NCBI RefSeq assembly: GCF_011044495.1
Contig: NZ_CP049143.1
Span: forward strand, 6,200,001-6,264,000
Direction of reading: 5' to 3'
Length of the DNA stretch: 64,000 nt
From: Roseimicrobium sp. ORNL1
GTDB lineage: Bacteria; Verrucomicrobiota; Verrucomicrobiia; Verrucomicrobiales; Verrucomicrobiaceae
This document shows positions 1-64,000 of this stretch, in pieces. A program made the translations under genes and the position numbers. The notes under the pieces were generated by a model. That model searched no databases and was not told where the DNA came from. It saw only the letters and a program-made list of their open reading frames with translations. Numbering within the stretch: position 1 is the first letter of the stretch; every line of letters begins with the position of its first letter.

Positions 1-1
1 G

Positions 2-322
2 ATCCTTGCCAATGAACTTACCGGCATGCGGGCCATCGTGGATGAAGCCATCGCCTATCGCACGGTGCCAGAGGATGCGAACCACGAAGCCATCGTGCGC
101 TTCAAGGAAGAAGGCGCGGATGTCATCACTTTCACCAGTAGCTCCACGGTCGAGCATTTCCTCGATCTGGGATTAACGCTGCCGGAAGGGATCAAGATTG
201 CCAGCATTGGCCCCATCACCTCCGAGACGCTCACCAAGCACGGACTGAAGATCGATATCGAAGCAGAAGAACATTCGATTCCAGGCCTCGTGCGCGCAAT
301 TCAGGATCATTATGCGCAGTAA
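2..322 (+). CDS. hemD: Uroporphyrinogen-III synthase, C-terminal part (5' truncated by window edge)
   Basis: The reading frame is open from base 2 and ends at 322, giving the last 106 residues of a protein that begins outside the window. The visible part has the typical HemD second-half pattern: a YRTVP segment, a GADVITFTSSSTVEHF stretch (the conserved 'FTS.S.V..F' motif) and IASIGPITSETL, followed by a short helix ending near the C-terminus. HemD cyclises hydroxymethylbilane to uroporphyrinogen III in the cytoplasmic tetrapyrrole pathway. Whether it is fused to a uroporphyrinogen methyltransferase upstream cannot be seen. A 9-bp hairpin follows at 366-388. Confidence 0.85.
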   Translation: MLANELTGMRAIVDEAIAYRTVPEDANHEAIVRFKEEGADVITFTSSSTVEHFLDLGLTLPEGIKIASIGPITSETLTKHGLKIDIEAEEHSIPGLVRAIQDHYAQ

Positions 323-365
323 GCGCGGGTCCTGAGCCAACAAAGTGCATGTGAAAGCGCTTCAA

Positions 366-388
366 AGCGTGCCTGAAAGAGGCACGCT
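366..388 (+). terminator. Weak hairpin after hemD
   Basis: AGCGTGCCT (366-374) pairs with AGGCACGCT (380-388) around a 5-base loop. No U-tract follows, so it is at best a weak or Rho-assisted terminator or an mRNA 3' end structure. Confidence 0.35.
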
Positions 389-496
389 GGCGCGATTCTG
401 AAAAAAGTGAGTCCAGATGTCCTGGGCACTCAGGCTGGTTCGTCATGCCTATGAACGACCGACTGAAACAAACCCTCACCTTTCAGAATCGCCGCC

Positions 497-1327
497 ATGA
501 ATGCCCAGAACTTTACGCTTCCGAAAATTGTCTCGCGTGATGCATGGCTCACCGCACGCGAGGCATTGCTCGCCACGGAGAAGGAACTGACGAAACAGCG
601 CGACAAGGTGAACGCTGCGCGCCGCACCCTGCCGATGGTGGAAATCGGCAAAGACTACACCTTCGAAGGACCGAAGGGGAAAGTGAAGCTGGCAGACCTC
701 TTCGAAGGCCGCCATCAGCTCATCGTGTATCACTTCATGTTCGAGCCCGGCGATCCTCCGCCCGGCAAGACCGAGCCGTATACCGAAGGCTGCTCGGGAT
801 GCTCCTTCATGGCGGACAACATTGGTCATCTCTCCCACTTCCATGCGCGTGACACCACCATCACGCTGATCTCGCGCGCTCCGCTTTCGAAGATTGCTCC
901 CTTCAAGAATCGCATGGGCTGGACCATTCCGTGGTACTCGTCCTTTGGCAGCGACTTCAACTATGACTTCCATGTCACGGCGGATCCCAAAGTGGCTCCT
1001 GTGGAATACAACTTCCAGGACGAAGCCACACTGAAGAAGAAGGAAGAGAACTACCACCTCGAAGGCGAACAGCCGGGTGTGAGCGTGTTCCTTCGCGATG
1101 ACGAAGGCCGCATCTTCCACACCTACTCCACCTTTGGTCGAGGCATGGATCCGCTGGTGGGCACCTATCAATTCCTCGACCTCACGCCCTATGGACGCGG
1201 CGAAGGATGGGGCGGCATGCCGGACCTCGATGGCATTGGTTACTTCTGGGCGAAGCACCACGACAAGTATGGCGAAGAGGAAGAGACGAAAGAATCCTGC
1301 TGCGCCAGCCAAGCCGCCAAGAGTTGA
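497..1327 (+). CDS. DUF899 family thioredoxin-like protein
   Basis: This 276-residue protein matches the DUF899 family by overall pattern: an N-terminal helix rich in Lys/Arg with RDKVNAARRTLPMV, then a thioredoxin-like core with LADLFEGRHQLIVYHFMF, a CSGCSF motif near residue 100, and a conserved DLTPYGRGE segment near the C-terminus. The family is predicted to have a thioredoxin fold; the substrate is unknown. The CxxC here is offset from a classical thioredoxin active site. The protein ends in a CC pair (ESCCAS), whose function is unclear. The ATG at 497 begins the conserved N-terminal region. It is probably cytoplasmic, as no signal peptide is visible. Confidence 0.8.
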   Translation: MNAQNFTLPKIVSRDAWLTAREALLATEKELTKQRDKVNAARRTLPMVEIGKDYTFEGPKGKVKLADLFEGRHQLIVYHFMFEPGDPPPGKTEPYTEGCSGCSFMADNIGHLSHFHARDTTITLISRAPLSKIAPFKNRMGWTIPWYSSFGSDFNYDFHVTADPKVAPVEYNFQDEATLKKKEENYHLEGEQPGVSVFLRDDEGRIFHTYSTFGRGMDPLVGTYQFLDLTPYGRGEGWGGMPDLDGIGYFWAKHHDKYGEEEETKESCCASQAAKS

Positions 1328-1671
1328 GCCTGCCTCTCCACACAATCGATCAAACCCATGACGGTCATGAATACGGCAACCCGCTACACACGCATTCTGG
1401 TGAGCTACCTTACCATCGGAGTGATCTTTGCCGCCGCTCTGTCGGGTGGTCAGCGCAACAAAGTCCCGGCACCATGCCCGCTGCTGATCTTTGCAAAATT
1501 CTCGGAGCAAAGCCGCACACTGTTGTCTTTGCGCGACTGAGTCCCTCGTCACGTCACTGGCGGCGCGAGGAACTTTCCCATTCATCCCCCAAATACCTGG
1601 TTCGTGTGAAACCACACGAACCGACTCTGCCAAACCCAAACAACGCAACCAACAAAGAGGAGCACCCACAT
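1328..1671. other. Intergenic stretch without a convincing gene
   Basis: This 344-base stretch separates the DUF899 gene from the DUF1428 gene. It holds a 60-codon open frame (1358-1540) with one hydrophobic segment, but no ribosome binding site and no recognisable family, so I do not call it. The end of the stretch has a purine-rich AAAGAGGAG at 1654-1662, which is the ribosome binding site of the following gene. Confidence 0.5.
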
Positions 1672-2049
1672 ATGCCAAGCTACATTGATGGATTCGTCAT
1701 TCCCGTGCCCGCCGACAAGATCGATGAGTACATGAAAATTGCCAAGAAGGCCTCCAAGGTCTGGAAGGACCATGGCGCGCTCGAATACTGGGAGTGCGTG
1801 GGCGATGACCTGCAGATCGAGGGCATGCCCCCCAGCGCCAGCTTCCCAAAGATCACCAAGGCCAAGCCCAATGAAACCGTGGTCTTCTCCTGGATCCGCT
1901 ACAAGTCACGCAAGCACCGTGACCAGGTGACCGCAAAAGTCATGAAGGACCCTCGCCTGGAGCCCTACATGCAACCCGGCGCAATGCCCTTCGACATGAA
2001 GCGCATGTCCTACGGCGGCTTCAAGTCCGTCGTGAGTGTGCAGGAATAA
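1672..2049 (+). CDS. DUF1428 family protein
   Basis: The product is 125 residues. It starts MPSYIDGFVIPVP and contains the DUF1428 hallmarks: a central WKDHGALEYWECVGDD segment, a VFSWIRYKSR strand and the C-terminal MPFDMKRMSYGGF. The family adopts a dimeric ferredoxin-like (ABM-type) fold and its function is unknown; older databases mislabel it as a 4.5S RNA protein. The frame stays open well upstream, but the ATG at 1672 is preceded by a good AAAGAGGAG ribosome binding site and starts the conserved domain. Together with the neighbouring DUF899 and DUF1579 genes it forms a run of small, same-strand genes that often co-occur in proteobacterial and verrucomicrobial genomes. Confidence 0.85.
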   Translation: MPSYIDGFVIPVPADKIDEYMKIAKKASKVWKDHGALEYWECVGDDLQIEGMPPSASFPKITKAKPNETVVFSWIRYKSRKHRDQVTAKVMKDPRLEPYMQPGAMPFDMKRMSYGGFKSVVSVQE

Positions 2050-2108
2050 CCCATTCCGCATTCGCTTCCTTCCTTCCTTCAAATACCACCATCTCACCAT
2101 CCACCATC

Positions 2109-2678
2109 GTGAAAACACAACTCATGAAAAGGATCACATTCGCCGCGCTCGCTTGCGCGCTCCTCGCCTCTGCCAGCCTGCAGGCTGCGGAAATGCCCCA
2201 GATGCCCCCACCCGTGAAAGAGCACGAGTGGCTCAAAAAGTTCGTCGGCGAATGGGACACCTCCGTGGAGGTCTACATGGAACCCGGAAAGCCGCCCATG
2301 ACCTGCAAGGGCTCCGAAACCGCCCAAATGGTCGGCGGCTTCTGGGTCATCGGCCAGGGCAAGGCGGAGATGATGGGCATGCCCATGTCCAGCGTCATCA
2401 CCCTCGGATACGACCCCGCAAAGAAGAAGTACATCGGCACCTGGATCGATGGCATGAACAGCTACTTGTGGCAGTACGAAGGCTCCGTCGATGAGGCCGG
2501 TAACAAGCTGACTCTGGAGTCAACCGGCCCGTGCCCCAAGACACCTGGCAAACTCCGCGAGTTCCGTGAAACTGTAGAGTTCAAGAGCCCCGACCACCGC
2601 ATCTTCACCTCATCCATCAAGGAAGATGACGGCAAGTGGTTGCTGATCGTCAAGGGTGAGTACACGCGGAAGAAGTAA
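2109..2678 (+). CDS. DUF1579 family secreted protein
   Basis: The 189-residue product has an N-terminal signal peptide (a Lys-rich start, then ITFAALACALLASASLQA) followed by a beta-rich DUF1579 domain. That domain shows EHEWLKKFVGEWDTSVEVYM near the start, a FWVIGQGKAEMMG strand, and LGYDPAKKKYIGTWIDGMN. DUF1579 proteins are lipocalin-like small barrels of unknown role and are usually exported. The listed start is a GTG at 2109. An in-frame ATG at 2124 gives a more typical signal peptide (MKRITFAAL) and could be the true start. A strong intrinsic terminator lies immediately downstream. Confidence 0.8.
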   Translation: MKTQLMKRITFAALACALLASASLQAAEMPQMPPPVKEHEWLKKFVGEWDTSVEVYMEPGKPPMTCKGSETAQMVGGFWVIGQGKAEMMGMPMSSVITLGYDPAKKKYIGTWIDGMNSYLWQYEGSVDEAGNKLTLESTGPCPKTPGKLREFRETVEFKSPDHRIFTSSIKEDDGKWLLIVKGEYTRKK

Positions 2679-2709
2679 GCTGACTTCCGACAAAACCCTC
2701 ATCCCAACA

Positions 2710-2740
2710 CGGAGATGGATTCGCATCCATCTCCGTTTTC
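2710..2740 (+). terminator. Intrinsic terminator
   Basis: CGGAGATGGAT (2710-2720) pairs perfectly with ATCCATCTCCG (2725-2735) across a 4-base loop and is followed by TTTTC. It ends the DUF1579 transcript and could also limit read-through into the convergent DUF1501 gene. Confidence 0.85.
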
Positions 2741-2763
2741 TATTGATGCTGCGATGAGAGGCC

Positions 2764-4212
2764 TCACGCCAGAATATCCCTCACCACATGCCCATGCACA
2801 TCTGTCAGGCGAAAATCACGTCCCGCATGATGAAAGGTGAGGCGCTCGTGATCGAAGCCGAGGCAATGCAGGATGGTGGCCTGGAGGTCGTGCACATGCA
2901 CCGGGTTCTCCACGATGTGGAAGCCCATTTCATCCGTCGCGCCGTGAGTCAGGCCAGGCTTGATGCCGCCACCAGCCATCCACATGGTATACGCCTGGGG
3001 ATGGTGGTCGCGGCCGAGACTGCGGCCCAGCGCAGGATTGGTCTCCACCATGGGTGTGCGTCCGAATTCACCACCCCAGATTACGAGCGTGTCATCCAGC
3101 AGACCGCGCTGCTTCAGGTCGCGCACCAGGGCGGCGCTAGCCTGGTCTGTGGCAGCGCAATTCTTCTTCGTGTTTCCGGTGACGTCTGAGTGAGCATCCC
3201 ACCCCTCGTGATAGATGTTGATGAAGCGCACACCGCGCTCGATCATGCGACGGGACAGCAAGCAGGCGCGCGCGAAAGATGGCTTATCCGGATCACAGCC
3301 GTACATTTCCAGCGTGGCCTTGCTCTCGCTCTTCAGATCCATGAGTTCCGGCGCGCTGGTTTGCAGGCGGAAGGCCATCTCGTAGTTCGCCAGGCGCGTG
3401 TTGATTTCCGGATCGCCCACGGTCTCCATCTGCTTGCGGTTCATCTTCCCGATGAGGTCCAGCGTATCCCGCTGCAGCCGTGCATCCATGCCGTTGGGAC
3501 TGGAGACATTCAGGATGGGATCGCCCTGCGAGCGGAAGCGCACTCCGGTATACACCGTCGGCAGGAAACCACTCGACCACAGGGCGGAGCCCCCGCTCAG
3601 GCCACTGCCCGTGCTCATCACCACAAAGGCAGGCAGGTCCTGTGTTTCCGAACCCAAGCCATACAGCGCCCATGAGCCCAGCGACGGACGACCCGGCTGC
3701 GAGAAGCCCGTATTGAAAAAAAGCTGAGCGGGCGCGTGGTTGAATTGATCCGTCTTGCACGAGCGGACGATGCAGATGTCATCCACAATCTTCGCGAGGT
3801 GTGGCATGGCCTCCGACAATTCCGCGCCGCTCTGGCCGTGCTTCGCAAACCGGAACTGTGGACCGAGCACGGCAGCATCCGGCCGGATGAAGGCGTAGCG
3901 TTGGTTGCCAATCACCGAGGGTGGCAGTGGATTGCCTTCGAGCTTGGCCAACGCGGGCTTGTAGTCGAAGAGGTCAAGCTGCGACGGCGCGCCCGCCATG
4001 AACAGGTGAATCACGTGTTTCGCCTTCCCGGGGAAATGCGGCTTCAACGGATGCAGCGGATCCGTGGACGCCGGTGCAGGGGCCGCACTGACACGAGAGG
4101 TGAGCGTATCCGTCAACAGACCGGCAAGAGCAACCTTTCCCAAACCAACTCCACACTCCTGAAGGAAGTGGCGGCGGGAAACTTGCAGCGGATGAAGGGT
4201 GCGATTCAGCAT
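2764..4212 (-). CDS. DUF1501 domain protein with Tat-like signal
   Basis: The 482-residue protein belongs to the DUF1501 family, which is structurally related to the alkaline phosphatase/sulfatase fold and is abundant in Planctomycetes and Verrucomicrobia. The N-terminus carries SRRHFLQECGVG, a twin-arginine-type export signal. Family segments visible include AKHVIHLFMAGAPSQLDLFDYKP, RGVRFINIYHEGWDAHSD, LVIWGGEFGRTPMVE and GRDHHPQAYTMWMAGGGIKPG, the last resembling metal-site residues of the phosphatase superfamily. The gene lies only 3 bases downstream of the PSD1 cytochrome gene, so the two are almost certainly co-transcribed. This pair is a recurring PVC arrangement whose substrate is undetermined (polysaccharide processing has been proposed). 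Confidence 0.9.
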   Translation of the reverse strand: MLNRTLHPLQVSRRHFLQECGVGLGKVALAGLLTDTLTSRVSAAPAPASTDPLHPLKPHFPGKAKHVIHLFMAGAPSQLDLFDYKPALAKLEGNPLPPSVIGNQRYAFIRPDAAVLGPQFRFAKHGQSGAELSEAMPHLAKIVDDICIVRSCKTDQFNHAPAQLFFNTGFSQPGRPSLGSWALYGLGSETQDLPAFVVMSTGSGLSGGSALWSSGFLPTVYTGVRFRSQGDPILNVSSPNGMDARLQRDTLDLIGKMNRKQMETVGDPEINTRLANYEMAFRLQTSAPELMDLKSESKATLEMYGCDPDKPSFARACLLSRRMIERGVRFINIYHEGWDAHSDVTGNTKKNCAATDQASAALVRDLKQRGLLDDTLVIWGGEFGRTPMVETNPALGRSLGRDHHPQAYTMWMAGGGIKPGLTHGATDEMGFHIVENPVHVHDLQATILHCLGFDHERLTFHHAGRDFRLTDVHGHVVRDILA

Positions 4213-4215
4213 GAC

Positions 4216-7200
4216 TCAGCCTTTCGTGACAAACTCGTCAAGGTTGAAGAGGGCGCGGGCCAGCAGGGTCCACGCGGCGCGATCGATGTCCTTCGCGTCC
4301 TTGTTTCCGTTGATGACAGCAGCATCCACCTCACCAGACCGGATGCGCTGCCTTTGAGATTCCATGTAGGCGATCAACGCTGACGTTTCATCAGTCGTCG
4401 CCTCGCGGCACAGCACGCGGCGGAACATGAACTGCAGTCGCGCTTCATCCGTGCCGGACTGTTGTGTGGTGAGTAACCCAAGCGCCTGCGTCGCCTCCAC
4501 CATGAAGACATCATTCAGCAGGGTGAGCGCCTGCAGTGGGGTGTTGGAAACATCACGGCGTGCCACGCACGCCTCACCACTTGGCGCATCGAAGGTGGTG
4601 GACATGGCGAAGGGAGCGGTGCGTTTCAAGAATGTATATAGCGAGCGGCGATGGCGATCATCTCCGCTGCTGGCCTCCCACGTCCCCTTACCATAGGCGA
4701 TGTCCACCACGCCATCCGGCTGCGGGGGATACACGCCGGGGCCGCCCATTTTCAGCGAAAGCAGGCCGCTCGCGTACAGCACGCTGTCCCGGACGATCTC
4801 CGCCTCCACGCGCGGACGCGGGGCACGGGCCAACCACTTGTTCTCCGCATCCTTTGCCAGCAGTTCAGGCGTGACCTGCGATGACTGCTGATAAGTCGCG
4901 CTGGTGACAATGAGACGATGCAGCTTCTTCAGCGACCAGTTCTGCTTCATGAACTCCACCGCGAGCCAATCCAACAACTCGGGATGGGTCGGCACTTCTC
5001 CCTGGAAGCCGAAGTCTTGTGAAGTCTTCACCAGGCCTCGCCCAAAGAGAATTTCCCACTGACGGTTCACGGTGACGCGCGCCGTCATCGGATTCTCGGG
5101 AGACACGATCCACTTCGCAAAGGCGAGCCGGTTGCGTGGTGCGTCCTTCGGCAGCGGATTCAGCACCGAAAGCACCTCCGCTTTCACCAACTCTTGCGGC
5201 TGGGTGTATTCGCCGCGGTTGTAGAGATGGGTGGGACGTGGATTGGAAGCCGGGCGCTCACGCATCACCAGACTCGCCGGAGCGGCAGGTGGTTTACGCG
5301 CAGCACGAATGGCATCCGCCTCATTCGCCACCTCGGGGGCATTCATCAGGAACTGCATGCGAAGCTGATTGCGCTGTGCGGGTTTGAGCTCGGCATCAGA
5401 GAGGGTCAGCAGCGGCTCCAACTTGTCAGGAATGCCACGAGCCTCGGCGCCATTGTCATGGGCGGTGACGGAGATGCGGAAGCGACCGAGTGGACAGGCG
5501 TAATGCCTGCCGAAGAGCATCTTCACGGAGATCTCCTCCGTGCCTTCGAGTGGCTTCTCCAAAACGAATACCGCTTCATGCGCTTCACCCGGACGCTTGG
5601 CGCAGCTCCATCCAGTCTGCGGATCACCATCCACCGCAGCCATGGCAGACACAGCGGGAGTATTGGGACCGCCGAAGTTGTTCCGTGCATAGGTCTCACT
5701 CGCACGCGTGATCTTCACCGGCTTGCCATTCACGGTGACCTGAAACTCACCCATGAAGAAGTCGCCCTTGGGTCCCTCATAATATGCGAGGCCGGGGCCA
5801 CGATCCGGCAGGCTGGGGTGGGGCAGTGCTTCAAGTCGAATGGCCGTGATGCCGGTGGTCACAGGGCGGAATTTCAGCTCATACGTGTCGCTCTTGGTGA
5901 TGTCGCCGGAGCCCAGCACCGAGCCATCGGGAAGCTGGGTGAGATGCGGCATGTTGCTCTTCATTTCGGTGGGGCGAAGCACCTGCCACTCCACCTTGTT
6001 GCCACGCATATTCTGCAGCCATGTGTTGAATGCGGCTTCCGCCAATTCGCGACGTGCTCCGGGTGTGTCCTTGTCCTTCGCCGGCCACTTCGCCGGCAGG
6101 TCGGCCACCTGTCGCGCAAGGCGTTTCTGACGTTGGTCCTTTGCTTCCGGAGTCTCTTGCGCCGGGAGATCCAGATCCGGCTCATCCGCGTTATTCAAGA
6201 AGGCCATGATCTGGAAATACTCGCGGTGCGTGACGGGATCGAACTTGTGCGTGTGGCACTGCGCGCAGCCCAACGTGAGGCCCAGCCACGTGGTGCCGGT
6301 GGTGGCCACGCGATCTGCCATGGCGTGATAACGGAACTCCAGAGGGTCAATGCCGCCCTCTTCGTTCAGCATCGTGTTGCGATGGAACCCGGTGGCAATC
6401 CGCTGCTCCACGGTCGCTCCCGGCAGCATGTCTCCAGCGATTTGATCGATGGTGAATTCATCAAACGGCATGTCCGCATTCAGTGCCTTCACGACCCAGT
6501 CGCGGTAGGGCCAGATGCTTCGCGGCCTATCCTTTTCGTAGCCATTCGTGTCTGCATACCGCGCGAGGTCCAGCCAGCGACGCGCCCAACGCTCCCCGTA
6601 TTGTGGCGAAGCCAGCAACGCATCCACAGTGGCCCGAATGGCAGCATCGCGATCCCGTGCAACCGCCTCGACGAAGGCATCCACCTCTTCGGGCTTCGGC
6701 GGCAGACCAACGAGATCCAGATAGAGCCTGCGCACCAGCGTCACCGCATCCGCAGGCGAAGAGGGAGCGAGGCCCTGTTCCTTGAGTTTGGCGCGAATGA
6801 AGGCATCGATGGGATTGGCAAGTGCGGCGCCCTGCTCGGGATTCGGCGGTGTCGTCTGCTGCGGTTTGACGAAGGCCCAATGCTGCTTGTATTCCGCACC
6901 CCCTGCGACCCAGCGTTTCAGGATGTCCTTCTGCTCTGCCGTGATCGACATCTTCGAATCCGGCGGCGGCATGATTTCATCCGGGTCATTCGTCTCGATG
7001 CGCGCCACCAGAGCGCTCTTGTCCGGCTGGTGCGGCACGATCGCGATGTCCCCCGTCTTCGCGGGCTTCAGGACTTCCTCTCGCAGATCCAGGCGCAGTC
7101 CGCCTTTGCGTGTCTTTTCATCCGGCCCGTGGCACTTGAAGCAGTACCGGGAAAGAATGGGCCGTACCTCGTTGGTGAAGTCAGGCGAAGACGAAGGACC

Positions 7201-7275
7201 TGCCGCAGGCAGCGACTGCACTCCGGAGAGTGCGCCGAGCATGACAAGAATGAGTGTGGATGAGCGAAGTGGCAT
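4216..7275 (-). CDS. PSD1 / Planctomycete cytochrome C domain protein (DUF1549-DUF1553)
   Basis: The start is placed at the ATG at 7275, giving 1019 residues and a clear signal peptide (MPLRSSTLILVMLGALSG). The protein then has a c-type heme motif CFKCHGPDE in the planctomycete cytochrome C (PSC) region. It continues with a DUF1549-like part (YGERWARRWLDLARYADTNG, FDEFTIDQIAGDMLPG, LGLTLGCAQCHTHKFDP), a central discoidin-like beta region, and DUF1553 at the C-terminus (NRLAFAKWIVSPENPMTARV, LDWLAVEFMKQNW, GACEARRDVSNTPLQALTLLND-like ending). CAQCH is a second CxxCH. The protein is expected in the periplasm, with a presumed redox role. It heads a two-gene operon with the DUF1501 gene. Confidence 0.9.
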   Translation of the reverse strand: MPLRSSTLILVMLGALSGVQSLPAAGPSSSPDFTNEVRPILSRYCFKCHGPDEKTRKGGLRLDLREEVLKPAKTGDIAIVPHQPDKSALVARIETNDPDEIMPPPDSKMSITAEQKDILKRWVAGGAEYKQHWAFVKPQQTTPPNPEQGAALANPIDAFIRAKLKEQGLAPSSPADAVTLVRRLYLDLVGLPPKPEEVDAFVEAVARDRDAAIRATVDALLASPQYGERWARRWLDLARYADTNGYEKDRPRSIWPYRDWVVKALNADMPFDEFTIDQIAGDMLPGATVEQRIATGFHRNTMLNEEGGIDPLEFRYHAMADRVATTGTTWLGLTLGCAQCHTHKFDPVTHREYFQIMAFLNNADEPDLDLPAQETPEAKDQRQKRLARQVADLPAKWPAKDKDTPGARRELAEAAFNTWLQNMRGNKVEWQVLRPTEMKSNMPHLTQLPDGSVLGSGDITKSDTYELKFRPVTTGITAIRLEALPHPSLPDRGPGLAYYEGPKGDFFMGEFQVTVNGKPVKITRASETYARNNFGGPNTPAVSAMAAVDGDPQTGWSCAKRPGEAHEAVFVLEKPLEGTEEISVKMLFGRHYACPLGRFRISVTAHDNGAEARGIPDKLEPLLTLSDAELKPAQRNQLRMQFLMNAPEVANEADAIRAARKPPAAPASLVMRERPASNPRPTHLYNRGEYTQPQELVKAEVLSVLNPLPKDAPRNRLAFAKWIVSPENPMTARVTVNRQWEILFGRGLVKTSQDFGFQGEVPTHPELLDWLAVEFMKQNWSLKKLHRLIVTSATYQQSSQVTPELLAKDAENKWLARAPRPRVEAEIVRDSVLYASGLLSLKMGGPGVYPPQPDGVVDIAYGKGTWEASSGDDRHRRSLYTFLKRTAPFAMSTTFDAPSGEACVARRDVSNTPLQALTLLNDVFMVEATQALGLLTTQQSGTDEARLQFMFRRVLCREATTDETSALIAYMESQRQRIRSGEVDAAVINGNKDAKDIDRAAWTLLARALFNLDEFVTKG

Positions 7276-7402
7276 CGAGCAGGAGAAACCGACCCCAACA
7301 GGGGCAGATTCTGATCCTATCAAAACGGCCCGGGTAGCAACAGTCTTGTGTCCCGGGAGCCAGAAGATCCATCAGCAGGGCCAGATACGCCCTCAATGCC
7401 CT

Positions 7403-8146
7403 CTACTCGACGGTCTTGGGCTTCACCTTCACCCAGGTGAATTTCTTGCCATCCCAGCGCCCCTCGTAGGCGTGGTCGGGATTTGCCAGGGGTTCATATT
7501 CCTCAATCAACTCAATGGCAGGCGCGGTCAGATCAATGGTGGTGCCCTTCTGCGGCAGGTGCCACCACCAGCGGAAGTCGTCCTTCTGCGCCTTCTTCAC
7601 GAGGTCGTGACGCTTGTCGCTGTAGAAGCTGGTGAGGGCGAGATCTGGGAGGATGTCCTTGGTGACTTCGGTGAGCTTGTCCCCCTCCACCTTCCAGAAG
7701 GAGATGTGGTTCGTGTCATTCGCCACGTTCGTCCACTGCTCGATGGCCACCCCGGCGAGCTTGGTGCCGTCCTTGCAATTCCACAGGGCCATGGTGAAGA
7801 TCGCACCTTCGCCATCGCCGCCCGAGTCGATTTTGATGAAGCCATTCTTGGTATCCGCCTCGACCTTCCACACCAGCATGCGACGCCCGACTTCCTCGAC
7901 CTTTTCTCCTGGGGTATTGATGAGTGTCTTCCGATTGGAGGGATCCTTGATAAGTTTGGGGTCCTCACCCGGCCACTCGTCGAAGCAGGAAGCCGGCAGC
8001 TTCATGAAAACGTCCTTCACATCCAGGTCGAGCGCGGGTGCGCTGGAAATGGCAAGTACGAGCACGGCGGGGGCAAGCAGTCTCAGCAACATGGCGGCGA
8101 GTTTGCGCCATGCAGGTGCCTTTGTCACGTGTCTGAATGTGGACAT
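7403..8146 (-). CDS. Secreted hypothetical protein
   Basis: I place the start at the ATG at 8146 (247 residues), which gives a basic N-terminus followed by a hydrophobic signal segment (LLRLLAPAVLVLAISSAPAL). An upstream start at 8215 would overlap the divergent hydrolase gene. The mature part has KNGFIKIDSGGDGEGAIFTMALWNCKDGTKLAGV, several Trp residues and a WWWHLPQKG motif. I do not recognise a specific family; the pattern resembles small beta-rich periplasmic proteins annotated as hypothetical in Bacteroidetes and Verrucomicrobia. It sits 127 bases upstream of the PSD1 gene on the same strand and may belong to the same transcript. Confidence 0.7.
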   Translation of the reverse strand: MSTFRHVTKAPAWRKLAAMLLRLLAPAVLVLAISSAPALDLDVKDVFMKLPASCFDEWPGEDPKLIKDPSNRKTLINTPGEKVEEVGRRMLVWKVEADTKNGFIKIDSGGDGEGAIFTMALWNCKDGTKLAGVAIEQWTNVANDTNHISFWKVEGDKLTEVTKDILPDLALTSFYSDKRHDLVKKAQKDDFRWWWHLPQKGTTIDLTAPAIELIEEYEPLANPDHAYEGRWDGKKFTWVKVKPKTVE

Positions 8147-8192
8147 TGCATCTCTGCTTGCCATCCGCCGGGGTAAAGCGTGAGATGTGCAC

Positions 8193-8963
8193 ATGCGCGC
8201 CCTCTTCTTCCTCACACTCCCCTTCTACGCAGTGCTGCTGAGCACGTCGCCCGTTCGCGCGGACGAGAAAGCCCAGTCCGCCAACACCGCCATCGTCCCG
8301 GCAGGAAAGTTGGAAAAGGATTTCTACGAGTGGGAGGAACGTCACGCCGCCGCCATGGCCGTGAAAGACCAGCTCAAACCTGAGGTGGTGCTCATTGGGG
8401 ACTCCATCACGCACCTGTGGGGCGGTCAGCCGAATGAGCCCAAGGGGAATCGCGGTGCCGAGGCGTGGAAGGCTCTCTTTGGCGAACATCCCGCGCTCAA
8501 TCTCGGCTTTGGCTGGGACCGCACGCAGAATGTGCTGAAGCGCATTGAGCTAGGTGAGTTGGATGGCCTTTCGCCGAAGGCGGTGGTGATCCACATCGGC
8601 ACGAACAACCTCGCCGGCACCAAGAACGCCCGTGAAAACACCCCGGACGAAATCGTGGAAGGCATCGCCCTGATTGTGCAGCGTGTGCAGGAGAAGTTCC
8701 CCACGGCGAAAGTGATTGTGATGGCAGTGTTCCCTCGCGGTGAGAAGCCGGACAACAGCCGCCGTGTGCAGGTGAATGCGATCAACGAGCGTCTCGTGAA
8801 GAAGATGGAAGCCACCAAGGGAGTGACCTATCTCGATGTCACCGCGAAGCTCACGAATGCCGATGGCACGATCTCGAAAGATGTGATGCCGGACTTCCTG
8901 CATCCCGGCGCGAAGGGTTATGCCATTTGGGCGGAGGCGCTGAAGCCGGTGCTGCCGCGGTGA
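8193..8963 (+). CDS. SGNH/GDSL hydrolase (PAF-acetylhydrolase-like)
   Basis: The 256-residue product has a signal peptide (MRALFFLTLPFYAVLLSTSPVRA, taken in two parts) and the four SGNH blocks. Block I is VVLIGDSITHLWGG with the nucleophilic Ser, then Gly in LGFGWDRTQNVLKRI, then block III HIGTNNLAG with the catalytic Asn, and block V DFLHPGAKGYAIWA with the Asp and His. The arrangement matches the platelet-activating-factor acetylhydrolase IB beta-like bacterial enzymes, which are often esterases or carbohydrate deacetylases. The substrate cannot be deduced. A GTG at 8187 is an alternative start. The gene is divergent from the preceding hypothetical gene and ends 4 bases before a large palindromic repeat. 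Confidence 0.88.
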   Translation: MRALFFLTLPFYAVLLSTSPVRADEKAQSANTAIVPAGKLEKDFYEWEERHAAAMAVKDQLKPEVVLIGDSITHLWGGQPNEPKGNRGAEAWKALFGEHPALNLGFGWDRTQNVLKRIELGELDGLSPKAVVIHIGTNNLAGTKNARENTPDEIVEGIALIVQRVQEKFPTAKVIVMAVFPRGEKPDNSRRVQVNAINERLVKKMEATKGVTYLDVTAKLTNADGTISKDVMPDFLHPGAKGYAIWAEALKPVLPR

Positions 8964-8967
8964 TCAG

Positions 8968-9063
8968 GTCCTGGGAGCGCTGGTCCCGCATGCGGGACCA
9001 GCGTATTCAGGGTGCAAGGTCTACAACACGAAGCAGCCGGCCGGAGGCCAGCGCTCCCAGGGC
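8968..9063. repeat. 96-bp palindromic repeat element (REP/MITE-like)
   Basis: CTGGGAGCGCTGG at 8971-8983 is the exact reverse complement of 9048-9060, and G-C and wobble pairs extend the pairing by about three positions on each side. Nested inside is a perfect 24-base palindrome at 8979-9002. The element fills the gap between two convergent genes (ends at 8963 and 9071), so it could serve as a bidirectional terminator. No second copy was seen in this window. Confidence 0.7.
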
Positions 9064-9070
9064 TCAGGGG

Positions 9071-9700
9071 TTATGCTCGCGTCAAAGTCTCGATGGCGAT
9101 GAGCGCCGCGGCGCCGCGGTTCTCCACGTCGAGTTTCTGCAAGATGCGCTCCATGTGTTTCTTCACCGTGGCCTCGGCGCTGCCAAGGAGGATGGCAGTT
9201 TCAGAGTTGGACTTGCCTTGAGCGATCCAGAGCAGGACTTCGGCTTCCTTCGGCGTGAGGCCCAGCGACTCAAGGGGAGTGGGTGAGTCGAAACTGGGAA
9301 GAGCAGGCACGGCATTCACCACCTGCTCGCGCTTCCGGCGCAGGCGTGACTCGATTGCGTCGATGAGATCGCGGATGCCGACGGGTTTTACGAGGTAGTC
9401 ATCCGCGCCGCTGTTCATGCCGGTGCGGACGTCCGCCTTCTCGCCTTTCGCCGTGAGGAAGATAAAGGGGATGTCCACCGTCTCGCTCTTGCTGCGCATG
9501 AGGGCGAGCACGCCGTAGCCATCCAGCTCCGGCATCATCACGTCGCAGAGCACGAGATCCGGCTTGTCCGCTCGCAGGGCTTCAATGCCGAGGCGACCGT
9601 TGGACACGGCTTGCACATGGTAGCCTTCGAGCTCCAACACCGTGCGCATGTTCGAGCGCATCTGGGGTTCGTCTTCGATGAGCAGGATGCTGGATTTCAT
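9071..9700 (-). CDS. NarL/LuxR-family response regulator
   Basis: The 209-residue protein has an N-terminal receiver domain (residues about 4-120) with the acidic pair E9/D10, phospho-acceptor D53 in LVLCDVMMPELDG, a conserved FLTAKG Thr and the LVKP Lys. A C-terminal LuxR-type helix-turn-helix follows (residues about 145-205; LTPKEAEVLLWIAQGKSNSE and ATVKKHMERILQKL). It should bind DNA when phosphorylated by the histidine kinase encoded immediately upstream. The two genes overlap by 4 bases (9697-9700), which indicates translational coupling and a cognate pair. Confidence 0.92.
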   Translation of the reverse strand: MKSSILLIEDEPQMRSNMRTVLELEGYHVQAVSNGRLGIEALRADKPDLVLCDVMMPELDGYGVLALMRSKSETVDIPFIFLTAKGEKADVRTGMNSGADDYLVKPVGIRDLIDAIESRLRRKREQVVNAVPALPSFDSPTPLESLGLTPKEAEVLLWIAQGKSNSETAILLGSAEATVKKHMERILQKLDVENRGAAALIAIETLTRA

Positions 9701-11370
9701 GTCGTGGGGTTCGCCTGAGGAAGGGTGATGGTGAACGTGGTGCCCTGCCCTTCGATTGTCTGGAAGGAGATGCGACCACCATGCAGGTCGCAGCAGCGTT
9801 TCGCGATGACCAACCCCAAGCCAGTGCCGTGGACGTGGCCCACATTCTCCGCGCGGTGGAAGGCTTCAAACAGGCGATCGCGATCCGACTCAGGAATGCC
9901 GATGCCATGGTCCTCCACCTCGAAGCGGATTCCATTTTCAATCCGCTGCACCCGAAGCTGCACCGGGGTACCTTCCTCCGAATATTTCACGGCATTGCTG
10001 AGCAGATTCGTCAGCATGTGGCGGAGCAGGGCTTCATCCAGCAGGACAGCGCCGCTCACGTTCAATGCCACTTCGAGTTCGATGGGATTCTTCCTCGCTG
10101 TGGCGGAGCGCATTTCATCACAGAGGCGTTCGCAGAAGGCACGCACCTCCAGCGGGGCCGGATTGAAGGTGATGCCCCCGCTGTCCATGCGACTCAGGGC
10201 CAGGGCATCCTCCATCATGCGCGCGGTACGTTTCACATTCTCCGTGATGGCATGCAGATGTTCCTTGCGCTGCTCGGGAGTGAGCTTGCCCTCGTAGTGC
10301 TCCAAGATTTCCGCGGAAGATCCAATGATGCCCAGCGGGGTGCGGAACTCGTGGGACACGATGGAGACGAAGCGCGTCTTCAGCTTGTTCAGCTCCTGCT
10401 CGCGCTCAAGGGCACGCTGCAGTTCGGCCCGGCTTTTCTCCACGAGGACGGCATTCATTCTGCGCCGATGCAGCCACCATCCGGAAGCGCCACCTGTGAG
10501 GCACAAGAGGAAGGCCATGCCAGCGAGTTTCAGATTTTGCTGGTTCTTCGGTATCGTCCAGAAGGGCGGCAAGCTGAGCACTTGCGTATGCTCCATGCCT
10601 GGCACGAGTACATGTACGGAGGCGCGCTCCACCATGGCTGCGCTGGACATCTGACCCATCCGACAGACCCCGGCAAACTTCGCGACTGTGCCGATGGGAA
10701 ACGCATCCTGGATGTTGAGGCCAGGGTGGAACATGACCTCCACGTTTTTCCCCTGCACATCCACATCGACGATATCGAGCTTCACTCGCTCAGCCCAGGC
10801 GGGTCCCGAGGCGGTGCCAGCGAATTCCCGGTAGCCCATCACCCTGCCAGTGACGTGCACATACTCTCCGTCATGCTTCGCGTGCTCAGCACGATCTTTA
10901 TAGAGGCCCTCCAGTCTGAGCGGAACCGGTTCGGGATATCTGCCATTTCCAGCTTTCTCCATCGAAGTAACATTGAACCACGGAATGCCAGGCAAGCCCT
11001 GTGTGCGGAAGAGCGGCACCGGCTGGTAGGTCAACGGAATGCCGGTGAAGCGCACACGCTCACCCTCCTTCAGTCGCACGTTCGCATCGTATCCTGCGCG
11101 AATCTTGCCGGTATCATCACGCAGGTAGTAGGAGCCCGGCGCAGAGCAGAACAGGACGGTGCAGGTGGTGGTCACCCGGGATTGGTCACCTTTGGCAATG
11201 CGTGCATGCATCTCTGCAAGAGTGACTTCCGGAACGGTCGTCATGTCCTGACCCTGTAGAAGAAACCACGGACTCCCTATCAGAGCCACCACCACCACAG
11301 CCGCGCAGACGAAGCGCACCGGTCGTACAACCGAGGCTCGCTGCGCAAAGCTGGGGCGCAGATGGATCAT
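9697..11370 (-). CDS. Membrane sensor histidine kinase with OB-like extracytoplasmic sensor
   Basis: The 557-residue protein has a first membrane segment at about residues 17-38 (VRFVCAAVVVVALIGSPWF). A roughly 230-residue extracytoplasmic region follows that reads like two tandem OB-fold modules (GSYYLRDDTGKIRAG and VRLKEGERVRFTGI in the first, GEYVHVTGRVMGY in the second). A second membrane segment lies near residue 285. The cytoplasmic part has a coiled region, HisKA with FVSIVSHEFRTPLG (phospho-His), and a HATPase domain with N, G1 (EVEDHGIGIPESD) and G2 (GTGLGLVIAKRC) boxes. It is the partner of the overlapping response regulator. The large surface-protein gene ends 109 bases upstream on the same strand. 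Confidence 0.92.
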   Translation of the reverse strand: MIHLRPSFAQRASVVRPVRFVCAAVVVVALIGSPWFLLQGQDMTTVPEVTLAEMHARIAKGDQSRVTTTCTVLFCSAPGSYYLRDDTGKIRAGYDANVRLKEGERVRFTGIPLTYQPVPLFRTQGLPGIPWFNVTSMEKAGNGRYPEPVPLRLEGLYKDRAEHAKHDGEYVHVTGRVMGYREFAGTASGPAWAERVKLDIVDVDVQGKNVEVMFHPGLNIQDAFPIGTVAKFAGVCRMGQMSSAAMVERASVHVLVPGMEHTQVLSLPPFWTIPKNQQNLKLAGMAFLLCLTGGASGWWLHRRRMNAVLVEKSRAELQRALEREQELNKLKTRFVSIVSHEFRTPLGIIGSSAEILEHYEGKLTPEQRKEHLHAITENVKRTARMMEDALALSRMDSGGITFNPAPLEVRAFCERLCDEMRSATARKNPIELEVALNVSGAVLLDEALLRHMLTNLLSNAVKYSEEGTPVQLRVQRIENGIRFEVEDHGIGIPESDRDRLFEAFHRAENVGHVHGTGLGLVIAKRCCDLHGGRISFQTIEGQGTTFTITLPQANPTT

Positions 11371-11479
11371 GGCAGAGGTGTTCTCATTCTCATGACTGCG
11401 GACTTCCGCTACGCCTCATGTATCACAACATCCATCCGAATGTCATCTCTCGATTGAAGTGAGTTGGTGCACAGGGAGG

Positions 11480-14400
11480 TCACGGCAGGTCTACGGGAAG
11501 CAGTACATCCGCTCCATTGATGCGGACCGTGCCGGAAGGGTTGCCTATGCTATCCAAGGTCATGGTCGCGGCAGGTGTGGGAGGAATGAAGTTGTTCACC
11601 GATCCATTAAAGGTCGTGACCCCTGCCGCTTCCTCGATGGTAAGCTGCGGAAGTCCATCCAACCCGGTTGCCGCGGCAGTGTTTCCATCAAAGGTCATAT
11701 GCATCAGGGCGGTGTCCAGACCCTGGAGATGCAACGCTTGAAGGCGGATATTGGAGATGGTGTTTCCAGTGACGGCCACGTTGGTGGAACTGGTGTTATT
11801 CCCCTGCGCATAAATGCCCCGTCCTGTGATACCGGAGAGCGTGTTTCCACCGATGGTGGTCGTCAGGGTGTTGTTGTCGTGGTTGATGAGGGAGATGCCG
11901 TCACCCGGAGACTGCAGCACCTGGTTGTTCAGCACGTTTGCCGTCAGCAAAGCAGGGCCCAAGAGAAGTTCCCTCGCCTCGAGATGGATGCCCGACCCCG
12001 TCGCACCCGCGATGATGTTATTTTCCACCGTAGCTTCCATCTCCACCGTGTCAGCCACTTCGAGACGCACTCCATCCTGCACCTGCGCGATCACGTTTCC
12101 TGTGACCGTGGCCTCAAAGGGCATGTTGCCAGTTCCCGCCACATAGATGCCATTGCCAGAAGCTCCGGTATTTGAAATGCGGTTGTCCACGATGGTGGCA
12201 TGCACATTGAAGCCATTCTCCCCGAAAACGTGAATCCCATGAGCACCCGGGCCGGTGATCGAATTGCGCCGGATGGACATGCCCAGGATGGTGATATTGT
12301 TGAACTCCACCCTGATCGCTGTGTCCGCAGCGTTTCGGAACGTGTTGTCATGAATGTTCATCGACAGATTGCCGCTCCCATCATTCGTGGCATTGATCTG
12401 GTGCTGCCCGGATCCGTTGAAGATACTGTCATACACATTGACATGGACCTCGTTGCCTCCCGTGAGTTCCACCCGCACGCCATTGAGCCCCGGTTGATTG
12501 AAGGTGTTGCGCTCAAAGTTGGCGAACAGTTCATACTGATCTTCCAGAAAGACGTGGATACCGTGCAGGACCGGAGCGCGGAAGGTATTGTCATCCGCCC
12601 ATATCTCTGAATAGCCGTCACCCTGCCCGTGAATTCTCATGGCATTAAACCCTGCCCCTTCCACGAGGTTTTGATGCACAAAGGCATCCATCCTGGTGTC
12701 GCCCATCTGCAAGTTGATGCCATGTTCAGCCACACCCGTAATGCGATTGCCGATGGCGGTGCAGCGCATGGTGGAATCGTCAAAGGCAAGGGCGCCGATG
12801 CCATTCTCCCCTCCGGTGATGATATTGTTCACCACGGTGGCCTCCATGCTCGCAGTATCGTTGCTGGTCACGAGCGCCGCGTGGAATTCCGCACCGCTGA
12901 AACGGTTGTTGGCTATCAAAGCAGTACTTTCACCGGTCCCATTCGCGGCCACCCACACACTGGCATTGGAGGTGTTCGTGAACCGGTTGCTGCGGATCTC
13001 CACTTCCGAAACATTGATGGCACGAATCCCGGAGCCCACACTCTGGTCCACGTGGTAGCCTGCCATGCCAAAGAAGGGAATGTCCTCCGCCCAGAACGCA
13101 CCCTGCACGCGTGGGGCGGGGCCACTGCCAAACCTCTTTCCTGATGGAGCGGTAATGGCCTGACCGCTGCCGATGAAGTTCACGCTGCCCACATTCGTGG
13201 TCACGTCCTCCGTGTAGCCGCCGGCTGTTCCCTGGGTGTACACATTCCACACGCGACCTGAGCCGTTGCTGTTTCCTTGAGCGATGTTCGCACCGGCCTG
13301 CACGGTGCTCATGGGCGCCTCCGCCGTGCCGTTTCCGGTGGCGTCATTGCCCGCCTGGATGCCGTTACCCACGGGTGCTCCGTTGTTCACAAAAATGATG
13401 TCATCTTCCAGCACAATCCGTTGGGAACTCTGCGCCACGACCTTGGTCACACGCTTTACTTTCGTCTCGGATTTCGTCTTGGTCTCCGCGCTATGAGAGA
13501 GCCGGATGGCCGCATTCTGCCGATGCACCGGCTCTGCCATGCGCTCCACTAGATGGCGGCGACGGGGTTTGAAAGCATCCTTCCACGTGCGATCGAGCGG
13601 GATCTGTAACTCGATTCCGGCACTCCAGTCGCTGCCGGTGAAGGCCTCATTCTCGTGCCACAAACCAGTCAGCACCACCGCAGGCACGGGACGCACTTCA
13701 AGACCGGCGCGCCATCCGCGAATAGGACCAGTGCCACGCTCCTGCGGGCCGAAGGGTTGATTCTCCATGCTGGCGTAGCCGCCGATGATCTTCACGTCCA
13801 TATATTCGTCCAACCCAGGAACGAGAAAGCCCGCCTCGATGTCCCAACCTTCCATGCCTCGTTCATAAAACTGAGTGGTACGTGTAAGCGTGGTCGTGCG
13901 GATCGTAGTGGTGGCCGTTGTGGTGTAGGTAGCGTCCTGCGCGATCAGGTTTCCCGTGGCGAAAGGATCACCAGCGCTGCTCAGATGCGTATTCCTCCTC
14001 GTGCTGCTGGATGAAAATGTCTGGCGATCAATCTGACTGCCGGCCCCCTTGCGTCCACTTTCCAGTGGCAGGTAGTAGTTGCCTCGCAGTTCCAGATAGC
14101 GCGAGTCAACCTCGGCGCCGAACCCGAGTTGCCAGAATTCATTGCGATGCTCGGTCCTGAGCATATCGATGAACAGACTGCCGCCGAGGTACCAGCCCTC
14201 CTCCAGGAATGCTGCCCGACCTCGCTCCGTGAGCGCTGAGATGGGCTGGTCATTGAAGAGATGGCGGAAGCCGATGCCCATCGACGAGGCAGACTCACCA
14301 CCTTCACCCACGCTGGTGTACGGCTCGATGAACAGGTAGCTGCCTCCAAGGGTGCCATCTGTGCCGATGGTGCTCCACAGGGGCACATTCAGAAAAATGT

Positions 14401-14569
14401 GTCCGTCCGTGTAGACGTCATTGGATTTCACGCCGGTGCCGAGGAGGGGCAGCGTCCACGGTTCGTGGATCGGCTGTGGGGTGATTGCGGGATTCTTTTC
14501 CACTGGACCTGCAAGTGCGGGAAGGACAAGGCTGCAGGCGGCCATGATAACGGCGTGGGTGAATTTCAT
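11480..14569 (-). CDS. Outer-membrane surface protein: invasin-like barrel plus right-handed beta-helix
   Basis: The start is placed at the ATG at 14569, where MKFTHAVIMAACSLVLPALA forms a signal peptide; the product is 1029 residues. Residues about 40-370 read like the inverse-autotransporter (intimin/invasin) beta-barrel: SYLFIEPYTSVGEGGESASSM, GFRHLFND, GWYLGGSLFIDML, QLGFGAEVDSRYLELRGNYY, GWDIEAGFLVPGL, GWRAGLEVRPV. Residues about 430-1000 are parallel beta-helix repeats of about 22-35 residues with Asn-rich turns (IANNRFSGAEFHAALV, VVNNIITGGENGIGAL, IHDNTFRNAADTAIRV). The passenger therefore lies C-terminal to the barrel, as in inverse autotransporters. It is probably an adhesin or polysaccharide-interacting surface protein; the ligand is unknown. 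Confidence 0.75.
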   Translation of the reverse strand: MKFTHAVIMAACSLVLPALAGPVEKNPAITPQPIHEPWTLPLLGTGVKSNDVYTDGHIFLNVPLWSTIGTDGTLGGSYLFIEPYTSVGEGGESASSMGIGFRHLFNDQPISALTERGRAAFLEEGWYLGGSLFIDMLRTEHRNEFWQLGFGAEVDSRYLELRGNYYLPLESGRKGAGSQIDRQTFSSSSTRRNTHLSSAGDPFATGNLIAQDATYTTTATTTIRTTTLTRTTQFYERGMEGWDIEAGFLVPGLDEYMDVKIIGGYASMENQPFGPQERGTGPIRGWRAGLEVRPVPAVVLTGLWHENEAFTGSDWSAGIELQIPLDRTWKDAFKPRRRHLVERMAEPVHRQNAAIRLSHSAETKTKSETKVKRVTKVVAQSSQRIVLEDDIIFVNNGAPVGNGIQAGNDATGNGTAEAPMSTVQAGANIAQGNSNGSGRVWNVYTQGTAGGYTEDVTTNVGSVNFIGSGQAITAPSGKRFGSGPAPRVQGAFWAEDIPFFGMAGYHVDQSVGSGIRAINVSEVEIRSNRFTNTSNASVWVAANGTGESTALIANNRFSGAEFHAALVTSNDTASMEATVVNNIITGGENGIGALAFDDSTMRCTAIGNRITGVAEHGINLQMGDTRMDAFVHQNLVEGAGFNAMRIHGQGDGYSEIWADDNTFRAPVLHGIHVFLEDQYELFANFERNTFNQPGLNGVRVELTGGNEVHVNVYDSIFNGSGQHQINATNDGSGNLSMNIHDNTFRNAADTAIRVEFNNITILGMSIRRNSITGPGAHGIHVFGENGFNVHATIVDNRISNTGASGNGIYVAGTGNMPFEATVTGNVIAQVQDGVRLEVADTVEMEATVENNIIAGATGSGIHLEARELLLGPALLTANVLNNQVLQSPGDGISLINHDNNTLTTTIGGNTLSGITGRGIYAQGNNTSSTNVAVTGNTISNIRLQALHLQGLDTALMHMTFDGNTAAATGLDGLPQLTIEEAAGVTTFNGSVNNFIPPTPAATMTLDSIGNPSGTVRINGADVLLPVDLP

Positions 14570-14633
14570 GATGGGTAGGGCTAGGTGCCGGTTCAGTTCC
14601 GGCGACCCTCCCACGCGCCCTTGTTTTTCACCA

Positions 14634-14684
14634 TACGCCCACCGGCGTACGAGCCCGTATTCCCGTACGACTTTTGACGTACGA
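14634..14684. promoter_or_regulatory. Cluster of CGTACGA sites between divergent genes
   Basis: CGTACGA occurs at 14646-14652, 14664-14670 and 14678-14684, and TACGCC/GGCGTA form a dyad at 14634-14649. The cluster sits in the 175-base divergent region upstream of the surface-protein gene and the PPK2 gene. It is likely a transcription-factor binding region. A NarL-type regulator such as the one encoded downstream is one candidate, which is inference. Confidence 0.4.
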
Positions 14685-14744
14685 CCATCCATCACGGGCT
14701 CAATCCCCAGTTGCCAGCAGCGGCATCGAAGCGAGAATGCGCGC

Positions 14745-15644
14745 ATGCCGAAAATTGATCTTGCCCAGTTCCGTTTTCCCCAAAGCTCCCCCATCAGGCT
14801 GCGGAAACTGCCCACGAAAATCAAAGCATTGTTCACCGACGATGCTGACTACCGGGCCAAGCTGAGTTCCGTGCGGGACGACATCAATGAAATGCAGGCG
14901 CAGATGTATGCGCATGACCGGCACTCGATGCTGGTGGTGTTCCAGGCCATGGATGCCGCGGGGAAGGACAGCACCGTGGAGCATGTGTTTTCCGGTGTGA
15001 ATCCACAGGGGGTGGAAGTGCACTCCTTCAAGGCGCCGACGATCGATGAACTCGACCACGACTTCCTCTGGCGCTCCACCACGAGGCTGCCTCCACGCGG
15101 CAAGATCGGCGTCTTCAATCGCAGCTACTACGAGGAGGTGCTCATCTGCAAGGTGCACCCGGAGATCATCCAGAAGTATCAGCGTCTGCCCGAGGCGAAG
15201 ACGAAGGACATGAAGAAGCTCTACCAGCACCGCTACGAGAGCATCACCGACTTCGAAAAGCACCTCGCGCGCAATGGCACGCATGTGGTGAAATTCTTCC
15301 TGCACATCTCCCACAAGGAACAAGCCGAGCGTTTCCTGGCCCGCATCGATGACCCTTCCAAGAACTGGAAGTTCAACGAAGGTGACCTCGCCGAACGTGA
15401 GCATTGGGAAGAGTACATGGATGCGTATGAGGAGTGCATCCGGAAGACCGGCACCCCGGACTCGCCCTGGTATGTGATCCCTGGTGACAGCAAAAAGAAC
15501 ATGCGCCTCATCGTGGCCAGCGTCCTGCGCCATGAAATGCGCAAGCTGCATCTGGAGTGGCCCCAGTTCCCCGAGGACGAGAAGGCCGCCATGGCGCGCA
15601 GCAAGAAGAAGCTGGCAGCCGAGCTCGGAAAGCTGGGTAAATAG
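14745..15644 (+). CDS. ppk2: Polyphosphate kinase 2 family protein
   Basis: The ATG at 14745 gives 299 residues and begins just before the conserved core; the longer open frame upstream overlaps the divergent surface-protein gene and is not supported. The protein has the PPK2 Walker A motif AMDAAGKDST (Lys about residue 74), HSFKAPT, a lid region HDFLWRSTTRLPPRGKIGVF, the Walker B-like FNRSYYEEVL, and the C-terminal SPWYVIPGDSKKNMRLI. PPK2 enzymes transfer phosphate between polyphosphate and nucleotides (ADP/GDP or NMPs depending on subclass). This single-domain form fits class I or III, but the subclass cannot be fixed by eye. It acts in the cytoplasm. Confidence 0.92.
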   Translation: MPKIDLAQFRFPQSSPIRLRKLPTKIKALFTDDADYRAKLSSVRDDINEMQAQMYAHDRHSMLVVFQAMDAAGKDSTVEHVFSGVNPQGVEVHSFKAPTIDELDHDFLWRSTTRLPPRGKIGVFNRSYYEEVLICKVHPEIIQKYQRLPEAKTKDMKKLYQHRYESITDFEKHLARNGTHVVKFFLHISHKEQAERFLARIDDPSKNWKFNEGDLAEREHWEEYMDAYEECIRKTGTPDSPWYVIPGDSKKNMRLIVASVLRHEMRKLHLEWPQFPEDEKAAMARSKKKLAAELGKLGK

Positions 15645-15879
15645 CTTTCTCCATCCCCAGATCAACGAAGGGCGACTTCCTCTTGCGAATTTGCCCCTCG
15701 GAGAAAGCACTCGCGTTCGTTCACCGCGATCACGAAAGTGTGCCCGGCACTGCCTCGGCTGTGCCGTGCGATTCTATTCCTACTCCTTGACCGCGCAGGG
15801 TCCTGCACAATCGTTCACGAGCCACCCACCCACCCACCCGGCCAGACCAGACCACGCTTCTCAGCCATCCTCATTTTCC

Positions 15880-17169
15880 ATGGGCTCCCAGATTCGCCGC
15901 ATCATCCTTGTCATCGCCATCTTCCTTCTCGTCGGGTGGATCTACAGTTTCTGGCGCCAGGGCCGTTCGGGATATGATCTCTTCGATGCGCTGAAGGGTA
16001 CCCCACCTTCCGCCGACCAGACCGCTCCCACTCCCCCCCCCGCTCCTACCTCGCTGCCCGAGCCCAAGCCCGCCCTACCCAAGGGTGAACTTCCCGGTCT
16101 GGAAATGCTCGATGCCGAGTACGCTAAGCTGGCGGCGGCTGTGCTCCCCTCCGTGGTGAGCATCAATACGGAGTCCGTGGTCACGACGCGCCCGCGGACC
16201 ATCCTGGAAGCGATGCGGGGAGGCGCCGTCGTTCGTCAGCGCGGGCTGGGGTCCGGCGCCATCATCACCGCGGAAGGACATGTGGTAACGAACTACCATG
16301 TGGTCGCCGGAGCCCGGCAAATTGAAGTCACCACCAATGACCACACCACCTACCCGGCAGAGGTTGTGGGTTTGGATCCCGCCATGGATCTCGCCATCAT
16401 CCGGATTCAGAGCAATCGGACGAATTTCCCACGTCTCTCCTTTGCGGACTCTGACAAGGTGCGAGTGGGTCAGATTGTGTTTGCCGTGGGGAATCCTCTC
16501 GGCTTCAGCGGCACCGTTTCCCAGGGCATCATCAGTGCCACCCAACGCTGGACACAGGACAGTGCCATGGAGTTCCTGCAGACGGATGCGAACATCATTC
16601 CCGGCAACTCCGGCGGCCCGCTGGTGAACCTTCGCGGGGAGATTATTGGGGTGAATGAATCCATCTACACCGGTGGAGGTCAGGCGCAGCAACATGCGTG
16701 GCAGGGCATCGGCCTCGCAATCCCTGCAAATGACGCCAAGGAATCGGTGGACGCCATGCTGCAGAAGCGCACGCGGATCGATTGCTTCCTGGGCCTGGTG
16801 GTGGATCCCACTGTGGTCACCGTGAAGTCCCAGGAGGGCAGCTCCCTGGGAGTCCAAATCACCAATGTGGGCGCAGGGTCACCAGCACAAGGAGCCGGGC
16901 TGCGCCCGGGCGACGTGGTCACGAAGTACGGCGATCGCCGGGTGGAGTCTGCCAATCAACTGCTGAGCTTCATCCGCCGCTCAAAACCAGGCCAGCCGGT
17001 GGAAGTCACGGTGGTGCGTGCCGGGAAAATCGTGAGAATCTCCGTAGTGCCGCAGCCGCGTCCCCAGCAGCAGCCGCAGGTGTCCCCGGAATCCCCGGTG
17101 CTCCAGCCGCAGCCGCAGGTGTCCCCGGTACCGCAGATTCCTCAAATGCCGCAGTATCAGGGAAGGTAA
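15880..17169 (+). CDS. HtrA/DegP-like serine protease with PDZ domain
   Basis: The ATG at 15880 gives a 429-residue protein with an N-terminal membrane anchor (residues about 7-24) and a Pro-rich linker. A trypsin-like domain follows with H140 (VTNYHVVAG), D170 (DPAMDLAIIRI) and S244 (GNSGGPLV), and then one PDZ domain (LGVQITNVGAGSPAQGAGLRPGDVV). The extreme C-terminus is a Pro/Gln-rich tail made by a 19-bp DNA repeat at 17071-17089 and 17110-17128. The protein should face the periplasm and degrade or refold misfolded proteins. The open frame continues upstream into the PPK2 gene, but only the start at 15880 gives the anchor. Confidence 0.9.
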   Translation: MGSQIRRIILVIAIFLLVGWIYSFWRQGRSGYDLFDALKGTPPSADQTAPTPPPAPTSLPEPKPALPKGELPGLEMLDAEYAKLAAAVLPSVVSINTESVVTTRPRTILEAMRGGAVVRQRGLGSGAIITAEGHVVTNYHVVAGARQIEVTTNDHTTYPAEVVGLDPAMDLAIIRIQSNRTNFPRLSFADSDKVRVGQIVFAVGNPLGFSGTVSQGIISATQRWTQDSAMEFLQTDANIIPGNSGGPLVNLRGEIIGVNESIYTGGGQAQQHAWQGIGLAIPANDAKESVDAMLQKRTRIDCFLGLVVDPTVVTVKSQEGSSLGVQITNVGAGSPAQGAGLRPGDVVTKYGDRRVESANQLLSFIRRSKPGQPVEVTVVRAGKIVRISVVPQPRPQQQPQVSPESPVLQPQPQVSPVPQIPQMPQYQGR

Positions 17170-17286
17170 CTCGCCGCGAGGAGGGCACCCATCCGTTTTT
17201 GACCATTCACCCGTAGGGTTTTGCAGGGGTTGATTCCCCTCGACAAACCGGCTCTGTCGGGTTGCATTATTGGCAGGCTGGAACAC

Positions 17287-18777
17287 ATGATGCTTATGTC
17301 CCGAACCCGCCGCAATCGATTCCATCCGCAGGGTGGAGCGCTTGGCCCCATCCTCCTGATCCTGGTGGCACTGGCCATCAGCGGGTTGGTGTTCTTTCTC
17401 TTCACCAAGAAGAAGATCGATGCGGAGCGCGAGGCTGCCATGGCGCAGGAAGCAGCGGCTCAGGATGCAGCAAACGCACCCGCCACACAGGGCACCACAG
17501 CCCAGGCACCCGGCACTGGTCCTCAGGGTACCGCTGGCCAGCCCACTGCGGCACCTGCACCCACGCCGGCTCCGGTACTCGGCTTTGCCCGCCCCGTGGA
17601 CGTGGCGGAGCAACTCTCCCGCAGCCTGATGATCGGGGATCTGCCTTCTGCGGCCAAGATCATCGCGGGCGGAGACCCTTCCCAAGAAGCTGGCGCCATG
17701 GCCGCGCTGAGCAAAATCAAAGAGCTGGGCTTCAAACCGGCGCAGCCCGACCTCATCCAGACCATCGGACAGGTGGGACCAGCTGTGCGACTCGCCATTC
17801 CCCTGGTGAGAGCCTCAAGTGGCGGGCAGGAGCAGATTCGCCTGCAGATCGACGTGCAGAAAGATCCCGACATGGGCTGGAAGGTCAGCACAGTGCGGCT
17901 CCCCAAGGAATTGCAGCAAGTGATGGCAGCCGTGGAAGTTACGCAACCCGCCCCCGCCGCGCCCACCATCAATCCACAGGGAGGAGCGCCTCTCCCACCG
18001 AAGACCACTCCAGCCAAGCCGTTGTTCATCCTCGAAGCGCGTCCGGATGCGATCGCCTTCGCCAGCGAGTTCGTAGAGCACCTGCTCAAGCTCGACTACG
18101 ACGCGGTGAACCGTCTCGTGGACGGCGAACGCGTACCTCCGATGAAAGTCGCGGGCCTGTGCATTGTATTTGAAGATGGGAAGTACAAGCTCGCCGGGAG
18201 GAAACCTCTCGTGGCCACCGTCGCCACGGAGAACACGAGCTGGATCATCGCCAAGGTGCAGTCCGACCTGCTCAAGGAAGAGACGGAGTTCGGCCTGGAA
18301 CTGGAGAAGAACGGCGACGGATGGCGGGTCATCGGGCTGAACCTCTCCAAGCTACTGGCGGACAATGCCCGCTCCTCCACCGCCGCCGGTGTGCCCTATA
18401 CGCCGCTGGTGCAGAACCCCAAGGGCGGCGAGAGCATTGCCCTCTACTACGAGTACGATTCCGACATCCTGCATCCCCGTGCGCAGGCCCAGCTCAGGGT
18501 CATCGCAAGCATCCTGAAGAGCAGCCCCACGAAGAAGATCAAAATCGGCGGCCATACGGATGCCCTTGGGGGTGACGCGTACAACCTGTCCCTCTCCAAG
18601 AAGCGCGCGGACGCCGTGAAGCAATTCTTCCTGGATGAAGGCGTGCCGGTCGCCCAGATCGACACCATCGGTTTCGGCAAGGCGAACCCGCTGAGCCCGA
18701 ATGTGAAGAATGATGGCACGGACAATCCCGAGGGCCGCTCCCGCAACCGGCGCGCGGAGATCCTGCTGGATTTTTAA
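17287..18777 (+). CDS. OmpA-family peptidoglycan-binding protein
   Basis: The product from the ATG at 17287 is 496 residues (17290 and 17296 are alternative ATGs). It has one N-terminal membrane segment (GPILLILVALAISGLVFFLF), a charged KKKIDAEREAAMA stretch, a long Ala/Pro/Gln linker and two middle regions of unknown fold. The C-terminal OmpA domain has IALYYEYDSDILHPRAQAQL, IKIGGHTDALGGDAYNLSLSKKRADAVKQFF, and a typical FGKANPLSPNV and RSRNRRAEILLDF ending. OmpA domains bind diaminopimelate in peptidoglycan, so this is an inner-membrane-anchored, periplasm-facing cell-wall protein. It is 117 bases downstream of the HtrA-like gene. Confidence 0.85.
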   Translation: MMLMSRTRRNRFHPQGGALGPILLILVALAISGLVFFLFTKKKIDAEREAAMAQEAAAQDAANAPATQGTTAQAPGTGPQGTAGQPTAAPAPTPAPVLGFARPVDVAEQLSRSLMIGDLPSAAKIIAGGDPSQEAGAMAALSKIKELGFKPAQPDLIQTIGQVGPAVRLAIPLVRASSGGQEQIRLQIDVQKDPDMGWKVSTVRLPKELQQVMAAVEVTQPAPAAPTINPQGGAPLPPKTTPAKPLFILEARPDAIAFASEFVEHLLKLDYDAVNRLVDGERVPPMKVAGLCIVFEDGKYKLAGRKPLVATVATENTSWIIAKVQSDLLKEETEFGLELEKNGDGWRVIGLNLSKLLADNARSSTAAGVPYTPLVQNPKGGESIALYYEYDSDILHPRAQAQLRVIASILKSSPTKKIKIGGHTDALGGDAYNLSLSKKRADAVKQFFLDEGVPVAQIDTIGFGKANPLSPNVKNDGTDNPEGRSRNRRAEILLDF

Positions 18778-18904
18778 TCCACGCGAAGAATCACCTCCTG
18801 CGTGATGTCTCCTCTCCTGCTGAAAGGGGGGCTCGTGCCGGGTCGTTTGGATGTGCCTGCTTTTTTGTCAGGCCCTTCCCCTTCTTTCCTTTTCCAATCC
18901 GCTC

Positions 18905-21900
18905 ATGACCAGACTCACCCGTACATTCCTCGCCGCCACGCTGCTGGCGGCCGGCGCCCCCACGGCGCTGATGCACGCCGAATCGCCCAGCTGGATCTGG
19001 GCAGAGGCCACAGCCAAGCCAAATCAAAAGGTCTACTTCAGGAAGACCTTCGAGGTAAATCCGAGGGACACTGTGCGGCTCTACGCTGCCAGCGACGACA
19101 ACATGACCGTCTATGTGAACGGCAAGGAAGTGCTGAAGGGAGCCGGCTGGGATAAGATCCAGGTGAAGGACCTGAGCCCCTTCACCGCGAATGGCAAAAA
19201 CGTCATCGCCGTGGAAGCCGGCAATGGCAGCAATGACAAGGCCGGCCTGCTGGTGAAGGTGATGGTGGAGACACCCAAGGGTAACCGCGAGGTGGTGACT
19301 GACGGCTCCTGGAAGCAAAGCGACAAGGCAGACGAGGGCTGGAAGAATGCCGACTTCTCGGACAAGGCATGGAAGCCCGCCTTCGTGGTGGCCAAGCTGG
19401 GCGAAGGCCCCTGGAAGAAAGTGAACGACGACACCCTGGCACAGGCGGCGGATCTGAAGAAGCCCGAAGCCACCGCGGTGAAGGACATCAAGCTCAAGGA
19501 AGGCTTCAAGGTCGAGCTGCTCTACAGCGTGCCCATGGCTGAACAGGGCTCGTGGGTGGCCACCTGCTTCGATGACAAGGGGCGCCTCATCGTGAGCGAC
19601 CAGTATGGCAAGCTGTACCGCGTGACCCTGCCGGCGCTTGGAGGCAAGGCCACCGACACCAAGGTGGAAGCCATCCCTGCGGAAATCGGCGAAGCACAGG
19701 GCCTCGTGTATGCCTTCGGCTCGCTGTACGCCATCACGAACTCGGACAAGTATCCGCGCGGCCTGTGGCGCATCCAGGACACGAATGGCGATGACCAGTT
19801 CGACAAGGTGGAACAGCTTCGCGCCTTCCCCAACAAGGGTGGTGAGCACGGCCCACACGCCGTGGTGGTGGGGCCGGATGGCAAGTCGCTCTACTGCATC
19901 GTGGGCAACCAGACGCCCATCACCGAGCTGAACAGCAGCCGCGTGCCGCAGCACTGGGCGGAAGACCGTCTGCTCGATCCGCTCATTGGTCGTGGTTTCA
20001 TGCGTGAAGTGATGGCACCCGGTGGCTGGGTGGCAAAGACGGATCCCGAAGGCAAAACGTGGGAACTCATCTGCACCGGCTTCCGCAATGAATATGACGC
20101 CGCCTTCAACAAGGATGGCGATCTCTTCACCTTCGACGCGGACATGGAGTGGGATTTCAGTGTGCCCTGGTACCGCCCGACCCGCGTGTGCCATGTGCTC
20201 AGCGGTGGTGAATTCGGCTGGCGCTCACTCTCGAAGAAGTGGCCCGTACGCTGGGAAGACAGCCTGCCTCCCACCGTGGACATCGGCCCCGGCTCACCCA
20301 CGGGTGTGGCGTTTGGTTATGGAGCCAAGGCCTTCCCCCAGAAGTATCAGGACGCCTTCTACATCTGCGACTGGAGCTACGGAAAGATGTACGCCGTGCA
20401 TCTGAAGAAGAGCGGCGCGGGCTACACCGCAGACTTCGAGGAATTCATGGCCGCGCAGCCGCTTCCTCTGACCGACGTGCTTATTTCTCCGAAGGACGGC
20501 GCCATGTATGTGACCATCGGTGGTCGTCGTGTGCAGAGTGGTCTGTATCGCGTGACTTATAGCGGTGATACTGCTGCCAAGGCTCCCGCGATGACTAAGA
20601 CGGGCACTGGCACGCTTTCACTCAAGGAACTGCAGGCCGCCACGGTGGAGACGAAGACCGTGGGCTTCGATGGTGCTGCAGGTACCGCAGACTCGACGGA
20701 AGCGCTCCACAAGCTGCGCCGCGAACTAGAGGCCTATCACAAGGTCGATGCGAAGGCGGTGGACTTCGCCTGGCCGCACCTCGGTCACGAGGACCGCTTC
20801 ATCCGCTTCGCGGCACGCATCGCAGTGGAACATCAGCCGGTGGAAAGCTGGAAGGACCGCGCGCTCAATGAAACGAATCCCCGCGCTTCACTGACGGCAC
20901 TCATGGCGCTGGCCCGCAGCGGCAAGGGTGACAAGGCTCTCCTGCCCCAGATCCTCGCCTCGCTGGACAAGATTGATTTTGCCACGCTCAAGGGCCTCGA
21001 TCGCGAAACGTATGTGCGCGACTACTACCTCGCGCTCTCCCGTTTCGGTGAACCGGAAGGAGCTCTGAAGGAAAAGACAGCAGCGAAGCTCTCAAAGCTC
21101 TTCCCCACCAGCGATCCCTGGCTGAACGTGGACCTCACCGAAGTGCTCACCTACCTGGGTGACGCTGCGTTCCTTCCCAAGGCCGTGGCCCTCGTGGACA
21201 CCGCGCCCACGCAGGAAGAACAGATCGCGCACGCCATGAGCCTGCGCTTCGCGAAGAATGGATGGACGCCGGAGCTGCGCGAGCGCTTCTTCAAGTGGGT
21301 CTGCCTGCGCGCGCCCACCTACAAGGGCGGCGCGAGCTTCAGCCTCTTCATGCAGGACATCCGCAAGGACGCCGAACTCGGACTGACGGATGCGGAGAAG
21401 GTGGCACTCAAGCCAATCCTGGAAGCCAAACCGGATATCAAGATGCCGCAGTTCACCTTCACCCCGCGCAGCTTCGTAAAGAACTACACCATGGCGGATC
21501 TGGACCACCTCCTCGGCGTGGGTCTGGAAGGCGGACGCAAATTCGAGAACGGACGCAACCTCTTCGGCCAGGCCACGTGCTTCGCCTGCCACCGCTTCGG
21601 CCAGGAAGGCGGCGCCATCGGACCCGACCTCACGAGTGTGGCCGGCAAGTACAGCGTGCGTGACCTGCTGGTGCACATCGTAGAACCGAGCAAGGAAATC
21701 AGCGACCAGTATGGCCAGCTCGAAGTCACGCTCAACGACGGCAGCAAGGTCTTCGGCCGCATCATGAACCTGGCCGGTGATCGCATCACGCTTAACATCA
21801 ACATGATGGATCCCAACGCCACCCAGGCGGTCGATCGCAAACTGGTGAAGAGCATGGAGCAGAGCAAGGTGAGCATGATGCCCCCCGGCCTGCTGAACAC

Positions 21901-21979
21901 GCTGTCTGAAAGCGATATCCTGGATCTGATGGCCTACCTGCTGAGCAAGGGGAACAAAGAAGACCCGATGTTCAAGTAA
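18905..21979 (+). CDS. PVC-type heme-binding dehydrogenase-like protein with C-terminal CxxCH
   Basis: The ATG at 18905 gives 1024 residues with a signal peptide (LTRTFLAATLLAAGAPTALMHA). Order of regions: an N-terminal jelly-roll/galactose-binding-like module (WIWAEATAKPNQKVYFRKTF, LYAASDDNMTVYVNGKEV); a beta-propeller of the PVC membrane-bound dehydrogenase type (ATCFDDKGRLIVSDQYGKLYR, GEHGPHAVVVGPDGKSLYC, NEYDAAFNKDGDLFTFDADMEWD); HEAT-like helices; and a C-terminal heme domain with C892 in QATCFACHRFGQEGGAIGPDL, followed by LVHIVEPSKEISDQYGQ and SESDILDLMAYLL. The last part fits the TIGR02603-type heme-binding domain. It is periplasmic, and the reaction is unknown. Confidence 0.88.
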   Translation: MTRLTRTFLAATLLAAGAPTALMHAESPSWIWAEATAKPNQKVYFRKTFEVNPRDTVRLYAASDDNMTVYVNGKEVLKGAGWDKIQVKDLSPFTANGKNVIAVEAGNGSNDKAGLLVKVMVETPKGNREVVTDGSWKQSDKADEGWKNADFSDKAWKPAFVVAKLGEGPWKKVNDDTLAQAADLKKPEATAVKDIKLKEGFKVELLYSVPMAEQGSWVATCFDDKGRLIVSDQYGKLYRVTLPALGGKATDTKVEAIPAEIGEAQGLVYAFGSLYAITNSDKYPRGLWRIQDTNGDDQFDKVEQLRAFPNKGGEHGPHAVVVGPDGKSLYCIVGNQTPITELNSSRVPQHWAEDRLLDPLIGRGFMREVMAPGGWVAKTDPEGKTWELICTGFRNEYDAAFNKDGDLFTFDADMEWDFSVPWYRPTRVCHVLSGGEFGWRSLSKKWPVRWEDSLPPTVDIGPGSPTGVAFGYGAKAFPQKYQDAFYICDWSYGKMYAVHLKKSGAGYTADFEEFMAAQPLPLTDVLISPKDGAMYVTIGGRRVQSGLYRVTYSGDTAAKAPAMTKTGTGTLSLKELQAATVETKTVGFDGAAGTADSTEALHKLRRELEAYHKVDAKAVDFAWPHLGHEDRFIRFAARIAVEHQPVESWKDRALNETNPRASLTALMALARSGKGDKALLPQILASLDKIDFATLKGLDRETYVRDYYLALSRFGEPEGALKEKTAAKLSKLFPTSDPWLNVDLTEVLTYLGDAAFLPKAVALVDTAPTQEEQIAHAMSLRFAKNGWTPELRERFFKWVCLRAPTYKGGASFSLFMQDIRKDAELGLTDAEKVALKPILEAKPDIKMPQFTFTPRSFVKNYTMADLDHLLGVGLEGGRKFENGRNLFGQATCFACHRFGQEGGAIGPDLTSVAGKYSVRDLLVHIVEPSKEISDQYGQLEVTLNDGSKVFGRIMNLAGDRITLNINMMDPNATQAVDRKLVKSMEQSKVSMMPPGLLNTLSESDILDLMAYLLSKGNKEDPMFK

Positions 21980-22030
21980 GCGAGATGTGGTTCGCGTTCC
22001 GCGCGACCATCACGAACCAGTTATCATCCC

Positions 22031-22068
22031 GCAGCCCGGCCTTTCAAAAAGGTCGGGCTGCTTTTTTT
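22031..22068 (+). terminator. Intrinsic terminator
   Basis: GCAGCCCGGCCT (22031-22042) pairs with AGGTCGGGCTGC (22050-22061) with one G-U pair, followed by seven T residues. It ends the heme-binding-protein transcript. Confidence 0.9.
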
Positions 22069-22097
22069 GGCACATGCGGAAGTAGACCGAACAAGAA

Positions 22098-22298
22098 TTA
22101 AGGGACCACATTTCCTCCCGCCAGCTTGCGGGCCAGTGCCTGGCTCTCGGGCGCGAGCCGCGCCATCGGCACCGCGAATGATTTGCCCTCACGCACCAGC
22201 GTTACTTGATCGCGCCCGTAGGGTCCGTAAAAAAATTTAAAATCCATGAGGGGTTCCGCACCGGGAAAGCGCATGCCTGGATGAATTCCTATCTTCAT
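22098..22298 (-). CDS. Short SHD1-like ORF, probably a gene remnant
   Basis: This 66-codon minus-strand frame encodes DFKFFYGPYGRDQVTLVREG followed by KSFAVPMARLAPESQALARK. This pattern resembles the SHD1 (SLA1 homology domain 1) repeats common in Planctomycetes and Verrucomicrobia, where a strand pair ends in PL..L...Q/A. It lacks a signal peptide and any partner domain, and its N-terminal part is encoded by a 14-bp inverted repeat. It may be a remnant of a longer gene or a minimal single-domain protein. The family match is by eye only. Confidence 0.35.
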   Translation of the reverse strand: MKIGIHPGMRFPGAEPLMDFKFFYGPYGRDQVTLVREGKSFAVPMARLAPESQALARKLAGGNVVP

Positions 22299-22307
22299 CC
22301 AGGCATG
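22272..22307. repeat. 14-bp perfect inverted repeat at edge of RiPP-like island
   Basis: CATGCCTGGATGAA (22272-22285) is the exact reverse complement of 22294-22307, with an 8-base loop. Two more base pairs extend it (C22270-G22309 and a G-U). It lies in the 5' part of the SHD1-like frame and about 100 bases before the first small ORF of the AT-richer island. No T-run flanks it. Confidence 0.6.
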
Positions 22308-22413
22308 TGCCGTCGAAGGTGTCCGAGTTCCTCCGATCTACGACTTCTGTTCCGTGTGCGAATTTTGAAAACAACTTCAATACCGTGGCCCCTTGCAGGG
22401 CCTGAATGAAACC

Positions 22414-22740
22414 ATGATTCACAACCTGAACACCGCCTGGCTGTACGCCTATTCGCCGAACGCTAATACGCCGAGTACCGCGTATCATACCGTTTACACA
22501 GGTAGCGCCCCTAACGGAAGGGCTATCTTTGCAACCGTTTCGTTGTCCCATCTCACGACACTTAATGCGATGGGGGCAGGCGCCTGGATCAGGAGTGTTA
22601 CCCCTCCTTTTGGCCCTCCTGCCGAATTCCACGACTTCGCCCACAATTCACACTACAGCGGCCAGGTGATCGCGGTTACTTTCGCCCTTTCTGCGCGGGG
22701 TGCAGAGGCTTTCGCTCAGGCCAGCGTGTTCTACTTCTAA
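22414..22740 (+). CDS. Small hypothetical protein, first ORF of RiPP-like island
   Basis: The product from the ATG at 22414 is 108 residues; a TTG at 22393 is a possible earlier start. I do not recognise a family. The sequence is rich in Thr, Ser, Ala, His and aromatic residues (LNTAWLYAYSPNANTPSTAY, FHDFAHNSHYSGQVIAVTFA), lacks Cys and has no signal peptide. Base composition is clearly less GC-rich than the neighbouring core genes. It is followed after 12 bases by another small ORF, so the two are likely co-transcribed. It could be an accessory protein of the ATP-grasp locus or an unrelated acquired gene. Confidence 0.5.
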   Translation: MIHNLNTAWLYAYSPNANTPSTAYHTVYTGSAPNGRAIFATVSLSHLTTLNAMGAGAWIRSVTPPFGPPAEFHDFAHNSHYSGQVIAVTFALSARGAEAFAQASVFYF

Positions 22741-22752
22741 CCATCAAGAGTC

Positions 22753-23103
22753 ATGGCGAAACATCCAAAAACGCGACCATCGTCTCCCTCTGCCGACAAA
22801 CTGCTAGCACCAGAAGTCGCTGTCATCCTCTATAATAAGCAAACGGGAGTGATTTGCCATGTTCATTTCTTCAGCGCCACAAACGGCATAAAGCCGCCTG
22901 ATAAGAAGGAGCTTGAGGACATGGCGTCTGCCCATGCCGTGAAGGATGGTCACGACATTCAGATGCATGGTGCCATGCATATCGCCCCCGCGGCCCTTAA
23001 GCGTGGCGTTGGTTATCGCATCTCCGTAAAAAAACGTGCACCCTCCCTTGTCGAGATTAAGCCCGGCAAACTCAAACCACATAACATCCTGGGTGACGCA
23101 TGA
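22753..23103 (+). CDS. Small hypothetical protein, second ORF of RiPP-like island
   Basis: This 116-residue product starts MAKHPKTRPSSPSADK. It contains a compact alpha/beta-looking segment, VAVILYNKQTGVICHVHFFS followed by a charged helix KPPDKKELEDMASAHAVKDG, and ends in a basic tail (VEIKPGKLKPHNILGDA). I do not recognise a family. The gene is 12 bases after the first small ORF and 97 bases before the putative precursor gene, on the same strand as the ATP-grasp gene. A role in leader binding or immunity is possible but unsupported. Confidence 0.5.
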   Translation: MAKHPKTRPSSPSADKLLAPEVAVILYNKQTGVICHVHFFSATNGIKPPDKKELEDMASAHAVKDGHDIQMHGAMHIAPAALKRGVGYRISVKKRAPSLVEIKPGKLKPHNILGDA

Positions 23104-23200
23104 GCAGATCCCTTTCCAGGGCGTGCATTTCAACCACACGAGCCTGCCATAAAGCCGAAACCACGAACGATAAACATTCCAAACTGAAAGGAGTGCCAAT

Positions 23201-23464
23201 ATGGGAAAAGAAAAACCACGAACGGCATTAGGTGCCGAGTTTGATGAAGCACGCAGGGAAAAGAGTGGACGTCCGATCGTCCTGGTAGCACAGGACGTCC
23301 CATATATTAAGTTGGAGTCCCCAGAAGAATTGAAGCAGTGGCAGGACGACTTGTACGCCCAGTATGGGATTTCATTGGATGAATCGCAACTGCCAGGGAT
23401 ACGGGCGGAATGCGGCTGCTGCGTCAATGGCCGTTATACAAGCGACCAATGCGACGCTGCTTGA
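23201..23464 (+). CDS. Putative RiPP precursor peptide
   Basis: The 87-residue product has an excellent ribosome binding site (AGGAG at 23189-23193, 7 bases from the ATG). A charged leader-like region comes first (residues 1-65; EFDEARREKSGRPIVLVAQD, SPEELKQWQDDLYAQYG). The short C-terminal region after PGIRAE contains CGCCVNGRYTSDQCDAA, which holds four Cys (71, 73, 74, 84), Thr80, Ser81, Asp82 and Asp85. Acidic residues together with Ser/Thr (or Cys) near the C-terminus are what an MvdC/D-type ATP-grasp ligase would cross-link. Its position directly upstream of such a ligase gene is the main support. The core boundaries are inferred. Confidence 0.6.
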   Translation: MGKEKPRTALGAEFDEARREKSGRPIVLVAQDVPYIKLESPEELKQWQDDLYAQYGISLDESQLPGIRAECGCCVNGRYTSDQCDAA

Positions 23465-23473
23465 GCAACGCCG

Positions 23474-23509
23474 GTGTCGATCCGGTCGTTCGCCCGGCCG
23501 GATCGACAC
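23474..23509 (+). promoter_or_regulatory. Stable hairpin between precursor and ATP-grasp genes
   Basis: GTGTCGATCCGG (23474-23485) pairs exactly with CCGGATCGACAC (23498-23509), and the stem continues inward by a G-U and two G-C pairs, leaving a loop of about 6 bases. No T-run follows. It lies in the 61-base gap and ends 7 bases before the AGGAGA of the ligase gene. It fits a partial terminator or mRNA-stabilising element that sets a high precursor-to-enzyme ratio. Confidence 0.7.
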
Positions 23510-23525
23510 GAGCGCCAGGAGAGAC

Positions 23526-24476
23526 ATGGCAATGATCGCGATCGTCACAGTCCGCAATGATGTGCATGCCGTCGCAATCTGCGGACAGGTCCGTCGTCTT
23601 GGATACCCCGACTGCCACATCATCGAATGTGACCAACTCGCCCAAGGACGAAATATTCACTATGCCGTCGGAGTGGATGCTGGCAGGGACTGGGTCCTGA
23701 CGTCCGATGGGAGTCCAATTGCGATTTCGCAGACCCGTGTGATTTGGCTGCGACGCCCCAGGGCCAATCAAAACCTCAACACGCCCCTCACGGAGGAAGA
23801 TGGCTACCATCTTGTTAACAATGACTGTCGCGGCGCGCTTTCGGGCTATCTTGCAACTCACTTCCGGGGGAAATGGATTTCCCATCCGGAAGCAACTTTT
23901 CGGGCATCTGACAAGCTCTACCAGCAGGAGGTCGCCCGGGCTTGTGGATTCCGAGTCCCGAAGACGATAGTCACCCAATCAGCAGACGAAGTGGGAAAGT
24001 TCTTCTTGGAGTGTGATGGCAAGGTAATTGTCAAAACGGTCGTCGGTGCCGATCTCACTCTTGAAACCAAAAAGATAGCCGACCCCTCGTTCTTTTCGGA
24101 CGAGGCATACAGCGCGTCGCCAGCGATCTACCAGGAGTGTATCGAGGGCACCAAGCACTTGCGGTTGCTCAACTTCGGCGACAGGTCCATGTGCGGTCTC
24201 ATCGAGACCGACAACCTTGACTGGCGGATGCATCTCGATGAATCGATCACGCCGTGGAAGGTGCCCGACGACTTGAATCGCCGGGTGCGCATGGTCATTG
24301 AGCGGCTGGGATTGGAGATGGGCATTGTTGACATCAAGTTGACTCCAGGCGGTGAGCCTGTGTGGTTGGAGGTCAATCCGCAGGGGCAGTTCATATTTCT
24401 GGAACCGTTAACCGGGTTGCCATTCGTCGAAATGTTTTCGAGGTATCTCATCGAGGAAGCCACGTCGCTTGCCTAG
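23526..24476 (+). CDS. MvdC/MvdD-like ATP-grasp peptide ligase
   Basis: The 316-residue product resembles ATP-grasp ligases of microviridin-type (graspetide) pathways. Visible features are an N-terminal pre-ATP-grasp fold (IAIVTVRNDVHA), VIWLRRPRANQN near residue 72 (the family's 'WYRRP'-like motif), HPEATFRASDKLYQQEVARACG, the ATP-grasp core VIVKTVVGADL, YQECIEGTKHLRL, and the C-terminal GIVDIKL and WLEVNPQGQFIFLEPLTGLP with the metal-binding Glu282/Asn284. Such enzymes phosphorylate side-chain carboxylates of a precursor and form ester or amide macrocycles. AGGAGA at 23517-23522 precedes ATGs at 23526 and 23532; the latter has the better spacing. No transporter or acetyltransferase is adjacent. 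Confidence 0.8.
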   Translation: MAMIAIVTVRNDVHAVAICGQVRRLGYPDCHIIECDQLAQGRNIHYAVGVDAGRDWVLTSDGSPIAISQTRVIWLRRPRANQNLNTPLTEEDGYHLVNNDCRGALSGYLATHFRGKWISHPEATFRASDKLYQQEVARACGFRVPKTIVTQSADEVGKFFLECDGKVIVKTVVGADLTLETKKIADPSFFSDEAYSASPAIYQECIEGTKHLRLLNFGDRSMCGLIETDNLDWRMHLDESITPWKVPDDLNRRVRMVIERLGLEMGIVDIKLTPGGEPVWLEVNPQGQFIFLEPLTGLPFVEMFSRYLIEEATSLA

Positions 24477-24670
24477 GGTTGAGTCAGGTTGGTGTCCTGC
24501 AACCGCGTCCTCTTTTGCCGGGGCTTGGTTTGCCTCCAGCATACCGCAATGAATGGAACGGTTGCTAGACACCCACATTCGAACTATATTCGTGATAGAT
24601 CGGACCCGCGATTCCGCTACCAAGAAGGCATTGCAAGCAGACTGGCCATGCCCATGATGCGGCACCATTT

Positions 24671-27238
24671 ATGAAGCCCCCGGGGAGAAATCCCATTTTC
24701 AGTATTCGCAGCACGACCACCCTCCTGCTCCTGCTCGCATGCCTTGCTCTCCCGGCATGGGGCCAGAGCGATGAAGACGAGATTCCCGCGCCCAAAGCCG
24801 AGGTGGCTCTGGTGCACCAGAGCGCCACGGTGCGCCTGTACGAACCGGACGAACGCCCTCCGCGCGCCGTGTTCGTCTTTGGCTCCGGCGATGGCGGATG
24901 GTCTGCCTGGGAGGACGCGGCCAGCCATTGGCTGCGGGACGTGGGCGTCTACGTGATCGGGTTCGACCTGCGCAGCTACGCGGAGAAGGACTTCGACCAA
25001 CAAAAGCTGGGGCGCGACATGGCGACGCTGGCGAATGAAGGGGTGACTCGCAGCGGGGGCGATGCCAACACGCCCATCATCTACGGCGGCTGGAGCATGG
25101 GCGCGGTACAGGCCGTGCCTGCGGGCGCTTTTGCAGGACGGCCGCCGAGCTTGAAAGGGCTCGTTCTCATGAGCGCGGACAGCCGCGGCCGGTATGGCTT
25201 GCGTGCAACGGATGAGCTGGGCATCACCCCCACCGGCCAGGGCACCTTCAGCCTTTCTGATTTCAGCAAGGGCGTTGCCGGCTTGCGGGTCGCGCAGTTC
25301 CACGGGGGAGCGGACTTCATGGCCTCGACGGCCTGGGTCCAGGGGCTCACCTCGCCGCATCAGCTCTACATCATGCGGGGCGCGAACCATGGGTTCGATG
25401 GACCGGCAGACAGCTTCGCACCGCTCCTGCAGCGGGGGGTGGATTGGGTGCTGGGCGATGACACGGCGGTGGCGCTGCCACCTGAGCCGGGCCTGCCCTT
25501 TGGGCTCTCGCCCCTTTGGCCAGCAGCGGCACTGGCGATTGGTCTTGCGATCTTTTTCATCGTTTCGCGCCAGCACTCCATCCGCGTGCTGGTACTCGCC
25601 GTGGCCGTGATGGGCGCGGTGGACTTGCTGGAGGCTCTCTTCCAAAAACCTCCCGGCGTGCTGGCGTGGATGGAACAGTGGGTGCCTCTGGGCGTGACTG
25701 AGAAGAGCCGCCTGCTCCTGCTGCTCTCCGGTCTGGCGCTGCTGTCCCTCGCGCGTGGACTGCGCCGGCGGAAGCACATCGCGTGGATGCTGGCGCTCGG
25801 CATGCTGAGCATTTCCGCGGTGCTGCATCTCGCACGGGCGTTTGACTGGCATCACGCGGTTGCCGCCGCCATCTTGATCATTCCGCTGGTGCGATGGAGG
25901 AAGGAATTCATCGCGCGCTCGGATGCCCCCTCGATGCGACTGGGCTGGATCATGGCGGCCGTGCTCGCACTGGCCCTGTTCGTCTATGGCACCATCGGCC
26001 TGCGGCAATTGAGCGAGCGCGGCAACTTCGGCGAGGCGCTCTCGTGGTCCCAGTGCTCTCAAGGCGCCGCCGCTGCCGTGGTGATGCAGAAGTCCGAGCT
26101 GGACCGCGATGGCAGCCGTGCCGCGCGCAGCTTCCTGGCGACGCTGCGAGCAGGCAGCCTAGTGAGTGCCATCTTGGTCCTGGCGCTTCTGCTGCGTCCC
26201 GTCCTGAAGCGCCGCTACCCTGAGGCCACCGACGAAGAGCGCGCCAAGGTGAAGAACATCATCGCCACACACGGTGCGGATCCCATGAACGGCTTCGCGC
26301 TGCTTAGCGACAAGCGGTACTTCTTCAGTGACGATGGAGATGGCGTGGTGGCCTATGCCTTGTGGAGGAAGTTCGCCGTGGTGCTGGCAGATCCCATCTG
26401 TGAATCTTCCAAGCGAGCCGAAATGGTGCGTACCTTTGCGGAATTCTGCGCGCGGCAGGACTGGGAGCCCCTCTTCTACTGCTCGCACATGAGCCAGCGC
26501 ACGCTCTATGAGGAGCTGGGTTTCGTGACGTTCAAGGTGGGTGAGGATGCTCGGCTGGATACCGCCGAGTTCAAGCTTCAGGGCGGCAAGTTCCAGAACC
26601 TCCGCACGGCGCGCAACAAGGCGCAGAAGGCGGGCCTGACCTTCCAGTGGTATGATGCGAAGCCGCATCCGGATCACGGCCTGGAAGCGCAGGTACAACT
26701 CATCTCCCAGCACTGGCTCGATCTCAAACATGGTGGAGAGATGACCTTCGACCTCGGTTCCTTCAGCCTGGAGTTCATCCGGGAACATGGCTGCGCGATC
26801 GTGCGCAATCCGGAGGGTCGCATTGAAACCTTCGCCACCTGGCTCTGCTATGATGGCGGCAGGGGGCGCAGCCTCGACCTCATGCGCGGGCGCAACGAGT
26901 TCAAGGACGTGATGGATTTCCTCATCGTGGAAGCCATCGATCACTTCAAGGCCTCCGGTGTGAAGGAAGTGAGCCTGGGCAATGCCCCCCTCGCCAACGT
27001 GCTTGCCGTCGACGGTGAAAAGCTGGAGAGTCGTGAAGAGCGCGCCGTAAGATTCCTCTTCGACAACTTCGACAAATTCTACGGCTACAAGAGCCTCTTC
27101 AACTTCAAGAAGAAGTACCTGCCCGACTGGCAGGGCCGCTACCTGGCCTACCGTCCCCGCGTGAGTCTCGCCATGGTGGGCCTGGCGATTGCAGGGGTGC
27201 ATCTGCCAAAGGGATTCGTGGGACTGGTGCGGTCGTAG
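24671..27238 (+). CDS. Fusion of AcvB/VirJ-like hydrolase and aminoacyl-phosphatidylglycerol synthase (DUF2156)
   Basis: The 855-residue protein has three parts. Residues 1-30 are a signal/anchor segment. Residues about 45-260 form an alpha/beta-hydrolase of the AcvB/VirJ type (FVFGSGDGGWSAWED, nucleophile S142 in YGGWSMGAV, D215 in GGADFM, H240 in GANHGFDG). Residues about 275-510 carry six or seven membrane segments. Residues about 515-850 match the MprF-type synthase domain DUF2156 (GFALLSDKRYFFSDDGDGVVAY, QDWEPLFYCSHM, NLRTARNKAQKAG, LDLMRGRNEFKDVMDFLIVE). In Agrobacterium, AcvB hydrolyses lysyl-phosphatidylglycerol made by LpiA. Here both activities seem joined, with the hydrolase on the periplasmic side and the synthase in the cytoplasm. 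Confidence 0.85.
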   Translation: MKPPGRNPIFSIRSTTTLLLLLACLALPAWGQSDEDEIPAPKAEVALVHQSATVRLYEPDERPPRAVFVFGSGDGGWSAWEDAASHWLRDVGVYVIGFDLRSYAEKDFDQQKLGRDMATLANEGVTRSGGDANTPIIYGGWSMGAVQAVPAGAFAGRPPSLKGLVLMSADSRGRYGLRATDELGITPTGQGTFSLSDFSKGVAGLRVAQFHGGADFMASTAWVQGLTSPHQLYIMRGANHGFDGPADSFAPLLQRGVDWVLGDDTAVALPPEPGLPFGLSPLWPAAALAIGLAIFFIVSRQHSIRVLVLAVAVMGAVDLLEALFQKPPGVLAWMEQWVPLGVTEKSRLLLLLSGLALLSLARGLRRRKHIAWMLALGMLSISAVLHLARAFDWHHAVAAAILIIPLVRWRKEFIARSDAPSMRLGWIMAAVLALALFVYGTIGLRQLSERGNFGEALSWSQCSQGAAAAVVMQKSELDRDGSRAARSFLATLRAGSLVSAILVLALLLRPVLKRRYPEATDEERAKVKNIIATHGADPMNGFALLSDKRYFFSDDGDGVVAYALWRKFAVVLADPICESSKRAEMVRTFAEFCARQDWEPLFYCSHMSQRTLYEELGFVTFKVGEDARLDTAEFKLQGGKFQNLRTARNKAQKAGLTFQWYDAKPHPDHGLEAQVQLISQHWLDLKHGGEMTFDLGSFSLEFIREHGCAIVRNPEGRIETFATWLCYDGGRGRSLDLMRGRNEFKDVMDFLIVEAIDHFKASGVKEVSLGNAPLANVLAVDGEKLESREERAVRFLFDNFDKFYGYKSLFNFKKKYLPDWQGRYLAYRPRVSLAMVGLAIAGVHLPKGFVGLVRS

Positions 27239-27350
27239 TGACTCCACTCGTTGCGCAAGACAACCGGATCCTGGCAGTACATTGAGGAAATCAACAATGC
27301 CCCCACGATTATGTATTGGGCCGGGAGTTGATATCCAGTAGGGTCCCGCC

Positions 27351-28322
27351 ATGGCGAAAGCGCGTGACGAAATTCTCGAATGGGCCCGGCAGGGGCGCAT
27401 TCCTCCGGAGCATGTACGCAAGGCGCTGGAGGTGGCGGGAGCCCTGCCGAATGAATCGCAGTGGCGGAACTTTTTCGACAAGGTGCTGCTGTCCTTCGGC
27501 GCGGTGCTCTTGGGAGCAGGGGTGATTTTCTTTTTTGCATACAACTGGCAGGACCTGGGTCGCTTCGCCAAGTTCGCCCTCGTTCAGGCTCCGATTCTCG
27601 CAGGGCTCATCGTGATATGGAAGGCAGGTGTGGACAGCGCGGTGGGAAAGGCAGCGCTGCTTGCCGTTACGCTCCTCGTAGGTGCATTGCTCGCTTTGGT
27701 GGGCCAGACCTACCAGACCGGTGCGGATACGTTTGAGCTCTTCGCGGTCTGGGCGCTGGCGATCCTGCCATGGACCTTGGTTGCTCGGTTTCCGGCGCTC
27801 TGGCTGATCTGGCTGGCGTTGTTGAATGTGGCCATCAGCTTGTACTACACCACGATGGGCCGGATGTGGGGCTTCTTGTTCCGGCCTGAAGCACTGCTGT
27901 GGGCGCTCTTCGGCTTCAACACCCTAGCACTGGTGGTTTGGGAAAGTCTCGCCGCCCTGGGTGTGAAGTGGCTTCGCGAGCGCTGGTCGGTGCGAGTGCT
28001 CGCCGTCGCCAGTGGTGGGCTGGCCACAACACTGGCCATGTATGGCATCATCGATTCTCCCCATGATCTTGCTTGGGAGGTAGGGGGATGGGTCGCATGG
28101 ATGATCGCCGCCTTCCTGGTGTATCGCTATCTGGTGACGGATCTTTTCGTGCTCGCCGGAGGCCTGCTCTCGCTCATTCTGGTGGTGGTGACCGCCATCC
28201 TCAAGGAAGTCCGTTTTGAGTCCGCGCCCGCGTTTCTCTTCATCGGATTGATCGTGATTGGCATCTCGGCAGCAGGCGGGTGGTGGTTGAAGCAAGTAGC
28301 GGCTGAGGAGGAAACCGTATGA
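27351..28322 (+). CDS. DUF2157 membrane protein
   Basis: The 323-residue product begins with the DUF2157 N-terminal helical region (ILEWARQGRIPPEHVRKALE) followed by a first membrane pair (VLLSFGAVLLGAGVIFFFAYNW) and about eight membrane segments in all. DUF2157 proteins are inner-membrane proteins of unknown function. The gene begins a tightly coupled triad: its stop overlaps the next start by 4 bases (28319-28322), and the third gene encodes a GDYXXLXY protein. This order is known from other genomes and suggests one membrane complex. Confidence 0.85.
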   Translation: MAKARDEILEWARQGRIPPEHVRKALEVAGALPNESQWRNFFDKVLLSFGAVLLGAGVIFFFAYNWQDLGRFAKFALVQAPILAGLIVIWKAGVDSAVGKAALLAVTLLVGALLALVGQTYQTGADTFELFAVWALAILPWTLVARFPALWLIWLALLNVAISLYYTTMGRMWGFLFRPEALLWALFGFNTLALVVWESLAALGVKWLRERWSVRVLAVASGGLATTLAMYGIIDSPHDLAWEVGGWVAWMIAAFLVYRYLVTDLFVLAGGLLSLILVVVTAILKEVRFESAPAFLFIGLIVIGISAAGGWWLKQVAAEEETV

Positions 28323-29404
28323 AAGCCATGAGCAAAAACGAACTCTGGTCCCTGCTTCAGCAGAGCGCCCTCGTTGAGGGTGACCTCTCTGAACAGAACG
28401 AAAAACACAGCCCCTGGTTTGTGCGTGCCATGCTGGGTGTGGCAGGTTGGCTGGGAGCCATGTTCCTTGTTGGCTTCGTCGGCACAGGGCTGTCGCTTGC
28501 CACCATGGAAACAGAAGCCTACTGGGTCATCGGCGCCTTCGCGTGCGGTGGCGCCGCAGCCATCTTCCGCTTGAGACGGAATGGGGACTTCTCATCCCAG
28601 TTTGGTCTGGCGGTCGCCATAGCCGGTCAGGTCCTGATGATGCTAGGCATGGGGCGGTGGATAAGTCATTCCTCCACGACCGTGGCGTTCATTGTGGCTG
28701 TCCAGCAGGCCATCCTCTTCGTGGCGATGCCGAATTTTGTGCATCGGGTCTGGGCTGCTGGCACCAGTGCGCTGGCGCTGTGCATTGCCCTCGGAGGACT
28801 GGACCTGCATGCGCTGATACTGCCGCTGCTCACTGCCGGCTTGGCCGTGGCATGGCTGCGAGAATTCAAACTTCCCAAGCAGAATGAGCTGGTGCGCGCC
28901 TGTGGCTACGGCATCACGCTCACGGCGCTGATCGCGAGCTACATGAATCCGGGCGAGTTCGACTGGACCGGTTACGACAACATCCCTGTAGCCCCAGAGT
29001 TCCTCCAAATAGTCGCGTATGCGGGAGCCGCTCTCATCGTCGCCGTGATGATTGGTGCGACACTGTTGCTGCTCCAACGAGAAAAGGTCTCGCTCACATC
29101 CGGCGCGGGCAAAGCAGCGCTCGCACTCGCCATCGTGCTGGCTCTGGCCTCCATCAAGGCACCGGGCCTTGCTCCCGGCGCGCTTATCCTCCTGCTGGGT
29201 TTTGCCAATGGCAATCGCGTCCTGACTGGTCTTGGTGTCCTGGCGCTTCTTGCTTATCTTTCGTATTACTACTATGCGCTCCACATCACGCTGCTGGAGA
29301 AGTCCGTGATCATGATGCTCACCGGCACGGCTCTGCTCGGACTAAGGTTTGCATCGCACCACTGGTGGCCGGCACTGAACAAGGAGGAGACAACTCATGC
29401 GTAA
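28319..29404 (+). CDS. Multi-pass membrane protein (DUF4401-like)
   Basis: The 361-residue protein has a short cytoplasmic N-terminus (SKNELWSLLQQSALVEGDLS) and about ten membrane helices, ending with YYYYALHITLLEKSVIMMLTGTALLGLRF. The pattern and position between a DUF2157 gene and a GDYXXLXY gene match DUF4401. Its start overlaps the DUF2157 stop by 4 bases and its end overlaps the next gene by 8 bases, which supports translational coupling. No enzymatic motif is visible. Confidence 0.75.
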   Translation: MKAMSKNELWSLLQQSALVEGDLSEQNEKHSPWFVRAMLGVAGWLGAMFLVGFVGTGLSLATMETEAYWVIGAFACGGAAAIFRLRRNGDFSSQFGLAVAIAGQVLMMLGMGRWISHSSTTVAFIVAVQQAILFVAMPNFVHRVWAAGTSALALCIALGGLDLHALILPLLTAGLAVAWLREFKLPKQNELVRACGYGITLTALIASYMNPGEFDWTGYDNIPVAPEFLQIVAYAGAALIVAVMIGATLLLLQREKVSLTSGAGKAALALAIVLALASIKAPGLAPGALILLLGFANGNRVLTGLGVLALLAYLSYYYYALHITLLEKSVIMMLTGTALLGLRFASHHWWPALNKEETTHA

Positions 29405-29912
29405 ATGGATCGTCATCGCCACCGGGCTCGCCACGCTGGCCCTCGTAAACTGGACCATCTCCCAGCGGGAACATCAGATCGCTACCGGCAAGGAGGTCCG
29501 CTTGGAACTCGCCCCGGTGGATCCCCGTTCACTCATGCAGGGGGACTACATGGCTCTCCGATTCCAGGTCGCCAACGAAGTACAGAGGGGAACGTCCCGG
29601 AAAGAAGAAGACAGAGAAGCAAGGGATGGTCACGTTGTCGTGAAGCCGGAAGCCAATGGCATCGCTCGTTATGTGCGCCAACACGCTGGAGAAACCCTCG
29701 CCCCGGACGAAATTCTGCTGCGCTACCGCATACGGGAACATCAGGTGAAGTTCGCGACGAATGCGTGGTTCTTCCAGGAAGGACACGCGAAGCTCTATGA
29801 GGGCGCACGCTATGGGGAGTTTCGTGTCTCTCCTTCAGGAGAGATGCTGCTGGTAGCTATGCTTGGCAAAGATCGGGAGAAGCTTGGGCCGCCAACTTCA
29901 CCAAAGGGCTAG
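29397..29912 (+). CDS. GDYXXLXY domain protein
   Basis: The 171-residue product has an N-terminal membrane anchor (WIVIATGLATLALVNWTI) and the signature MQGDYMALRFQVANE, which gives the family its name (here GDY-MA-L-R-F, a slight variant). A beta-rich extracytoplasmic domain follows (EILLRYRIREHQVKFATNAWFF). The family is known as the partner of DUF2157/DUF4401 proteins; its role is unknown. It overlaps the upstream gene by 8 bases and is the last member of the triad. Confidence 0.85.
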   Translation: MRKWIVIATGLATLALVNWTISQREHQIATGKEVRLELAPVDPRSLMQGDYMALRFQVANEVQRGTSRKEEDREARDGHVVVKPEANGIARYVRQHAGETLAPDEILLRYRIREHQVKFATNAWFFQEGHAKLYEGARYGEFRVSPSGEMLLVAMLGKDREKLGPPTSPKG

Positions 29913-29930
29913 GCGATCCGCTTCTGCCGC

Positions 29931-30329
29931 ATGAGGACGATCACCATCGAAGGCCTGACACCCGATGAAATCCTGGGTCTGCCGAAGGAACATTTTGATC
30001 AACTCATCTTCACCGGCGATCCCATCGTTTTCCGGGCGGGAACTGCAGAGGTGCTGGGTGAATTCGCTATCGAGCACTCCACGCTGGTCATGGAGCTGGC
30101 TCACATTGATGGCGGTGGCGAAGGCGTGCTCCCCGTGTTGTGGAAGCTCGCGGAAAGATACGCGCAGACCAACGGCTACGTCCAGGTGGACTGGCGGGTA
30201 CACGCCGTGAATTGTCCCAAACCCAATCCCAAGCTGCGTCGATTGCTCGAGAAACGGGGCTTCGTTATCGAGGAGATTCGCCCTGGCGTGCCTGTTTACC
30301 GGCACGTCTACGTGGTTGAAAACATCTGA
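29931..30329 (+). CDS. Hypothetical GNAT-like protein
   Basis: The 132-residue product has VVFRAGTAEVLGEF-type strands (FRAGTAEVLGEFAIEHSTLV), a helix VLPVLWKLAERYAQTNGY, a WRVHAVNCPKPNPKLRRLLEKRGF segment and a C-terminal strand. The 'N..L...L...GF' pattern is reminiscent of the C-terminal half of GNAT acetyltransferases, but the full acetyl-CoA loop is not evident, so function is not assigned. It is the last chromosomal gene before the element's attL site. No signal peptide is present. Confidence 0.6.
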   Translation: MRTITIEGLTPDEILGLPKEHFDQLIFTGDPIVFRAGTAEVLGEFAIEHSTLVMELAHIDGGGEGVLPVLWKLAERYAQTNGYVQVDWRVHAVNCPKPNPKLRRLLEKRGFVIEEIRPGVPVYRHVYVVENI

Positions 30330-30350
30330 CCATCCTCTTGTGGCCGATGG

Positions 30351-30370
30351 TCCTCCACTTTTGTGGAGGA
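30351..30370. terminator. Hairpin beside attL
   Basis: TCCTCCAC (30351-30358) pairs with GTGGAGGA (30363-30370) around TTTT. It lies just outside the attL core, downstream of the displaced tRNA 3' half on the minus strand and downstream of the GNAT-like gene on the plus strand. It may have been the original tRNA-Tyr transcript end. Confidence 0.45.
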
Positions 30371-30427
30371 TGGTGGGCAGGGGTGGGTTCGAACCACCGT
30401 AGGCGTAAGCCAGTGGATTTACAGTCC
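30370..30427. repeat. attL (displaced 3' half of tRNA-Tyr)
   Basis: All 58 bases are identical to 44970-45027. The sequence runs from the tRNA CCA end (minus strand) through the T-arm and variable arm to the anticodon stem. The bases beyond 30427 diverge from the tRNA, so this copy is not a functional tRNA. Confidence 0.93.
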
Positions 30428-30463
30428 CGCGCCTTTCATTGTGGCACTAGGGAAAGATTGACT

Positions 30464-30482
30464 GACTGCCAAAATACTGCCA
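30464..30482 (+). promoter_or_regulatory. Integrase arm-type site, left
   Basis: GACTGCCAAAATACTGCCA occurs here and again at 44843-44861, inside the opposite end of the element. It holds two ACTGCCA units 11 bases apart. Its position 36 bases inside the att core and upstream of the integrase gene is typical of recombinase arm sites. Confidence 0.7.
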
Positions 30483-30494
30483 ATATGTGCAAGT

Positions 30495-31739
30495 ATGGCA
30501 GCGACGAAGAAGACCGCCACCAAGAAGGGTAAACCCAAGCGCCGCGAGTGGCCTGTCGTGAAGAGAATCGAGTACCGCAACGGCACTGAGGCGTTCCTTG
30601 TGGACACGAGATGCAAAGGCCAGGGCTCACGAGTTTTCAAGGCCTCCATGGAGGAGGCGCTCGAAGTGGCGCGTCAGGCTAGGATCCGCCGGCAGAATGA
30701 AGGCACCGGTTACTTCACCCTGGAGAATGACGACCGGTTAGACGCCGAACGCGCACTGGCGCTGCTGGCGCCCTTTGGGAAGACGCTGGTCGATGCCGCT
30801 GAATTCTTCGTGCCTCACTTGCGAGCGTTGCAGACGTCCAGGACGGTGCGCGAGGCTGCTGATGCCTACGAGGCCAGTTCAGTGTCCCGCGGACTTTCCA
30901 AGGCCCACCTGAAAGACATCCGCATACGCTTGGGGAACCTCTGCCAGACCTTCGGAGAGCGCTCCATTGCCATGGTGACCGCTGAGGAGCTCGACGCATG
31001 GTTGGATGGGTTGGGCGTCTCCACTGCCACGAAGAACGGCTACCGCAGGTACGCGGTAGCTTTGTGGTCCTTCGCCGAGGGCCGCAAATGGTGTACCGGA
31101 AATGAGGCCGGGAAAACAGCGGTCGCAAAGGTCGTGTCGGGAGAGGTGGGCATCCTCACGCCGGATGAGGTGCGGGCACTTCTCACAGCCGCGCACCCCG
31201 AGATCCTGCCCGCGATTGCCATCGGCGCTTTTGCCGGCCTGCGCCGCGCAGAACTCGAGCGCATCGAATGGCGGTCCGTGAATGTGGCAGAGAGGTTCGT
31301 GGAGGTACTGGCTACCAATGCGAAGTCAGCGCGGCGGCGCACGGTTCACATGTCCGACAATCTGGCCGCGTGGCTCGCTCCCTTTGCGCATAGCACGGGC
31401 AAGGTGTGGCCAGTGAAGGAGAAGCGCGGGAGGCGTCTATTCGAAGATGCAGCCAGGGCTGCGGGATTCGGTACGCCGGGGACTGAGACAGCGGAGGAGA
31501 AGCAATCAGGCACCAAGCTGAGGCCATGGCCAGCCAATGCGCTCAGGCATAGCTTTGCCAGCTACCATCTTGCCCACCACAACGACGCCGCAAAACTGGC
31601 GCTCGAGATGGGACACACGACGAACGCGCTTATTTTTGCGCACTACCGGCAAATCGTGAGGCCTGCGGAGGCGGAGAGGTATTGGGAGGTGAGGCCCTCC
31701 AAGGAACCGATTTCAACTTGCGACTCCAGTCCGACTTAA
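30495..31739 (+). CDS. int: Tyrosine recombinase / integrase
   Basis: The 414-residue product has a basic N-terminus (AATKKTATKKGKPKRRE), an arm-binding/SAM-like core-binding region (residues about 105-190), and a catalytic domain. The catalytic domain has Arg in AIGAFAGLRRAELERIEW, the H-x-x-R box in ANALRHSFASYHL, the second His in LALEMGH and the nucleophilic Tyr in IFAHYRQ. It should catalyse integration at the tRNA-Tyr att site. It lies 68 bases from attL and reads inwards. The last 110 bases overlap the convergent minus-strand gene ending at 31630. Confidence 0.93.
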   Translation: MAATKKTATKKGKPKRREWPVVKRIEYRNGTEAFLVDTRCKGQGSRVFKASMEEALEVARQARIRRQNEGTGYFTLENDDRLDAERALALLAPFGKTLVDAAEFFVPHLRALQTSRTVREAADAYEASSVSRGLSKAHLKDIRIRLGNLCQTFGERSIAMVTAEELDAWLDGLGVSTATKNGYRRYAVALWSFAEGRKWCTGNEAGKTAVAKVVSGEVGILTPDEVRALLTAAHPEILPAIAIGAFAGLRRAELERIEWRSVNVAERFVEVLATNAKSARRRTVHMSDNLAAWLAPFAHSTGKVWPVKEKRGRRLFEDAARAAGFGTPGTETAEEKQSGTKLRPWPANALRHSFASYHLAHHNDAAKLALEMGHTTNALIFAHYRQIVRPAEAERYWEVRPSKEPISTCDSSPT

Positions 31740-32178
31740 GCAACGCTATGTGCTCTCTGTCGTTGCTGTTCAAGATGTGTTTCGTTAAATCATTGTAGAC
31801 GGCCACAAGATCTACCATTCGCACGTGTACCCAGTACAACTCCTCAATGGATCGAGGCCCTCTTTTTATCCGCGAGATGATTTTGGACATCGCGCGTGTT
31901 GCGTAGACCACATCGCTCCAATCCATCACCTCTTCGCGACGTTTCGCCCGTCGTCGAATCTTCCGCTTCCGGCTAACGACATCCTTCTGGTCACAGGCCC
32001 AAATTAGCATTTCGTCGCTTAGAACGGCTGGAAAGTAGCGCTCCAAGCTACCTTTCCGCACTGGCTCAAGTCCAGAGATCTTCCCCTCACGCGCCAAAGC
32101 GGAGATTCGGCGGGGATGAAGACCAGCCAACTTGGCGAATTCCTCCCTGGAAACGAGGCGCTTAGGTGTCTCTTCCAT
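31630..32178 (-). CDS. Putative DNA-binding protein with N-terminal winged-helix motif
   Basis: The start is placed at the ATG at 32178 (182 residues). The N-terminus (RLVSREEFAKLAGLHPRRISALAREGKI) resembles MerR/excisionase-type winged-helix proteins. A basic cluster follows (RKRKIRRRAKRREEV), then a helical region (YWVHVRMVDLVAVYNDLTKHIL). It is divergent from the next small regulator and overlaps the 3' end of the integrase gene in the opposite orientation. It could be an integrase regulator, a repressor or a small terminase-like protein; the exact role is not known. Confidence 0.6.
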   Translation of the reverse strand: MEETPKRLVSREEFAKLAGLHPRRISALAREGKISGLEPVRKGSLERYFPAVLSDEMLIWACDQKDVVSRKRKIRRRAKRREEVMDWSDVVYATRAMSKIISRIKRGPRSIEELYWVHVRMVDLVAVYNDLTKHILNSNDREHIALLKSDWSRKLKSVPWRASPPNTSPPPQASRFAGSAQK

Positions 32179-32223
32179 ATGTGCTAAGTGCTGGTCCGTG
32201 TTGACAAGGAAAGCACGTGTATC

Positions 32224-32475
32224 ATGCATACACAAGCACCAACTAACAAAAGCCCTCTCGGGCAGCTCTTGAAGATACATGAACTGGCACCTCTTTTAGG
32301 TTTGACGGTTCGCGGAGTTCAAAGTCTCACGCGTCGCCGCGTGATTCCCGTCGTCAGGTTGTCAGAACGAGCAGTGCGATACAATCCAACCGCAGTTCAG
32401 TCTGCGCTTGAGGCGCTCACGGTGGAAGCCGTCAGCACGACCGCAAAGCGGAAGGCGGGCCGCGTGTCGGCATAA
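32224..32475 (+). CDS. Small excisionase-like HTH protein
   Basis: The 83-residue product from the ATG at 32224 has LLKIHELAPLLGLTVRGVQS followed by LTRRRVIPVVRLSERAVRYN. This is the typical pattern of MerR-like/AlpA excisionase helix-turn-helix proteins, in which an N-terminal helix pair is followed by a wing ending in RYNP. The C-terminus is basic. It is divergent from the minus-strand DNA-binding gene, with only 45 bases between their starts, so shared operators are likely. A role in excision or early regulation is inferred from size and position. Confidence 0.65.
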   Translation: MHTQAPTNKSPLGQLLKIHELAPLLGLTVRGVQSLTRRRVIPVVRLSERAVRYNPTAVQSALEALTVEAVSTTAKRKAGRVSA

Positions 32476-32506
32476 AGAAGGGCGGTGGACTCTCGCCCGA
32501 CCGCCC
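32475..32506 (+). promoter_or_regulatory. AAGAAGG-hairpin leader element, copy 1
   Basis: AAGAA is followed by GGGCGGT (32480-32486), which pairs with ACCGCCC (32500-32506). A similar AAAGAAGG-plus-hairpin lies at 41647-41685 before the XRE gene. The hairpin sits directly upstream of the replication initiator gene and has no T-run. Confidence 0.35.
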
Positions 32507-32543
32507 CGCACTTAGAAGGTGATGGAGGAGTTTAGGCGATGGC

Positions 32544-33512
32544 ATGCCACGGCGCAACGGGAATATCACACCCTATTGCCATCGATACATGGGATTCAAG
32601 CACATAGAAGCTGGCCTCTTTGCGCCAGTCACGCCAACGGAGAAGCTGGTACTTCTCGTGTTGGCGTACCACTGCAACGACAAGGACCTGAGGTGCCACC
32701 CGGGATTCGGTCGCATTTCCCGTGCATCAGGTCTCAGCACCAGGGCAGTATCGAAGGCGATCAAGGCCTTGGAGATGCAAGGGATCATTGCAGTCACCCG
32801 AGGGACCGGTACCACTCCCTCAGTCTATCGCCTTCCATTCCTGAATCGACCGTTTCCCGACACTGATACGGGGGATGAACGTGGTTCACCCCTGAACGTG
32901 GTTCATCCCTCCCATGAACCTAATTCACCCCCGGGGGTGAACGTCGTGCAGGAGGGGGATGAACGTGGTTCACCCAAACAGGAAGTTAACAGGAATATTG
33001 AAAAGGAAGAGAACATGAATCTTTTTCCCGCGCCGCTTTCAGCGGACGACGGGGGCGACCATGGATCATCTCAGTCTAAACCTTCAAAACCAAAGAAGGG
33101 GAAAAAGGAAACACATGCAGATCCTCGTCATCATGCAATCACCTCTTCATGGGGAAGTCAGTTCCAGACCTTCCACTCTCAGGGGTATGTCTTCAATGGC
33201 CGTGATGCGTCAGCGTTGAAACGCTTCCTCACCTCAGCCCGTGACGTCACTGCGGAGAAGTTCATGGAGAGAGCAGGGAAAGCATGGGCACATGCGAAAG
33301 CAGACAGGTTCGCACGTCACTGCGCCAGAGCCGCCACCATCGCGGGGCTCTGCGATGCCTGGAACGACATCGCCACGGAGATGCAGCGCCCACCTCCCAC
33401 CGCCGGCGGAGCATACAGCATGCGTCCCAACAATCGCCGCGATGAACGCGGACAGCTTCCCGGAGAAATCCCCACCGACGTCACCGCAGCCAAAATTCCA
33501 AGAATCGGATAG
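32544..33512 (+). CDS. Phage-type replication initiator (lambda O-like organisation)
   Basis: The 322-residue product has an N-terminal winged-helix domain (residues about 18-100; FAPVTPTEKLVLLVLAYHCN, HPGFGRISRASGLSTRAVSK, VYRLPF). A low-complexity middle (residues about 108-145) is encoded by an iteron array, and the C-terminus is basic and Pro-rich. The helix-turn-helix plus the next gene's DnaC-like ATPase matches the O/P logic of lambdoid phages: this protein would bind the iterons in its own gene and recruit the loader and DnaB. It is followed after 2 bases by the loader gene. The family match is by organisation and wHTH pattern. Confidence 0.75.
   Translation: MPRRNGNITPYCHRYMGFKHIEAGLFAPVTPTEKLVLLVLAYHCNDKDLRCHPGFGRISRASGLSTRAVSKAIKALEMQGIIAVTRGTGTTPSVYRLPFLNRPFPDTDTGDERGSPLNVVHPSHEPNSPPGVNVVQEGDERGSPKQEVNRNIEKEENMNLFPAPLSADDGGDHGSSQSKPSKPKKGKKETHADPRHHAITSSWGSQFQTFHSQGYVFNGRDASALKRFLTSARDVTAEKFMERAGKAWAHAKADRFARHCARAATIAGLCDAWNDIATEMQRPPPTAGGAYSMRPNNRRDERGQLPGEIPTDVTAAKIPRIG
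32876..32972. other. Probable replication origin: intragenic iterons
   Basis: Five TGAAC-N3-RTTCA dyads lie at 32876-32888, 32893-32905, 32915-32927, 32938-32950 (degenerate right half) and 32960-32972. The last four are spaced 22-23 bases apart, two helical turns. They are inside the initiator gene and are followed by an AT-richer stretch (about 32980-33025) that could be the unwinding region. Confidence 0.75.
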
Positions 33513-33514
33513 CC

Positions 33515-34465
33515 ATGAAAATCCCGACACCCCAACAGCAGAAGGAGGCTCAAGCAAACGCCCATCGCTTCCCGTCTCACTACACGTACATGAAGATCGC
33601 TGAGTGCTTGGAGGCTGAGCGCAACGGACCTTCCGAAGCCGTTGAGCAGCCCAAGCCCCCGCCCATCCAATGCCGTGAGTGTGGTACGGAGATGGATGAG
33701 CCGGACGAAGTCTTGCGCGCGCTGTGCTCCAATCATGGATTCGTCTGCGAAGCATGCGAGAAGAAGGCGGAAGAGGCGAGACGGCTTGCATGGGAGCGTA
33801 GACCGCTGGCTCCATGGCCGAGCCTTTGGCCAGAGCGGGCCATCTTGGACCAAGAGAATTGCAGCGGGGAACCGTTGCGCCTTGCCAAGGTAATCGAGGG
33901 GCTGCTGGCAGACGGCGCCATGGTAGGGCTGATAGGCGACCGTGGCAGGGGCAAGACCGTCATGGCGGCATGGATTGCGCAGAAGCGACGGGAGCGCCGT
34001 GAGGAGCCGGGCATCTATCTCCGTGCTGCGGATATGTTCGCGATGCTGCGGGGCACCTGGGACAAGGACAGGGATCGCGGACGACACAGCGAAACAGAAC
34101 AAGGACTGATGAGCCGGTTCAGGGAATGCGAGTTCCTCGTCATCGATGAAATTCAGGAGCGCGGCCTGTCAGAGTGGGAGAACAAGATCTTGGTCAACAT
34201 CCTCGACCATCGATATGCCAGCCTGTTGCCCACCCTCATCATGGGCAACCTGAGCGCTGAAGACCTCGCGGCGAACCTTGGGCCGTCAATCTCCGACCGC
34301 ATGGCACAGACGGGTGGAGTAGTCGAATGCAATTGGCCGAGTCTCAGGCAGCCGGGCACGAAGCCGTACACCAAGGAGCAGCGGGAGAGCATACAGTGGA
34401 GTCATTGCCCTTTCACTTCAAATGGAGGGCTTGGATTCCGTGGGAGGGAGATGCAGCTCCACTAA
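33515..34465 (+). CDS. DnaC/IstB-like helicase-loader ATPase
   Basis: The 316-residue product has a four-Cys zinc-binding cluster near residues 53-83 (CRECG, then CSNHGFVCEAC). An AAA+ ATPase domain follows with Walker A GDRGRGKT, Walker B FLVIDEI and a sensor-like region LPTLIMGNLSAEDL. The domain order (zinc cluster before the ATPase) resembles DnaC-like loaders found in phages and plasmids. It lies 2 bases after the initiator stop, so the two are co-translated. It should deliver the replicative helicase to the origin. Confidence 0.85.
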   Translation: MKIPTPQQQKEAQANAHRFPSHYTYMKIAECLEAERNGPSEAVEQPKPPPIQCRECGTEMDEPDEVLRALCSNHGFVCEACEKKAEEARRLAWERRPLAPWPSLWPERAILDQENCSGEPLRLAKVIEGLLADGAMVGLIGDRGRGKTVMAAWIAQKRRERREEPGIYLRAADMFAMLRGTWDKDRDRGRHSETEQGLMSRFRECEFLVIDEIQERGLSEWENKILVNILDHRYASLLPTLIMGNLSAEDLAANLGPSISDRMAQTGGVVECNWPSLRQPGTKPYTKEQRESIQWSHCPFTSNGGLGFRGREMQLH

Positions 34466-34515
34466 GCCTATGGGCGGGCAGGGCACCCCCCGGGGGGGGT
34501 AGGAAGTCTACTGTT

Positions 34516-34641
34516 TAGACACCTACAGCGCGGTTCCCAAAGCTGGCGTCGTGTTTGAACGGGACACTTTTTTTCCAACTTCCCATGACTAGACACCCCG
34601 CCCCTCATCAAAACTGGCTGACGGTAAACTGACTAGACACC
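34516..34641 (+). repeat. Three TAGACACC direct repeats
   Basis: TAGACACC occurs at 34516-34523, 34590-34597 and 34634-34641 (the last two as GACTAGACACC). They lie in the 220-base gap after the helicase loader gene, which also holds GC-rich and T-rich tracts. They could be regulator or single-strand origin sites; the function is unknown. Confidence 0.45.
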
Positions 34642-34685
34642 AAAAACGGCCAGAAAAATACCAAGAATTTTTTCACTCACTTCCC

Positions 34686-34880
34686 ATGAACGCCAGCGCT
34701 CATATCCCCAGGATGAAGCCTGAGACGAAAGGCTCAATCCTCCATCTCCTCCACGAGGGAGCTGAGGGCGCCCGCTGCCCCTACAACGTCGTGGAGTGCG
34801 CCCGCATGCTCCGGGAGGCACGGACCTGGAACGATGAGCAATGGCTCACCGTGGCGCGGAAACTTCGAATCAAGCACTAG
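34686..34880 (+). CDS. Small hypothetical protein
   Basis: The 64-residue product is mostly helical and charged (MKPETKGSILHLLHEGAEGA, VVECARMLREARTWNDEQWL, TVARKLRIKH). No family recognised. It is followed after 4 bases by the next gene and therefore likely co-transcribed. A TTCCC lies just upstream but no strong ribosome binding site is visible. Confidence 0.5.
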   Translation: MNASAHIPRMKPETKGSILHLLHEGAEGARCPYNVVECARMLREARTWNDEQWLTVARKLRIKH

Positions 34881-34884
34881 ACCT

Positions 34885-35376
34885 ATGGACGAAGAAACAA
34901 TCAATCCCTACGGCTCCTGCACGCTGATATGGCTGGAGAAAAAGGACTTCTGCCCCATGGCACAGATCCCTCCGCGCACCGCTGCACGCATGGCAAAGGA
35001 CGGGCGAATTCCCGGCACTGAGGGCAGAGCACCCGGCCGGCACGATGATCCATGGCCGATCTTGCTGATCGACAAGCTTGAGAAATGGATCCAGGATCAT
35101 CTCGATTGGAAGCGGCGGCTTGCGGTTGAGCAGGAGCGGAAGGCCACAGGAGCGAAACTGACTCGCCTCCCCGCCATTACTCAAGCCGTGGATACCATCG
35201 AGGTTGAACTGGGAAGAATGGCCGAACGCAAAGTGCATAAACGCCTGTCAGGACAGGACATCATGATCCTTGAGAAGGAACTGCGCCGTGGTCGCGCCAA
35301 GCTGGCGGCCTATCACAACGTCGTACTTAAGCTGATGGAAGGCGATGAGATCCCGACCATCCCCGATGCGGCTTGA
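34885..35376 (+). CDS. Hypothetical protein, early element gene
   Basis: The ATG at 34885 gives 163 residues. The N-terminal half has an HTH-like PPRTAARMAKDGRIPGTEGR stretch. The C-terminal half is helical with basic residues (ERKVHKRLSGQDIMILEKEL, RRGRAKLAAYHNVVLKLMEG). A DNA-binding or small-terminase-like role is possible, as such proteins precede structural modules, but nothing is diagnostic. It is followed by a 71-base gap and the tail-type module. Confidence 0.5.
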   Translation: MDEETINPYGSCTLIWLEKKDFCPMAQIPPRTAARMAKDGRIPGTEGRAPGRHDDPWPILLIDKLEKWIQDHLDWKRRLAVEQERKATGAKLTRLPAITQAVDTIEVELGRMAERKVHKRLSGQDIMILEKELRRGRAKLAAYHNVVLKLMEGDEIPTIPDAA

Positions 35377-35447
35377 ATGTGCCATGTGCCACTTTTTTGG
35401 AGGGCTGCGCATAGGGTAAGAGATCAAATAATTCACCCTCACACGCC

Positions 35448-36440
35448 ATGCTATTCAGCAAACTCATTCCAGAACTCAAGGCCCAGATCCAGCGTTTGAA
35501 GGATGCAAACTTCAAGCTCCGAGGCGGCAAGCCATCCGCCAGAGTTAGCAAGCCAGAGCCGGAACTGCAACATAAGAAGATGGACTGGCTCAATGATGAG
35601 TACAAAGCCGAGGCCGAGGAGAACGACTCGCTGTGCTCTCAGGCATCAACACCGCCGATCGTGTCCGCATCCGCTTCCACGCCTCCGCTCCCTTCACCAG
35701 CGCCAGCACCTCCCGTGCCCACTGCGAAACCTGCACCCGCGCCCATGACTACCGCGCTCCCCTCCGCCCTCAAGCCTGCCGCTGCTATTGCAGCAAAGGC
35801 CCCGTTCACAGACTCCAAGTTCATGTACCGCGGGGTCTATGATGCCATGGGCCCGAAAGAGAAGAACGACTTCATCCGAAATGGCGGTCACCTCCTGGAG
35901 ATGAAGGAGGGGGACGTTTCGAAGCATGCTGTTGAAGCCGCTACCGCGCACGTCAATGACACTCCCGAAGTCATCGCGGAAGCCCTTGTCCAGGGGTTTG
36001 GTCTGAGCAGCGCTGATGCCGCAGAGTTGCTGCTGGCCCGCTTCAATGGAAAATACAATGCCGCTACGTTCTCGCTTCACACCGAAGCCAGCATCAAAGC
36101 TGCGCTTGCCACGGCGTCGAAATCCACAAAGCCCAAGGGCTACCTGCTCCCTGGTGCTCAGCCCGTGGACAAGTCGCGGCACGACCGATCCCGGAAAAAC
36201 TTCGCGGTCTTCAAGAAGCCCGGCGAAGTGAGCGAGCCTGACCGCCTCAAAGCTGAGGATGCGCTCATGGTGCTTTGGGCTGAATTCGACAAAATCTCAG
36301 ATGTCATGGTTAGGGCGGTTTGGTGGGAGAAGCACCGTGACGAAGTGTTCGCCCATGCCGTGAACGAGACGAGGCGCGGACCTCGATGGCTGGGGACGTT
36401 CATCGCCAAAATCCCCCACGAGAACCTTTACATTTCCTAA
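35448..36440 (+). CDS. Hypothetical element protein with coiled N-terminus and Pro/Ala linker
   Basis: The 330-residue product has an N-terminal coiled segment (LFSKLIPELKAQIQRLKDAN), a Pro/Ala-rich linker around residues 65-115, and a C-terminal globular part (YRGVYDAMGPKEKNDFIRNG, ALVQGFGLSSADAAELLLAR). It precedes four genes that resemble a tail module. I do not recognise the family; a structural or scaffold role is conceivable. Pro-rich linkers joined to a globular head occur in phage structural proteins, but that alone is weak evidence. Confidence 0.55.
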   Translation: MLFSKLIPELKAQIQRLKDANFKLRGGKPSARVSKPEPELQHKKMDWLNDEYKAEAEENDSLCSQASTPPIVSASASTPPLPSPAPAPPVPTAKPAPAPMTTALPSALKPAAAIAAKAPFTDSKFMYRGVYDAMGPKEKNDFIRNGGHLLEMKEGDVSKHAVEAATAHVNDTPEVIAEALVQGFGLSSADAAELLLARFNGKYNAATFSLHTEASIKAALATASKSTKPKGYLLPGAQPVDKSRHDRSRKNFAVFKKPGEVSEPDRLKAEDALMVLWAEFDKISDVMVRAVWWEKHRDEVFAHAVNETRRGPRWLGTFIAKIPHENLYIS

Positions 36441-36457
36441 GCCCATCATCTCACACC

Positions 36458-36856
36458 ATGAAATACACTCGCGAATTTCCCACCCTCTCCACTTCACAGG
36501 TAAACAGCATCTCCGCTTTTGAACTTCTCACGCTGACCACCTTCAGTTGTTTCGTCACTGGCGATCCTGCGGGAACGGAACCAGTGGAACCCGTCCGCTT
36601 GGAGCACGAAGCACTGATGACCTACGAGAACGCATCGGGCGCGCTTACCATCGATACAGAGCGAGAGCTTGCAGTTCTCAAGGCCAAGTTTGAAGGCTTC
36701 CATGCAGCACGCACTCTGCCGCAGGGTGTCGTGAAGGTGAAGCTGCTGAGCCTGGAGACTGGCATCGTATATGCCGCTCATGCCTTCCTGGAGGACAGTC
36801 CGGTCGAATTCTTCAATCGCCTTGGCGATGGCCAGTACAGGCGCATGCCCATCTAA
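36458..36856 (+). CDS. Hypothetical protein, candidate tail-tube-region gene
   Basis: The ATG at 36458 gives 132 residues. The N-terminus is Ser/Thr-rich and beta-like (FPTLSTSQVNSISAFELLTL) and the C-terminus has GVVKVKLLSLETGIVYAAHA. No family was recognised. Its position, two genes before small overlapping ORFs and a tape-measure gene, is where tail-tube or tail-terminator genes lie in siphophages, but the sequence does not prove this. A 9-bp hairpin follows its stop. Confidence 0.5.
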   Translation: MKYTREFPTLSTSQVNSISAFELLTLTTFSCFVTGDPAGTEPVEPVRLEHEALMTYENASGALTIDTERELAVLKAKFEGFHAARTLPQGVVKVKLLSLETGIVYAAHAFLEDSPVEFFNRLGDGQYRRMPI

Positions 36857-36863
36857 CCCATTT

Positions 36864-36887
36864 GCCCTGCACCCGTTTGTGCAGGGC
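36864..36887 (+). terminator. Hairpin without U-tract
   Basis: GCCCTGCAC (36864-36872) pairs with GTGCAGGGC (36879-36887). No T-run follows, so it may be a partial terminator or processing site between the two small tail-region genes. Confidence 0.5.
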
Positions 36888-36966
36888 ATCGAGCGTCCCG
36901 CCCACTTTGAACATGAGAAGTGCCAGGGCGGGGCGCTCACCCATTCCTGATACACCCCATACCGCC

Positions 36967-37200
36967 ATGACTCTCTATCTTGAACCTTCCACGGACGAAC
37001 GCGCCACCGAAGCCGAGCTTGCCGAAATCCGCCGGCAGGAGGCAGAGGAGCGCCTTTCCGAACTGCTCGCCATGTACGACGCGCTCCTGAGCCGTGGAGC
37101 AAAGAAGGAATTCTTCGCGAGCTATGGCGAAGAGGTCGCCACGCTGTCGGCACAAGAAACACACCTCGGAGTGAAATGGATCGCAAAATTCCTGCCATGA
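36967..37200 (+). CDS. Small helical protein, tail-chaperone-like position
   Basis: The 77-residue product is acidic and helical (PSTDERATEAELAEIRRQEA, EERLSELLAMYDALLSRGAK). Its stop overlaps the next start by 4 bases (37197-37200). Two small, overlapping ORFs directly before a tape-measure gene are the usual place for tail-assembly chaperones, often with a programmed frameshift; no slippery site was verified. The product is not recognised by sequence. Confidence 0.55.
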   Translation: MTLYLEPSTDERATEAELAEIRRQEAEERLSELLAMYDALLSRGAKKEFFASYGEEVATLSAQETHLGVKWIAKFLP

Positions 37201-37538
37201 GCCCCAAAACACCCAAGCCCACCTATCTCAACAGTCATCCCCGCACGCCGAAGGTGCTGGGATATCAATTCACGGCGCTCAGGTCCGAGCATATGGACGC
37301 GTTGGAGGCTGCGAAGTCACCCTTCCTCAATCGTTTCTCTCCCATAGTCCAGTGGGGAGACGTGTTGCTTGCTTCGAAGGTACTGTCCTGCAACGGCACG
37401 ATCTCGGACATGGCCGCAACGCTGAAATGGACGTGGCGCGATCGCTGGCTTGTGCTGCGCAATCTGTGGAGCCAACGCGCATTCCTGGACTCCTGCGCAT
37501 CCATCTTTCGGCATCTTGAAGGTCGTGAAATGAAATAG
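37197..37538 (+). CDS. Small protein overlapping upstream gene, tail-chaperone-like position
   Basis: The ATG at 37197 gives 113 residues, sharing ATGA with the upstream stop. It has a basic N-terminus (KTPKPTYLNSHPRTPKVLGY) and a helical, Trp-rich part (AATLKWTWRDRWLVLRNLWS). It is 9 bases before the tape-measure gene. Position suggests a tail-assembly role, but the family is not recognised. Confidence 0.55.
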   Translation: MSPKTPKPTYLNSHPRTPKVLGYQFTALRSEHMDALEAAKSPFLNRFSPIVQWGDVLLASKVLSCNGTISDMAATLKWTWRDRWLVLRNLWSQRAFLDSCASIFRHLEGREMK

Positions 37539-37547
37539 GAAAGCGCT

Positions 37548-39245
37548 ATGGCTAAACTCGAAGTCAGTGTAGGGATCAACAACGCCGGCTTCAAAGCGGG
37601 CCTCGATGAGATGCGCGCAGGCGTGGCGAGGTTCAAAGGCTCGCTCGCAAGCATGTCTGGCAGCGCGCTAGGTAGCATTTTTGCTGTGGGCTCGATAGTG
37701 GCGTTCACCCGTGGCGTGCTTCAGGCTGCTGGCGCCATTGATGATCTTGCGAGCAGACACGGCGTATCTCGACAGGCTCTCCAGCAGTGGAAGGATGCCG
37801 TTGAACAGAACGGCTCAAGCCTCGAAACCCTCAGCAGCTCCCTCAACAAATTGGAGTTGGCACAAACCAAAGCGCTGAAGGGCGACGAAGGTCTAACCAA
37901 ATCATTCGCAGAGCTTGGCATTACCATTGACGATCTGCTCAGCAAATCCCCCGATCAATTGCTCATGAAGATCGGGAAGGGATCCATGGAGGCAGACGCC
38001 ATGGTGAAGGTGCTTGGCAAGAGCGCGCTGGAGCTTCGCGATGCTTTACAGGATGCTGCTGAGAATGGCTTGGGTGATGTGGTCACCATGTCGGATAGGA
38101 CGGTGAAGGTATTCGCCTCCCTGGACGATGGGCTCTCCCGTCTTGGCGCCACGGCGAAGAACTTTATTGCCAATGGTCTGGCAGATTTTTTCATTCATCT
38201 GCAAAAGGAGGGCGCTGGACTTCTGGCGCTCTTCGATCAAGTCGCCAACGGTGCCAGCGGAGCCGTTGAAATCGTCGGAAAGCTCATGAGCGGGGACAAG
38301 ATGGGTGCCGCCACCGCATTCCAGAAAATGAAGGAGAACGCCAAGGAGATCCACGAGCAGTTGAAACAGGACAAGGCGGATATCGGCGCGAAGTACAGCG
38401 GCAAGGATGAGGGAAGCGGAAAAGAAACAGGCACCAACGAAGCCAAAGAAGAAGCAGCAGAAGCTCAGAAACGCGAAGACCGCCTCCAGAAAATCCGAGA
38501 GGCCGAGGCCGATGCCGCACGCGAAGCCCTCGAAGGCCAGCAGAAAATCAATGCCCTGCTGGAGGAGCGAAACCGCTTGCTGGAAATCTATAAGTCCTCC
38601 GAGGATGGAGACAAGGGTTTGGATGCACTGGAGAAGGCCCAGCGTGTGCAGCGCCAGCTTGAGCAGGAGCAGAAGCGACAGGACGGCGACAAGAAGAAGC
38701 GCGCTGAGGACATTGCGAAGCAAAAGGAAGACGATGCCAAAGAAGAGTCCCAACGCCAAGAGCGCATCGCCTCAGCTCGAAAGGATGAAGCGCAGGCGCG
38801 TGAAGACGACGAGATTTCCACGTTAGGCGGTGAGGACAAACTCAAAGCCTTGTGGGCCAAAAAGGACCGCATGGACAAGGAGGCGAAGGATCTGGAGGAA
38901 TCAGACCCTGAAGCCGCAGCTCGAAAGCGCACTGAAATTATCGGTGTGAACGCTGAGATTCGCAATGAGCGCAAATCTCAGAAGGAAAAGGAATCGCAGG
39001 CTATCGAGGACCAAGCCGACAAGGTGAAGAAGGCCAAGGAGGGCATTGGTGACGCTAAGCGCGCCGCCGCCAGCGTGCCTGCTGACTCACTCGGCGCAGT
39101 GGGCGGCGGTCGAGGAAACATCAATGGAGGCGATGCGCAAGTGAGGGCCGCTGAGAAGGCGGTGAACATCCAGCAGCAGATCCTCAATCACCTCCAGAAT
39201 GGCGCAGCAAAATCAGGGAGGAAGGAGGCCACGGTATGGCAGTGA
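37548..39245 (+). CDS. Phage tail tape-measure-like protein
   Basis: The 565-residue product begins KLEVSVGINNAGFKAGLDEM followed by RAGVARFKGSL, a signature opening of tape-measure proteins. It has a hydrophobic stretch (SALGSIFAVGSIVAFTRGVL) and then a long Ala/Lys/Glu/Gln-rich helical region (residues about 290-490) predicted to form extended coiled coils. Tape-measure proteins set tail length in siphophages and myophages; at 565 residues it would correspond to a short tail. The last 10 bases overlap the following gene. It is the clearest structural gene of the element. Confidence 0.8.
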   Translation: MAKLEVSVGINNAGFKAGLDEMRAGVARFKGSLASMSGSALGSIFAVGSIVAFTRGVLQAAGAIDDLASRHGVSRQALQQWKDAVEQNGSSLETLSSSLNKLELAQTKALKGDEGLTKSFAELGITIDDLLSKSPDQLLMKIGKGSMEADAMVKVLGKSALELRDALQDAAENGLGDVVTMSDRTVKVFASLDDGLSRLGATAKNFIANGLADFFIHLQKEGAGLLALFDQVANGASGAVEIVGKLMSGDKMGAATAFQKMKENAKEIHEQLKQDKADIGAKYSGKDEGSGKETGTNEAKEEAAEAQKREDRLQKIREAEADAAREALEGQQKINALLEERNRLLEIYKSSEDGDKGLDALEKAQRVQRQLEQEQKRQDGDKKKRAEDIAKQKEDDAKEESQRQERIASARKDEAQAREDDEISTLGGEDKLKALWAKKDRMDKEAKDLEESDPEAAARKRTEIIGVNAEIRNERKSQKEKESQAIEDQADKVKKAKEGIGDAKRAAASVPADSLGAVGGGRGNINGGDAQVRAAEKAVNIQQQILNHLQNGAAKSGRKEATVWQ

Positions 39246-40189
39246 AGACCATGGCAGACTTCCACCCGGCATTTGAAGTGCCGCCGGGGAACGCCCAGTG
39301 CTGCCACTGCCTCGGGCTTCCAGCAAACACCTGCCCTGACTTCGCGTTTCAAGGCAAGCAGTGCATCGGCACGCCGAACGGGGTAATGCCTTGCGGCTTC
39401 TTCAATCCTGAAGACGGGAAGTTTTACCTCGAAAAGACCGTGACCAATTCGCGGGAGGTCCGCACCGTTTCACCCGCTCCCCATGTGTGGGAGTGTGAGA
39501 CTAGCGGAGGATCCAGGCGCGTGACTGTTGGAACTGTCGATGTAGAAATTCCCTATGATTCACGGGCGAATCAAACTTGCGCGATTAACGTTGCCACGCT
39601 GGCCTGCGAGTGCTCCCCGGACGTCACGGAGTCGTCATACACGCTCACCCGTCAAGTGGTCCGGCTCTATGATGTCAGCGATACTGATTGCAACGGGGAT
39701 TTCTTGGAGGTGCCAGGCGCGTTCATCACGGAGTTGGATGTGGAGAACAGCATCTTTGATGAGACTGAGTACAACAGCGAATGGACCCAGCCTGGTCACA
39801 GTGAAATTCAAGGGAGCGCAGTGACAAATTCTGCCGCGAACTGCTCCGAGGAGTTTGGTGACACTCCAATCGGGCTAAGTTATTTCCTCGTAAATGAGGA
39901 AACCTCCGAGGTCCTCGACTGCCTTTACACCTCATGCGAAACCCGCATTGTGATCACGGGAGGGAACTCGGGGTACATCCGAATCGTCTACGGTGTGATG
40001 GATGAGAACAGTGAGATTATCGAGAACTATGAGATAGAGCACGAATGGGATCCCACACTTGGCGGGGCTGACGCTGAATACGGCGGTCCTACGCTTACCG
40101 CGGCTTGGCCCACAGGCGAAGGCAGCGACACGCTCTATTCCCGAGAGTTGGTTCTAATCGAGTACTCCTGCGTACGTGAGGAAGAATGA
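39236..40189 (+). CDS. Cys-rich hypothetical protein downstream of tape measure
   Basis: The 317-residue product has a Cys-rich N-terminus (AQCCHCLGLPANTCPDF and later single Cys up to CEC and CSEEF), a middle with many Ser/Thr/Asp and predicted strands (SYTLTRQVVRLYDVSDTDCN), and an acidic C-terminus. No family was recognised. Its place after the tape measure suggests a tail-tip or receptor-related role. It overlaps the tape-measure stop by 10 bases, and its many Cys residues are unusual for a cytoplasmic tail protein. Confidence 0.6.
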   Translation: MAVKTMADFHPAFEVPPGNAQCCHCLGLPANTCPDFAFQGKQCIGTPNGVMPCGFFNPEDGKFYLEKTVTNSREVRTVSPAPHVWECETSGGSRRVTVGTVDVEIPYDSRANQTCAINVATLACECSPDVTESSYTLTRQVVRLYDVSDTDCNGDFLEVPGAFITELDVENSIFDETEYNSEWTQPGHSEIQGSAVTNSAANCSEEFGDTPIGLSYFLVNEETSEVLDCLYTSCETRIVITGGNSGYIRIVYGVMDENSEIIENYEIEHEWDPTLGGADAEYGGPTLTAAWPTGEGSDTLYSRELVLIEYSCVREEE

Positions 40190-40256
40190 TGGAGTCTGAG
40201 CAGGTCGCATCGCCGCCAACGCCAACAAGGGACCGTGAATCATCCAATCTACAAAA

Positions 40257-40883
40257 ATGAGTAGCGCACAGGGTGCCCAGCACTTCGGTACGAAGAAGCG
40301 TCAAGGGGAGGAAGGTCGTTTCCGTCAGGAGACAGCCGCTCAAACCCCCTTGCCGACTCGTGGGCGCATGTTCACCAAGCCGTTCCCGGGAGGTCGAGGA
40401 CTTGAGTTGAAGAAGCAGCGCGGGGCTGCATCTTCGCTACCTCATCACCCCTTCGAGCTTTACCGAACGAGGGTGGATGACGTAACTGGCTGGGCAGTCT
40501 ATCCAGCTTCGGTAAACGGAATCATCGAGCCGGAGATCGACGGCATATCAATCTTCTCAATCCCCGCGCCGTTCCTTACGGTTGAGGAAAATTTCACTGC
40601 CTATCTCAACTTCAACTTGGACGGAACCAAGAGGCTGGGGAACGACGGCAAATGGTACCTCGTTCCTGGGAAACAACAGCTCAGCAATGTTGTGATATCG
40701 CTCTTGCCGGGCGAGGAGGTGGGGGTTGCTGTGGACCCTGACTCAGGGATCTTGACCCAAGGTCACTATGTCTATCCGATTGGCGAAGTAGCTGCTGGAG
40801 AAGTGGTAGAGCAGACCAGGCGCTTCAGCGTTTACTTCACGGTGTGCAATTCAGGTCAATTGGTTATGGCCGAGTACGGTTAG
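40257..40883 (+). CDS. Hypothetical protein, last gene of tail-type module
   Basis: The 208-residue product has a basic, disordered N-terminus (residues 1-70) and a beta-rich C-terminus (PFELYRTRVDDVTGWAVYPA, FSIPAPFLTVEENFTAYLNF, RRFSVYFTVCNSGQLVMAEY). No family recognised. It could be a tail fibre or tip protein by position. Its 3' end overlaps the convergent minus-strand gene by 20 bases. Confidence 0.55.
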   Translation: MSSAQGAQHFGTKKRQGEEGRFRQETAAQTPLPTRGRMFTKPFPGGRGLELKKQRGAASSLPHHPFELYRTRVDDVTGWAVYPASVNGIIEPEIDGISIFSIPAPFLTVEENFTAYLNFNLDGTKRLGNDGKWYLVPGKQQLSNVVISLLPGEEVGVAVDPDSGILTQGHYVYPIGEVAAGEVVEQTRRFSVYFTVCNSGQLVMAEYG

Positions 40884-41271
40884 CCGCGTGGCGAGCCGCC
40901 TTTCTACGTGCAGCTGCTCTGATTTCCTTTTGTCGCTTTGCTTCATCGCGTTCGCGACGCAGGATATCCTCATAGAAAAAAAGGCCTCGCGCAGGCACAC
41001 CTTCTTTTCGCTGCACGATCTTCTTGCGTCCCTGTTTCAGCAGCTCCCATTCTGTTTCAATCGTCAACCGAATTGCGCACTTCGGCAGTTTCCACTTTCC
41101 GGTAAGATACCTCCGAGCGTCTGAGGCTGCTTGCCTTTCCCATTCTCTTTCTTTCGCTCGTTGCTTTACCTTCTCTTCATGGTCTATCCTGAGATTTCGA
41201 ATTAGAACCCACTCACGAATGGTGAGCTCCACTGAAATGAGTTTTGGTGCGCTGGACCTCTTAGTCGCCAC
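40864..41271 (-). CDS. Small basic hypothetical protein
   Basis: The 135-residue product is highly basic and helical (DHEEKVKQRAKEREWERQAA; RRERDEAKRQKEIRAAARRK). No family recognised. It is the downstream partner of a short minus-strand gene (41274-41507) with a 2-base gap. The opposite strand also has an open frame, but its low complexity and coding context favour the minus strand. A role cannot be assigned. Confidence 0.5.
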   Translation of the reverse strand: MATKRSSAPKLISVELTIREWVLIRNLRIDHEEKVKQRAKEREWERQAASDARRYLTGKWKLPKCAIRLTIETEWELLKQGRKKIVQRKEGVPARGLFFYEDILRRERDEAKRQKEIRAAARRKAARHAANRTRP

Positions 41272-41273
41272 GG

Positions 41274-41507
41274 CTACAACGTCGGATCTCTCGGTTCCAA
41301 TTGCTCACCCGTTTGCATCACGCGCATCATGCGCAGATGGTCCTCACACAGGCGCATCATCTTGCGCATGGCATAGGCTCGATCCTCGATAGCCTTGAGT
41401 CGCGCATCCATCTGCCAGACAACCAAGGGCATCAGTAGCCCAGCAATGGCAATTAGGGTGCCGACCACGACGAGGACGAAGCCAAAGAGACCAGTGAAGA
41501 TTTCCAT
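41274..41507 (-). CDS. Small single-pass membrane protein
   Basis: The ATG at 41507 gives 77 residues. One N-terminal membrane segment (TGLFGFVLVVVGTLIAIAGL) is followed by a basic helix (DARLKAIEDRAYAMRKMMRL). The size and topology would suit a holin-like or small phage membrane protein, but no family is recognised. It is 2 bases upstream of the basic hypothetical gene, and the perfect dyad at 41593-41611 lies about 90 bases upstream. Confidence 0.5.
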   Translation of the reverse strand: MEIFTGLFGFVLVVVGTLIAIAGLLMPLVVWQMDARLKAIEDRAYAMRKMMRLCEDHLRMMRVMQTGEQLEPRDPTL

Positions 41508-41592
41508 GGTTGGATCGAATAGCAAGGATTCGCACTTTCGTCCATAAGGATTCTCCTCATGTGGAAAAAATATGCATTCTCCTCTTGCCGGA

Positions 41593-41611
41593 ACTTGTAC
41601 AGTGTACAAGT
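41593..41611. promoter_or_regulatory. Perfect 19-bp dyad, probable regulator operator
   Basis: ACTTGTACA-G-TGTACAAGT is fully symmetric. It lies between the minus-strand small gene (start 41507) and the XRE gene (start 41742), where a Cro/CI-type protein would bind. Confidence 0.65.
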
Positions 41612-41646
41612 ATAGGGGTGTGAAATCCGCAAATAGCGGATGGAAC

Positions 41647-41685
41647 AAAGAAGGCCCGGTCAGTGGTGGAACACCGACCGAGCCC
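41647..41685 (+). promoter_or_regulatory. AAAGAAGG-hairpin leader element, copy 2
   Basis: AAAGAAGG precedes a compound hairpin: CGGTC (41657-41661) with GACCG (41676-41680) and GTG with CAC inside it. A second copy of the same layout is at 32475-32506. No T-run follows. Confidence 0.35.
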
Positions 41686-41741
41686 ACATGCAGACAATCC
41701 TACAAGCTACTAAACCGAAGGATCACCTACAATGAGAACCT

Positions 41742-41936
41742 ATGTCAGAAGAAATCGCCCGCAAGCTCAAAGCAGCCCGCGCAAAGACGGACGAAACACA
41801 AGGGGCGTTCGCAAAGAGGCTCGGCGTGTCAACGGATGCGGTGATAAGCTGGGAGAACGACCGCCGCACCCCTCGCGGCCTCGCCCTGGAAGCGCTCAAC
41901 GCAAAGCTGGACGCCATCCTAAAGGGAAAGAAGTAA
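41742..41936 (+). CDS. Cro/CI-type HTH regulator (XRE family)
   Basis: The 64-residue product is almost entirely an XRE helix-turn-helix: RKLKAARAKTDETQGAFAKR, LGVSTDAVISWENDRRTPRG, LALEALNAKLDAILKG. It has the Gln-Ala-x-x-Ala recognition-helix layout and the WENDRRTPR motif typical of the family. The small size resembles Cro or plasmid control proteins. A perfect dyad lies about 130 bases upstream. It begins a short plus-strand operon of four genes. Confidence 0.85.
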   Translation: MSEEIARKLKAARAKTDETQGAFAKRLGVSTDAVISWENDRRTPRGLALEALNAKLDAILKGKK

Positions 41937-42007
41937 TCCTGCCACGCATACCTGTCTCACACCGTCCTACACCCAGCGATCATGGCAACTGGCTGCACTA
42001 CAGAGTT

Positions 42008-42214
42008 GTGCCAGGAATGCGTCGGCTTCAGTACGTTGAAAGCCGCAGTGGAAAGAATGCGTGCATCTTCGTGTCCCAAGCACAGGACCGCCGGATGCGG
42101 AAGATGGCAAAGCAGGAGGGGCACGAGAACCCCGTCACGATGATGGTGGCGAAGTTGGCTAGATTGCTTCTGGCATCCGGTGCCCTGCGCAAGGAAGGGA
42201 GGGCCGCAGCATGA
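42008..42214 (+). CDS. Small hypothetical protein of XRE operon
   Basis: The start is uncertain: GTG at 42008 (68 residues) or ATG at 42017. The product is basic with RLQYVESRSGKNACIFVSQA and a helix QDRRMRKMAKQEGHENPVTM. Its stop overlaps the next ATG (42211), so it is translationally coupled, which supports it being real despite the weak start. No family recognised. Confidence 0.45.
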   Translation: MPGMRRLQYVESRSGKNACIFVSQAQDRRMRKMAKQEGHENPVTMMVAKLARLLLASGALRKEGRAAA

Positions 42215-42453
42215 AGAAGACACCCATGGTGCCAGCTGCAACCGTCCTCTTACCACAGGAGGGCTTTCTCCTGCGCGTGACGGAAACGGGCTGGATCAAC
42301 ATCGTCCAGGGTGACGAGGAGTCCGGCGACTTGAGCGAGGTTGCCATTGTCATCCTCAGCCCCCGTGAGGCAAAGGTGCTTCTCGACTCGCTGCCGGAGT
42401 ACATCCGTGTGGCCGGTGAACTTCATCAAGATTCGGAGGTGCCTTGCGTATGA
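42211..42453 (+). CDS. Small hypothetical protein of XRE operon
   Basis: The 80-residue product (VPAATVLLPQEGFLLRVTET; IVILSPREAKVLLDSLPEYI) is probably a small alpha/beta protein. It overlaps its neighbours on both sides by 4 bases (42211-42214 and 42450-42453). No family recognised. Confidence 0.55.
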   Translation: MKKTPMVPAATVLLPQEGFLLRVTETGWINIVQGDEESGDLSEVAIVILSPREAKVLLDSLPEYIRVAGELHQDSEVPCV

Positions 42454-42917
42454 GAAACACCTACTTCATTGGCCCATGGAAAGGCATGGGCGCGGCCATG
42501 GAGGATTGTGCAGAGGAGACCGGCCATTCCGTGGCTCACCTTCTCCGCATCGGTGCCGACCGCGTGTTGCAGGAGTACCACACCACCGGGCGCGTCTCGG
42601 CAAGCAAGACAGTTCGCGAACCCAAGGCGGGCCGTCCGACGGGGAGCAGGAATGATCGCAGGGGTAATGCCCCGCCGTCCACTCTGGACAAGCTGCACCG
42701 TGCCTCGCTGGAGGCTCGTGAGGAGGTTAACCGGCTGCGCACGACCTGGGTGCAGTTCGTCATGCAGAACGGTGAGCAGGGCAAGCTAGCGGCTTTTGCT
42801 GGCGGTCGTGGCTACGGCACATGGTTGCGGCTCAAACGTGCCATCGAGCGCGAACGCGAGGCCGTGGAGAAGCTGGCAGAGGCAAGGGTGGCCCTCACGC
42901 CATCAGGCCGGCGGTAG
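42450..42917 (+). CDS. Hypothetical protein, last gene of XRE operon
   Basis: The ATG at 42450 overlaps the upstream stop and gives 155 residues. The N-terminal part (MEDCAEETGHSVAHLLRIGA) resembles ribbon-helix-helix or small HTH helices. A basic low-complexity linker (PKAGRPTGSRNDRRGN) and a helical C-terminus (RAIEREREAVEKLAEARVAL) follow. DNA binding is possible. A good terminator-like hairpin follows the stop. Confidence 0.5.
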   Translation: MRNTYFIGPWKGMGAAMEDCAEETGHSVAHLLRIGADRVLQEYHTTGRVSASKTVREPKAGRPTGSRNDRRGNAPPSTLDKLHRASLEAREEVNRLRTTWVQFVMQNGEQGKLAAFAGGRGYGTWLRLKRAIEREREAVEKLAEARVALTPSGRR

Positions 42918-42935
42918 GCCCACTGAGCAAATGCG

Positions 42936-42971
42936 AACCCGCCAGCGCCTTCGTGGTGCTGGCGGGTTTCC
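42936..42971 (+). terminator. Terminator between XRE operon and cargo operon
   Basis: AACCCGCCAGC (42936-42946) pairs with GCTGGCGGGTT (42958-42968), followed by TTC. It separates the plus-strand operon from the convergent minus-strand cargo genes and could act in both directions. Confidence 0.7.
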
Positions 42972-43028
42972 GCTTTCCAGTTCCGCCATAATCCCGTCCC
43001 CTGACCGGAATGGAATGAGAATAGACTC

Positions 43029-43577
43029 CTAGAAGTGGGGAATATCCACCGGCAACCCCACTCGCATAAAGAACCTGGCGAACGCCTGTGAAAGATGTTC
43101 ACAGTACGGGTGGTTGAGCCTAGGTCGACTGCCAAGATTGCGAGCGAAACTTTTCACAGTCTCGATTGGCAAAGTAAACAAGTTGCTGAGATCCGCCAAG
43201 GCATAGTCCAGCTTCACATTTTCATTCTCAAATCTATTGAGAACGTGATATGCGGGCATCTGACCTTTCCTTGCTTGGTTCCAACTATCTCTTTTCGAGA
43301 ATGTGGCATCGCTCGCCAACTCATGCTTTTGCAGCAAAGGACACAGGATCACATTTTCAACGCCATAAGTGCCGTCCCTCCTAAGCGCTAGATCACATGA
43401 CTGAGTGAGTATCACTGCTGTCTGTTCGGATATTTGTAGCTCCGCTTCACCTTCGGAAGGCTCTCCTACCACTTTATAGAAGGGACACGCAAAAAGGATA
43501 TCCCCCTGCTGAAGCTCATCGCCATCCACAAGGTCATACCACGGATAGCGCTCTGCCGCTTTTGCCTCCGCGCTCAT
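43029..43577 (-). CDS. Unrecognised cargo protein C (three-gene operon, last)
   Basis: The 182-residue product has RYPWYDLVDGDELQQGDILF, AVILTQSCDLALRRDGTYG and VILCPLLQKHEL. This pattern reminds me of an unnamed family in which a 'QGD' turn and a 'VLTQSCDL' strand recur, but I cannot give a validated name. It is the third gene of an AT-richer minus-strand operon beside attR and its start overlaps the upstream stop by 4 bases. Conserved Cys and Asp in TQSCDL could be catalytic or metal-binding. No membrane or signal segment is present. Confidence 0.6.
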   Translation of the reverse strand: MSAEAKAAERYPWYDLVDGDELQQGDILFACPFYKVVGEPSEGEAELQISEQTAVILTQSCDLALRRDGTYGVENVILCPLLQKHELASDATFSKRDSWNQARKGQMPAYHVLNRFENENVKLDYALADLSNLFTLPIETVKSFARNLGSRPRLNHPYCEHLSQAFARFFMRVGLPVDIPHF

Positions 43578-44026
43578 TGAAAAGGATCAATTCGAACAAT
43601 GGGCGGGCGCGGGCCAATTTTCTTCGCGGCGAGCTTGTACGTGCGAAACTTCCTTTGCGGAATGGCGGCCCGAGCATCCCAGTCTACCGAATCATCGGCA
43701 TCGTACGCATCTTCGACGGCAACAGGCTCAGGAGTCCAGAAGGGAAGTTGAATATTCAGGCTGGTAGAGGAGGCATCAACAGAGTCCGCCCATAGAGCCT
43801 CTGCAAGTTTCGCGAAGAATGCCCTATCGTCACGCATTTCGCCTATGCTCGACAAGCTCAAACCAGAGATGGGCATGGTGGATCCTGCCTTATCTAAAGT
43901 GCCCGTCCTCTTTGTTTCTCCTCGGGTGCTAAATACGCGGTTGACGATCGCAATGGAATCTCTCGCTTCTGGCCGAGGATAGCGAGCGCGTGTTTGCGTG
44001 TCGGGTTCTGGTGCGTAACAGGACAT
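43574..44026 (-). CDS. Unrecognised cargo protein B (three-gene operon, middle)
   Basis: The start at 44026 gives 150 residues; an upstream start at 44065 overlaps the first gene by 35 bases. The N-terminus is basic (SCYAPEPDTQTRARYPRPEA), the middle has SLSSIGEMRDDRAFFAKLAE, and the C-terminus has RAAIPQRKFRTYKLAAKKIG. No family recognised. It sits between the first and third cargo genes with very tight spacing (4 bases from the first, 4-base overlap with the third), so the three products probably act together. Confidence 0.55.
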   Translation of the reverse strand: MSCYAPEPDTQTRARYPRPEARDSIAIVNRVFSTRGETKRTGTLDKAGSTMPISGLSLSSIGEMRDDRAFFAKLAEALWADSVDASSTSLNIQLPFWTPEPVAVEDAYDADDSVDWDARAAIPQRKFRTYKLAAKKIGPRPPIVRIDPFQ

Positions 44027-44030
44027 TGCT

Positions 44031-44672
44031 TTACGTCGCGCCAAAGGTGCTGGCCGCGATGTCATAGAAGTGTTTTACTCTATCGGGATACGTTTGCAAA
44101 GCTTCATTTGCGCCCTCATAACCTTGTTTTTTGAGGCGCATGTGATAGTTCGCCACAACTATCGTAGCCGAACGCACACCGTCAGTAAGTGGCACCTTTC
44201 CAGGTTCACAACTGACGGTCAACAACGCGCCATCTACCTTGTAGGTAAGCTTGAAGGCAGTTGCCACAAGCTCCTCATGCCTCTCGGTCCAAGGTCCCGG
44301 CTTTATGAAGCGCTCTCTGATCCAAGATGGAGGGTCATCCATGCCTATGGCGGCAGTCAAATTAATCCCCACAGCGGTATAGCGCACATGAGGCAAAACG
44401 CCGAGGTAGCTGGATGCCATGCTGGCTATGGTGGCTCTCCCTTCCTCCGAATGGGACAGCACCTGAAATTTTGTAGGCTCAGCGGTGAAGCTGGTCCCAT
44501 TGTCATAATTCACGACCGAGAAGGCAGGGGTAGTCATTAAAGGATCCACCTGCTTCCATGATTCGGGCACTATCTTGTTTGCCGTTAGAAAGGAGGGATG
44601 CAGTATGCTTGGGTTGTGCGTGTCAGCAATGATCACCACAGACGAGTCCAGCAGATTGAGCTTGAGTTCCAT
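44031..44672 (-). CDS. Unrecognised cargo protein A (three-gene operon, first)
   Basis: The 213-residue product starts KLNLLDSSVVIIADTHNPSI followed by LHPSFLTANKIVPESW, and contains SYLGVLPHVRYTAVGINLTA and WTERHEELVATAFKLTYKVD. The 'NPSIL.P.FL...IVP..W' segment looks like a conserved motif of a widespread hypothetical family, but I cannot name it. It is the first gene of the operon, about 300 bases from attR, in visibly AT-richer DNA. Location next to att is typical for defence or other cargo modules. No signal peptide is present. Confidence 0.6.
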   Translation of the reverse strand: MELKLNLLDSSVVIIADTHNPSILHPSFLTANKIVPESWKQVDPLMTTPAFSVVNYDNGTSFTAEPTKFQVLSHSEEGRATIASMASSYLGVLPHVRYTAVGINLTAAIGMDDPPSWIRERFIKPGPWTERHEELVATAFKLTYKVDGALLTVSCEPGKVPLTDGVRSATIVVANYHMRLKKQGYEGANEALQTYPDRVKHFYDIAASTFGAT

Positions 44673-44683
44673 TGGGATATTTC

Positions 44684-44707
44684 GGCCCGGCCTGCCTTAG
44701 GCGGGCC
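44684..44707 (-). promoter_or_regulatory. Hairpin in the leader of the cargo operon
   Basis: GGCCCG (44684-44689) pairs with CGGGCC (44702-44707), with three further inner pairs after a one-base bulge. It lies 11 bases before the first cargo gene on the minus strand, so it would be in the 5' leader. Function unknown. Confidence 0.4.
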
Positions 44708-44842
44708 ATTTCTAATAGCGGGTTCGACGTTCCGTCCAGAGAAACATCACATAATCCATCCTAGAAAAGAGTGCTAGGTGTCTGAACACCTTAACCCAAA
44801 AACGAATCCATGCAAGTGAAGACTTGCATGCGATGGCCGTTT

Positions 44843-44861
44843 GACTGCCAAAATACTGCCA
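44843..44861 (+). promoter_or_regulatory. Integrase arm-type site, right
   Basis: This is the same 19 bases as at 30464-30482. Downstream (44864-44900) TTTCGGTGT is repeated. It lies about 110 bases inside attR, as expected for the second arm site of a tyrosine recombinase. Confidence 0.7.
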
Positions 44862-44969
44862 GTTTTCGGTGTATTTTCGTGTGTTTCGGTGTGGCTTTGT
44901 GCGTGTCAGTGCAACGCACTAGATGAGCCATTTTCCGAACTTCATCCCTCATTTTGAGGGAGTTATGTA

Positions 44970-45027
44970 ATGGTGGGCAGGGGTGGGTTCGAACCACCGT
45001 AGGCGTAAGCCAGTGGATTTACAGTCC
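44970..45027. repeat. attR (3' part of the intact tRNA-Tyr)
   Basis: All 58 bases are identical to 30370-30427. It forms the 3' part of the tRNA-Tyr gene, including the CCA end, so integration leaves the tRNA intact. Confidence 0.93.
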
Positions 45028-45056
45028 ACCCCGTTTGACCGCTCCGGCACCTACCC
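44971..45056 (-). tRNA. tRNA-Tyr (anticodon GTA)
   Basis: Read on the minus strand, the gene is 86 bases with an encoded CCA. The acceptor GGGTAGG pairs with CCTGCCC, the anticodon stem GTGGA/TCCAC encloses CTGTAAA with anticodon GTA at 45020-45022, the variable arm is long (class II) and the T-arm has GGTTCGAACC. It is the attachment target of the element. Confidence 0.95.
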
Positions 45057-45091
45057 GAAACATTAGCCGCTCCGTTAGAAGCGGGGAGAAG

Positions 45092-45120
45092 TTGGTACCG
45101 AAGAAGCGGGGGGGATGCAA
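45092..45120 (-). promoter_or_regulatory. Possible tRNA-Tyr promoter
   Basis: On the minus strand, TTGCAT (45115-45120) and TACCAA (45092-45097) are separated by 17 bases, about 36 bases upstream of the tRNA 5' end. The -10 match is weak. Confidence 0.3.
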
Positions 45121-45241
45121 GAGGAAAGTTGAATTTTGGAAGAGAGTTTCTTCCTTTTCTTGCACGATACCCACCCGACACTTCAGTTCTGCACAGGGAC
45201 ACCTCTCCTTTCGGAAAGATCCGCCAAGCAAGGAGACTCGA

Positions 45242-45766
45242 CTAGGGCAGGATTTCGCGGTTCTCCGGCAGGCTCATGAACTTCTTGAGGAAGTCACGGC
45301 TGGCGTCCTTCTTGGCTTCATACTTGGAGTCCTCACGGCTGCTCGTCTTATTCACGACGTTCAGGAGAGCGGCCCCCTGAGTGCCCACAAGGGCTACGCC
45401 CTTGTCGAGTTGATCCAGGAAAGCCAGGACGGTGGGGTCTGCCGCAAAGGTCTTCCGCAGTCCGGCCACCTGATCGTTCACCACGTGCAGCACGGCCAGA
45501 TGCCGGACCACCTGGGCTTCGATGACCTTGGCATCCAGTCCGGCCGTGTGCGCAGCCTCGGCATCCACGACGCCGAGATAGACGCTGTACAGGGTGCCAC
45601 CCGCGAAGGCGCCTGTGGAGGTGGCCATGGCTTCCACCTGAGCTTCAAGGGGCGCAGCCGTAGCCGGCTTTGCCTCCTTTTCCTTTTCTTTTTCCTGGGC
45701 ACGGAGGGACGGAGCGGCAGCGAAGGAGAAGAGGCCGCAGAGGACGAAAAGCGTTCTGACGTTCAT
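45242..45766 (-). CDS. Secreted hypothetical protein
   Basis: The 174-residue product has a signal peptide (NVRTLFVLCGLFSFAAAPSL), a charged EKEKEKEAKPATAAP linker and a mostly helical mature domain (QVVRHLAVLHVVNDQVAGLR, DASRDFLKKFMSLPENREIL). No family recognised. It is the first chromosomal gene after attR, divergent from the glutamate synthase gene. Confidence 0.65.
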   Translation of the reverse strand: MNVRTLFVLCGLFSFAAAPSLRAQEKEKEKEAKPATAAPLEAQVEAMATSTGAFAGGTLYSVYLGVVDAEAAHTAGLDAKVIEAQVVRHLAVLHVVNDQVAGLRKTFAADPTVLAFLDQLDKGVALVGTQGAALLNVVNKTSSREDSKYEAKKDASRDFLKKFMSLPENREILP

Positions 45767-46142
45767 GAATGGGGGTACTAAAATGCGTATGTGGCGCGTG
45801 GCAGGTTCGCACGGGTGGACGAGACCAGCCCATAAGCTGCCTCAGGGTAATAGCGCGGCAAGCGCGTTTTGGCGGCGAATTCGAGGAAAACCCTTCCCAC
45901 ACCCAAACGAGACTGGTCGGGCTCCCCTGGCAGTGCCGCAAGTCACACAATTGCAACGTGATGCCCGGCGATCCTGGTGTTCATTTTGGCGACTTGGTTC
46001 ACATCTGCAGCCCGCGGCACGCTCCCTGCTACCACCCGCCCTTGCCAATTCCGCCAAAAGATATATGCTGGATGCCCTTTGTCCCCGCGCCTCGCGGCCC
46101 GGGTCACAAGGGTACACTCACCCCTCCCCAAAATCAGACGAG
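45767..46142. other. Intergenic region before glutamate synthase
   Basis: This 376-base stretch between two divergent genes has no convincing gene. The only candidate signal is the promoter at 46042-46069. The frame continuous with the glutamate synthase gene is open here but lacks conserved sequence and has no suitable start. Confidence 0.5.
46042..46069 (+). promoter_or_regulatory. Candidate sigma-70 promoter of gltB
   Basis: TTGCCA (46042-46047; 5 of 6 to TTGACA) and TATGCT (46064-46069; 4 of 6 to TATAAT) are separated by 16 bases, about 75 bases before the gltB start. Confidence 0.4.
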
Positions 46143-49100
46143 ATGACAAAGCATCCCTATTACGACCTGCCGATTCCCAATGAAGGCTCACTCCATCGCA
46201 TGGAGCTGGAGCGTGACGCCTGTGGCGTGGGTTTCGTGGCCAAAGTCGACGGGACACGAAGTCATGAGATTCTAGAGCTGGCCTTGGGTGGTTGTTGTGC
46301 CGTGGTGCATCGCGGCGCCATGGAGGCCGACATGAAGACGGGCGACGGCGCCGGCGTGCTGGCCCAGATTCCCCACAAGATCCTGCTCCCGGTGGCCAAG
46401 GAAGAATTCGGCGTGGAGCTGGATCACCCCCTCGACCTCGCGGTGGGCGTCTTTTTCCTTCCGCAGGACGAGCTTCAGCGCATCAAGATTCAAAACGTGG
46501 CCGAAGGCGCCGTGGCGAAGCGGGACATCCGCATCATCGGCTGGCGCAAGGTGCCGGTGAATGCCAACGAGCTGGGCGTGAAATCCCTGCAGACCATGCC
46601 GTACATCATGCACCTGCTGATGGCGCGTCCTGAAGGCATGGATGACGGTCCCTTTGAGCGCGCACTCTACATGGCGCGCCGTGAGCTCATTCTGAAGTCC
46701 CGTTCCATGGGTCTGGCCGAGTTCTACGTGCCCTCGATGTCGCACAAGACGATCATCTACAAGGCGCTTGTCATCGCGACCGCGCTGGGCAAGTTCTACC
46801 AGGACCTGCAGGACGAGCGCTTCGAAACCTCGCTGGCGATCTTCCACCAGCGCTTCTCCACGAACACCTTCCCCACCTGGGCGCTCTCGCATCCCTTCCG
46901 CATGCTGGCGCACAACGGTGAAATCAACACCGTGCGTGGCAACCGCAACTGGGTGGCCTCCCGCGCCAGCGACTTCGAGCACGAGTTCTGGGAGAACGAA
47001 GAGCATCTGCTCAAGAATCTCTGCGCCGTGGGCCAGAGCGACTCCGCGAGCCTCGACGCCGCGCTGGAGTTGCTGGTGCTTTCCGGCCGCGACCTCACGC
47101 ACGCCATGTCCATGCTGGTGCCCTCGGCATACGGCATCGACCCGACGACCACGGACGAGGAGAAGGCCTACTACGAATACCATTCTTGCTTCAGCGAGCC
47201 ATGGGACGGTCCTGCGGCGCTGGTCGCCACGGATGGCGTCAGCATCGTGGCCAGCCTGGACCGCAATGGTCTGCGCCCCTCACGTTACAAGCTTACGGAA
47301 GACGGCGTCTTTGCCCTCGGTTCCGAAGTGGGCATCATCCCGCTGGATGACCGCAAGGTGATCAAGAAAGGACGTCTCGCCCCCGGTGAGATGCTCGAGG
47401 TGAATACCCTGAAGGGCACCGTCACCACGAATGGCGACATCAAGGAGAAGCTTGCCGCCCGCCAGCCCTATGGCACATGGCTCAAGGAGAACCGCCACGA
47501 TCTCACCTCCCTCGCACCTCACGCTCCGAAGGAAGAGCTCGACATCCTGAGCCTCTCCCAGAAGCAGGTCACCTTTGGCTGGAACAAGGAGGAGATCGAC
47601 ATGGCCTTCGCCCCCATGCTGGCGAAGGGCGAAGAAGTCATCTACTCGATGGGTGATGACGCGGCCCTTTCGGCCCTTTCGAAGCAGCCCAAGGTCCTCT
47701 TCACCTACTTCAAGCAGCTCTTCGCGCAGGTCACCAACCCGCCGATCGACCCCATCCGCGAACGCGGAGTGATGTCCCTCGACGTGGTACTGGGCTGGCA
47801 GCGTAACTGGCTGGGTGAAACGCCCGAGCACGCCAGCGTGGTACATCTCAAGTCGCCCTTCCTTTTCGAGAACGAACTGGAGAAGCTGAAGAAGCTTGAG
47901 GCCTTCCCCTGCCGTGTCCTCGACACGACCTGGGCGGTCTCGGAAGGCACCATCGGCCTGCGCAAGGCAGTGGATCGTCTCTGTGCAGAAGCGGAGAAGG
48001 CGGTGGAAGAAAACGTCCGCATCCTGATCCTGAGCGACCGTGCCACCGACCACAACCGTGTGCCGGTACCCTCGCTCATCGCGACGGGTGCAGTGCATCA
48101 TCATTTGAACCGTGCGCAGAAGCGCATGCGTCTCTCCATCGTGGTAGACACGGGTGAAGCGCGCGACACACACCAGATGGCATGCCTCTTCGGCTTTGGC
48201 GCGAGCGCGGTGTGCCCGTACCTCGCGTATGAATCCGTGCAGGAAGTGCTGGAGGCCGACAAGACGGCGCGCAAGCCGCTCTACACGGATCTCGACTTCG
48301 CCAAGCTGCTGACAAACTACCGCAAGTCGCTTGAGAAGGGCGTGCTGAAGATCATGTCCAAGATGGGCATCAGCGTGCTGAGCAGCTACACCGGCGCGCA
48401 GATCTTCGAAGCGATCGGCATCGGCAAGGAAGTGATGGACAGCTGCTTCACCGGCACGCCATCCCAGATCGCCGGCATTGGCTTTGATGAAATCGCGGAG
48501 GAAAGCCTCGCACGCCATGCGGCGGCCTACACGACCGGCGTGCCGGAGAGCGGCCCCATCGAGCTGGCTGACCCAGGCTTCTACCGTCCGCGTCGTGACG
48601 GTGAACTGCACAGCGTGACCGGCCCCGTCATCAGGAACTTCCACACCTTCGTGAAGTCCGGCAAGGCTGAGGACTACGACAAGTACGTGCAGGCCCAACT
48701 TGAGAACCGCCCGGCGGCGCTGAAGGATCTCTTTGAGTTCGTGCCGGACAGCGGTGGCCCGATTCCGATTGAGGAAGTGGAGTCCATCGAAGACATCCGC
48801 GTGCGTTTCACCACGGCAGCCATGTCCCTGGGCGCCATCTCGCCTGAGGCGCATGAAGCGCTGGCGATCGCGATGAACAGCATCGGCGGCAAGTCGGACT
48901 CTGGTGAAGGTGGTGAAGACCCCCGTCGCTTCAAGCCGTATGAAAACGGCGACTGGGCGATGAGCAAGATCAAGCAGGTGGCGAGCGGACGCTTCGGCGT
49001 GACTGCGGAGTACCTCGCGAATGCCTGGGAACTGGAAATCAAGATGGCGCAGGGAGCCAAGCCTGGTGAAGGCGGCCAGCTTCCCGCCATGAAGGTGAGC

Positions 49101-50735
49101 GGCCTCATCGCACGTCTGCGTCACACGCAGCCGGGTGTGTCCCTCATCAGCCCACCCCCGCACCACGACATCTATTCCATCGAAGACCTCGCGCAGCTCA
49201 TCCATGACCTGAAGGAGGCGAATCCGCGCGCCCGCGTGTGCGTGAAGCTCGTTGCCGAATCGGGCGTGGGTACCGTGGCTGCCGGTGTGGCCAAGGCGAA
49301 TGCGGACATCATTCTCGTATCCGGTCATGAAGGTGGCACGGGAGCGAGCCCGCTCTCCAGCATCAAGCACGCAGGTATGCCGTGGGAACTCGGTCTTGCC
49401 GAGACCCAGCAGGTGCTCATGCTGAATGGCCTTCGTGACCGCGTCACGCTCCGTACAGACGGCGGCCTGCGCAATGGTCGCGATATCATGACTGCAGCCA
49501 TCCTCGGCGCGGAGGAGTTCAACTTCGGCACCATCGCCCTCATCGCCCTCGGGTGCGTGTATGTGCGCCAGTGCCACCTGAACAACTGCCCCGTGGGTGT
49601 GGCCACAACGGATCCGAAATTCCGCTCCCGGTTCAAAGGCAAGCCCGAACACGTGGTGAACTTCTTCAACTCTGTCGCTGAAGAAACGCGTGCCATCATG
49701 GCATCCCTTGGCGTGGCCAAGCTGAATGACATCATCGGTCGCCCTGAATTCCTCAGGCAGCGCGTGGTGCCGGATCACAAGAAGGCGAACCTGCTCGACC
49801 TTTCCCGCATCCTCCGTGACGTGGGCAAGGAGCTCGGCCAGGATGCCCCGCGCATCTGCCGCGTGAACAGCAACGAGCGCATCAACCACCACCCGCTGGA
49901 TGACAAAATCATGCAGGCGGCGCAGGTGGCCATCAGCGACAAGCGCAAGGTGAACCCGCTGCGCTACAAGGTGAAGAACACGGACCGCAACATCGGCACC
50001 AAGCTGGCGGGCGAAATCGCCTTCCACCATGGCAACCATGGTCTGCCTCCGGGCACCGTGGAAGTGAACTGCGAAGGCAGCGCGGGCCAGAGCTTCGGCA
50101 CCTTCCTCTGCGGCGGCGTCTCGCTGAACCTCACCGGTGAAGCGAATGACTACGTGGGCAAGGGCCTGTGCGGTGGTGAGATTGTCATCCGTCCGCCGGC
50201 GAAAGTGCACCCCACCTTCCAGACGCATGAGAACAGCATCGTGGGCAACACGCTGCTGTACGGTGCGACGAGCGGCGCGCTCTTCGCAGCGGGCCGCGCG
50301 GGTGAACGCTTCTGCGTGCGCAACTCCGGTGCCACCGCTGTCATTGAAGGTATTGGCGACCACGGTTGCGAATACATGACCGGCGGTGTGGTCGCAGTGC
50401 TCGGAAGCTTCGGCAAGAACTTCGGCGCCGGCATGAGCGGTGGTGTGGCCTACCTGCTGGATGAGGCCGGCATGTTCGAGAAGCTGCACAACCCCGAGAT
50501 GATCAAGGGTGGGCCGCTGACCGAAGAGGACGTGAAGGCCTTGCAGGCGCTCATCTACAAGCACCTTGAGAAGACAGACAGTCCGCGCGCGAGGGACATC
50601 CTGGATCGCTGGGATCACTTCCGCCCGCTGTTTGTGAAGGTATCTCCCAAAGTGGAGCCGGTGGCAGTGCCGGCGGAGGATGAAACCCCGCCCGACACGC
50701 TTGACGCCAAAGCCCAAGCCGGTGTCGCTGCGTGA
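46143..50735 (+). CDS. gltB: Glutamate synthase, large subunit
   Basis: The 1530-residue protein begins at ATG 46143. An N-terminal glutaminase domain starts at the conserved CGVGFVA (Cys at about residue 24, exposed after propeptide removal). The central domain and the FMN-binding synthase domain follow ([23 protein letters not shown]-like [40 protein letters not shown], a [15 protein letters not shown] 3Fe-4S ligand cluster), and a C-terminal beta-helix ends it ([20 protein letters not shown]). It converts 2-oxoglutarate and glutamine to two glutamates, taking electrons from NADPH via GltD or from ferredoxin. No gltD lies nearby in this window. Its stop overlaps the next gene's GTG start. 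Confidence 0.97.
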   Translation: [1530 protein letters not shown]

Positions 50736-52882
50736 CGGGACTCATCTCCAAACTTGCCACGATCTGCTTCGGCAACGAGGCAGGGGCAGCCGTCTGGAAT
50801 TCACAACTTAGTAAAACCGCCCCTCCCGCGCTGGGCGCCACGCCCACGCAGGAGGGGGTGTATTTCTCGTGCTACTCCCGCACCGCCCAAGCGGTGGATG
50901 TGTGCCTGTACGATCCGCTGGAGCCCTCCCGCGAGACGCAGCGGGTGCGCATGCAGCGGGATCACAACGACGTGTGGCATGCCTTCGTGCAGGATGCGAA
51001 GGTGGGCACGCTCTATGGCTTCCGCGTGCATGGGCCATGGGATCCACCTACGGGTCGCTGGTTCAATCCCACGAAGCTGCTGCTCGATCCGCATGCCAAG
51101 GCGATCCACGGCAGTACGAACTGGAATGCCCACATGCAGCCCGCTCGCGCGGACGGCACACCCGATTTCCGTGACAACGGAGCCGTGATGATGAAGTCCG
51201 TGGTGATCTCCGACGCCTTCGACTGGCAGGGAGACACGCAACTCGGCACGGCGTGGAGTGACACGGTGATCTACGAGATGCACGTGAAGGGCTTCTCAAT
51301 GCTCAACCAGTCCGTGCCGAAGCATCTCCGTGGCACCTATGCAGGTCTCGCGCAGCCGGCTTCGATTGAGTACCTGAAGAATCTCGGGGTCACGGCCGTA
51401 CAACTGCTGCCGGTGCACCAACATGTGGATGATGGCTTCCTGCTCGCGAAGGACCTGACGAACTACTGGGGCTACAACACGGTGGGCTTCTTTGCCGCGC
51501 ACAGCGAATATGCCGCCGCGAAAGAGCCGCAGCAGCAGGTGGAGGAATTCAAGGCCATGGTGCGTGACCTGCACCGGGCGGGTATCGAGGTGATCCTGGA
51601 TGTGGTGTACAACCACACCGCTGAAGGAGATGAAAAGGGTCCGGCACTCGTCATGCGCGGGCTGGACAATCATTCCTACTATCTCCTGAACGGCGACAGC
51701 AAGGTGGTGAACTACACTGGCACGGGCAACACGGTGAATGCCGCGTCCCCCGGAGCGCTGCGCATGATCATGGACAGCCTGCGCTACTGGGTCACGGAAA
51801 TGCACGTGGATGGCTTCCGCTTCGACCTCGCGGCCACCATGGGCCGGCGCGGTGAGTTGTTTGATACACTCGCACCTTTCTTCCTCGGCGTGGCACAGGA
51901 TCCGGTGCTGAGCCGGGTGAAGCTGATCGCGGAACCGTGGGACATCGGTCCGAACGGCTACCAGGTGGGTGGCTTTCCGAAACCGTGGCATGAGCTCAAT
52001 GGCCGCTTCCGCGACAAGGTACGCCGCTTCTGGAAAGGTGATGAAGGCGCGCTGGCTTCGTTTGCAAAACGCCTCTCCGGCAGTCAGGACATCTTCGGTC
52101 CGGCGGGACGTTCGCCACTGGTGAGTGTGAATTTTATCACCTCGCACGATGGCTTCACTCTGCGCGATCTTTGGAGCTACAACCAGAAGCACAACAAGGC
52201 CAACGGCGAAGACAACCGTGACGGCGACAATCACAACGACAACTGGAACTGCGGCGCTGAAGGCAGCACGAAGGACCCCATCATCCTGAGCCTGCGTCGC
52301 CGCATGACCCGCTCCTGCCTCGCGTCCTCTTTCTGCGCCTTGGGCGTGCCCTTCCTGACGATGGGCGATGAACGGTGGCGCACGCAGAAGGGCAACAACA
52401 ATGCCTACTGCCAGGACAATGAGATCAGCTGGATGAAGTGGGGCACGGTGGGTGATGAGGCGAAGATGCTGGAGTTCACGCAGAAGTTGATTCGCTTCCG
52501 CATGAGCCGCCCGCACTTCCGCCGGCAGATGCACTACAACGGCCGCATCAACCCGCTCACGAGGCGGCCGGACGTGACGTGGTTCGACGCGAACGGCAAG
52601 GCACTGTCTCATGATGGCTGGCACGCGGCGGGCATCCGCTTCTTCGGCATGCTGGTGGAGGCGCCGGATGCACCGCATCGCGCAGAACCCGGTGACGGAA
52701 GCGCCCCGCTCCTGCTCTTGTGGAACAATGGCACCTCGGATATCACCTTCCCACTGCCGCCCGGGCGCTGGTCGGTGGTGTTTGACACTGCGCGTGAAGA
52801 CAGCTTCGAAGCGACGGATCCCGTGACCAAAACGATGACCAGCGCGATGCGCTCCGTGGCATGTCTCATGCTGCTTGAATAA
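50732..52882 (+). CDS. glgX: Glycogen debranching enzyme GlgX
   Basis: The 716-residue protein of the GH13 isoamylase type starts at a GTG that overlaps the gltB stop codon. An N-terminal CBM48-like domain (PALGATPTQEGVYFSCYSRT) precedes the (beta/alpha)8 barrel with the GH13 residues: DVVYNHTAEG, nucleophile D365 in DGFRFDLAATMG, acid E401 in IAEPWDIG and D473 in TSHDGFTL. It should hydrolyse alpha-1,6 branches of phosphorylase-limit glycogen in the cytoplasm. The GTG start sits well before the first conserved strand, so some uncertainty of the true start remains. Confidence 0.94.
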   Translation: MTGLISKLATICFGNEAGAAVWNSQLSKTAPPALGATPTQEGVYFSCYSRTAQAVDVCLYDPLEPSRETQRVRMQRDHNDVWHAFVQDAKVGTLYGFRVHGPWDPPTGRWFNPTKLLLDPHAKAIHGSTNWNAHMQPARADGTPDFRDNGAVMMKSVVISDAFDWQGDTQLGTAWSDTVIYEMHVKGFSMLNQSVPKHLRGTYAGLAQPASIEYLKNLGVTAVQLLPVHQHVDDGFLLAKDLTNYWGYNTVGFFAAHSEYAAAKEPQQQVEEFKAMVRDLHRAGIEVILDVVYNHTAEGDEKGPALVMRGLDNHSYYLLNGDSKVVNYTGTGNTVNAASPGALRMIMDSLRYWVTEMHVDGFRFDLAATMGRRGELFDTLAPFFLGVAQDPVLSRVKLIAEPWDIGPNGYQVGGFPKPWHELNGRFRDKVRRFWKGDEGALASFAKRLSGSQDIFGPAGRSPLVSVNFITSHDGFTLRDLWSYNQKHNKANGEDNRDGDNHNDNWNCGAEGSTKDPIILSLRRRMTRSCLASSFCALGVPFLTMGDERWRTQKGNNNAYCQDNEISWMKWGTVGDEAKMLEFTQKLIRFRMSRPHFRRQMHYNGRINPLTRRPDVTWFDANGKALSHDGWHAAGIRFFGMLVEAPDAPHRAEPGDGSAPLLLLWNNGTSDITFPLPPGRWSVVFDTAREDSFEATDPVTKTMTSAMRSVACLMLLE

Positions 52883-52937
52883 CTCTCTCCCTCCCGGTGG
52901 GATGTGCCCGGCGCATCTCCTCCCCCCACCCCCCTGC

Positions 52938-54344
52938 ATGCGAAAGACCAAGATCCTCGTCACCCTCGGACCGGCCACGGAATCCGCTTCTGTCATTGAA
53001 TCCCTGATCCGGCGTGGTGCGAATATCTTCCGGCTCAACATGAGCCACGCTTCGCACGAGTGGACCCGCACGGTGTATCAAAGGATCCGCGAGGCCGCGA
53101 CGGCACTGGATACCGATGTCGCCGTGCTCATGGACCTCACCGGTCCCTCCATCCGCACAGGTGACCTGGCCGCTCCCTGGCAACTCAAGACAGGGGATAT
53201 CGTGGAATTGCGCACGGACGCCGCGCTGCCTCCCGCCACGGAGCTTTCCACAACGGTAAACTACCCCGGCATCACCAAGGACCTGAAACCCGGAGATCCC
53301 ATCGCGATCGATGGCGGGATGATCCTGCTGCGCACTACTTCCACCAACGGCCACCGCGTGCAGGCGGAAGTGGTCACGGGTGGTGAAATGAAGTCACGCC
53401 GCCACATCAATCTTCCCGGTGTGGATGTGAACCTGCCGCCGCTGACGAAAAAGGACTACGCGGATCTCGACCTCGGTGTGGAGATGGGCGTGGACTACTT
53501 TGCCCTGAGCTTCGCGCGTGAGCCCGCGCACATCCAGCATCTTGAACTGCTGCTGGAGCAGAAAAATTCTTCGGCGCGTGTCATCGCGAAGATCGAGAAT
53601 CAGCAGGCGCTCAAGAACATCGATGCCATCGTGCAGGCGTCCAAGGGTATCATGGTGGCGCGAGGTGACCTCGGCAGCGAGTGCCCGCTGGAAGATCTGC
53701 CCATCATCCAGCGCGACATCATTGAGCGCTGCTCCTACTACGGACGCAAGGTCATCGTGGCGACGCAGATGCTCGAAAGCATGATCGAGAATCCCGTGCC
53801 GACGCGCGCGGAAGTCACGGACATCTTCAACGCCGTCACCGAGCAGGTGGACTGCGTGATGCTCAGCGGTGAGACCAGCGTGGGCAAGTACCCCGTGAGC
53901 TGTGTTGACGTGCTGGATCGTGTCATTTCAAAGACCGAGCAGCGCTATTCCAGCGGTCGTTTCGCCAGTGATGCCCCGCTGAAGACAAACAAACACAAGG
54001 CGGTGAAGGCCGCCGTGCAACTCGCGAACAGCATCCCCGGATCACGCTTGCTCGTGTTCACCAAGGGTGGTGTGACGGCGCATCTGCTGGCGCATCAGCG
54101 TCCTGAGTTCGCTCCGATCTATGCCTTCACCGAAAGTCTCCCCGTAGCCCGCGCCTGCATGAGTGCGCGCGGACTGTTTCCTTTTGTGCTCGAGTTCGCC
54201 GAGAAACCCGGTGAAACCATCGAGCGGGCCATCACGCTGCTGCGCAATCGCAAGGCGCTGGTGAAAGGCGACCCCATCGTCATCCTCAGCGACGTGCTGC
54301 ATGATGATCTCGTGGTGGATTCGATTTTGCTGAGGGAGGCGTGA
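52938..54344 (+). CDS. pyk: Pyruvate kinase
   Basis: The ATG at 52938 gives 468 residues. It starts at the conserved KTKILVTLGPATESASVIES, then has ANIFRLNMSHASHE, a B-domain, KIENQQALKNIDAIVQASKG, IMVARGDLGSECPLEDLP, the substrate and metal loop ATQMLESMIENPVPTRAEVT and SGETSVGKYP. The C-terminal domain holds the regulatory site. It makes pyruvate and ATP from phosphoenolpyruvate. It lacks the C-terminal PEP-mobile extension of the long type and is a short-form enzyme. It sits 55 bases downstream of glgX, which puts glycogen breakdown and glycolysis in one gene cluster. Confidence 0.95.
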   Translation: MRKTKILVTLGPATESASVIESLIRRGANIFRLNMSHASHEWTRTVYQRIREAATALDTDVAVLMDLTGPSIRTGDLAAPWQLKTGDIVELRTDAALPPATELSTTVNYPGITKDLKPGDPIAIDGGMILLRTTSTNGHRVQAEVVTGGEMKSRRHINLPGVDVNLPPLTKKDYADLDLGVEMGVDYFALSFAREPAHIQHLELLLEQKNSSARVIAKIENQQALKNIDAIVQASKGIMVARGDLGSECPLEDLPIIQRDIIERCSYYGRKVIVATQMLESMIENPVPTRAEVTDIFNAVTEQVDCVMLSGETSVGKYPVSCVDVLDRVISKTEQRYSSGRFASDAPLKTNKHKAVKAAVQLANSIPGSRLLVFTKGGVTAHLLAHQRPEFAPIYAFTESLPVARACMSARGLFPFVLEFAEKPGETIERAITLLRNRKALVKGDPIVILSDVLHDDLVVDSILLREA

Positions 54345-54347
54345 GGC

Positions 54348-54638
54348 TTACCAGAGGACCTCATGAATGAGCCAATCCTCGGCCATAAGACAGGGCCAGT
54401 AGAAGGTTGAAAAGGCCTTGTACAGCGCATCTTTATCTGACTCCCACAGCCAACGAATGGAATCTATATGCTGTTTGGGTGTATCGTCGTAATTCGCATA
54501 CTCGCACGGCTCGCCCCTTAAACGGAAAGCTCCATAACCGACCAAATACAAACCGAAGATCACGCACAGCACAAAACGAGTCGAAACCGGCTGTGGTCTG
54601 TCGTGAGAGTTTGTTTCCGGGAGTGTTTCAAGTTCCAT
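54348..54638 (-). CDS. Small membrane protein
   Basis: The ATG at 54638 gives 96 residues with one membrane segment (FVLCVIFGLYLVGYGAFRL) and a Trp-rich, charged C-terminal part (HIDSIRWLWESDKDALYKAF). No family recognised. It lies 12 bases downstream of the serpin stop on the same strand and may be co-transcribed with it. Confidence 0.5.
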   Translation of the reverse strand: MELETLPETNSHDRPQPVSTRFVLCVIFGLYLVGYGAFRLRGEPCEYANYDDTPKQHIDSIRWLWESDKDALYKAFSTFYWPCLMAEDWLIHEVLW

Positions 54639-54650
54639 AAAGCGCAAAGC

Positions 54651-55901
54651 CTACTTCGCCTTCTCCGGCTGCATCACCTTTCCGGTGAAGAGCACACCGT
54701 TCGTCTTGTCATCCATGATGAAGAACAGGAATGGACGTTCCACCAGAAAGAGCTTGGGCTCTTCCTTGGGAAGAAGCGCGCCGGTGGGCATCATGGTCAC
54801 GGCAGTGGCGGCCGCAGCTTCTGTCCCCTCCTCCGCAACTTTCACCCAAGCCTGGTGAATCACCTTGGCGATTTTCAGGGACTCCGAGCTCATGGCTCCG
54901 AACTCCGCGTCATCGCTGAAGGCGCGCCCCATCCCCATGGCGGCCAGAGTACTCTCAAGCGCGAGCCGGGCGCTGACTTCAAATCGTGGCAGTTCGACCA
55001 CGACCTGCGGCTCACTCTTCAGTGCGGCGATGACGGCATTGAATTGATCCTCGTTGACGAAACCTGCCTTGAGCAGGGCATCCGCCTTTCGTGGCAACAC
55101 CACGATCATCGAGGTGGTATTCCCCTGGTAAGGTAACCGCACCGCCTGCAGATCGGCATTCTCCATGTACGCCAGGGGCATGCTCTTGCGCATCGATTTC
55201 GCCTCGATGGTTTTGCCCGTGGCCAGAGTGAAGGTGCGAGAGGCAGTGCTGTGGGCATCAAACGGACGCAGCCACTTGCCTTTGAAATACACGGCATTGG
55301 TCAGCACCAGCCGGGTATCCGGACGAATGTCCTCCGGCTTCAGCAGGTCCTTGATGCGGTCCTTCGTCTCCTGCGCGACCCACTCATTGATGCGAGTACG
55401 GGAGGCATCGGGTTGATTCGCAAAGTCGACCGTCTCAAGACCAGCACCATAGGCCTTCTCCGTGAGTTTCAAGAAGCTCTCCTTGAGCGGCAGTGTCTTG
55501 TTTCCCCAGAGACGGTTGGCGATGCGAATCTCCACCTTCTCGGATGCTTGCAACGCCTTGCTCCACGCGCCCACTTGCTCGTGCACATCATTACTATCCG
55601 GCAGGTGCAGCACCTTACGCATCTGTGCGAGCGTCTCCTTTTCTGCACCTGCTGAGGTCATGGTCAACGCGGACCAGATGCTCAGCGGCGAACAGGCAAA
55701 ATTGTCTTCTCCACCCTCGACTTGATTCAGCAGGGCGAAGGCAAAGGCGTTGTTGGCTGTGGCGACAGCAGCAGCGGCAGGGTTATCCGCAGCAGCGGTC
55801 TGATGGCAGGGCAGCAATTGCATTACCATCACCGCAGCGGTTCCCAGGCAAATCCGCACTCCTGCACCGCGTGACATCAGAACCGGCATCCACGTTCTCA
55901 T
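54651..55901 (-). CDS. Serpin family serine protease inhibitor
   Basis: The likely start is one of three ATGs (55901, 55889 or 55877); the first gives 416 residues, and all give a hydrophobic N-terminus that ends near CHQTAAADN, consistent with export. The serpin core is clear: NFACSPLSIWSALTMTSAGA, LTNAVYFKGKWLRPFD, IVVLPRKADALL, MGRAFSDDAEFGAM and the ending FLFFIMDDKTNGVLFTGKV. The reactive-centre hinge EEGTEAAAATAV is of the inhibitory type; the predicted scissile bond lies near PTG. It is likely a periplasmic or secreted protease inhibitor; the target is unknown. Confidence 0.93.
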   Translation of the reverse strand: MRTWMPVLMSRGAGVRICLGTAAVMVMQLLPCHQTAAADNPAAAAVATANNAFAFALLNQVEGGEDNFACSPLSIWSALTMTSAGAEKETLAQMRKVLHLPDSNDVHEQVGAWSKALQASEKVEIRIANRLWGNKTLPLKESFLKLTEKAYGAGLETVDFANQPDASRTRINEWVAQETKDRIKDLLKPEDIRPDTRLVLTNAVYFKGKWLRPFDAHSTASRTFTLATGKTIEAKSMRKSMPLAYMENADLQAVRLPYQGNTTSMIVVLPRKADALLKAGFVNEDQFNAVIAALKSEPQVVVELPRFEVSARLALESTLAAMGMGRAFSDDAEFGAMSSESLKIAKVIHQAWVKVAEEGTEAAAATAVTMMPTGALLPKEEPKLFLVERPFLFFIMDDKTNGVLFTGKVMQPEKAK

Positions 55902-56090
55902 AAGGTGCAAGGATGTGGAGCAGCACGAAAACCAGCAAGCAAAAAGGATTCCCCTCCAGACCCGCGGCAGCACGACACCCCAGGGAAACACGCGCGGCTC
56001 TCAAGTTCTCGGCTTTTTTTGAAGCAATATTTTTCGAGTACACTATTTGCTTGGCGATACTAAAGGAATTCGGTAGCGTCCGTTAAGATA

Positions 56091-57791
56091 ATGAAAAAAC
56101 TGCTACTCGTATACGCCCTGATGCTTGCGGCATCCATCACCCCGCCTGCAAGAGCGCAGGCAGATGCCAACCCCTTCGCCACGACCGAGAGCTTCGCCGC
56201 CGCGATCCGGAACAAGATTTTCGAGTGCAACGCCATCAACTTTCCACGTGTCAGATTCGTGGATTCGAGGTTGGAGATTCTGGCGGGCAATGCCATCTCC
56301 GCCACTCTGGAGAGTCTTGAGTATGTGGAGCCGGGAGTGGCCAAGGTGACATATACCGACAACACATCCGACTGGTTTGTGTTTTCGGACGACCTCAAAA
56401 GCTTTGTCATGGTGTATGCCAGCGGCACCAATGACTTCCGCATTCCCTCCGGCGAAGTGATTCGGAGTTTCCCTCCTTCTTCCGCCGCGGGAGGCGCAGG
56501 AACCATCATCGAAATGGTCGGTCACCAGTATTGGAAGGACGTCCGTCTGCTCCGCACGAAGATGGAGATCCTCAATCCTGGCACTGCCGGGGCTTTTGCC
56601 AGCAACGATATGGCTGTGGCGCAGCCTGGAGCACTTACGGTGGTCCTGCCGTCAGGCCAGCATGGCTGTCTGGCCTTTTCGCGGACCGCACCGGGTGGCC
56701 GGTGGATCTACGGACCCAATATGTTCTTCGGCATGCGCCTCAGCGCCCCGGTGAACTTCGTTGTTGGTCGAGACAAATTCGAGGAGGACGAAGCTCGTTC
56801 CCTGCTATTTCTAGAGGTACTGGCAAGAGAAAAACGCTGGGACGTCTTTGCCGCGCTCGAACTTCAGCTGCAGGCAATCGTGCAGGCTAAATATGGTGAA
56901 ACGTCGGCGCAACTCGGCGACCTCTACCTTCGATTGGCTGGGGCACGTGACAGGGCAGGATTCAAACCGGAGTCCGAGAAATTCCGCCTGAAGGCAACCG
57001 AACATGCCCAGAAAAATTTCCCTGATGACGGCATGAGGCAAAGCTTGCCATCGATAGCGCTGGTCATGCAGCTCATGAAAGACGGAAAAATTGAGGAGGC
57101 GCGGACTGAACTTACCAAGATGGAGGGGATGATCAGCAAGCAGGAAGCAGATTCACCCATCATCTATCTCTTTCTTCGTTTCCAGGGGGAGTGCGCCTTC
57201 GGCCTTCGTGACTACGCGCAAGCGACGTCACATTTCGAAAAGGCACTGGCGTCCGGCGCCCTGAAGGACCCAAAAGAAACCTCCAGAGATACATGTGAGG
57301 CGTTGAAGCTTTTGATCTCCAGTCACGTGGCCCTGGGGAAACTTAAAGAAGCGTCTGATGCCTGCACCAAGCGCGCTGAGCTTGCCACGCGGATGCAGCA
57401 AAGTTCCCTCATCCTCTACCCCGAAACCCGTGAGCAGGCGCTGGCATGGGCAGCGGTAGGAAGGTGGGACGACGCCATCGCCTCCATGGCAAACCCCAAG
57501 CTTCAGAAACGGCCCGAGAACACTGCCCTGGAATGCCTGCTCCTCTGGAATGCTGGTAAAAAAGACGAGGCTCGCAAGCTCGCCATGTCCCTGCAGCCAG
57601 TCACCGGCCCAGTCGGGGCAGATGCCATGTACTTCGCATTGGCATCCGCCATCGCCGACACCTCTCCCACCAAGACGAAGGCGAAGGAGGCCCAGGAACT
57701 CTGGACCAAACATGTGGAAGAACTGAAGAAGGGACCGGCGGCGAACTACCTGCACGCACGCTTCAGCCAGATCACCCTGAAGTCACTGTAA
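56091..57791 (+). CDS. Secreted TPR-like hypothetical protein
   Basis: The 566-residue product has a signal peptide (KKLLLVYALMLAASITPPARA). A beta-rich N-terminal part (residues about 30-230) follows, with a VRFVDSRLEILAGNAISATL opening that suggests an SH3- or SHD1-like region. The second half is helical and TPR-like (YAQATSHFEKALASGAL, LISSHVALGKLKEASDACTK, RWDDAIASMANPKL). No single family was recognised. A short AT-rich stretch and a candidate promoter lie upstream of the ATG at 56091. It is divergent from the serpin gene. Confidence 0.7.
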   Translation: MKKLLLVYALMLAASITPPARAQADANPFATTESFAAAIRNKIFECNAINFPRVRFVDSRLEILAGNAISATLESLEYVEPGVAKVTYTDNTSDWFVFSDDLKSFVMVYASGTNDFRIPSGEVIRSFPPSSAAGGAGTIIEMVGHQYWKDVRLLRTKMEILNPGTAGAFASNDMAVAQPGALTVVLPSGQHGCLAFSRTAPGGRWIYGPNMFFGMRLSAPVNFVVGRDKFEEDEARSLLFLEVLAREKRWDVFAALELQLQAIVQAKYGETSAQLGDLYLRLAGARDRAGFKPESEKFRLKATEHAQKNFPDDGMRQSLPSIALVMQLMKDGKIEEARTELTKMEGMISKQEADSPIIYLFLRFQGECAFGLRDYAQATSHFEKALASGALKDPKETSRDTCEALKLLISSHVALGKLKEASDACTKRAELATRMQQSSLILYPETREQALAWAAVGRWDDAIASMANPKLQKRPENTALECLLLWNAGKKDEARKLAMSLQPVTGPVGADAMYFALASAIADTSPTKTKAKEAQELWTKHVEELKKGPAANYLHARFSQITLKSL

Positions 57792-57818
57792 AGTCTCACG
57801 CCCGCTCAGCTACGGCAG

Positions 57819-58775
57819 TCACTTCACCGCCACCGCGAGCACGGTCTGGAAGTTCGGGCTCTTGGCCTCACGATCCACGATGCGGACCTCGATTTGCTTG
57901 AAGCCGGCCTGCTCAAGCATTTCGTGCAACTCCACTTCGGAGAAGCCGAGCCATACATCTGCGTAGAGCACGCGCGCCTTTTCAAAGCTGTGCTTCAAGA
58001 GATCCAGGATCACGAGGCGACCGCCGCTCTTCAACATGCGGTACGCGGCAGCGAGAGCCTGCTCGGGTTTCTGCGCGTGATGCAGGGCTTGGGAGAAGAC
58101 GGCGACATCCACTGTGTTGTCCTTGATGGGAGGTGACTCGATGTCGCCATGCCGGTAGTCGAGATTCGTATAGCCGTGTTCCTTCGCGAGCTTGGAACCG
58201 TAGGCCACCATCTGCTCGGAGTTGTCCACGGCAATGACCTGCTTCGCATGAGGCGCGAGCATCTGGGAGAGCGTGCCCTCCCCCGCGCCGAGATCCGCGA
58301 TCACGACCTGCGGCACGAGGTGCATGAGCATTTCCCCGAGACCCTTCCACGAACGGCCCGGGACATATTGCCTGCCAAACTTTCCGGCGAGCGCATCGAA
58401 ATAGGTTTTGGCCGTGTCCTGGCGTTTGCGGCGCACCAGTTTCAGCGCAATCTGGTCGCGTTTGGCCTCACGGAGCTCCTGAGCAGCGGCGTCCAGCAGG
58501 GCGAGGAGGTGGACGTGATTCTCCGCCTCCTTTGGCCGCGGACTTTCCAGCTTGTACAGGCGGTTCTTGCCTGAGCGTCTGTCGCTTACCAGTCCCGCTT
58601 CCTTCAACCGTGCAAGCTGCGCGCTGATGTTGCTCTGGCCCAGGGCGAGAATCTCCTGCAACTCCGCCACCGAGAGTTCTTCCTGGCGCAGCAGGGCGAG
58701 CAGACGCACACGGGTGGGATCGCTGAGCAGGGCAAAGGATTTGAGGATTGACGACACGGCGGTGAGGAGTAACAT
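57819..58775 (-). CDS. ArsR-family regulator fused to SAM methyltransferase
   Basis: The 318-residue protein has an N-terminal ArsR-type winged helix (residues about 8-80; [40 protein letters not shown]), a linker and a C-terminal class I methyltransferase domain. The latter has [16 protein letters not shown] (motif I), [20 protein letters not shown] and [18 protein letters not shown]. The gene is divergent from metK with 41 bases between the starts. ArsR-methyltransferase fusions beside methionine-cycle genes are known to occur, and such proteins may sense SAM or SAH; that function is inference here. Confidence 0.9.
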
Positions 58776-58780
58776 ATCAA

Positions 58781-58804
58781 CGTATCATCATTCGTCCATA
58801 CGAA
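58781..58804. promoter_or_regulatory. Dyad operator between ArsR-MT gene and metK
   Basis: TTCGT (58791-58795) and ACGAA (58800-58804) form a dyad, and CGTAT/ATACG pair at 58781-58785 and 58798-58802. They lie in the 41-base divergent gap, directly before metK, and are candidates for the ArsR-type protein's binding site. Confidence 0.5.
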
Positions 58805-58816
58805 ACAGAATCCACC

Positions 58817-60034
58817 ATGTCACGCTCGTTTATCTTCTCCTCCGAGTCCGTCGGCGAAGGCCATCCCGACAAAGTTTGCGACACCATCTCTGATGCCATC
58901 CTCGATGCATGCTTGAGCGTCGACTCCAAGGCGCGCGTCGCCTGCGAAACGTTTGCAAAGAGCAACATCGTCGTTGTGGGCGGTGAAATCACCATCCCCA
59001 AGCTGCAAGACAAGAAGAAGGGCACCACGAAGCCGATCGATGAAGTGATCAACGTGGGCAAGGTGATCCGCGACGCCGTGCGCGGCATCGGCTACACGAA
59101 TGACGACGACGTCTTCCACGCCGACAAGATTTTCATCAACAACTACCTCACCATCCAGAGCCCCGACATCGCTCAGGGCGTGGACGCCGCTGAAGCCGAA
59201 GGCAAGAAGCACGGTGAACAGGGCGCTGGTGACCAGGGCATCATGTTTGGCTATGCTTGCGATGAGACTCCTGAGCTCATGCCTGCGCCCATCATGTACG
59301 CACACCGCCTCGGCCGTGAGCTGACGAAGATCCGCAAGGCAGGCAAGGCCGCCAAGTGGCTGCGTCCGGACGCGAAGAGCCAGGTCTCCGTGGAATACGT
59401 GGACGGCAAGCCCACCCGCATCGTGAACGTGGTGATCTCCACCCAGCACGCCGCGGACGCGACGCACGCTGAGATCGAGAAGTTCTGCATCGAGCAGGTC
59501 GTCAAGAAGGTGCTTCCGAAGAGCATGCTGACGAAGGACACCGAGTACCTCATCAACCCGACCGGTAAGTTCGTGGTGGGTGGTCCTCAGGGCGACAGCG
59601 GCCTCACCGGTCGCAAAATCATCGTCGACACCTACGGCGGCATGGGCCGTCACGGTGGTGGCGCTTTCTCCGGCAAGGACCCCTCCAAGGTAGACCGCAG
59701 CGCCGCCTATATGGGCCGCTGGGTTGCCAAGAACGTGGTGGCCGCCGGTCTCGCCAGCAAGTGCGAGGTGCAGTTCGCCTACGCCATCGGTCACCCGCTC
59801 CCCGTGAGCGTGCACGTGGACACCTTCGGCACCGGCACCACGTCGGATGACGCCATCCTCGACGCCATCCTCAAGGTGTTCTCCTTCAAGCCCGCCGACA
59901 TCGTGAAGCAGCTCAACCTGCTCCGTCCAATCTACTCGAAGTCCACCAACTACGGCCACTTCGGCAAGGACGACGAAGACCTCACGTGGGAAACCACCAG
60001 CAAGGCTGCGGCGCTGCAGAAGGCGGCGAAGTAA
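58817..60034 (+). CDS. metK: S-adenosylmethionine synthase
   Basis: The 405-residue protein starts [20 protein letters not shown], the MetK signature, and has [20 protein letters not shown], the P-loop-like [20 protein letters not shown] and [19 protein letters not shown]. It makes SAM from methionine and ATP in the cytoplasm. It is divergent from an ArsR-methyltransferase fusion and ends before a strong terminator. No SAM riboswitch fits the 41-base upstream gap. Confidence 0.97.
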
Positions 60035-60056
60035 GTTCCCTGCGAAATCCCTCTTT

Positions 60057-60095
60057 GGGCCGTGTGACTTCTGGGTCACACGGCCCTCTTATTTT
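60057..60095 (+). terminator. Intrinsic terminator of metK
   Basis: GGGCCGTGTGAC (60057-60068) pairs perfectly with GTCACACGGCCC (60075-60086), followed by TCTTATTTT. Confidence 0.88.
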
Positions 60096-60198
60096 GCGTC
60101 CAAAATGAAGTGGTTCCTGCCTCTTCAATGGGAAGACGCTGTGCCTGCGCCACGTAGCTATCTCCCCTGAAATTCTGGCAACGTCTGTGCTCTTGCGA

Positions 60199-63100
60199 AT
60201 GCCCAACTTTACCCTCCGTTCCACCCTCCTCTGTCTTGCCTTCGTGTCGTCCTCCGCACACGCGGTGCCCGACTGGAATGCGGCCAAGCTCGTGCTGAGC
60301 GAAAGCTGCTATGACTGCCACAACACCAAGAAGGCGAAGGGTGGCGTGGACTTGAAGCGCCTGGATGCGAATCCGAGCCTGGAAAAGGAATATGCGATGT
60401 GGGAGAAGGTGCGCGAGGTCATCGACGCCGGTTCCATGCCACCGGAGGATGAGACGCAGCTCACGAAGGAGGAGAAGCACGACATCCTCGAATGGATGGA
60501 CAAGGAGCTGGAACTCGTGGCCACGCGTAATGCGGGCGACCCCGGTCCCGTCACCCTGCGCCGTCTCACGAATGCGGAGTATGACTACACGATCCGCGAC
60601 TTGACCGGTGTCGATTTCGGCCTGGGCAAGGAATTCCTGCCGGACGGTGGTGGTGGAGAAGGCTTCTCCAACATCGGCGATGTGCTCTTCACGAATCCGA
60701 CGCAGCTGGAGAAGTATCTCACGGCGGCGCGCAAGATCGCAGACCATGCGACCATTCTTCCCGGCTCGGGTGTGGAGTTCCAAGAGCAGCGCGTGGGCTT
60801 GCGCGGATATGACCAGGTGAAGGGGCAGGCGCAGCAGGCACTCTACGTCTGGTACCAGAAGATGTCCGGCCCGTACCTGCCGAAGGACGGCGAAGACTTC
60901 CGCGAAGCGGAGTACATGCTGGCGTGCTGGAAGTGGAAACACAAGGAACTCACCGGCGCGCAGTCACTCGACCAACTCGCCAAGGACGCGAAGCTCTCGC
61001 CGGCATTCCTCGCGAACTGGTGGAAGATGCTGCACAACGACAAGCTCAAGTCGCGCTACCTCGACCTGACTCGTAACGCCTGGCACAACCTGCCAGCACC
61101 GGATGCCGCGAAGCCCAAGGAAGTACCCGCTGCGGTGATTGCTGGCGCACAGGCCATTCAAGCGGAGCGTCGCTCGTGGAATAATCCGCTCAAGGCAGGG
61201 AGTGGCGTGCAGCGCCGCCAGCAGGATTCCGATGGCATTCGCAGTTATCCGGCGAAGGTCGACGTAGCCAAAAATGTGCGTGAGGCGCACCTCGTGGTGG
61301 GAGACATCGGTGACGGCTCGATTGGTGACCTGGTGCAACTGAGCAATCTCAACGTGCGCCGCCAGGGCAAGACCATCAACTACCAACGGATGATGACCGT
61401 GGAGCGCGAAACCGGGCGCAAACAGCTGAGCGAGATCGAGCAAGGCAAGCCCGCACCCAAGGGTGTGACGGCAGAAGGATTGAAGAAGTACCTGCAGGAG
61501 GTGGACAAGGTCCTTGCCCTCTATGGCAAAGACCCGCTCAACAAAGGCGGCGTCGCGCCGGAGGTCCTGTGTGTCCAGGCGCCTGCGGTGATTCCCCTTC
61601 CCCTGCCCGACGGCGTGAATGAGGTGAATGTAGTCGGCAAGCTCGACATGCGCTCTCCGGAAGCGGACAAGGCGACGGTGCAGTGGACGCTTTCCACCGG
61701 CACCCCTCCGAACCCCTCCGCCATCATTCCCGGCGTGCTCACGGTCTGGAAACGTCAGACGGAAGCAGCCAGAGTGACCATGTCGGATTTCGGCCGGATG
61801 AAGACGGTGTTCCCGGACATGTTCGAGCGCCGACTCGAGGAAGTGGCCAAGAATTTCTTCAATAACGGCACCGGACCCGGTGTGTACTACTTCACCGATG
61901 AGCAGCTTCTCGCCCTGCTGCCGGAAGTGGAAAAGAAACGTCTCAAGGGAATGCGCACAGACTGGGACTATGTCTGGACGGACAAGCTGCCCAAGGAAAA
62001 GCAGGCGGAGTACGACAAGCTGATGCGCCAGCATCTGAAGACCTTTGCTTCGAGTGCTTGGCGCCGCCCGGCAGATGATGCCGAGAAACAGCAGATCGAA
62101 ACCCTCTACAACGATGGTATCGGCAAAGGACTCGATCGTGAAAGTGCCGCGCGTGAAGTCGTGGCGCGTGTGCTGGTCTCACCGCACTTCCTTTTCAAGA
62201 TGGAGCTCTCTCCCGTCGCAGCCTCGGAATCAGAAAGCCCTGCGACAGATCACCCCGTTTCCGCGTGGGAACTGGCTTCGCGCCTGAGTTATTTCCTCTG
62301 GTCCTCGAAGCCGGATGAGCAACTCCGCAAAGTGGCCTCCGATGGTTCGCTGCTGAAGCCCGAGGTTCGCGAAGCTGAAGTGCGCCGCATGCTGCGCAGC
62401 CCGAAGGCGCAGGCCATGGCGAAGGAGTTCATGGGACAATGGCTGGAGTTCAGCGGCTTCGAGAAACACAGCGCGGTGGATGGAAAGAAGTTCCCCGAGT
62501 TCACGCCTGAGCTCCGCGAGGATTTGTATGACGAGACTCTCACCTTCTTCGCCTATCTCATCCGCGAAGACCGTCCCGTGCGTGAGATCATCAACGCGGA
62601 CTACACTTTCCTGAACGAGCGTCTCGCGAAGTTCTATGGCGTGCCCGGTGTGACGGGTGAGCAACTCAAGAAGGTCAGCGTAACAGCGCAGAACCGCGGC
62701 GGTGTGCTCGGCATGGGCAGTGTGCTCATCAAGACCTCACGCTCGCACCGCACCAGCCCCGTTCTGCGTGGCAACTGGCTGCTGCAATCCGTGCTTGGCA
62801 CGCCCGTACCTCCACCGCCGGCGGATGTGCCGGAGCTGAAGGAGCACGGTCCGAAACCCGCCACGGTGCGCGAGATGCTGGAACTCCATCGCGCGAGCAA
62901 AGCCTGCTCGTCGTGCCACGACCGCATCGATCCACTGGGCTTTGCATTGGAGAACTTCGATGCGCTCGGCCGTTTCCGCGACAAGGATGAAGCCGGCCTG
63001 CCGCTCGACACTTCCGCGCAGGTAAAGGGCACGAAGTTCACTGGCTTCGCAGGTCTGCGTGAGTATCTCTCCTCGCATGAGAACCAGTTCAGCAGCCAGT

Positions 63101-63264
63101 TCGCACGGAAGCTGCTCGGTTATGCTCTCGGTCGCTCCGTGATGCCGAGCGACAAACAACTGCTGAAAACCATTACTGCCAAGACGATGGCGTCCGACAG
63201 CCATTTCTCCGCCGCCGTTCTCGAAATCGTGAACAGCCGCCAGTTCCTGAACCGTAGGTATTAA
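60199..63264 (+). CDS. DUF1592/DUF1588-type Planctomycete cytochrome protein
   Basis: The ATG at 60199 gives 1021 residues with a signal peptide (PNFTLRSTLLCLAFVSSSAHA). A heme motif CYDCHNTKKAKGG lies near residue 35. DUF1587/1595-like parts (TLRRLTNAEYDYTIRDLTGV), a beta-rich middle and the DUF1592/DUF1588 block follow (ASRLSYFLWSSKPDEQLRKV, GILKTSRSHRTSPVLRGNWLLQ-type MGSVLIKTSRSHRTSPVLRG). A DUF1588/1585 C-terminus has a second CxxCH (ACSSCHDRIDPLGFALENFD). It is periplasmic, and the substrate is unknown. It is paired with the next gene, as is typical for PVC bacteria. A GTG at 60187 is an alternative start. Confidence 0.9.
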   Translation: MPNFTLRSTLLCLAFVSSSAHAVPDWNAAKLVLSESCYDCHNTKKAKGGVDLKRLDANPSLEKEYAMWEKVREVIDAGSMPPEDETQLTKEEKHDILEWMDKELELVATRNAGDPGPVTLRRLTNAEYDYTIRDLTGVDFGLGKEFLPDGGGGEGFSNIGDVLFTNPTQLEKYLTAARKIADHATILPGSGVEFQEQRVGLRGYDQVKGQAQQALYVWYQKMSGPYLPKDGEDFREAEYMLACWKWKHKELTGAQSLDQLAKDAKLSPAFLANWWKMLHNDKLKSRYLDLTRNAWHNLPAPDAAKPKEVPAAVIAGAQAIQAERRSWNNPLKAGSGVQRRQQDSDGIRSYPAKVDVAKNVREAHLVVGDIGDGSIGDLVQLSNLNVRRQGKTINYQRMMTVERETGRKQLSEIEQGKPAPKGVTAEGLKKYLQEVDKVLALYGKDPLNKGGVAPEVLCVQAPAVIPLPLPDGVNEVNVVGKLDMRSPEADKATVQWTLSTGTPPNPSAIIPGVLTVWKRQTEAARVTMSDFGRMKTVFPDMFERRLEEVAKNFFNNGTGPGVYYFTDEQLLALLPEVEKKRLKGMRTDWDYVWTDKLPKEKQAEYDKLMRQHLKTFASSAWRRPADDAEKQQIETLYNDGIGKGLDRESAAREVVARVLVSPHFLFKMELSPVAASESESPATDHPVSAWELASRLSYFLWSSKPDEQLRKVASDGSLLKPEVREAEVRRMLRSPKAQAMAKEFMGQWLEFSGFEKHSAVDGKKFPEFTPELREDLYDETLTFFAYLIREDRPVREIINADYTFLNERLAKFYGVPGVTGEQLKKVSVTAQNRGGVLGMGSVLIKTSRSHRTSPVLRGNWLLQSVLGTPVPPPPADVPELKEHGPKPATVREMLELHRASKACSSCHDRIDPLGFALENFDALGRFRDKDEAGLPLDTSAQVKGTKFTGFAGLREYLSSHENQFSSQFARKLLGYALGRSVMPSDKQLLKTITAKTMASDSHFSAAVLEIVNSRQFLNRRY

Positions 63265-63284
63265 TACCCCCAGTTGATATCATC

Positions 63285-64000
63285 ATGAGTAAATCCCTCT
63301 CCCGTCGCCGCTTTCTGCGAGGTGCAGGCCTGGCCCTTGGTTTGCCGTGGCTTGAATCCGTGCCGACCTTCGGAGCGACCGGCGTGAAGAACGCCACCGC
63401 GCCGCGCCGCATGGCCGTGTGCTTCTTCGGCAACGGGGTAAACCCGCATCACTGGGGCGCGGAGAACACGCCCGGCGGACTCGAACTCAAGCAGACGCTC
63501 AAGCCACTGGAGTCACTCAAGGACAAGCTTCTGGTGCTCAAAGGCCTCTGGAACCCCACCACGGTGGAGGGCCCCGGCGGCCACTACCCGAAGATGAACC
63601 TCCTCTCTGGCCTGAAGGTGAAGCAGACGACCACGGATGTGGAAGTGGGTCTCACCATGGACCAGATCATCGCCGCGCAAGTAGGACATGATACACCCGT
63701 GGCCAGCCTCGCGCTCGGCACGGAAGGTCCGAAGTACAGCACTGACTCCGGCTACACCTCCATCTATTCCGCCTACGTTTCCTGGAGCAGCCCCACCACT
63801 CCCGCGCCAAAGGAGATCTACCCGCAGCAGGCTTTTGACCAGCTCTTCGACGACGGCAGCAAGCGCAAACGCGACAAGAGTGTGCTCGACCTCGTGCTGG
63901 GTGATGCCAATGCCCTGCGCACGCGCCTGAGTCGTCGTGATACGCAGAAGCTCGATGAGTACCTCACCTCCGTGCGTGAGCTGGAGCAACGCATCGAGCG
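63285..64000 (+). CDS. DUF1552 domain protein (3' truncated by window edge)
   Basis: The frame from the ATG at 63285 is open to the window end, giving the first 238 residues. The N-terminus SKSLSRRRFLRGAGLALGLP is a twin-arginine signal. AVCFFGNGVNPHHWGAENTP, EGPGGHYPKMNLLSGLKVKQ and LGDANALRTRLSRRDTQKLD match the DUF1552 family. DUF1552 genes normally follow DUF1592/DUF1588 cytochrome genes, as here with a 20-base gap. It is exported to the periplasm, and the function is unknown. Confidence 0.9.
   Translation, partial: MSKSLSRRRFLRGAGLALGLPWLESVPTFGATGVKNATAPRRMAVCFFGNGVNPHHWGAENTPGGLELKQTLKPLESLKDKLLVLKGLWNPTTVEGPGGHYPKMNLLSGLKVKQTTTDVEVGLTMDQIIAAQVGHDTPVASLALGTEGPKYSTDSGYTSIYSAYVSWSSPTTPAPKEIYPQQAFDQLFDDGSKRKRDKSVLDLVLGDANALRTRLSRRDTQKLDEYLTSVRELEQRIE

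Follow-up and report, generated by a model that had tools for sequence, protein, structure and literature searches.

A probable mobile two-gene graspetide-type RiPP cassette with a cysteine-rich precursor core in Roseimicrobium sp. ORNL1

Does an ATP-grasp protein of Roseimicrobium sp. ORNL1, preceded by a short peptide with a cysteine-rich end, form with that peptide a graspetide-type RiPP system, and, if so, which residues of the peptide would the enzyme join? We addressed these questions in a window of 64,000 nucleotides (contig NZ_CP049143.1, positions 6,200,001 to 6,264,000), to which the coordinates below refer. A preliminary description of this DNA had proposed a graspetide-like locus consisting of the ligase and its precursor, with two further small proteins in the same island. 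As argued below, the locus is very probably a minimal mobile cassette of only two genes.

The ligase and its precursor

Both genes were found as they had been described, on the forward strand, the 87-aa peptide at 23201-23464 and the 316-aa ligase at 23526-24476. The strong ribosome binding site claimed for the peptide is readable in the sequence as a Shine-Dalgarno AAAGGAG at 23187-23193 (+), just 5' of the ATG. Homologues of the ligase begin at a Met two codons downstream of 23526, which suggests that its true start is 23532.

The best profile match of the ligase was TIGR04187 (2.2e-41), followed by MvdC (1.3e-35) and MvdD (1.8e-24), in line with the MvdC/MvdD-like signatures attributed to it, of which VIWLRRP and EVNPQGQ are both present. 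All three matches lie under the curated cut-offs (142 of 350 bits for TIGR04187, 123 of 425 for MvdC, and 86 of 475 for MvdD), and thus the protein falls outside these named groups. Its sequence matches in the PDB were MdnB, AMdnB, PruB, MdnC, CdnC, and PsnB. When a structure model of the ligase (pLDDT 90.7) was compared with known folds by Foldseek, ranks 1-32 were all taken by graspetide macrocyclase chains (TM 0.68-0.84), and RimK appeared first at rank 33. A RimK-type glutamyl ligase is disfavored by this ranking and by the rimK_fam profile, which reached 4e-05 vs. 2e-41 for TIGR04187, and profiles and folds together rule out a non-peptide ATP-grasp family. The residues K130, K170, R213, D232, R234, D269, E282, and N284, which we take from knowledge of the family to have catalytic-type roles, do not vary across 19 ligases of the subfamily and 15 further ones, and the Arg in D-W-R is likewise invariant. 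The 316-aa product of 23526-24476 is an ATP-grasp ligase of the graspetide type; it clusters with the graspetide macrocyclases and apart from RimK and the other ATP-grasp families.

A homologous small ORF lies directly 5' of the ligase gene in all 20 members of the subfamily, in three phyla, which rules out a chance ORF and bears out the precursor role that had been proposed for the 87-aa peptide. The homologues are ~29-38% identical to the window peptide, and the pairwise alignment with an 83-aa Streptomyces plasmid peptide gave E = 1e-12. Judging by this conserved arrangement, the 87-aa ORF is the precursor of the 316-aa ligase. Its leader would extend over residues ~1-65 and its core over residues ~66-87, GIRAECGCCVNGRYTSDQCDAA (23396-23461, +; placed by the alignment and the core table of 20 precursors), if, as we infer, the two meet at the xG step that precedes the Cys-rich stretch. 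The leader motif of the window peptide, GRPIVLVAQ..PYIKL.SPEEL..W....Y..YG, corresponds to PPPVV..QP.SY..L.TPEEL.AWE..VR.TTG conserved across the family. The motif Phhx(1,2)h, which occurs in about half of known graspetide precursors (PMC8939145), fits this leader as PIVLV in the window and as PPVVF/L in the relatives. AlphaFold2 predicted a confident leader helix at residues 41-55 and a low-confidence core. Searches of Pfam, NCBIfam and PDB sequences assigned the precursor to no family; annotation pipelines built on Pfam and NCBIfam models therefore miss it.

The spacer between the two genes (~60 nt) holds a 15-bp hairpin without a T run at 23474-23509 (+; inverted repeat I1), with a folding energy of -39.2 kcal/mol (z = -5.2 vs. 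shuffles). In the Chitinophagaceae locus L050, the same spacer holds an unrelated hairpin (-18.4 kcal/mol). The distance between precursor and ligase is 60-70 nt in these two loci, and actinobacterial pairs usually overlap or abut. Rfam gave zero matches. Perhaps the hairpin raises the output of the precursor over that of the enzyme.

Distribution and surroundings of the gene pair

The other 19 ligases of the subfamily (~45-52% identity) belong to Actinomycetota (18) and to a Chitinophagaceae MAG. Together with the window ligase they form one clade (97/97), whose sister ligases are L066 and L068, and the cassette is thus present in Actinomycetota, Bacteroidota (Chitinophagaceae), and Verrucomicrobiota (the window). 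A hand-made DNA pattern (NN[DE]CRG, 13 residues, W) run over GTDB species genomes returned 30 stretches, 15 of which were confirmed as ligases (45-52% identity), 14 from actinobacteria and one from the Chitinophagaceae MAG, and further members came from searches around the genomes with confirmed ligases. As the pattern finds only ligases that retain the NN[DE]CRG motif, the numbers given here are minimum values. Occurrence of the cassette is rare and scattered, as only 6 of 395 Streptomycetaceae genomes scored above threshold, one of them with the sister type L066. Among 68 genomes of the genus and family of the window organism, its own included, no close relative of the ligase was found, and the four weak matches in the family were 27-31% identical. 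On a plasmid of Streptomyces sp. NBC_00158, a 48%-identical ligase is preceded by the 83-aa peptide, the gene of which overlaps the ligase start; both genes are annotated as hypothetical protein.

An all-against-all comparison of the ORFs flanking the pair revealed no other gene widely shared between loci. Neighbors were common only to isolated pairs of loci, mainly the near-identical L034 and L041. Thus, the cassette consists of two genes. The statement that no transporter or protease adjoins it holds for the window, where the flanking genes encode a cytochrome-c-domain protein and a VirJ/MprF-like protein. The AT-richness claimed for the locus is likewise apparent: the G+C content of the cassette segment is 52-56% vs. 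60-64% in the flanking genes.

In G061, the one further genome of the genus covered by the search, the flanking genes are collinear with those of the window (87% and 81% DNA identity), and the gap between them is less than 0.25 kb vs. 2.7 kb in the window. The cassette DNA is therefore present here and absent in the sister species, and this ~2.6-kb segment, at approximately 22000-24670 (no strand), is most simply explained, from the comparison of flanks, as a recent insert.

The two further small proteins of the preliminary description, of 108 aa (22414-22740, +) and 116 aa (22753-23103, +), are present and match no family, but a role for them in the system found no support. Neither has a detectable relative at the other loci or in plasmids, the second is missing from 387 further genomes of the phylum, and the first has a weak codon-position signature of coding. 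An operon comprising them is therefore not supported; they are confined to the insert and probably unrelated to the cassette. The insert also contains, 5' of them, a near-perfect 17-bp inverted repeat at 22269-22310 (GCGCATGCCTGGATGAA / TTCATCCAGGCATGTGC) and, at its left end, a 66-aa ORF on the minus strand (22098-22298), possibly the remnant of a longer gene.

A phage origin of the cassette was considered and rejected. The first single-protein scan of viral contigs yielded no relative, a pattern scan of viral contigs yielded four matches, 0/4 of which were confirmed by tblastn, and PHROG gave weak matches for the precursor, which its relatives did not share. A defense system was rejected as well, as PADLOC matches were at chance level only.

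Several features were observed in passing. In the window, a prophage-like segment with genes for an integrase, a DnaC-like helicase loader and a tail tape measure protein extends from 30495 to about 40900, and lower G+C continues from it up to about 45 kb. The flanking gene at 24671-27238 encodes an 855-aa protein in which a VirJ-like hydrolase domain (PF06057, 1.3e-6) is joined to an MprF-type aminoacyl-phosphatidylglycerol synthase domain (PF09924, 3e-70), and which is conserved in G061, G067, and G009 (62-91% identity). AcvB/VirJ has been reported as an aminoacyl-PG hydrolase; possibly, hydrolase and synthase acting on one lipid are fused in the 855-aa protein. The copy on the Streptomyces plasmid of L014 has a divergent trypsin-like/CU044_2847 gene pair on one side and a lanthipeptide cluster on the other (1245-7299 and 12864-16966), surroundings that are not conserved at the other loci. 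Among the sister types, the core of L066 has one Cys, and the 155-aa precursor of L068 (968-1435 of the reverse complement) has two leader-core repeats and is thus a multi-core precursor, its cores ending in D-D-C-D and D-Y-C-D.

The cysteine-rich core and its possible links

The last 17 residues of the window peptide, CGCCVNGRYTSDQCDAA, contain four Cys, one Thr, one Ser, and two Asp, exactly as first noted. The dominance of Cys, remarked on in this one peptide, is a trait of the whole family: across 20 precursors, Cys accounts for 78 of 420 core residues (18.6%) vs. 2 of 1264 leader residues (0.16%). The cores are ~18-22 residues long and carry 2 to 6 Cys, odd counts included and just two in the L035 and L043 types, and 2-6 Ser/Thr/Lys, never fewer than two. 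In window numbering, Glu70 (23408-23410) and Asp82 (23444-23446) are invariant in 20/20 cores. Position 73 (23417-23419) is Cys in 19/20 and Ser in one (L039). Position 81 (23441-23443), next to Asp82, holds Ser, Thr or Cys in 20/20, and a D-x-C near the end places Cys at position 84 (23450-23452) in 20/20. Checked for Ser/Thr/Lys donors, the conserved nucleophile positions are thus C/S (73), S/T/C (81), and C (84).

We propose that the ligase and precursor were acquired together, and that the conserved leader (P-h-h-h..Q and the helix at ~41-55) would bind the ligase. Graspetide synthetases phosphorylate a carboxylate, which a nucleophile then attacks, with Ser, Thr, and Lys as the known native donors (Carter et al. 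2026, PMC13097080). With ATP, the window ligase would phosphorylate carboxylates on core side chains, those of Glu70 and Asp82 being the most likely, and the attack of conserved core nucleophiles would yield a macrocyclic peptide with a loss of 18 Da per link. Proteins encoded elsewhere would export the product and remove its leader, or else the product may stay intracellular.

That the peptide is instead a metal- or thiol-handling small protein, to which the ATP-grasp enzyme adds an amino acid in a RimK- or PEARL-like manner with no cyclization, we consider improbable. Cys clusters such as CSCGCSDDCC do resemble metal-binding tails, and RimK/LysX are the next fold neighbors of the ligase. However, the ligase is nearer to graspetide macrocyclases in both sequence and fold and retains the invariant D-W-R Arg, and the C-terminal residues of the peptides vary (AA, LA, MM, EQ, PE, MD), unlike the internal Glu70 and Asp82.

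If the peptide is cyclized, as we propose, the identity of the donors becomes the central issue. There is about an even chance that the product is an ordinary ester/amide graspetide, in which Ser/Thr, and sometimes Lys, donate to Glu70 and Asp82, while the cysteines serve for disulfides, metal binding or redox. The native donors described so far (PMC13097080) agree with this, as do the Ser/Thr/Lys residues present in every core and the Ser/Thr found just before Asp82 in 19/20. Yet no Ser/Thr position is invariant: the residue right after Glu70, Ser/Thr in most relatives, is Cys in the window, and L014 has Cys at the position of Ser81. Moreover, Cys counts that include odd numbers give little reason to expect disulfide pairs. 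If the two acids are the acceptors and the donors are conserved, the one conserved position that is mainly Ser/Thr adjoins Asp82. For the synthetase ThfB, very small rings, of 2 and of 5 residues, have been reported as too strained (PMC13003496).

The sizes of the conceivable rings are two residues for Ser81-Asp82, three for Asp82-Cys84, 10 for Cys73-Asp82, 12 for Glu70-Ser81, and 15 for Glu70-Cys84. With the rings of Ser81 or Cys84 with Asp82 probably too small, Cys73 would be the natural partner of Asp82, provided that Asp82 links to a conserved donor. A Cys73-Asp82 link would in turn leave Glu70 for Ser81 or Cys84, an argument from conservation, as non-conserved Ser, Thr or Lys could also serve. 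We offer this connectivity speculatively, as an example; the remaining cysteines would be free, oxidized or metal-bound.

Since Cys prevails at the conserved nucleophile positions, we judge at least one Cys thioester likelier here than in any described graspetide. In absolute terms, a native thioester graspetide, with at least one core Cys as donor and a macrothiolactone such as Cys73-Asp82 nested with Glu70-Cys84 or Glu70-Ser81, remains a tentative reading, below the ester/amide one in probability. Ser, Thr, and Cys interchange at the donor positions, and succinyl-CoA synthetase, an ATP-grasp enzyme that makes thioesters via an acyl phosphate, provides a precedent. Against these points stand the Ser at position 73 of L039 and the two or more Ser/Thr/Lys kept by every core. 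Cys84 as a donor to an acceptor earlier in the sequence would also be unusual; to our knowledge, the donors of described graspetides precede their acceptors. Graspetide synthetases accept Cys as a donor, described, together with the thioesters formed, as non-native (PMC12291112, PMC13097080). A native side-chain Glu-Cys thioester is found in another RiPP, that of Streptococcus pneumoniae, but there the thiolactone is made by GrcB, a ThiF-like enzyme and not an ATP-grasp ligase (PMC12150305).

Relation to known graspetides and implications

Among characterized systems, the microviridin type (MdnA/MdnB/MdnC, AMdnB) shares with the cassette the ligase fold (TM 0.81-0.83 for MdnC), the invariant catalytic-type residues, a precursor beside the ligase, and the Phhx-h leader motif. 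It differs in that the cassette has a single ligase, a Cys-dominated core, a precursor and core unrelated in sequence, and no conserved transporter, protease or acetyltransferase. The TgmA/TgmB type of Streptomyces (TIGR04187, GRASP_SAV_5884) supplies the best profile of the window ligase, PruB of S. coelicolor (9bou) is among its best sequence and fold matches, and the P-h-h-h..QP of the family leader resembles PFALGFAQP of TgmA. Nevertheless, the score is below the curated cut-off of this type, TgmC methyltransferase is absent, and the precursor matches no family model. Plesiocin (PsnA/PsnB) and CdnC are alike in fold (TM 0.74-0.79) and in acyl-phosphate chemistry in complex with the precursor, but their cores have no Cys, and that of plesiocin is of the TTxxxxEE type.

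Loci of only a synthetase and a precursor, as here, are found in some of the 43 graspetide groups of Carter et al. 2026 (PMC13097080), among them groups 27, 28, and 35. The subfamily may already be, unnamed, inside one of these 43 groups, the comparison being one of gene content. Conserved Cys in many predicted precursors was noted by Makarova et al. 2022, where thioether formation by radical SAM enzymes was suggested; at the present loci, in contrast, only the ligase is conserved beside the precursor.

The graspetide kind is thus already known, and the present variant is marked by a conserved core dominated by Cys, a precursor family that no model covers, and the lack of any accessory gene. 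In the papers cited here, graspetide links are described as esters or amides, and thioesters are called non-native (PMC12291112, PMC13097080). It is conceivable, though doubtful, that the cassette makes graspetides with native Cys-Asp/Glu thioesters among their side-chain links. If so, they would include the first native macrothiolactone known from an ATP-grasp RiPP ligase, produced by a thioester-forming two-gene mobile unit spread across Actinomycetota, Bacteroidota, and the phylum of the window organism. With nearly one-fifth of the core being Cys, and with Cys, Ser, and Thr exchanging at conserved positions, native thioester formation is directly testable with two short genes. Such macrocycles, reactive and easily opened or rearranged, could account for activity through signaling or covalent attachment, and peptide engineering could profit from them.

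Follow-up and report, generated by a model that had tools for sequence, protein, structure and literature searches.

The window, by which we mean the whole 64,000-nucleotide stretch of Roseimicrobium sp. ORNL1 DNA that was analysed, contains an operon of three genes on the minus strand. Gene 1 (44031–44672) heads the operon and encodes 213 residues, gene 2 (43574–44026) is the middle gene with 150 residues, and gene 3 (43029–43577) is the last, with 182 residues. The stop of gene 1 at 44031 and the start of gene 2 at 44026 are spaced by 4 bp, and genes 2 and 3 overlap by 4 bp (43574–43577); these ORF coordinates agree with the tightly coupled arrangement described in an earlier, sequence-only reading of the same DNA. 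An in-frame ATG upstream, at 44065, offers gene 2 an alternative start and a length of 163 aa. Genes 1 and 3 are not chance ORFs, because homologues exist elsewhere: the planctomycete G531 (L061/L073) has the whole three-gene operon, with identities of 38% for gene 1 (E 2e-46) and 49% for gene 3 (E 3e-63). For gene 2, the designation as a putative coding gene rests on its position and on a weak match to the middle gene of the G531 operon, which it resembles at the C-terminus only (pairwise E 0.003); a single-sequence search of plasmids with gene 2 returned no relative. The GC content is 0.50–0.54 across the three operon genes, compared with 0.57 in the remainder of the element that carries them and 0.60 in the flanks, in keeping with the AT-richer composition reported earlier. 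A promoter scan of 42900–45100 gave zero sites, where 1.6 are expected by chance. Upstream of gene 1 there is a perfect inverted repeat, CATGCAAGT-cttc-ACTTGCATG (44809–44830), possibly an operator or a part of the att region.

The operon sits at the right end of a 14.6-kb element integrated in tRNA-Tyr. The element is bounded by a perfect 58-bp repeat whose two copies are 14,600 bp apart, the attL core at 30370–30427 and the attR core at 44970–45027; the second copy belongs to the 3′ part of tRNA-Tyr (44971–45056), and gene 1 starts 297 bp from it, as expected from the earlier description of an attR adjoining the operon. The integrase gene of this element (30495–31739, plus strand) matches phrog_1 (E 1.3e-30), and the 10 element ORFs scanned against PHROGs also yielded an O-like replication initiator, a DnaC-like loader, and a tape-measure-like protein. 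Because none of these 10 ORFs matched the capsid, portal, or large terminase families (there was one weak small-terminase match), the element (30370–45027) looks like a satellite or a reduced prophage. Just inside both att sites we observed an identical 18-bp repeat, ACTGCCAAAATACTGCCA, at 30465–30482 and 44844–44861, the copies of which are predicted, and likely, to be arm-type binding sites of the integrase.

When the three operon proteins were compared with Pfam, NCBIfam, and PHROGs, the matches were weak at most and none came near a curated cut-off, and a PADLOC scan gave no match at E up to 1, with neither the PDC-M32A nor the PDC-M32B profile matched. The neighborhood analysis proposed in the sequence-only reading was carried out from the gene 3 side, on a set of 11 loci found via gene 3 alone (L051, L076, L077, and L080–L087). 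A DNA motif scan of viral contigs with the LTQSCDL core gave 9 loci, 2 of which encode real QGD...TQSCD proteins (L057, identical to L076, and L051); an earlier, differently built DNA motif scan of viral contigs had given 8 loci, with no relative among them. L077 was added to the family by a protein scan, and a gene 3 profile search of 246 genomes found 10 places in 9 genomes, 8 of which were new (L080–L087). A partner is encoded upstream in 9 of the 11 loci. In three (L051, L076, and L081) it is a gene 1 relative (hmmsearch 5e-14, 4e-12, and 3.5e-10), as judged with a gene 1 model of 17 sequences that included neither the Roseimicrobium copy nor the gene-3-linked copies, and in six it is a TIGR04255 protein in gene 1's place (4e-27 to 1e-40). 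The other two, L084 and L087, have no gene 1 or TIGR04255 partner within about 1.5 kb. Together with the whole operon in G531, these loci show that the genes travel together; neither an absence of co-occurrence nor a link to element transfer or a housekeeping role emerged for gene 3.

Several copies lie in mobile elements or near other defense genes. The operon itself lies in a mobile element; relatives neighbor an integrase in one case and annotated restriction-modification and toxin genes in another, and in a third they are carried by a phage contig, the P2-like L076, whose portal protein is 82% identical to those of Burkholderia phages. L051 adjoins a major-capsid-like protein, and in both L051 and L076 the gene 1 relative is directly upstream of the gene 3 relative on the same strand. 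In G531, a 305-aa hsdM-like ORF, which by eye reads as the start of HsdM, shares 4 bp with gene 3. In G715, a 294-aa LTQTCDL protein is encoded about 250 bp away from a gene 1 relative, with an integrase adjoining (by eye). We note that an ATPase gene comes after the gene 1 and gene 3 relatives in L076 (L076:4071-7886), with PAAR-like genes near (by eye), and because of these neighbors the site may be a defense cargo site.

The last gene of the operon is also exchanged. Six loci (L028–L032 and L034) are three-gene operons made up of gene 1, a middle gene of 177–193 aa, and a third protein of 126–137 aa; L035 has a different third gene, and L033 is cut by a contig end. In 11 gene 1 loci the third gene encodes a HEPN protein, recognized by PF05168 above the cut-off in L029, L031, L032, and L049 and by a model of those four in L028, L030, L034, L064, L065, L069, and L071 (E 1e-10 to 3e-52). 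As R-x4-6-H occurs at the usual HEPN site in just 2 of the 10 proteins checked (L034 and L065), these HEPN third proteins may not be RNases. The third gene of L047 encodes a metallo-beta-lactamase (PF00753, 25.7 bits against a cut-off of 22.7), as does that of L068 by its H-x-H-x-D-H motif, and the third protein of L050 is like PADLOC HEC-01A (2.8e-5) and PIN-like by eye. In L037 the middle gene carries a Panacea antitoxin domain (PF13274, 5.8e-19), and the third gene matches nothing named. Six further gene 1 loci (L046, L048, L060, L062, L066, and L067) either show no third gene or are cut off where the contig stops. By eye, ORFs next to gene 1 copies look like type III restriction-modification in L029 and VapC in L032.

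Both motifs attributed to gene 3 in the sequence-only reading, QGD and LTQSCDL, are present and conserved. In an alignment of 12 sequences, Q and G of QGD (residues 24–26; 43500–43508, minus strand) occur in 12/12 and D in 10/12, C and D of TQSCD (residues 58–62; 43392–43406, minus strand) occur in 12/12 and T and Q in 11/12 each, and R172 (43062–43064, minus strand) is invariant in all 12. Gene 3 was found in 1 of 387 genomes of Roseimicrobium's phylum, its own, and single-sequence searches of plasmids, phages, and viral contigs gave none. Its weak PHROGs match, phrog_4575 (0.022), was sought in 115 genomes and gave no match, the controls being silent as well. A structural model of gene 3 could be built from 3 sequences and is poor (pLDDT 59.1). 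Chains of MazF/CcdB/CptN/AbiQ type make up 47 of the 50 best structures listed for this low-confidence model, at Z of at most 3.8 and with rows that are not independent of one another; some of these chains we take to be MazF. The best Foldseek match of the same model is MazF-mt3 (5hk0_A, E 0.12). Gene 3 has in common with MazEF/PemIK, CcdAB, and ToxIN/AbiQ a GD at the predicted first strand followed by a hydrophobic strand ending in S/T. A comparison with PemK had been prompted by the motif before the outcome of the fold search. In that comparison, hhalign against a PemK/MazF profile built from 7 of 25 fetched loci gave a probability of 0.3%, at the level of unrelated controls (0.1–0.3%), and Pfam gave no match for gene 3, PF02452 included, so that membership in the MazF/PemK family is unsupported by profile. 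Most of the weak structural matches of gene 3 share the SH3-like barrel fold of these toxins, but gene 3 has 182 aa compared with about 110 in MazF-type toxins and has an invariant set of its own (QG, CD, and R). Gene 3 may be a MazF/CcdB-like barrel, an assignment to which we give slightly less than an even chance.

The NPSIL...FL...IVP..W motif described earlier is present in gene 1. An AlphaFold2 model of gene 1 from 8 sequences has a pLDDT of 87.5 and a pTM of 0.83, and its best Foldseek match is the TATA-binding protein (TBP; 1tbp_A, E 1.5e-4). VIA-align gave a Z of 8.6 against AdoMetDC, over 122 residues at 3.7 Å, and a Z of about 7 against TBP across residues 1–211, over about 150 residues at 5 Å. 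A two-repeat alpha+beta protein with a TBP-like layout is a fair description of this model, and the low Z of the matches may reflect just a common arrangement. Membership of gene 1 in the TIGR04255 family was ruled out by score, with no NCBIfam match at E up to 1 (the family cut-off is 30 bits), and by profile comparison (0.3% probability). Searches of solved-structure sequences with gene 1, gene 3, and TIGR04255 gave nothing meaningful. In a single-sequence search, gene 1 was found in 1 of 387 genomes of Roseimicrobium's phylum, again its own; profile searches found it in 2 of 213 genomes of that phylum, 3 of 77 genomes of the phylum of the L032 genome, and 12 of 246 of the phylum of the L028 genome, each count taking in a genome used for building the model. 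When genome contigs were scanned with a gene 1 alignment of two sequences, 45 pattern matches resulted, of which eight are relatives (L028–L035, the loci described above). Single-sequence searches of phages and viral contigs with gene 1 found none, and neither did scans of viral contigs with two gene 1 alignments (A2 and A3).

Judged by sequence, the closest listed type is the PADLOC phage-defense candidate PDC-M32, which is reported in Sinorhizobium prophages in an excerpt of PMC12429752. On a Picosynechococcus plasmid, a gene 1 relative precedes a middle gene that matches the C-terminal part of PDC-M32A (1e-5) and a third gene that matches PDC-M32B weakly (0.015). PDC-M32A proper differs in having a long N-terminal part, which the models used recognize neither as gene 1 nor as TIGR04255, and PDC-M32A as a fusion of TIGR04255 and a middle gene was likewise unsupported by them. 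Separately, further sets of three genes in L115, L116, L117, and L119 have a middle gene that is PDC-M32A-like ("WDSYGA...EW"), and with the model used TIGR04255-like heads precede the M32A-like middle genes in L115 and L117. The three-gene operons of TIGR04255 (sporadTIGR04255) are a further near relation, since they have the same gene 3 family and TIGR04255 as head in the 6 loci counted above, but gene 1 is unmatched by that family. A literature search found no paper naming TIGR04255. By title, no report of a three-gene HEPN/metallo-beta-lactamase/PIN or TBP-like system with this layout was found (PMC13092281 included), and fusions between TBP-like domains and RNase LS HEPN proteins are noted in an excerpt of PMC3710099.

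The genes are found together in other bacteria and also in phages, and different likely toxins occupy the last position; this suggested to us that the operon is probably a toxin-antitoxin-style defense module. The constant head, the variable effector, the short middle gene, the overlapping frames, and the mobile or restriction-linked settings together give it, by analogy, the look of toxin-antitoxin and abortive-infection modules. We give an even chance to the full form of this reading, in which the cargo carried here is a toxin-antitoxin-like module of three parts, probably anti-phage by abortive infection. In the mechanism that we propose, gene 1 would be the constant TBP-like two-repeat part, a sensor or chaperone-like partner that detects infection or binds the rest of the module, and gene 2 would be a small antitoxin or adaptor; the Panacea domain in the one related middle gene suggests that neutralization falls to gene 2. 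Gene 3 would be the effector, presumably toxic, which HEPN, metallo-beta-lactamase, or PIN-like proteins replace in related operons. Genes 1 and 2 would keep gene 3 inactive while the cell is at rest, and infection by a phage, the putative trigger, would disturb gene 1 or gene 2 and so free gene 3. The earlier proposal that this cargo is a candidate anti-phage system is partly supported. The partner linkage in 9 of 11 loci, the P2-like phage contig, and the overlap with an hsdM-like gene in G531 fit a defense-type cargo operon, but the gene 1 family is not solely a defense family, because its cyanobacterial relatives mostly precede giant secreted-type genes (10 of 17 loci, described below), nor is the general layout entirely new, because PADLOC already lists PDC-M32 as a neighboring candidate type. 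Weighing against the toxin-antitoxin-like reading, too, are the poor gene 3 model with its low Z values, the negative PemK comparison, the shortage of R-x4-6-H among the HEPN proteins, the partnerless loci L084 and L087, and the rarity of the operon in Roseimicrobium's phylum. A wider reading, possible though on the doubtful side, would make the operon one member of an unnamed class of immune modules that is widespread, occurring in bacteria, phages, and an archaeon, and that has three parts: a TBP-fold head interchangeable with TIGR04255, an adaptor-antitoxin in the middle, and an effector that can be exchanged (HEPN, PIN, metallo-beta-lactamase, or a protein of the LTQSCDL family). The Roseimicrobium effector would then be a new RNase-type toxin with a MazF/CcdB fold and a Cys-Asp center, while in cyanobacteria giant secreted toxins would be served by this head family too.

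The cyanobacterial relatives bear on a different role for gene 1. A tblastn search of plasmids with gene 1 gave 20 cyanobacterial records, from which 17 loci were fetched. In 10 of them (L002, L005, L007, L009, L013–L017, and L019) a giant same-strand gene lies downstream of the gene 1 relative, directly or after one or two short genes; these giant genes are about 10 to 35 kb long and are of polymorphic membrane protein, CARDB, Ig, peptidase S8, and colicin E3 types, one being annotated as a colicin E3/pyocin S6 cytotoxin. The gene 1 relative is downstream of polymorphic-toxin, RHS, or giant genes in 4 of the 17, with two cyanobacterial relatives coming after HINT/AHH toxin genes, and it has no clear partner in 2. 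The remaining locus, L006, is a set of three genes on a plasmid, with annotated HepT, VapC, and type I restriction-modification genes next to it. Gene 1 could accordingly be imagined as a protein-handling factor, a chaperone or export adaptor not tied to defense, that keeps a giant secreted client export-competent and does likewise for a small client in the three-gene operons, much as a SecB-type chaperone does in toxin-antitoxin-chaperone (TAC) systems, of which Mtb HigBA1-SecB and CmdTAC are examples. As excerpts of PMC5105189 describe TAC systems, a dedicated chaperone is required and toxin-antitoxin pairs are exchanged. These systems, too, have three genes and a constant nontoxin component with differing toxin-antitoxin pairs; the Panacea antitoxin domain in the L037 middle gene would also suit such a role. 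However, gene 1 is not recognizably SecB, and the gene order here is head-middle-effector. SecB is absent from the best 50 structures listed for the gene 1 model by Foldseek and by VIA-align, each, and no Pfam or NCBIfam match to the SecB family was obtained; the model resembles TBP and AdoMetDC instead. The idea of gene 1 as a SecB chaperone, which the TAC-like layout had prompted, is therefore unsupported by the structures listed, and we keep it as a rival. Client binding by gene 1 is proposed by analogy, and TIGR04255 replaces gene 1 in other gene 3 operons, though no profile similarity joins the two. Taken with the rest, we think a protein-handling role unlikely.

The toxin-antitoxin-like reading assigns the operon to defense of the host, and a second alternative is that it is a phage-carried set acting for the element itself, by superinfection exclusion, control of a helper phage, or host addiction. 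The place of the operon at the edge of an integrated element speaks for this, as do the relatives in the P2-like phage contig, beside the capsid-like protein, and beside an integrase, but other copies lie on chromosomes and plasmids with no phage genes in view, one of them overlapping the hsdM-like gene, and we consider an element-serving role improbable as well. A metabolic or regulatory operon of the ordinary sort, without a part in conflict, would be compatible with the failure of Pfam, NCBIfam, and PADLOC to name a domain in the three genes, but the sporadic distribution, the mobile-element settings, and a last gene swapped among toxin-type domains are unlike a housekeeping operon and make this very improbable.

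If the modular reading is right, several unannotated families, namely gene 1, TIGR04255, and the QGD/LTQSCDL proteins, would be joined as one kind of modular conflict system, in which the head stays constant and the effectors can be exchanged. The Roseimicrobium operon would then be a direct test bed for it, with three genes in one operon and clear residues for mutation. One would also have to ask why this head family precedes giant secreted toxins in cyanobacteria. As a separate observation among the gene 1 loci, L063 (L063:415-2136) contains a gene 1 relative, a middle gene, and a 131-aa protein that appears retropepsin-like by eye (VDSGASISVVP), with a portal-like phage gene adjoining.
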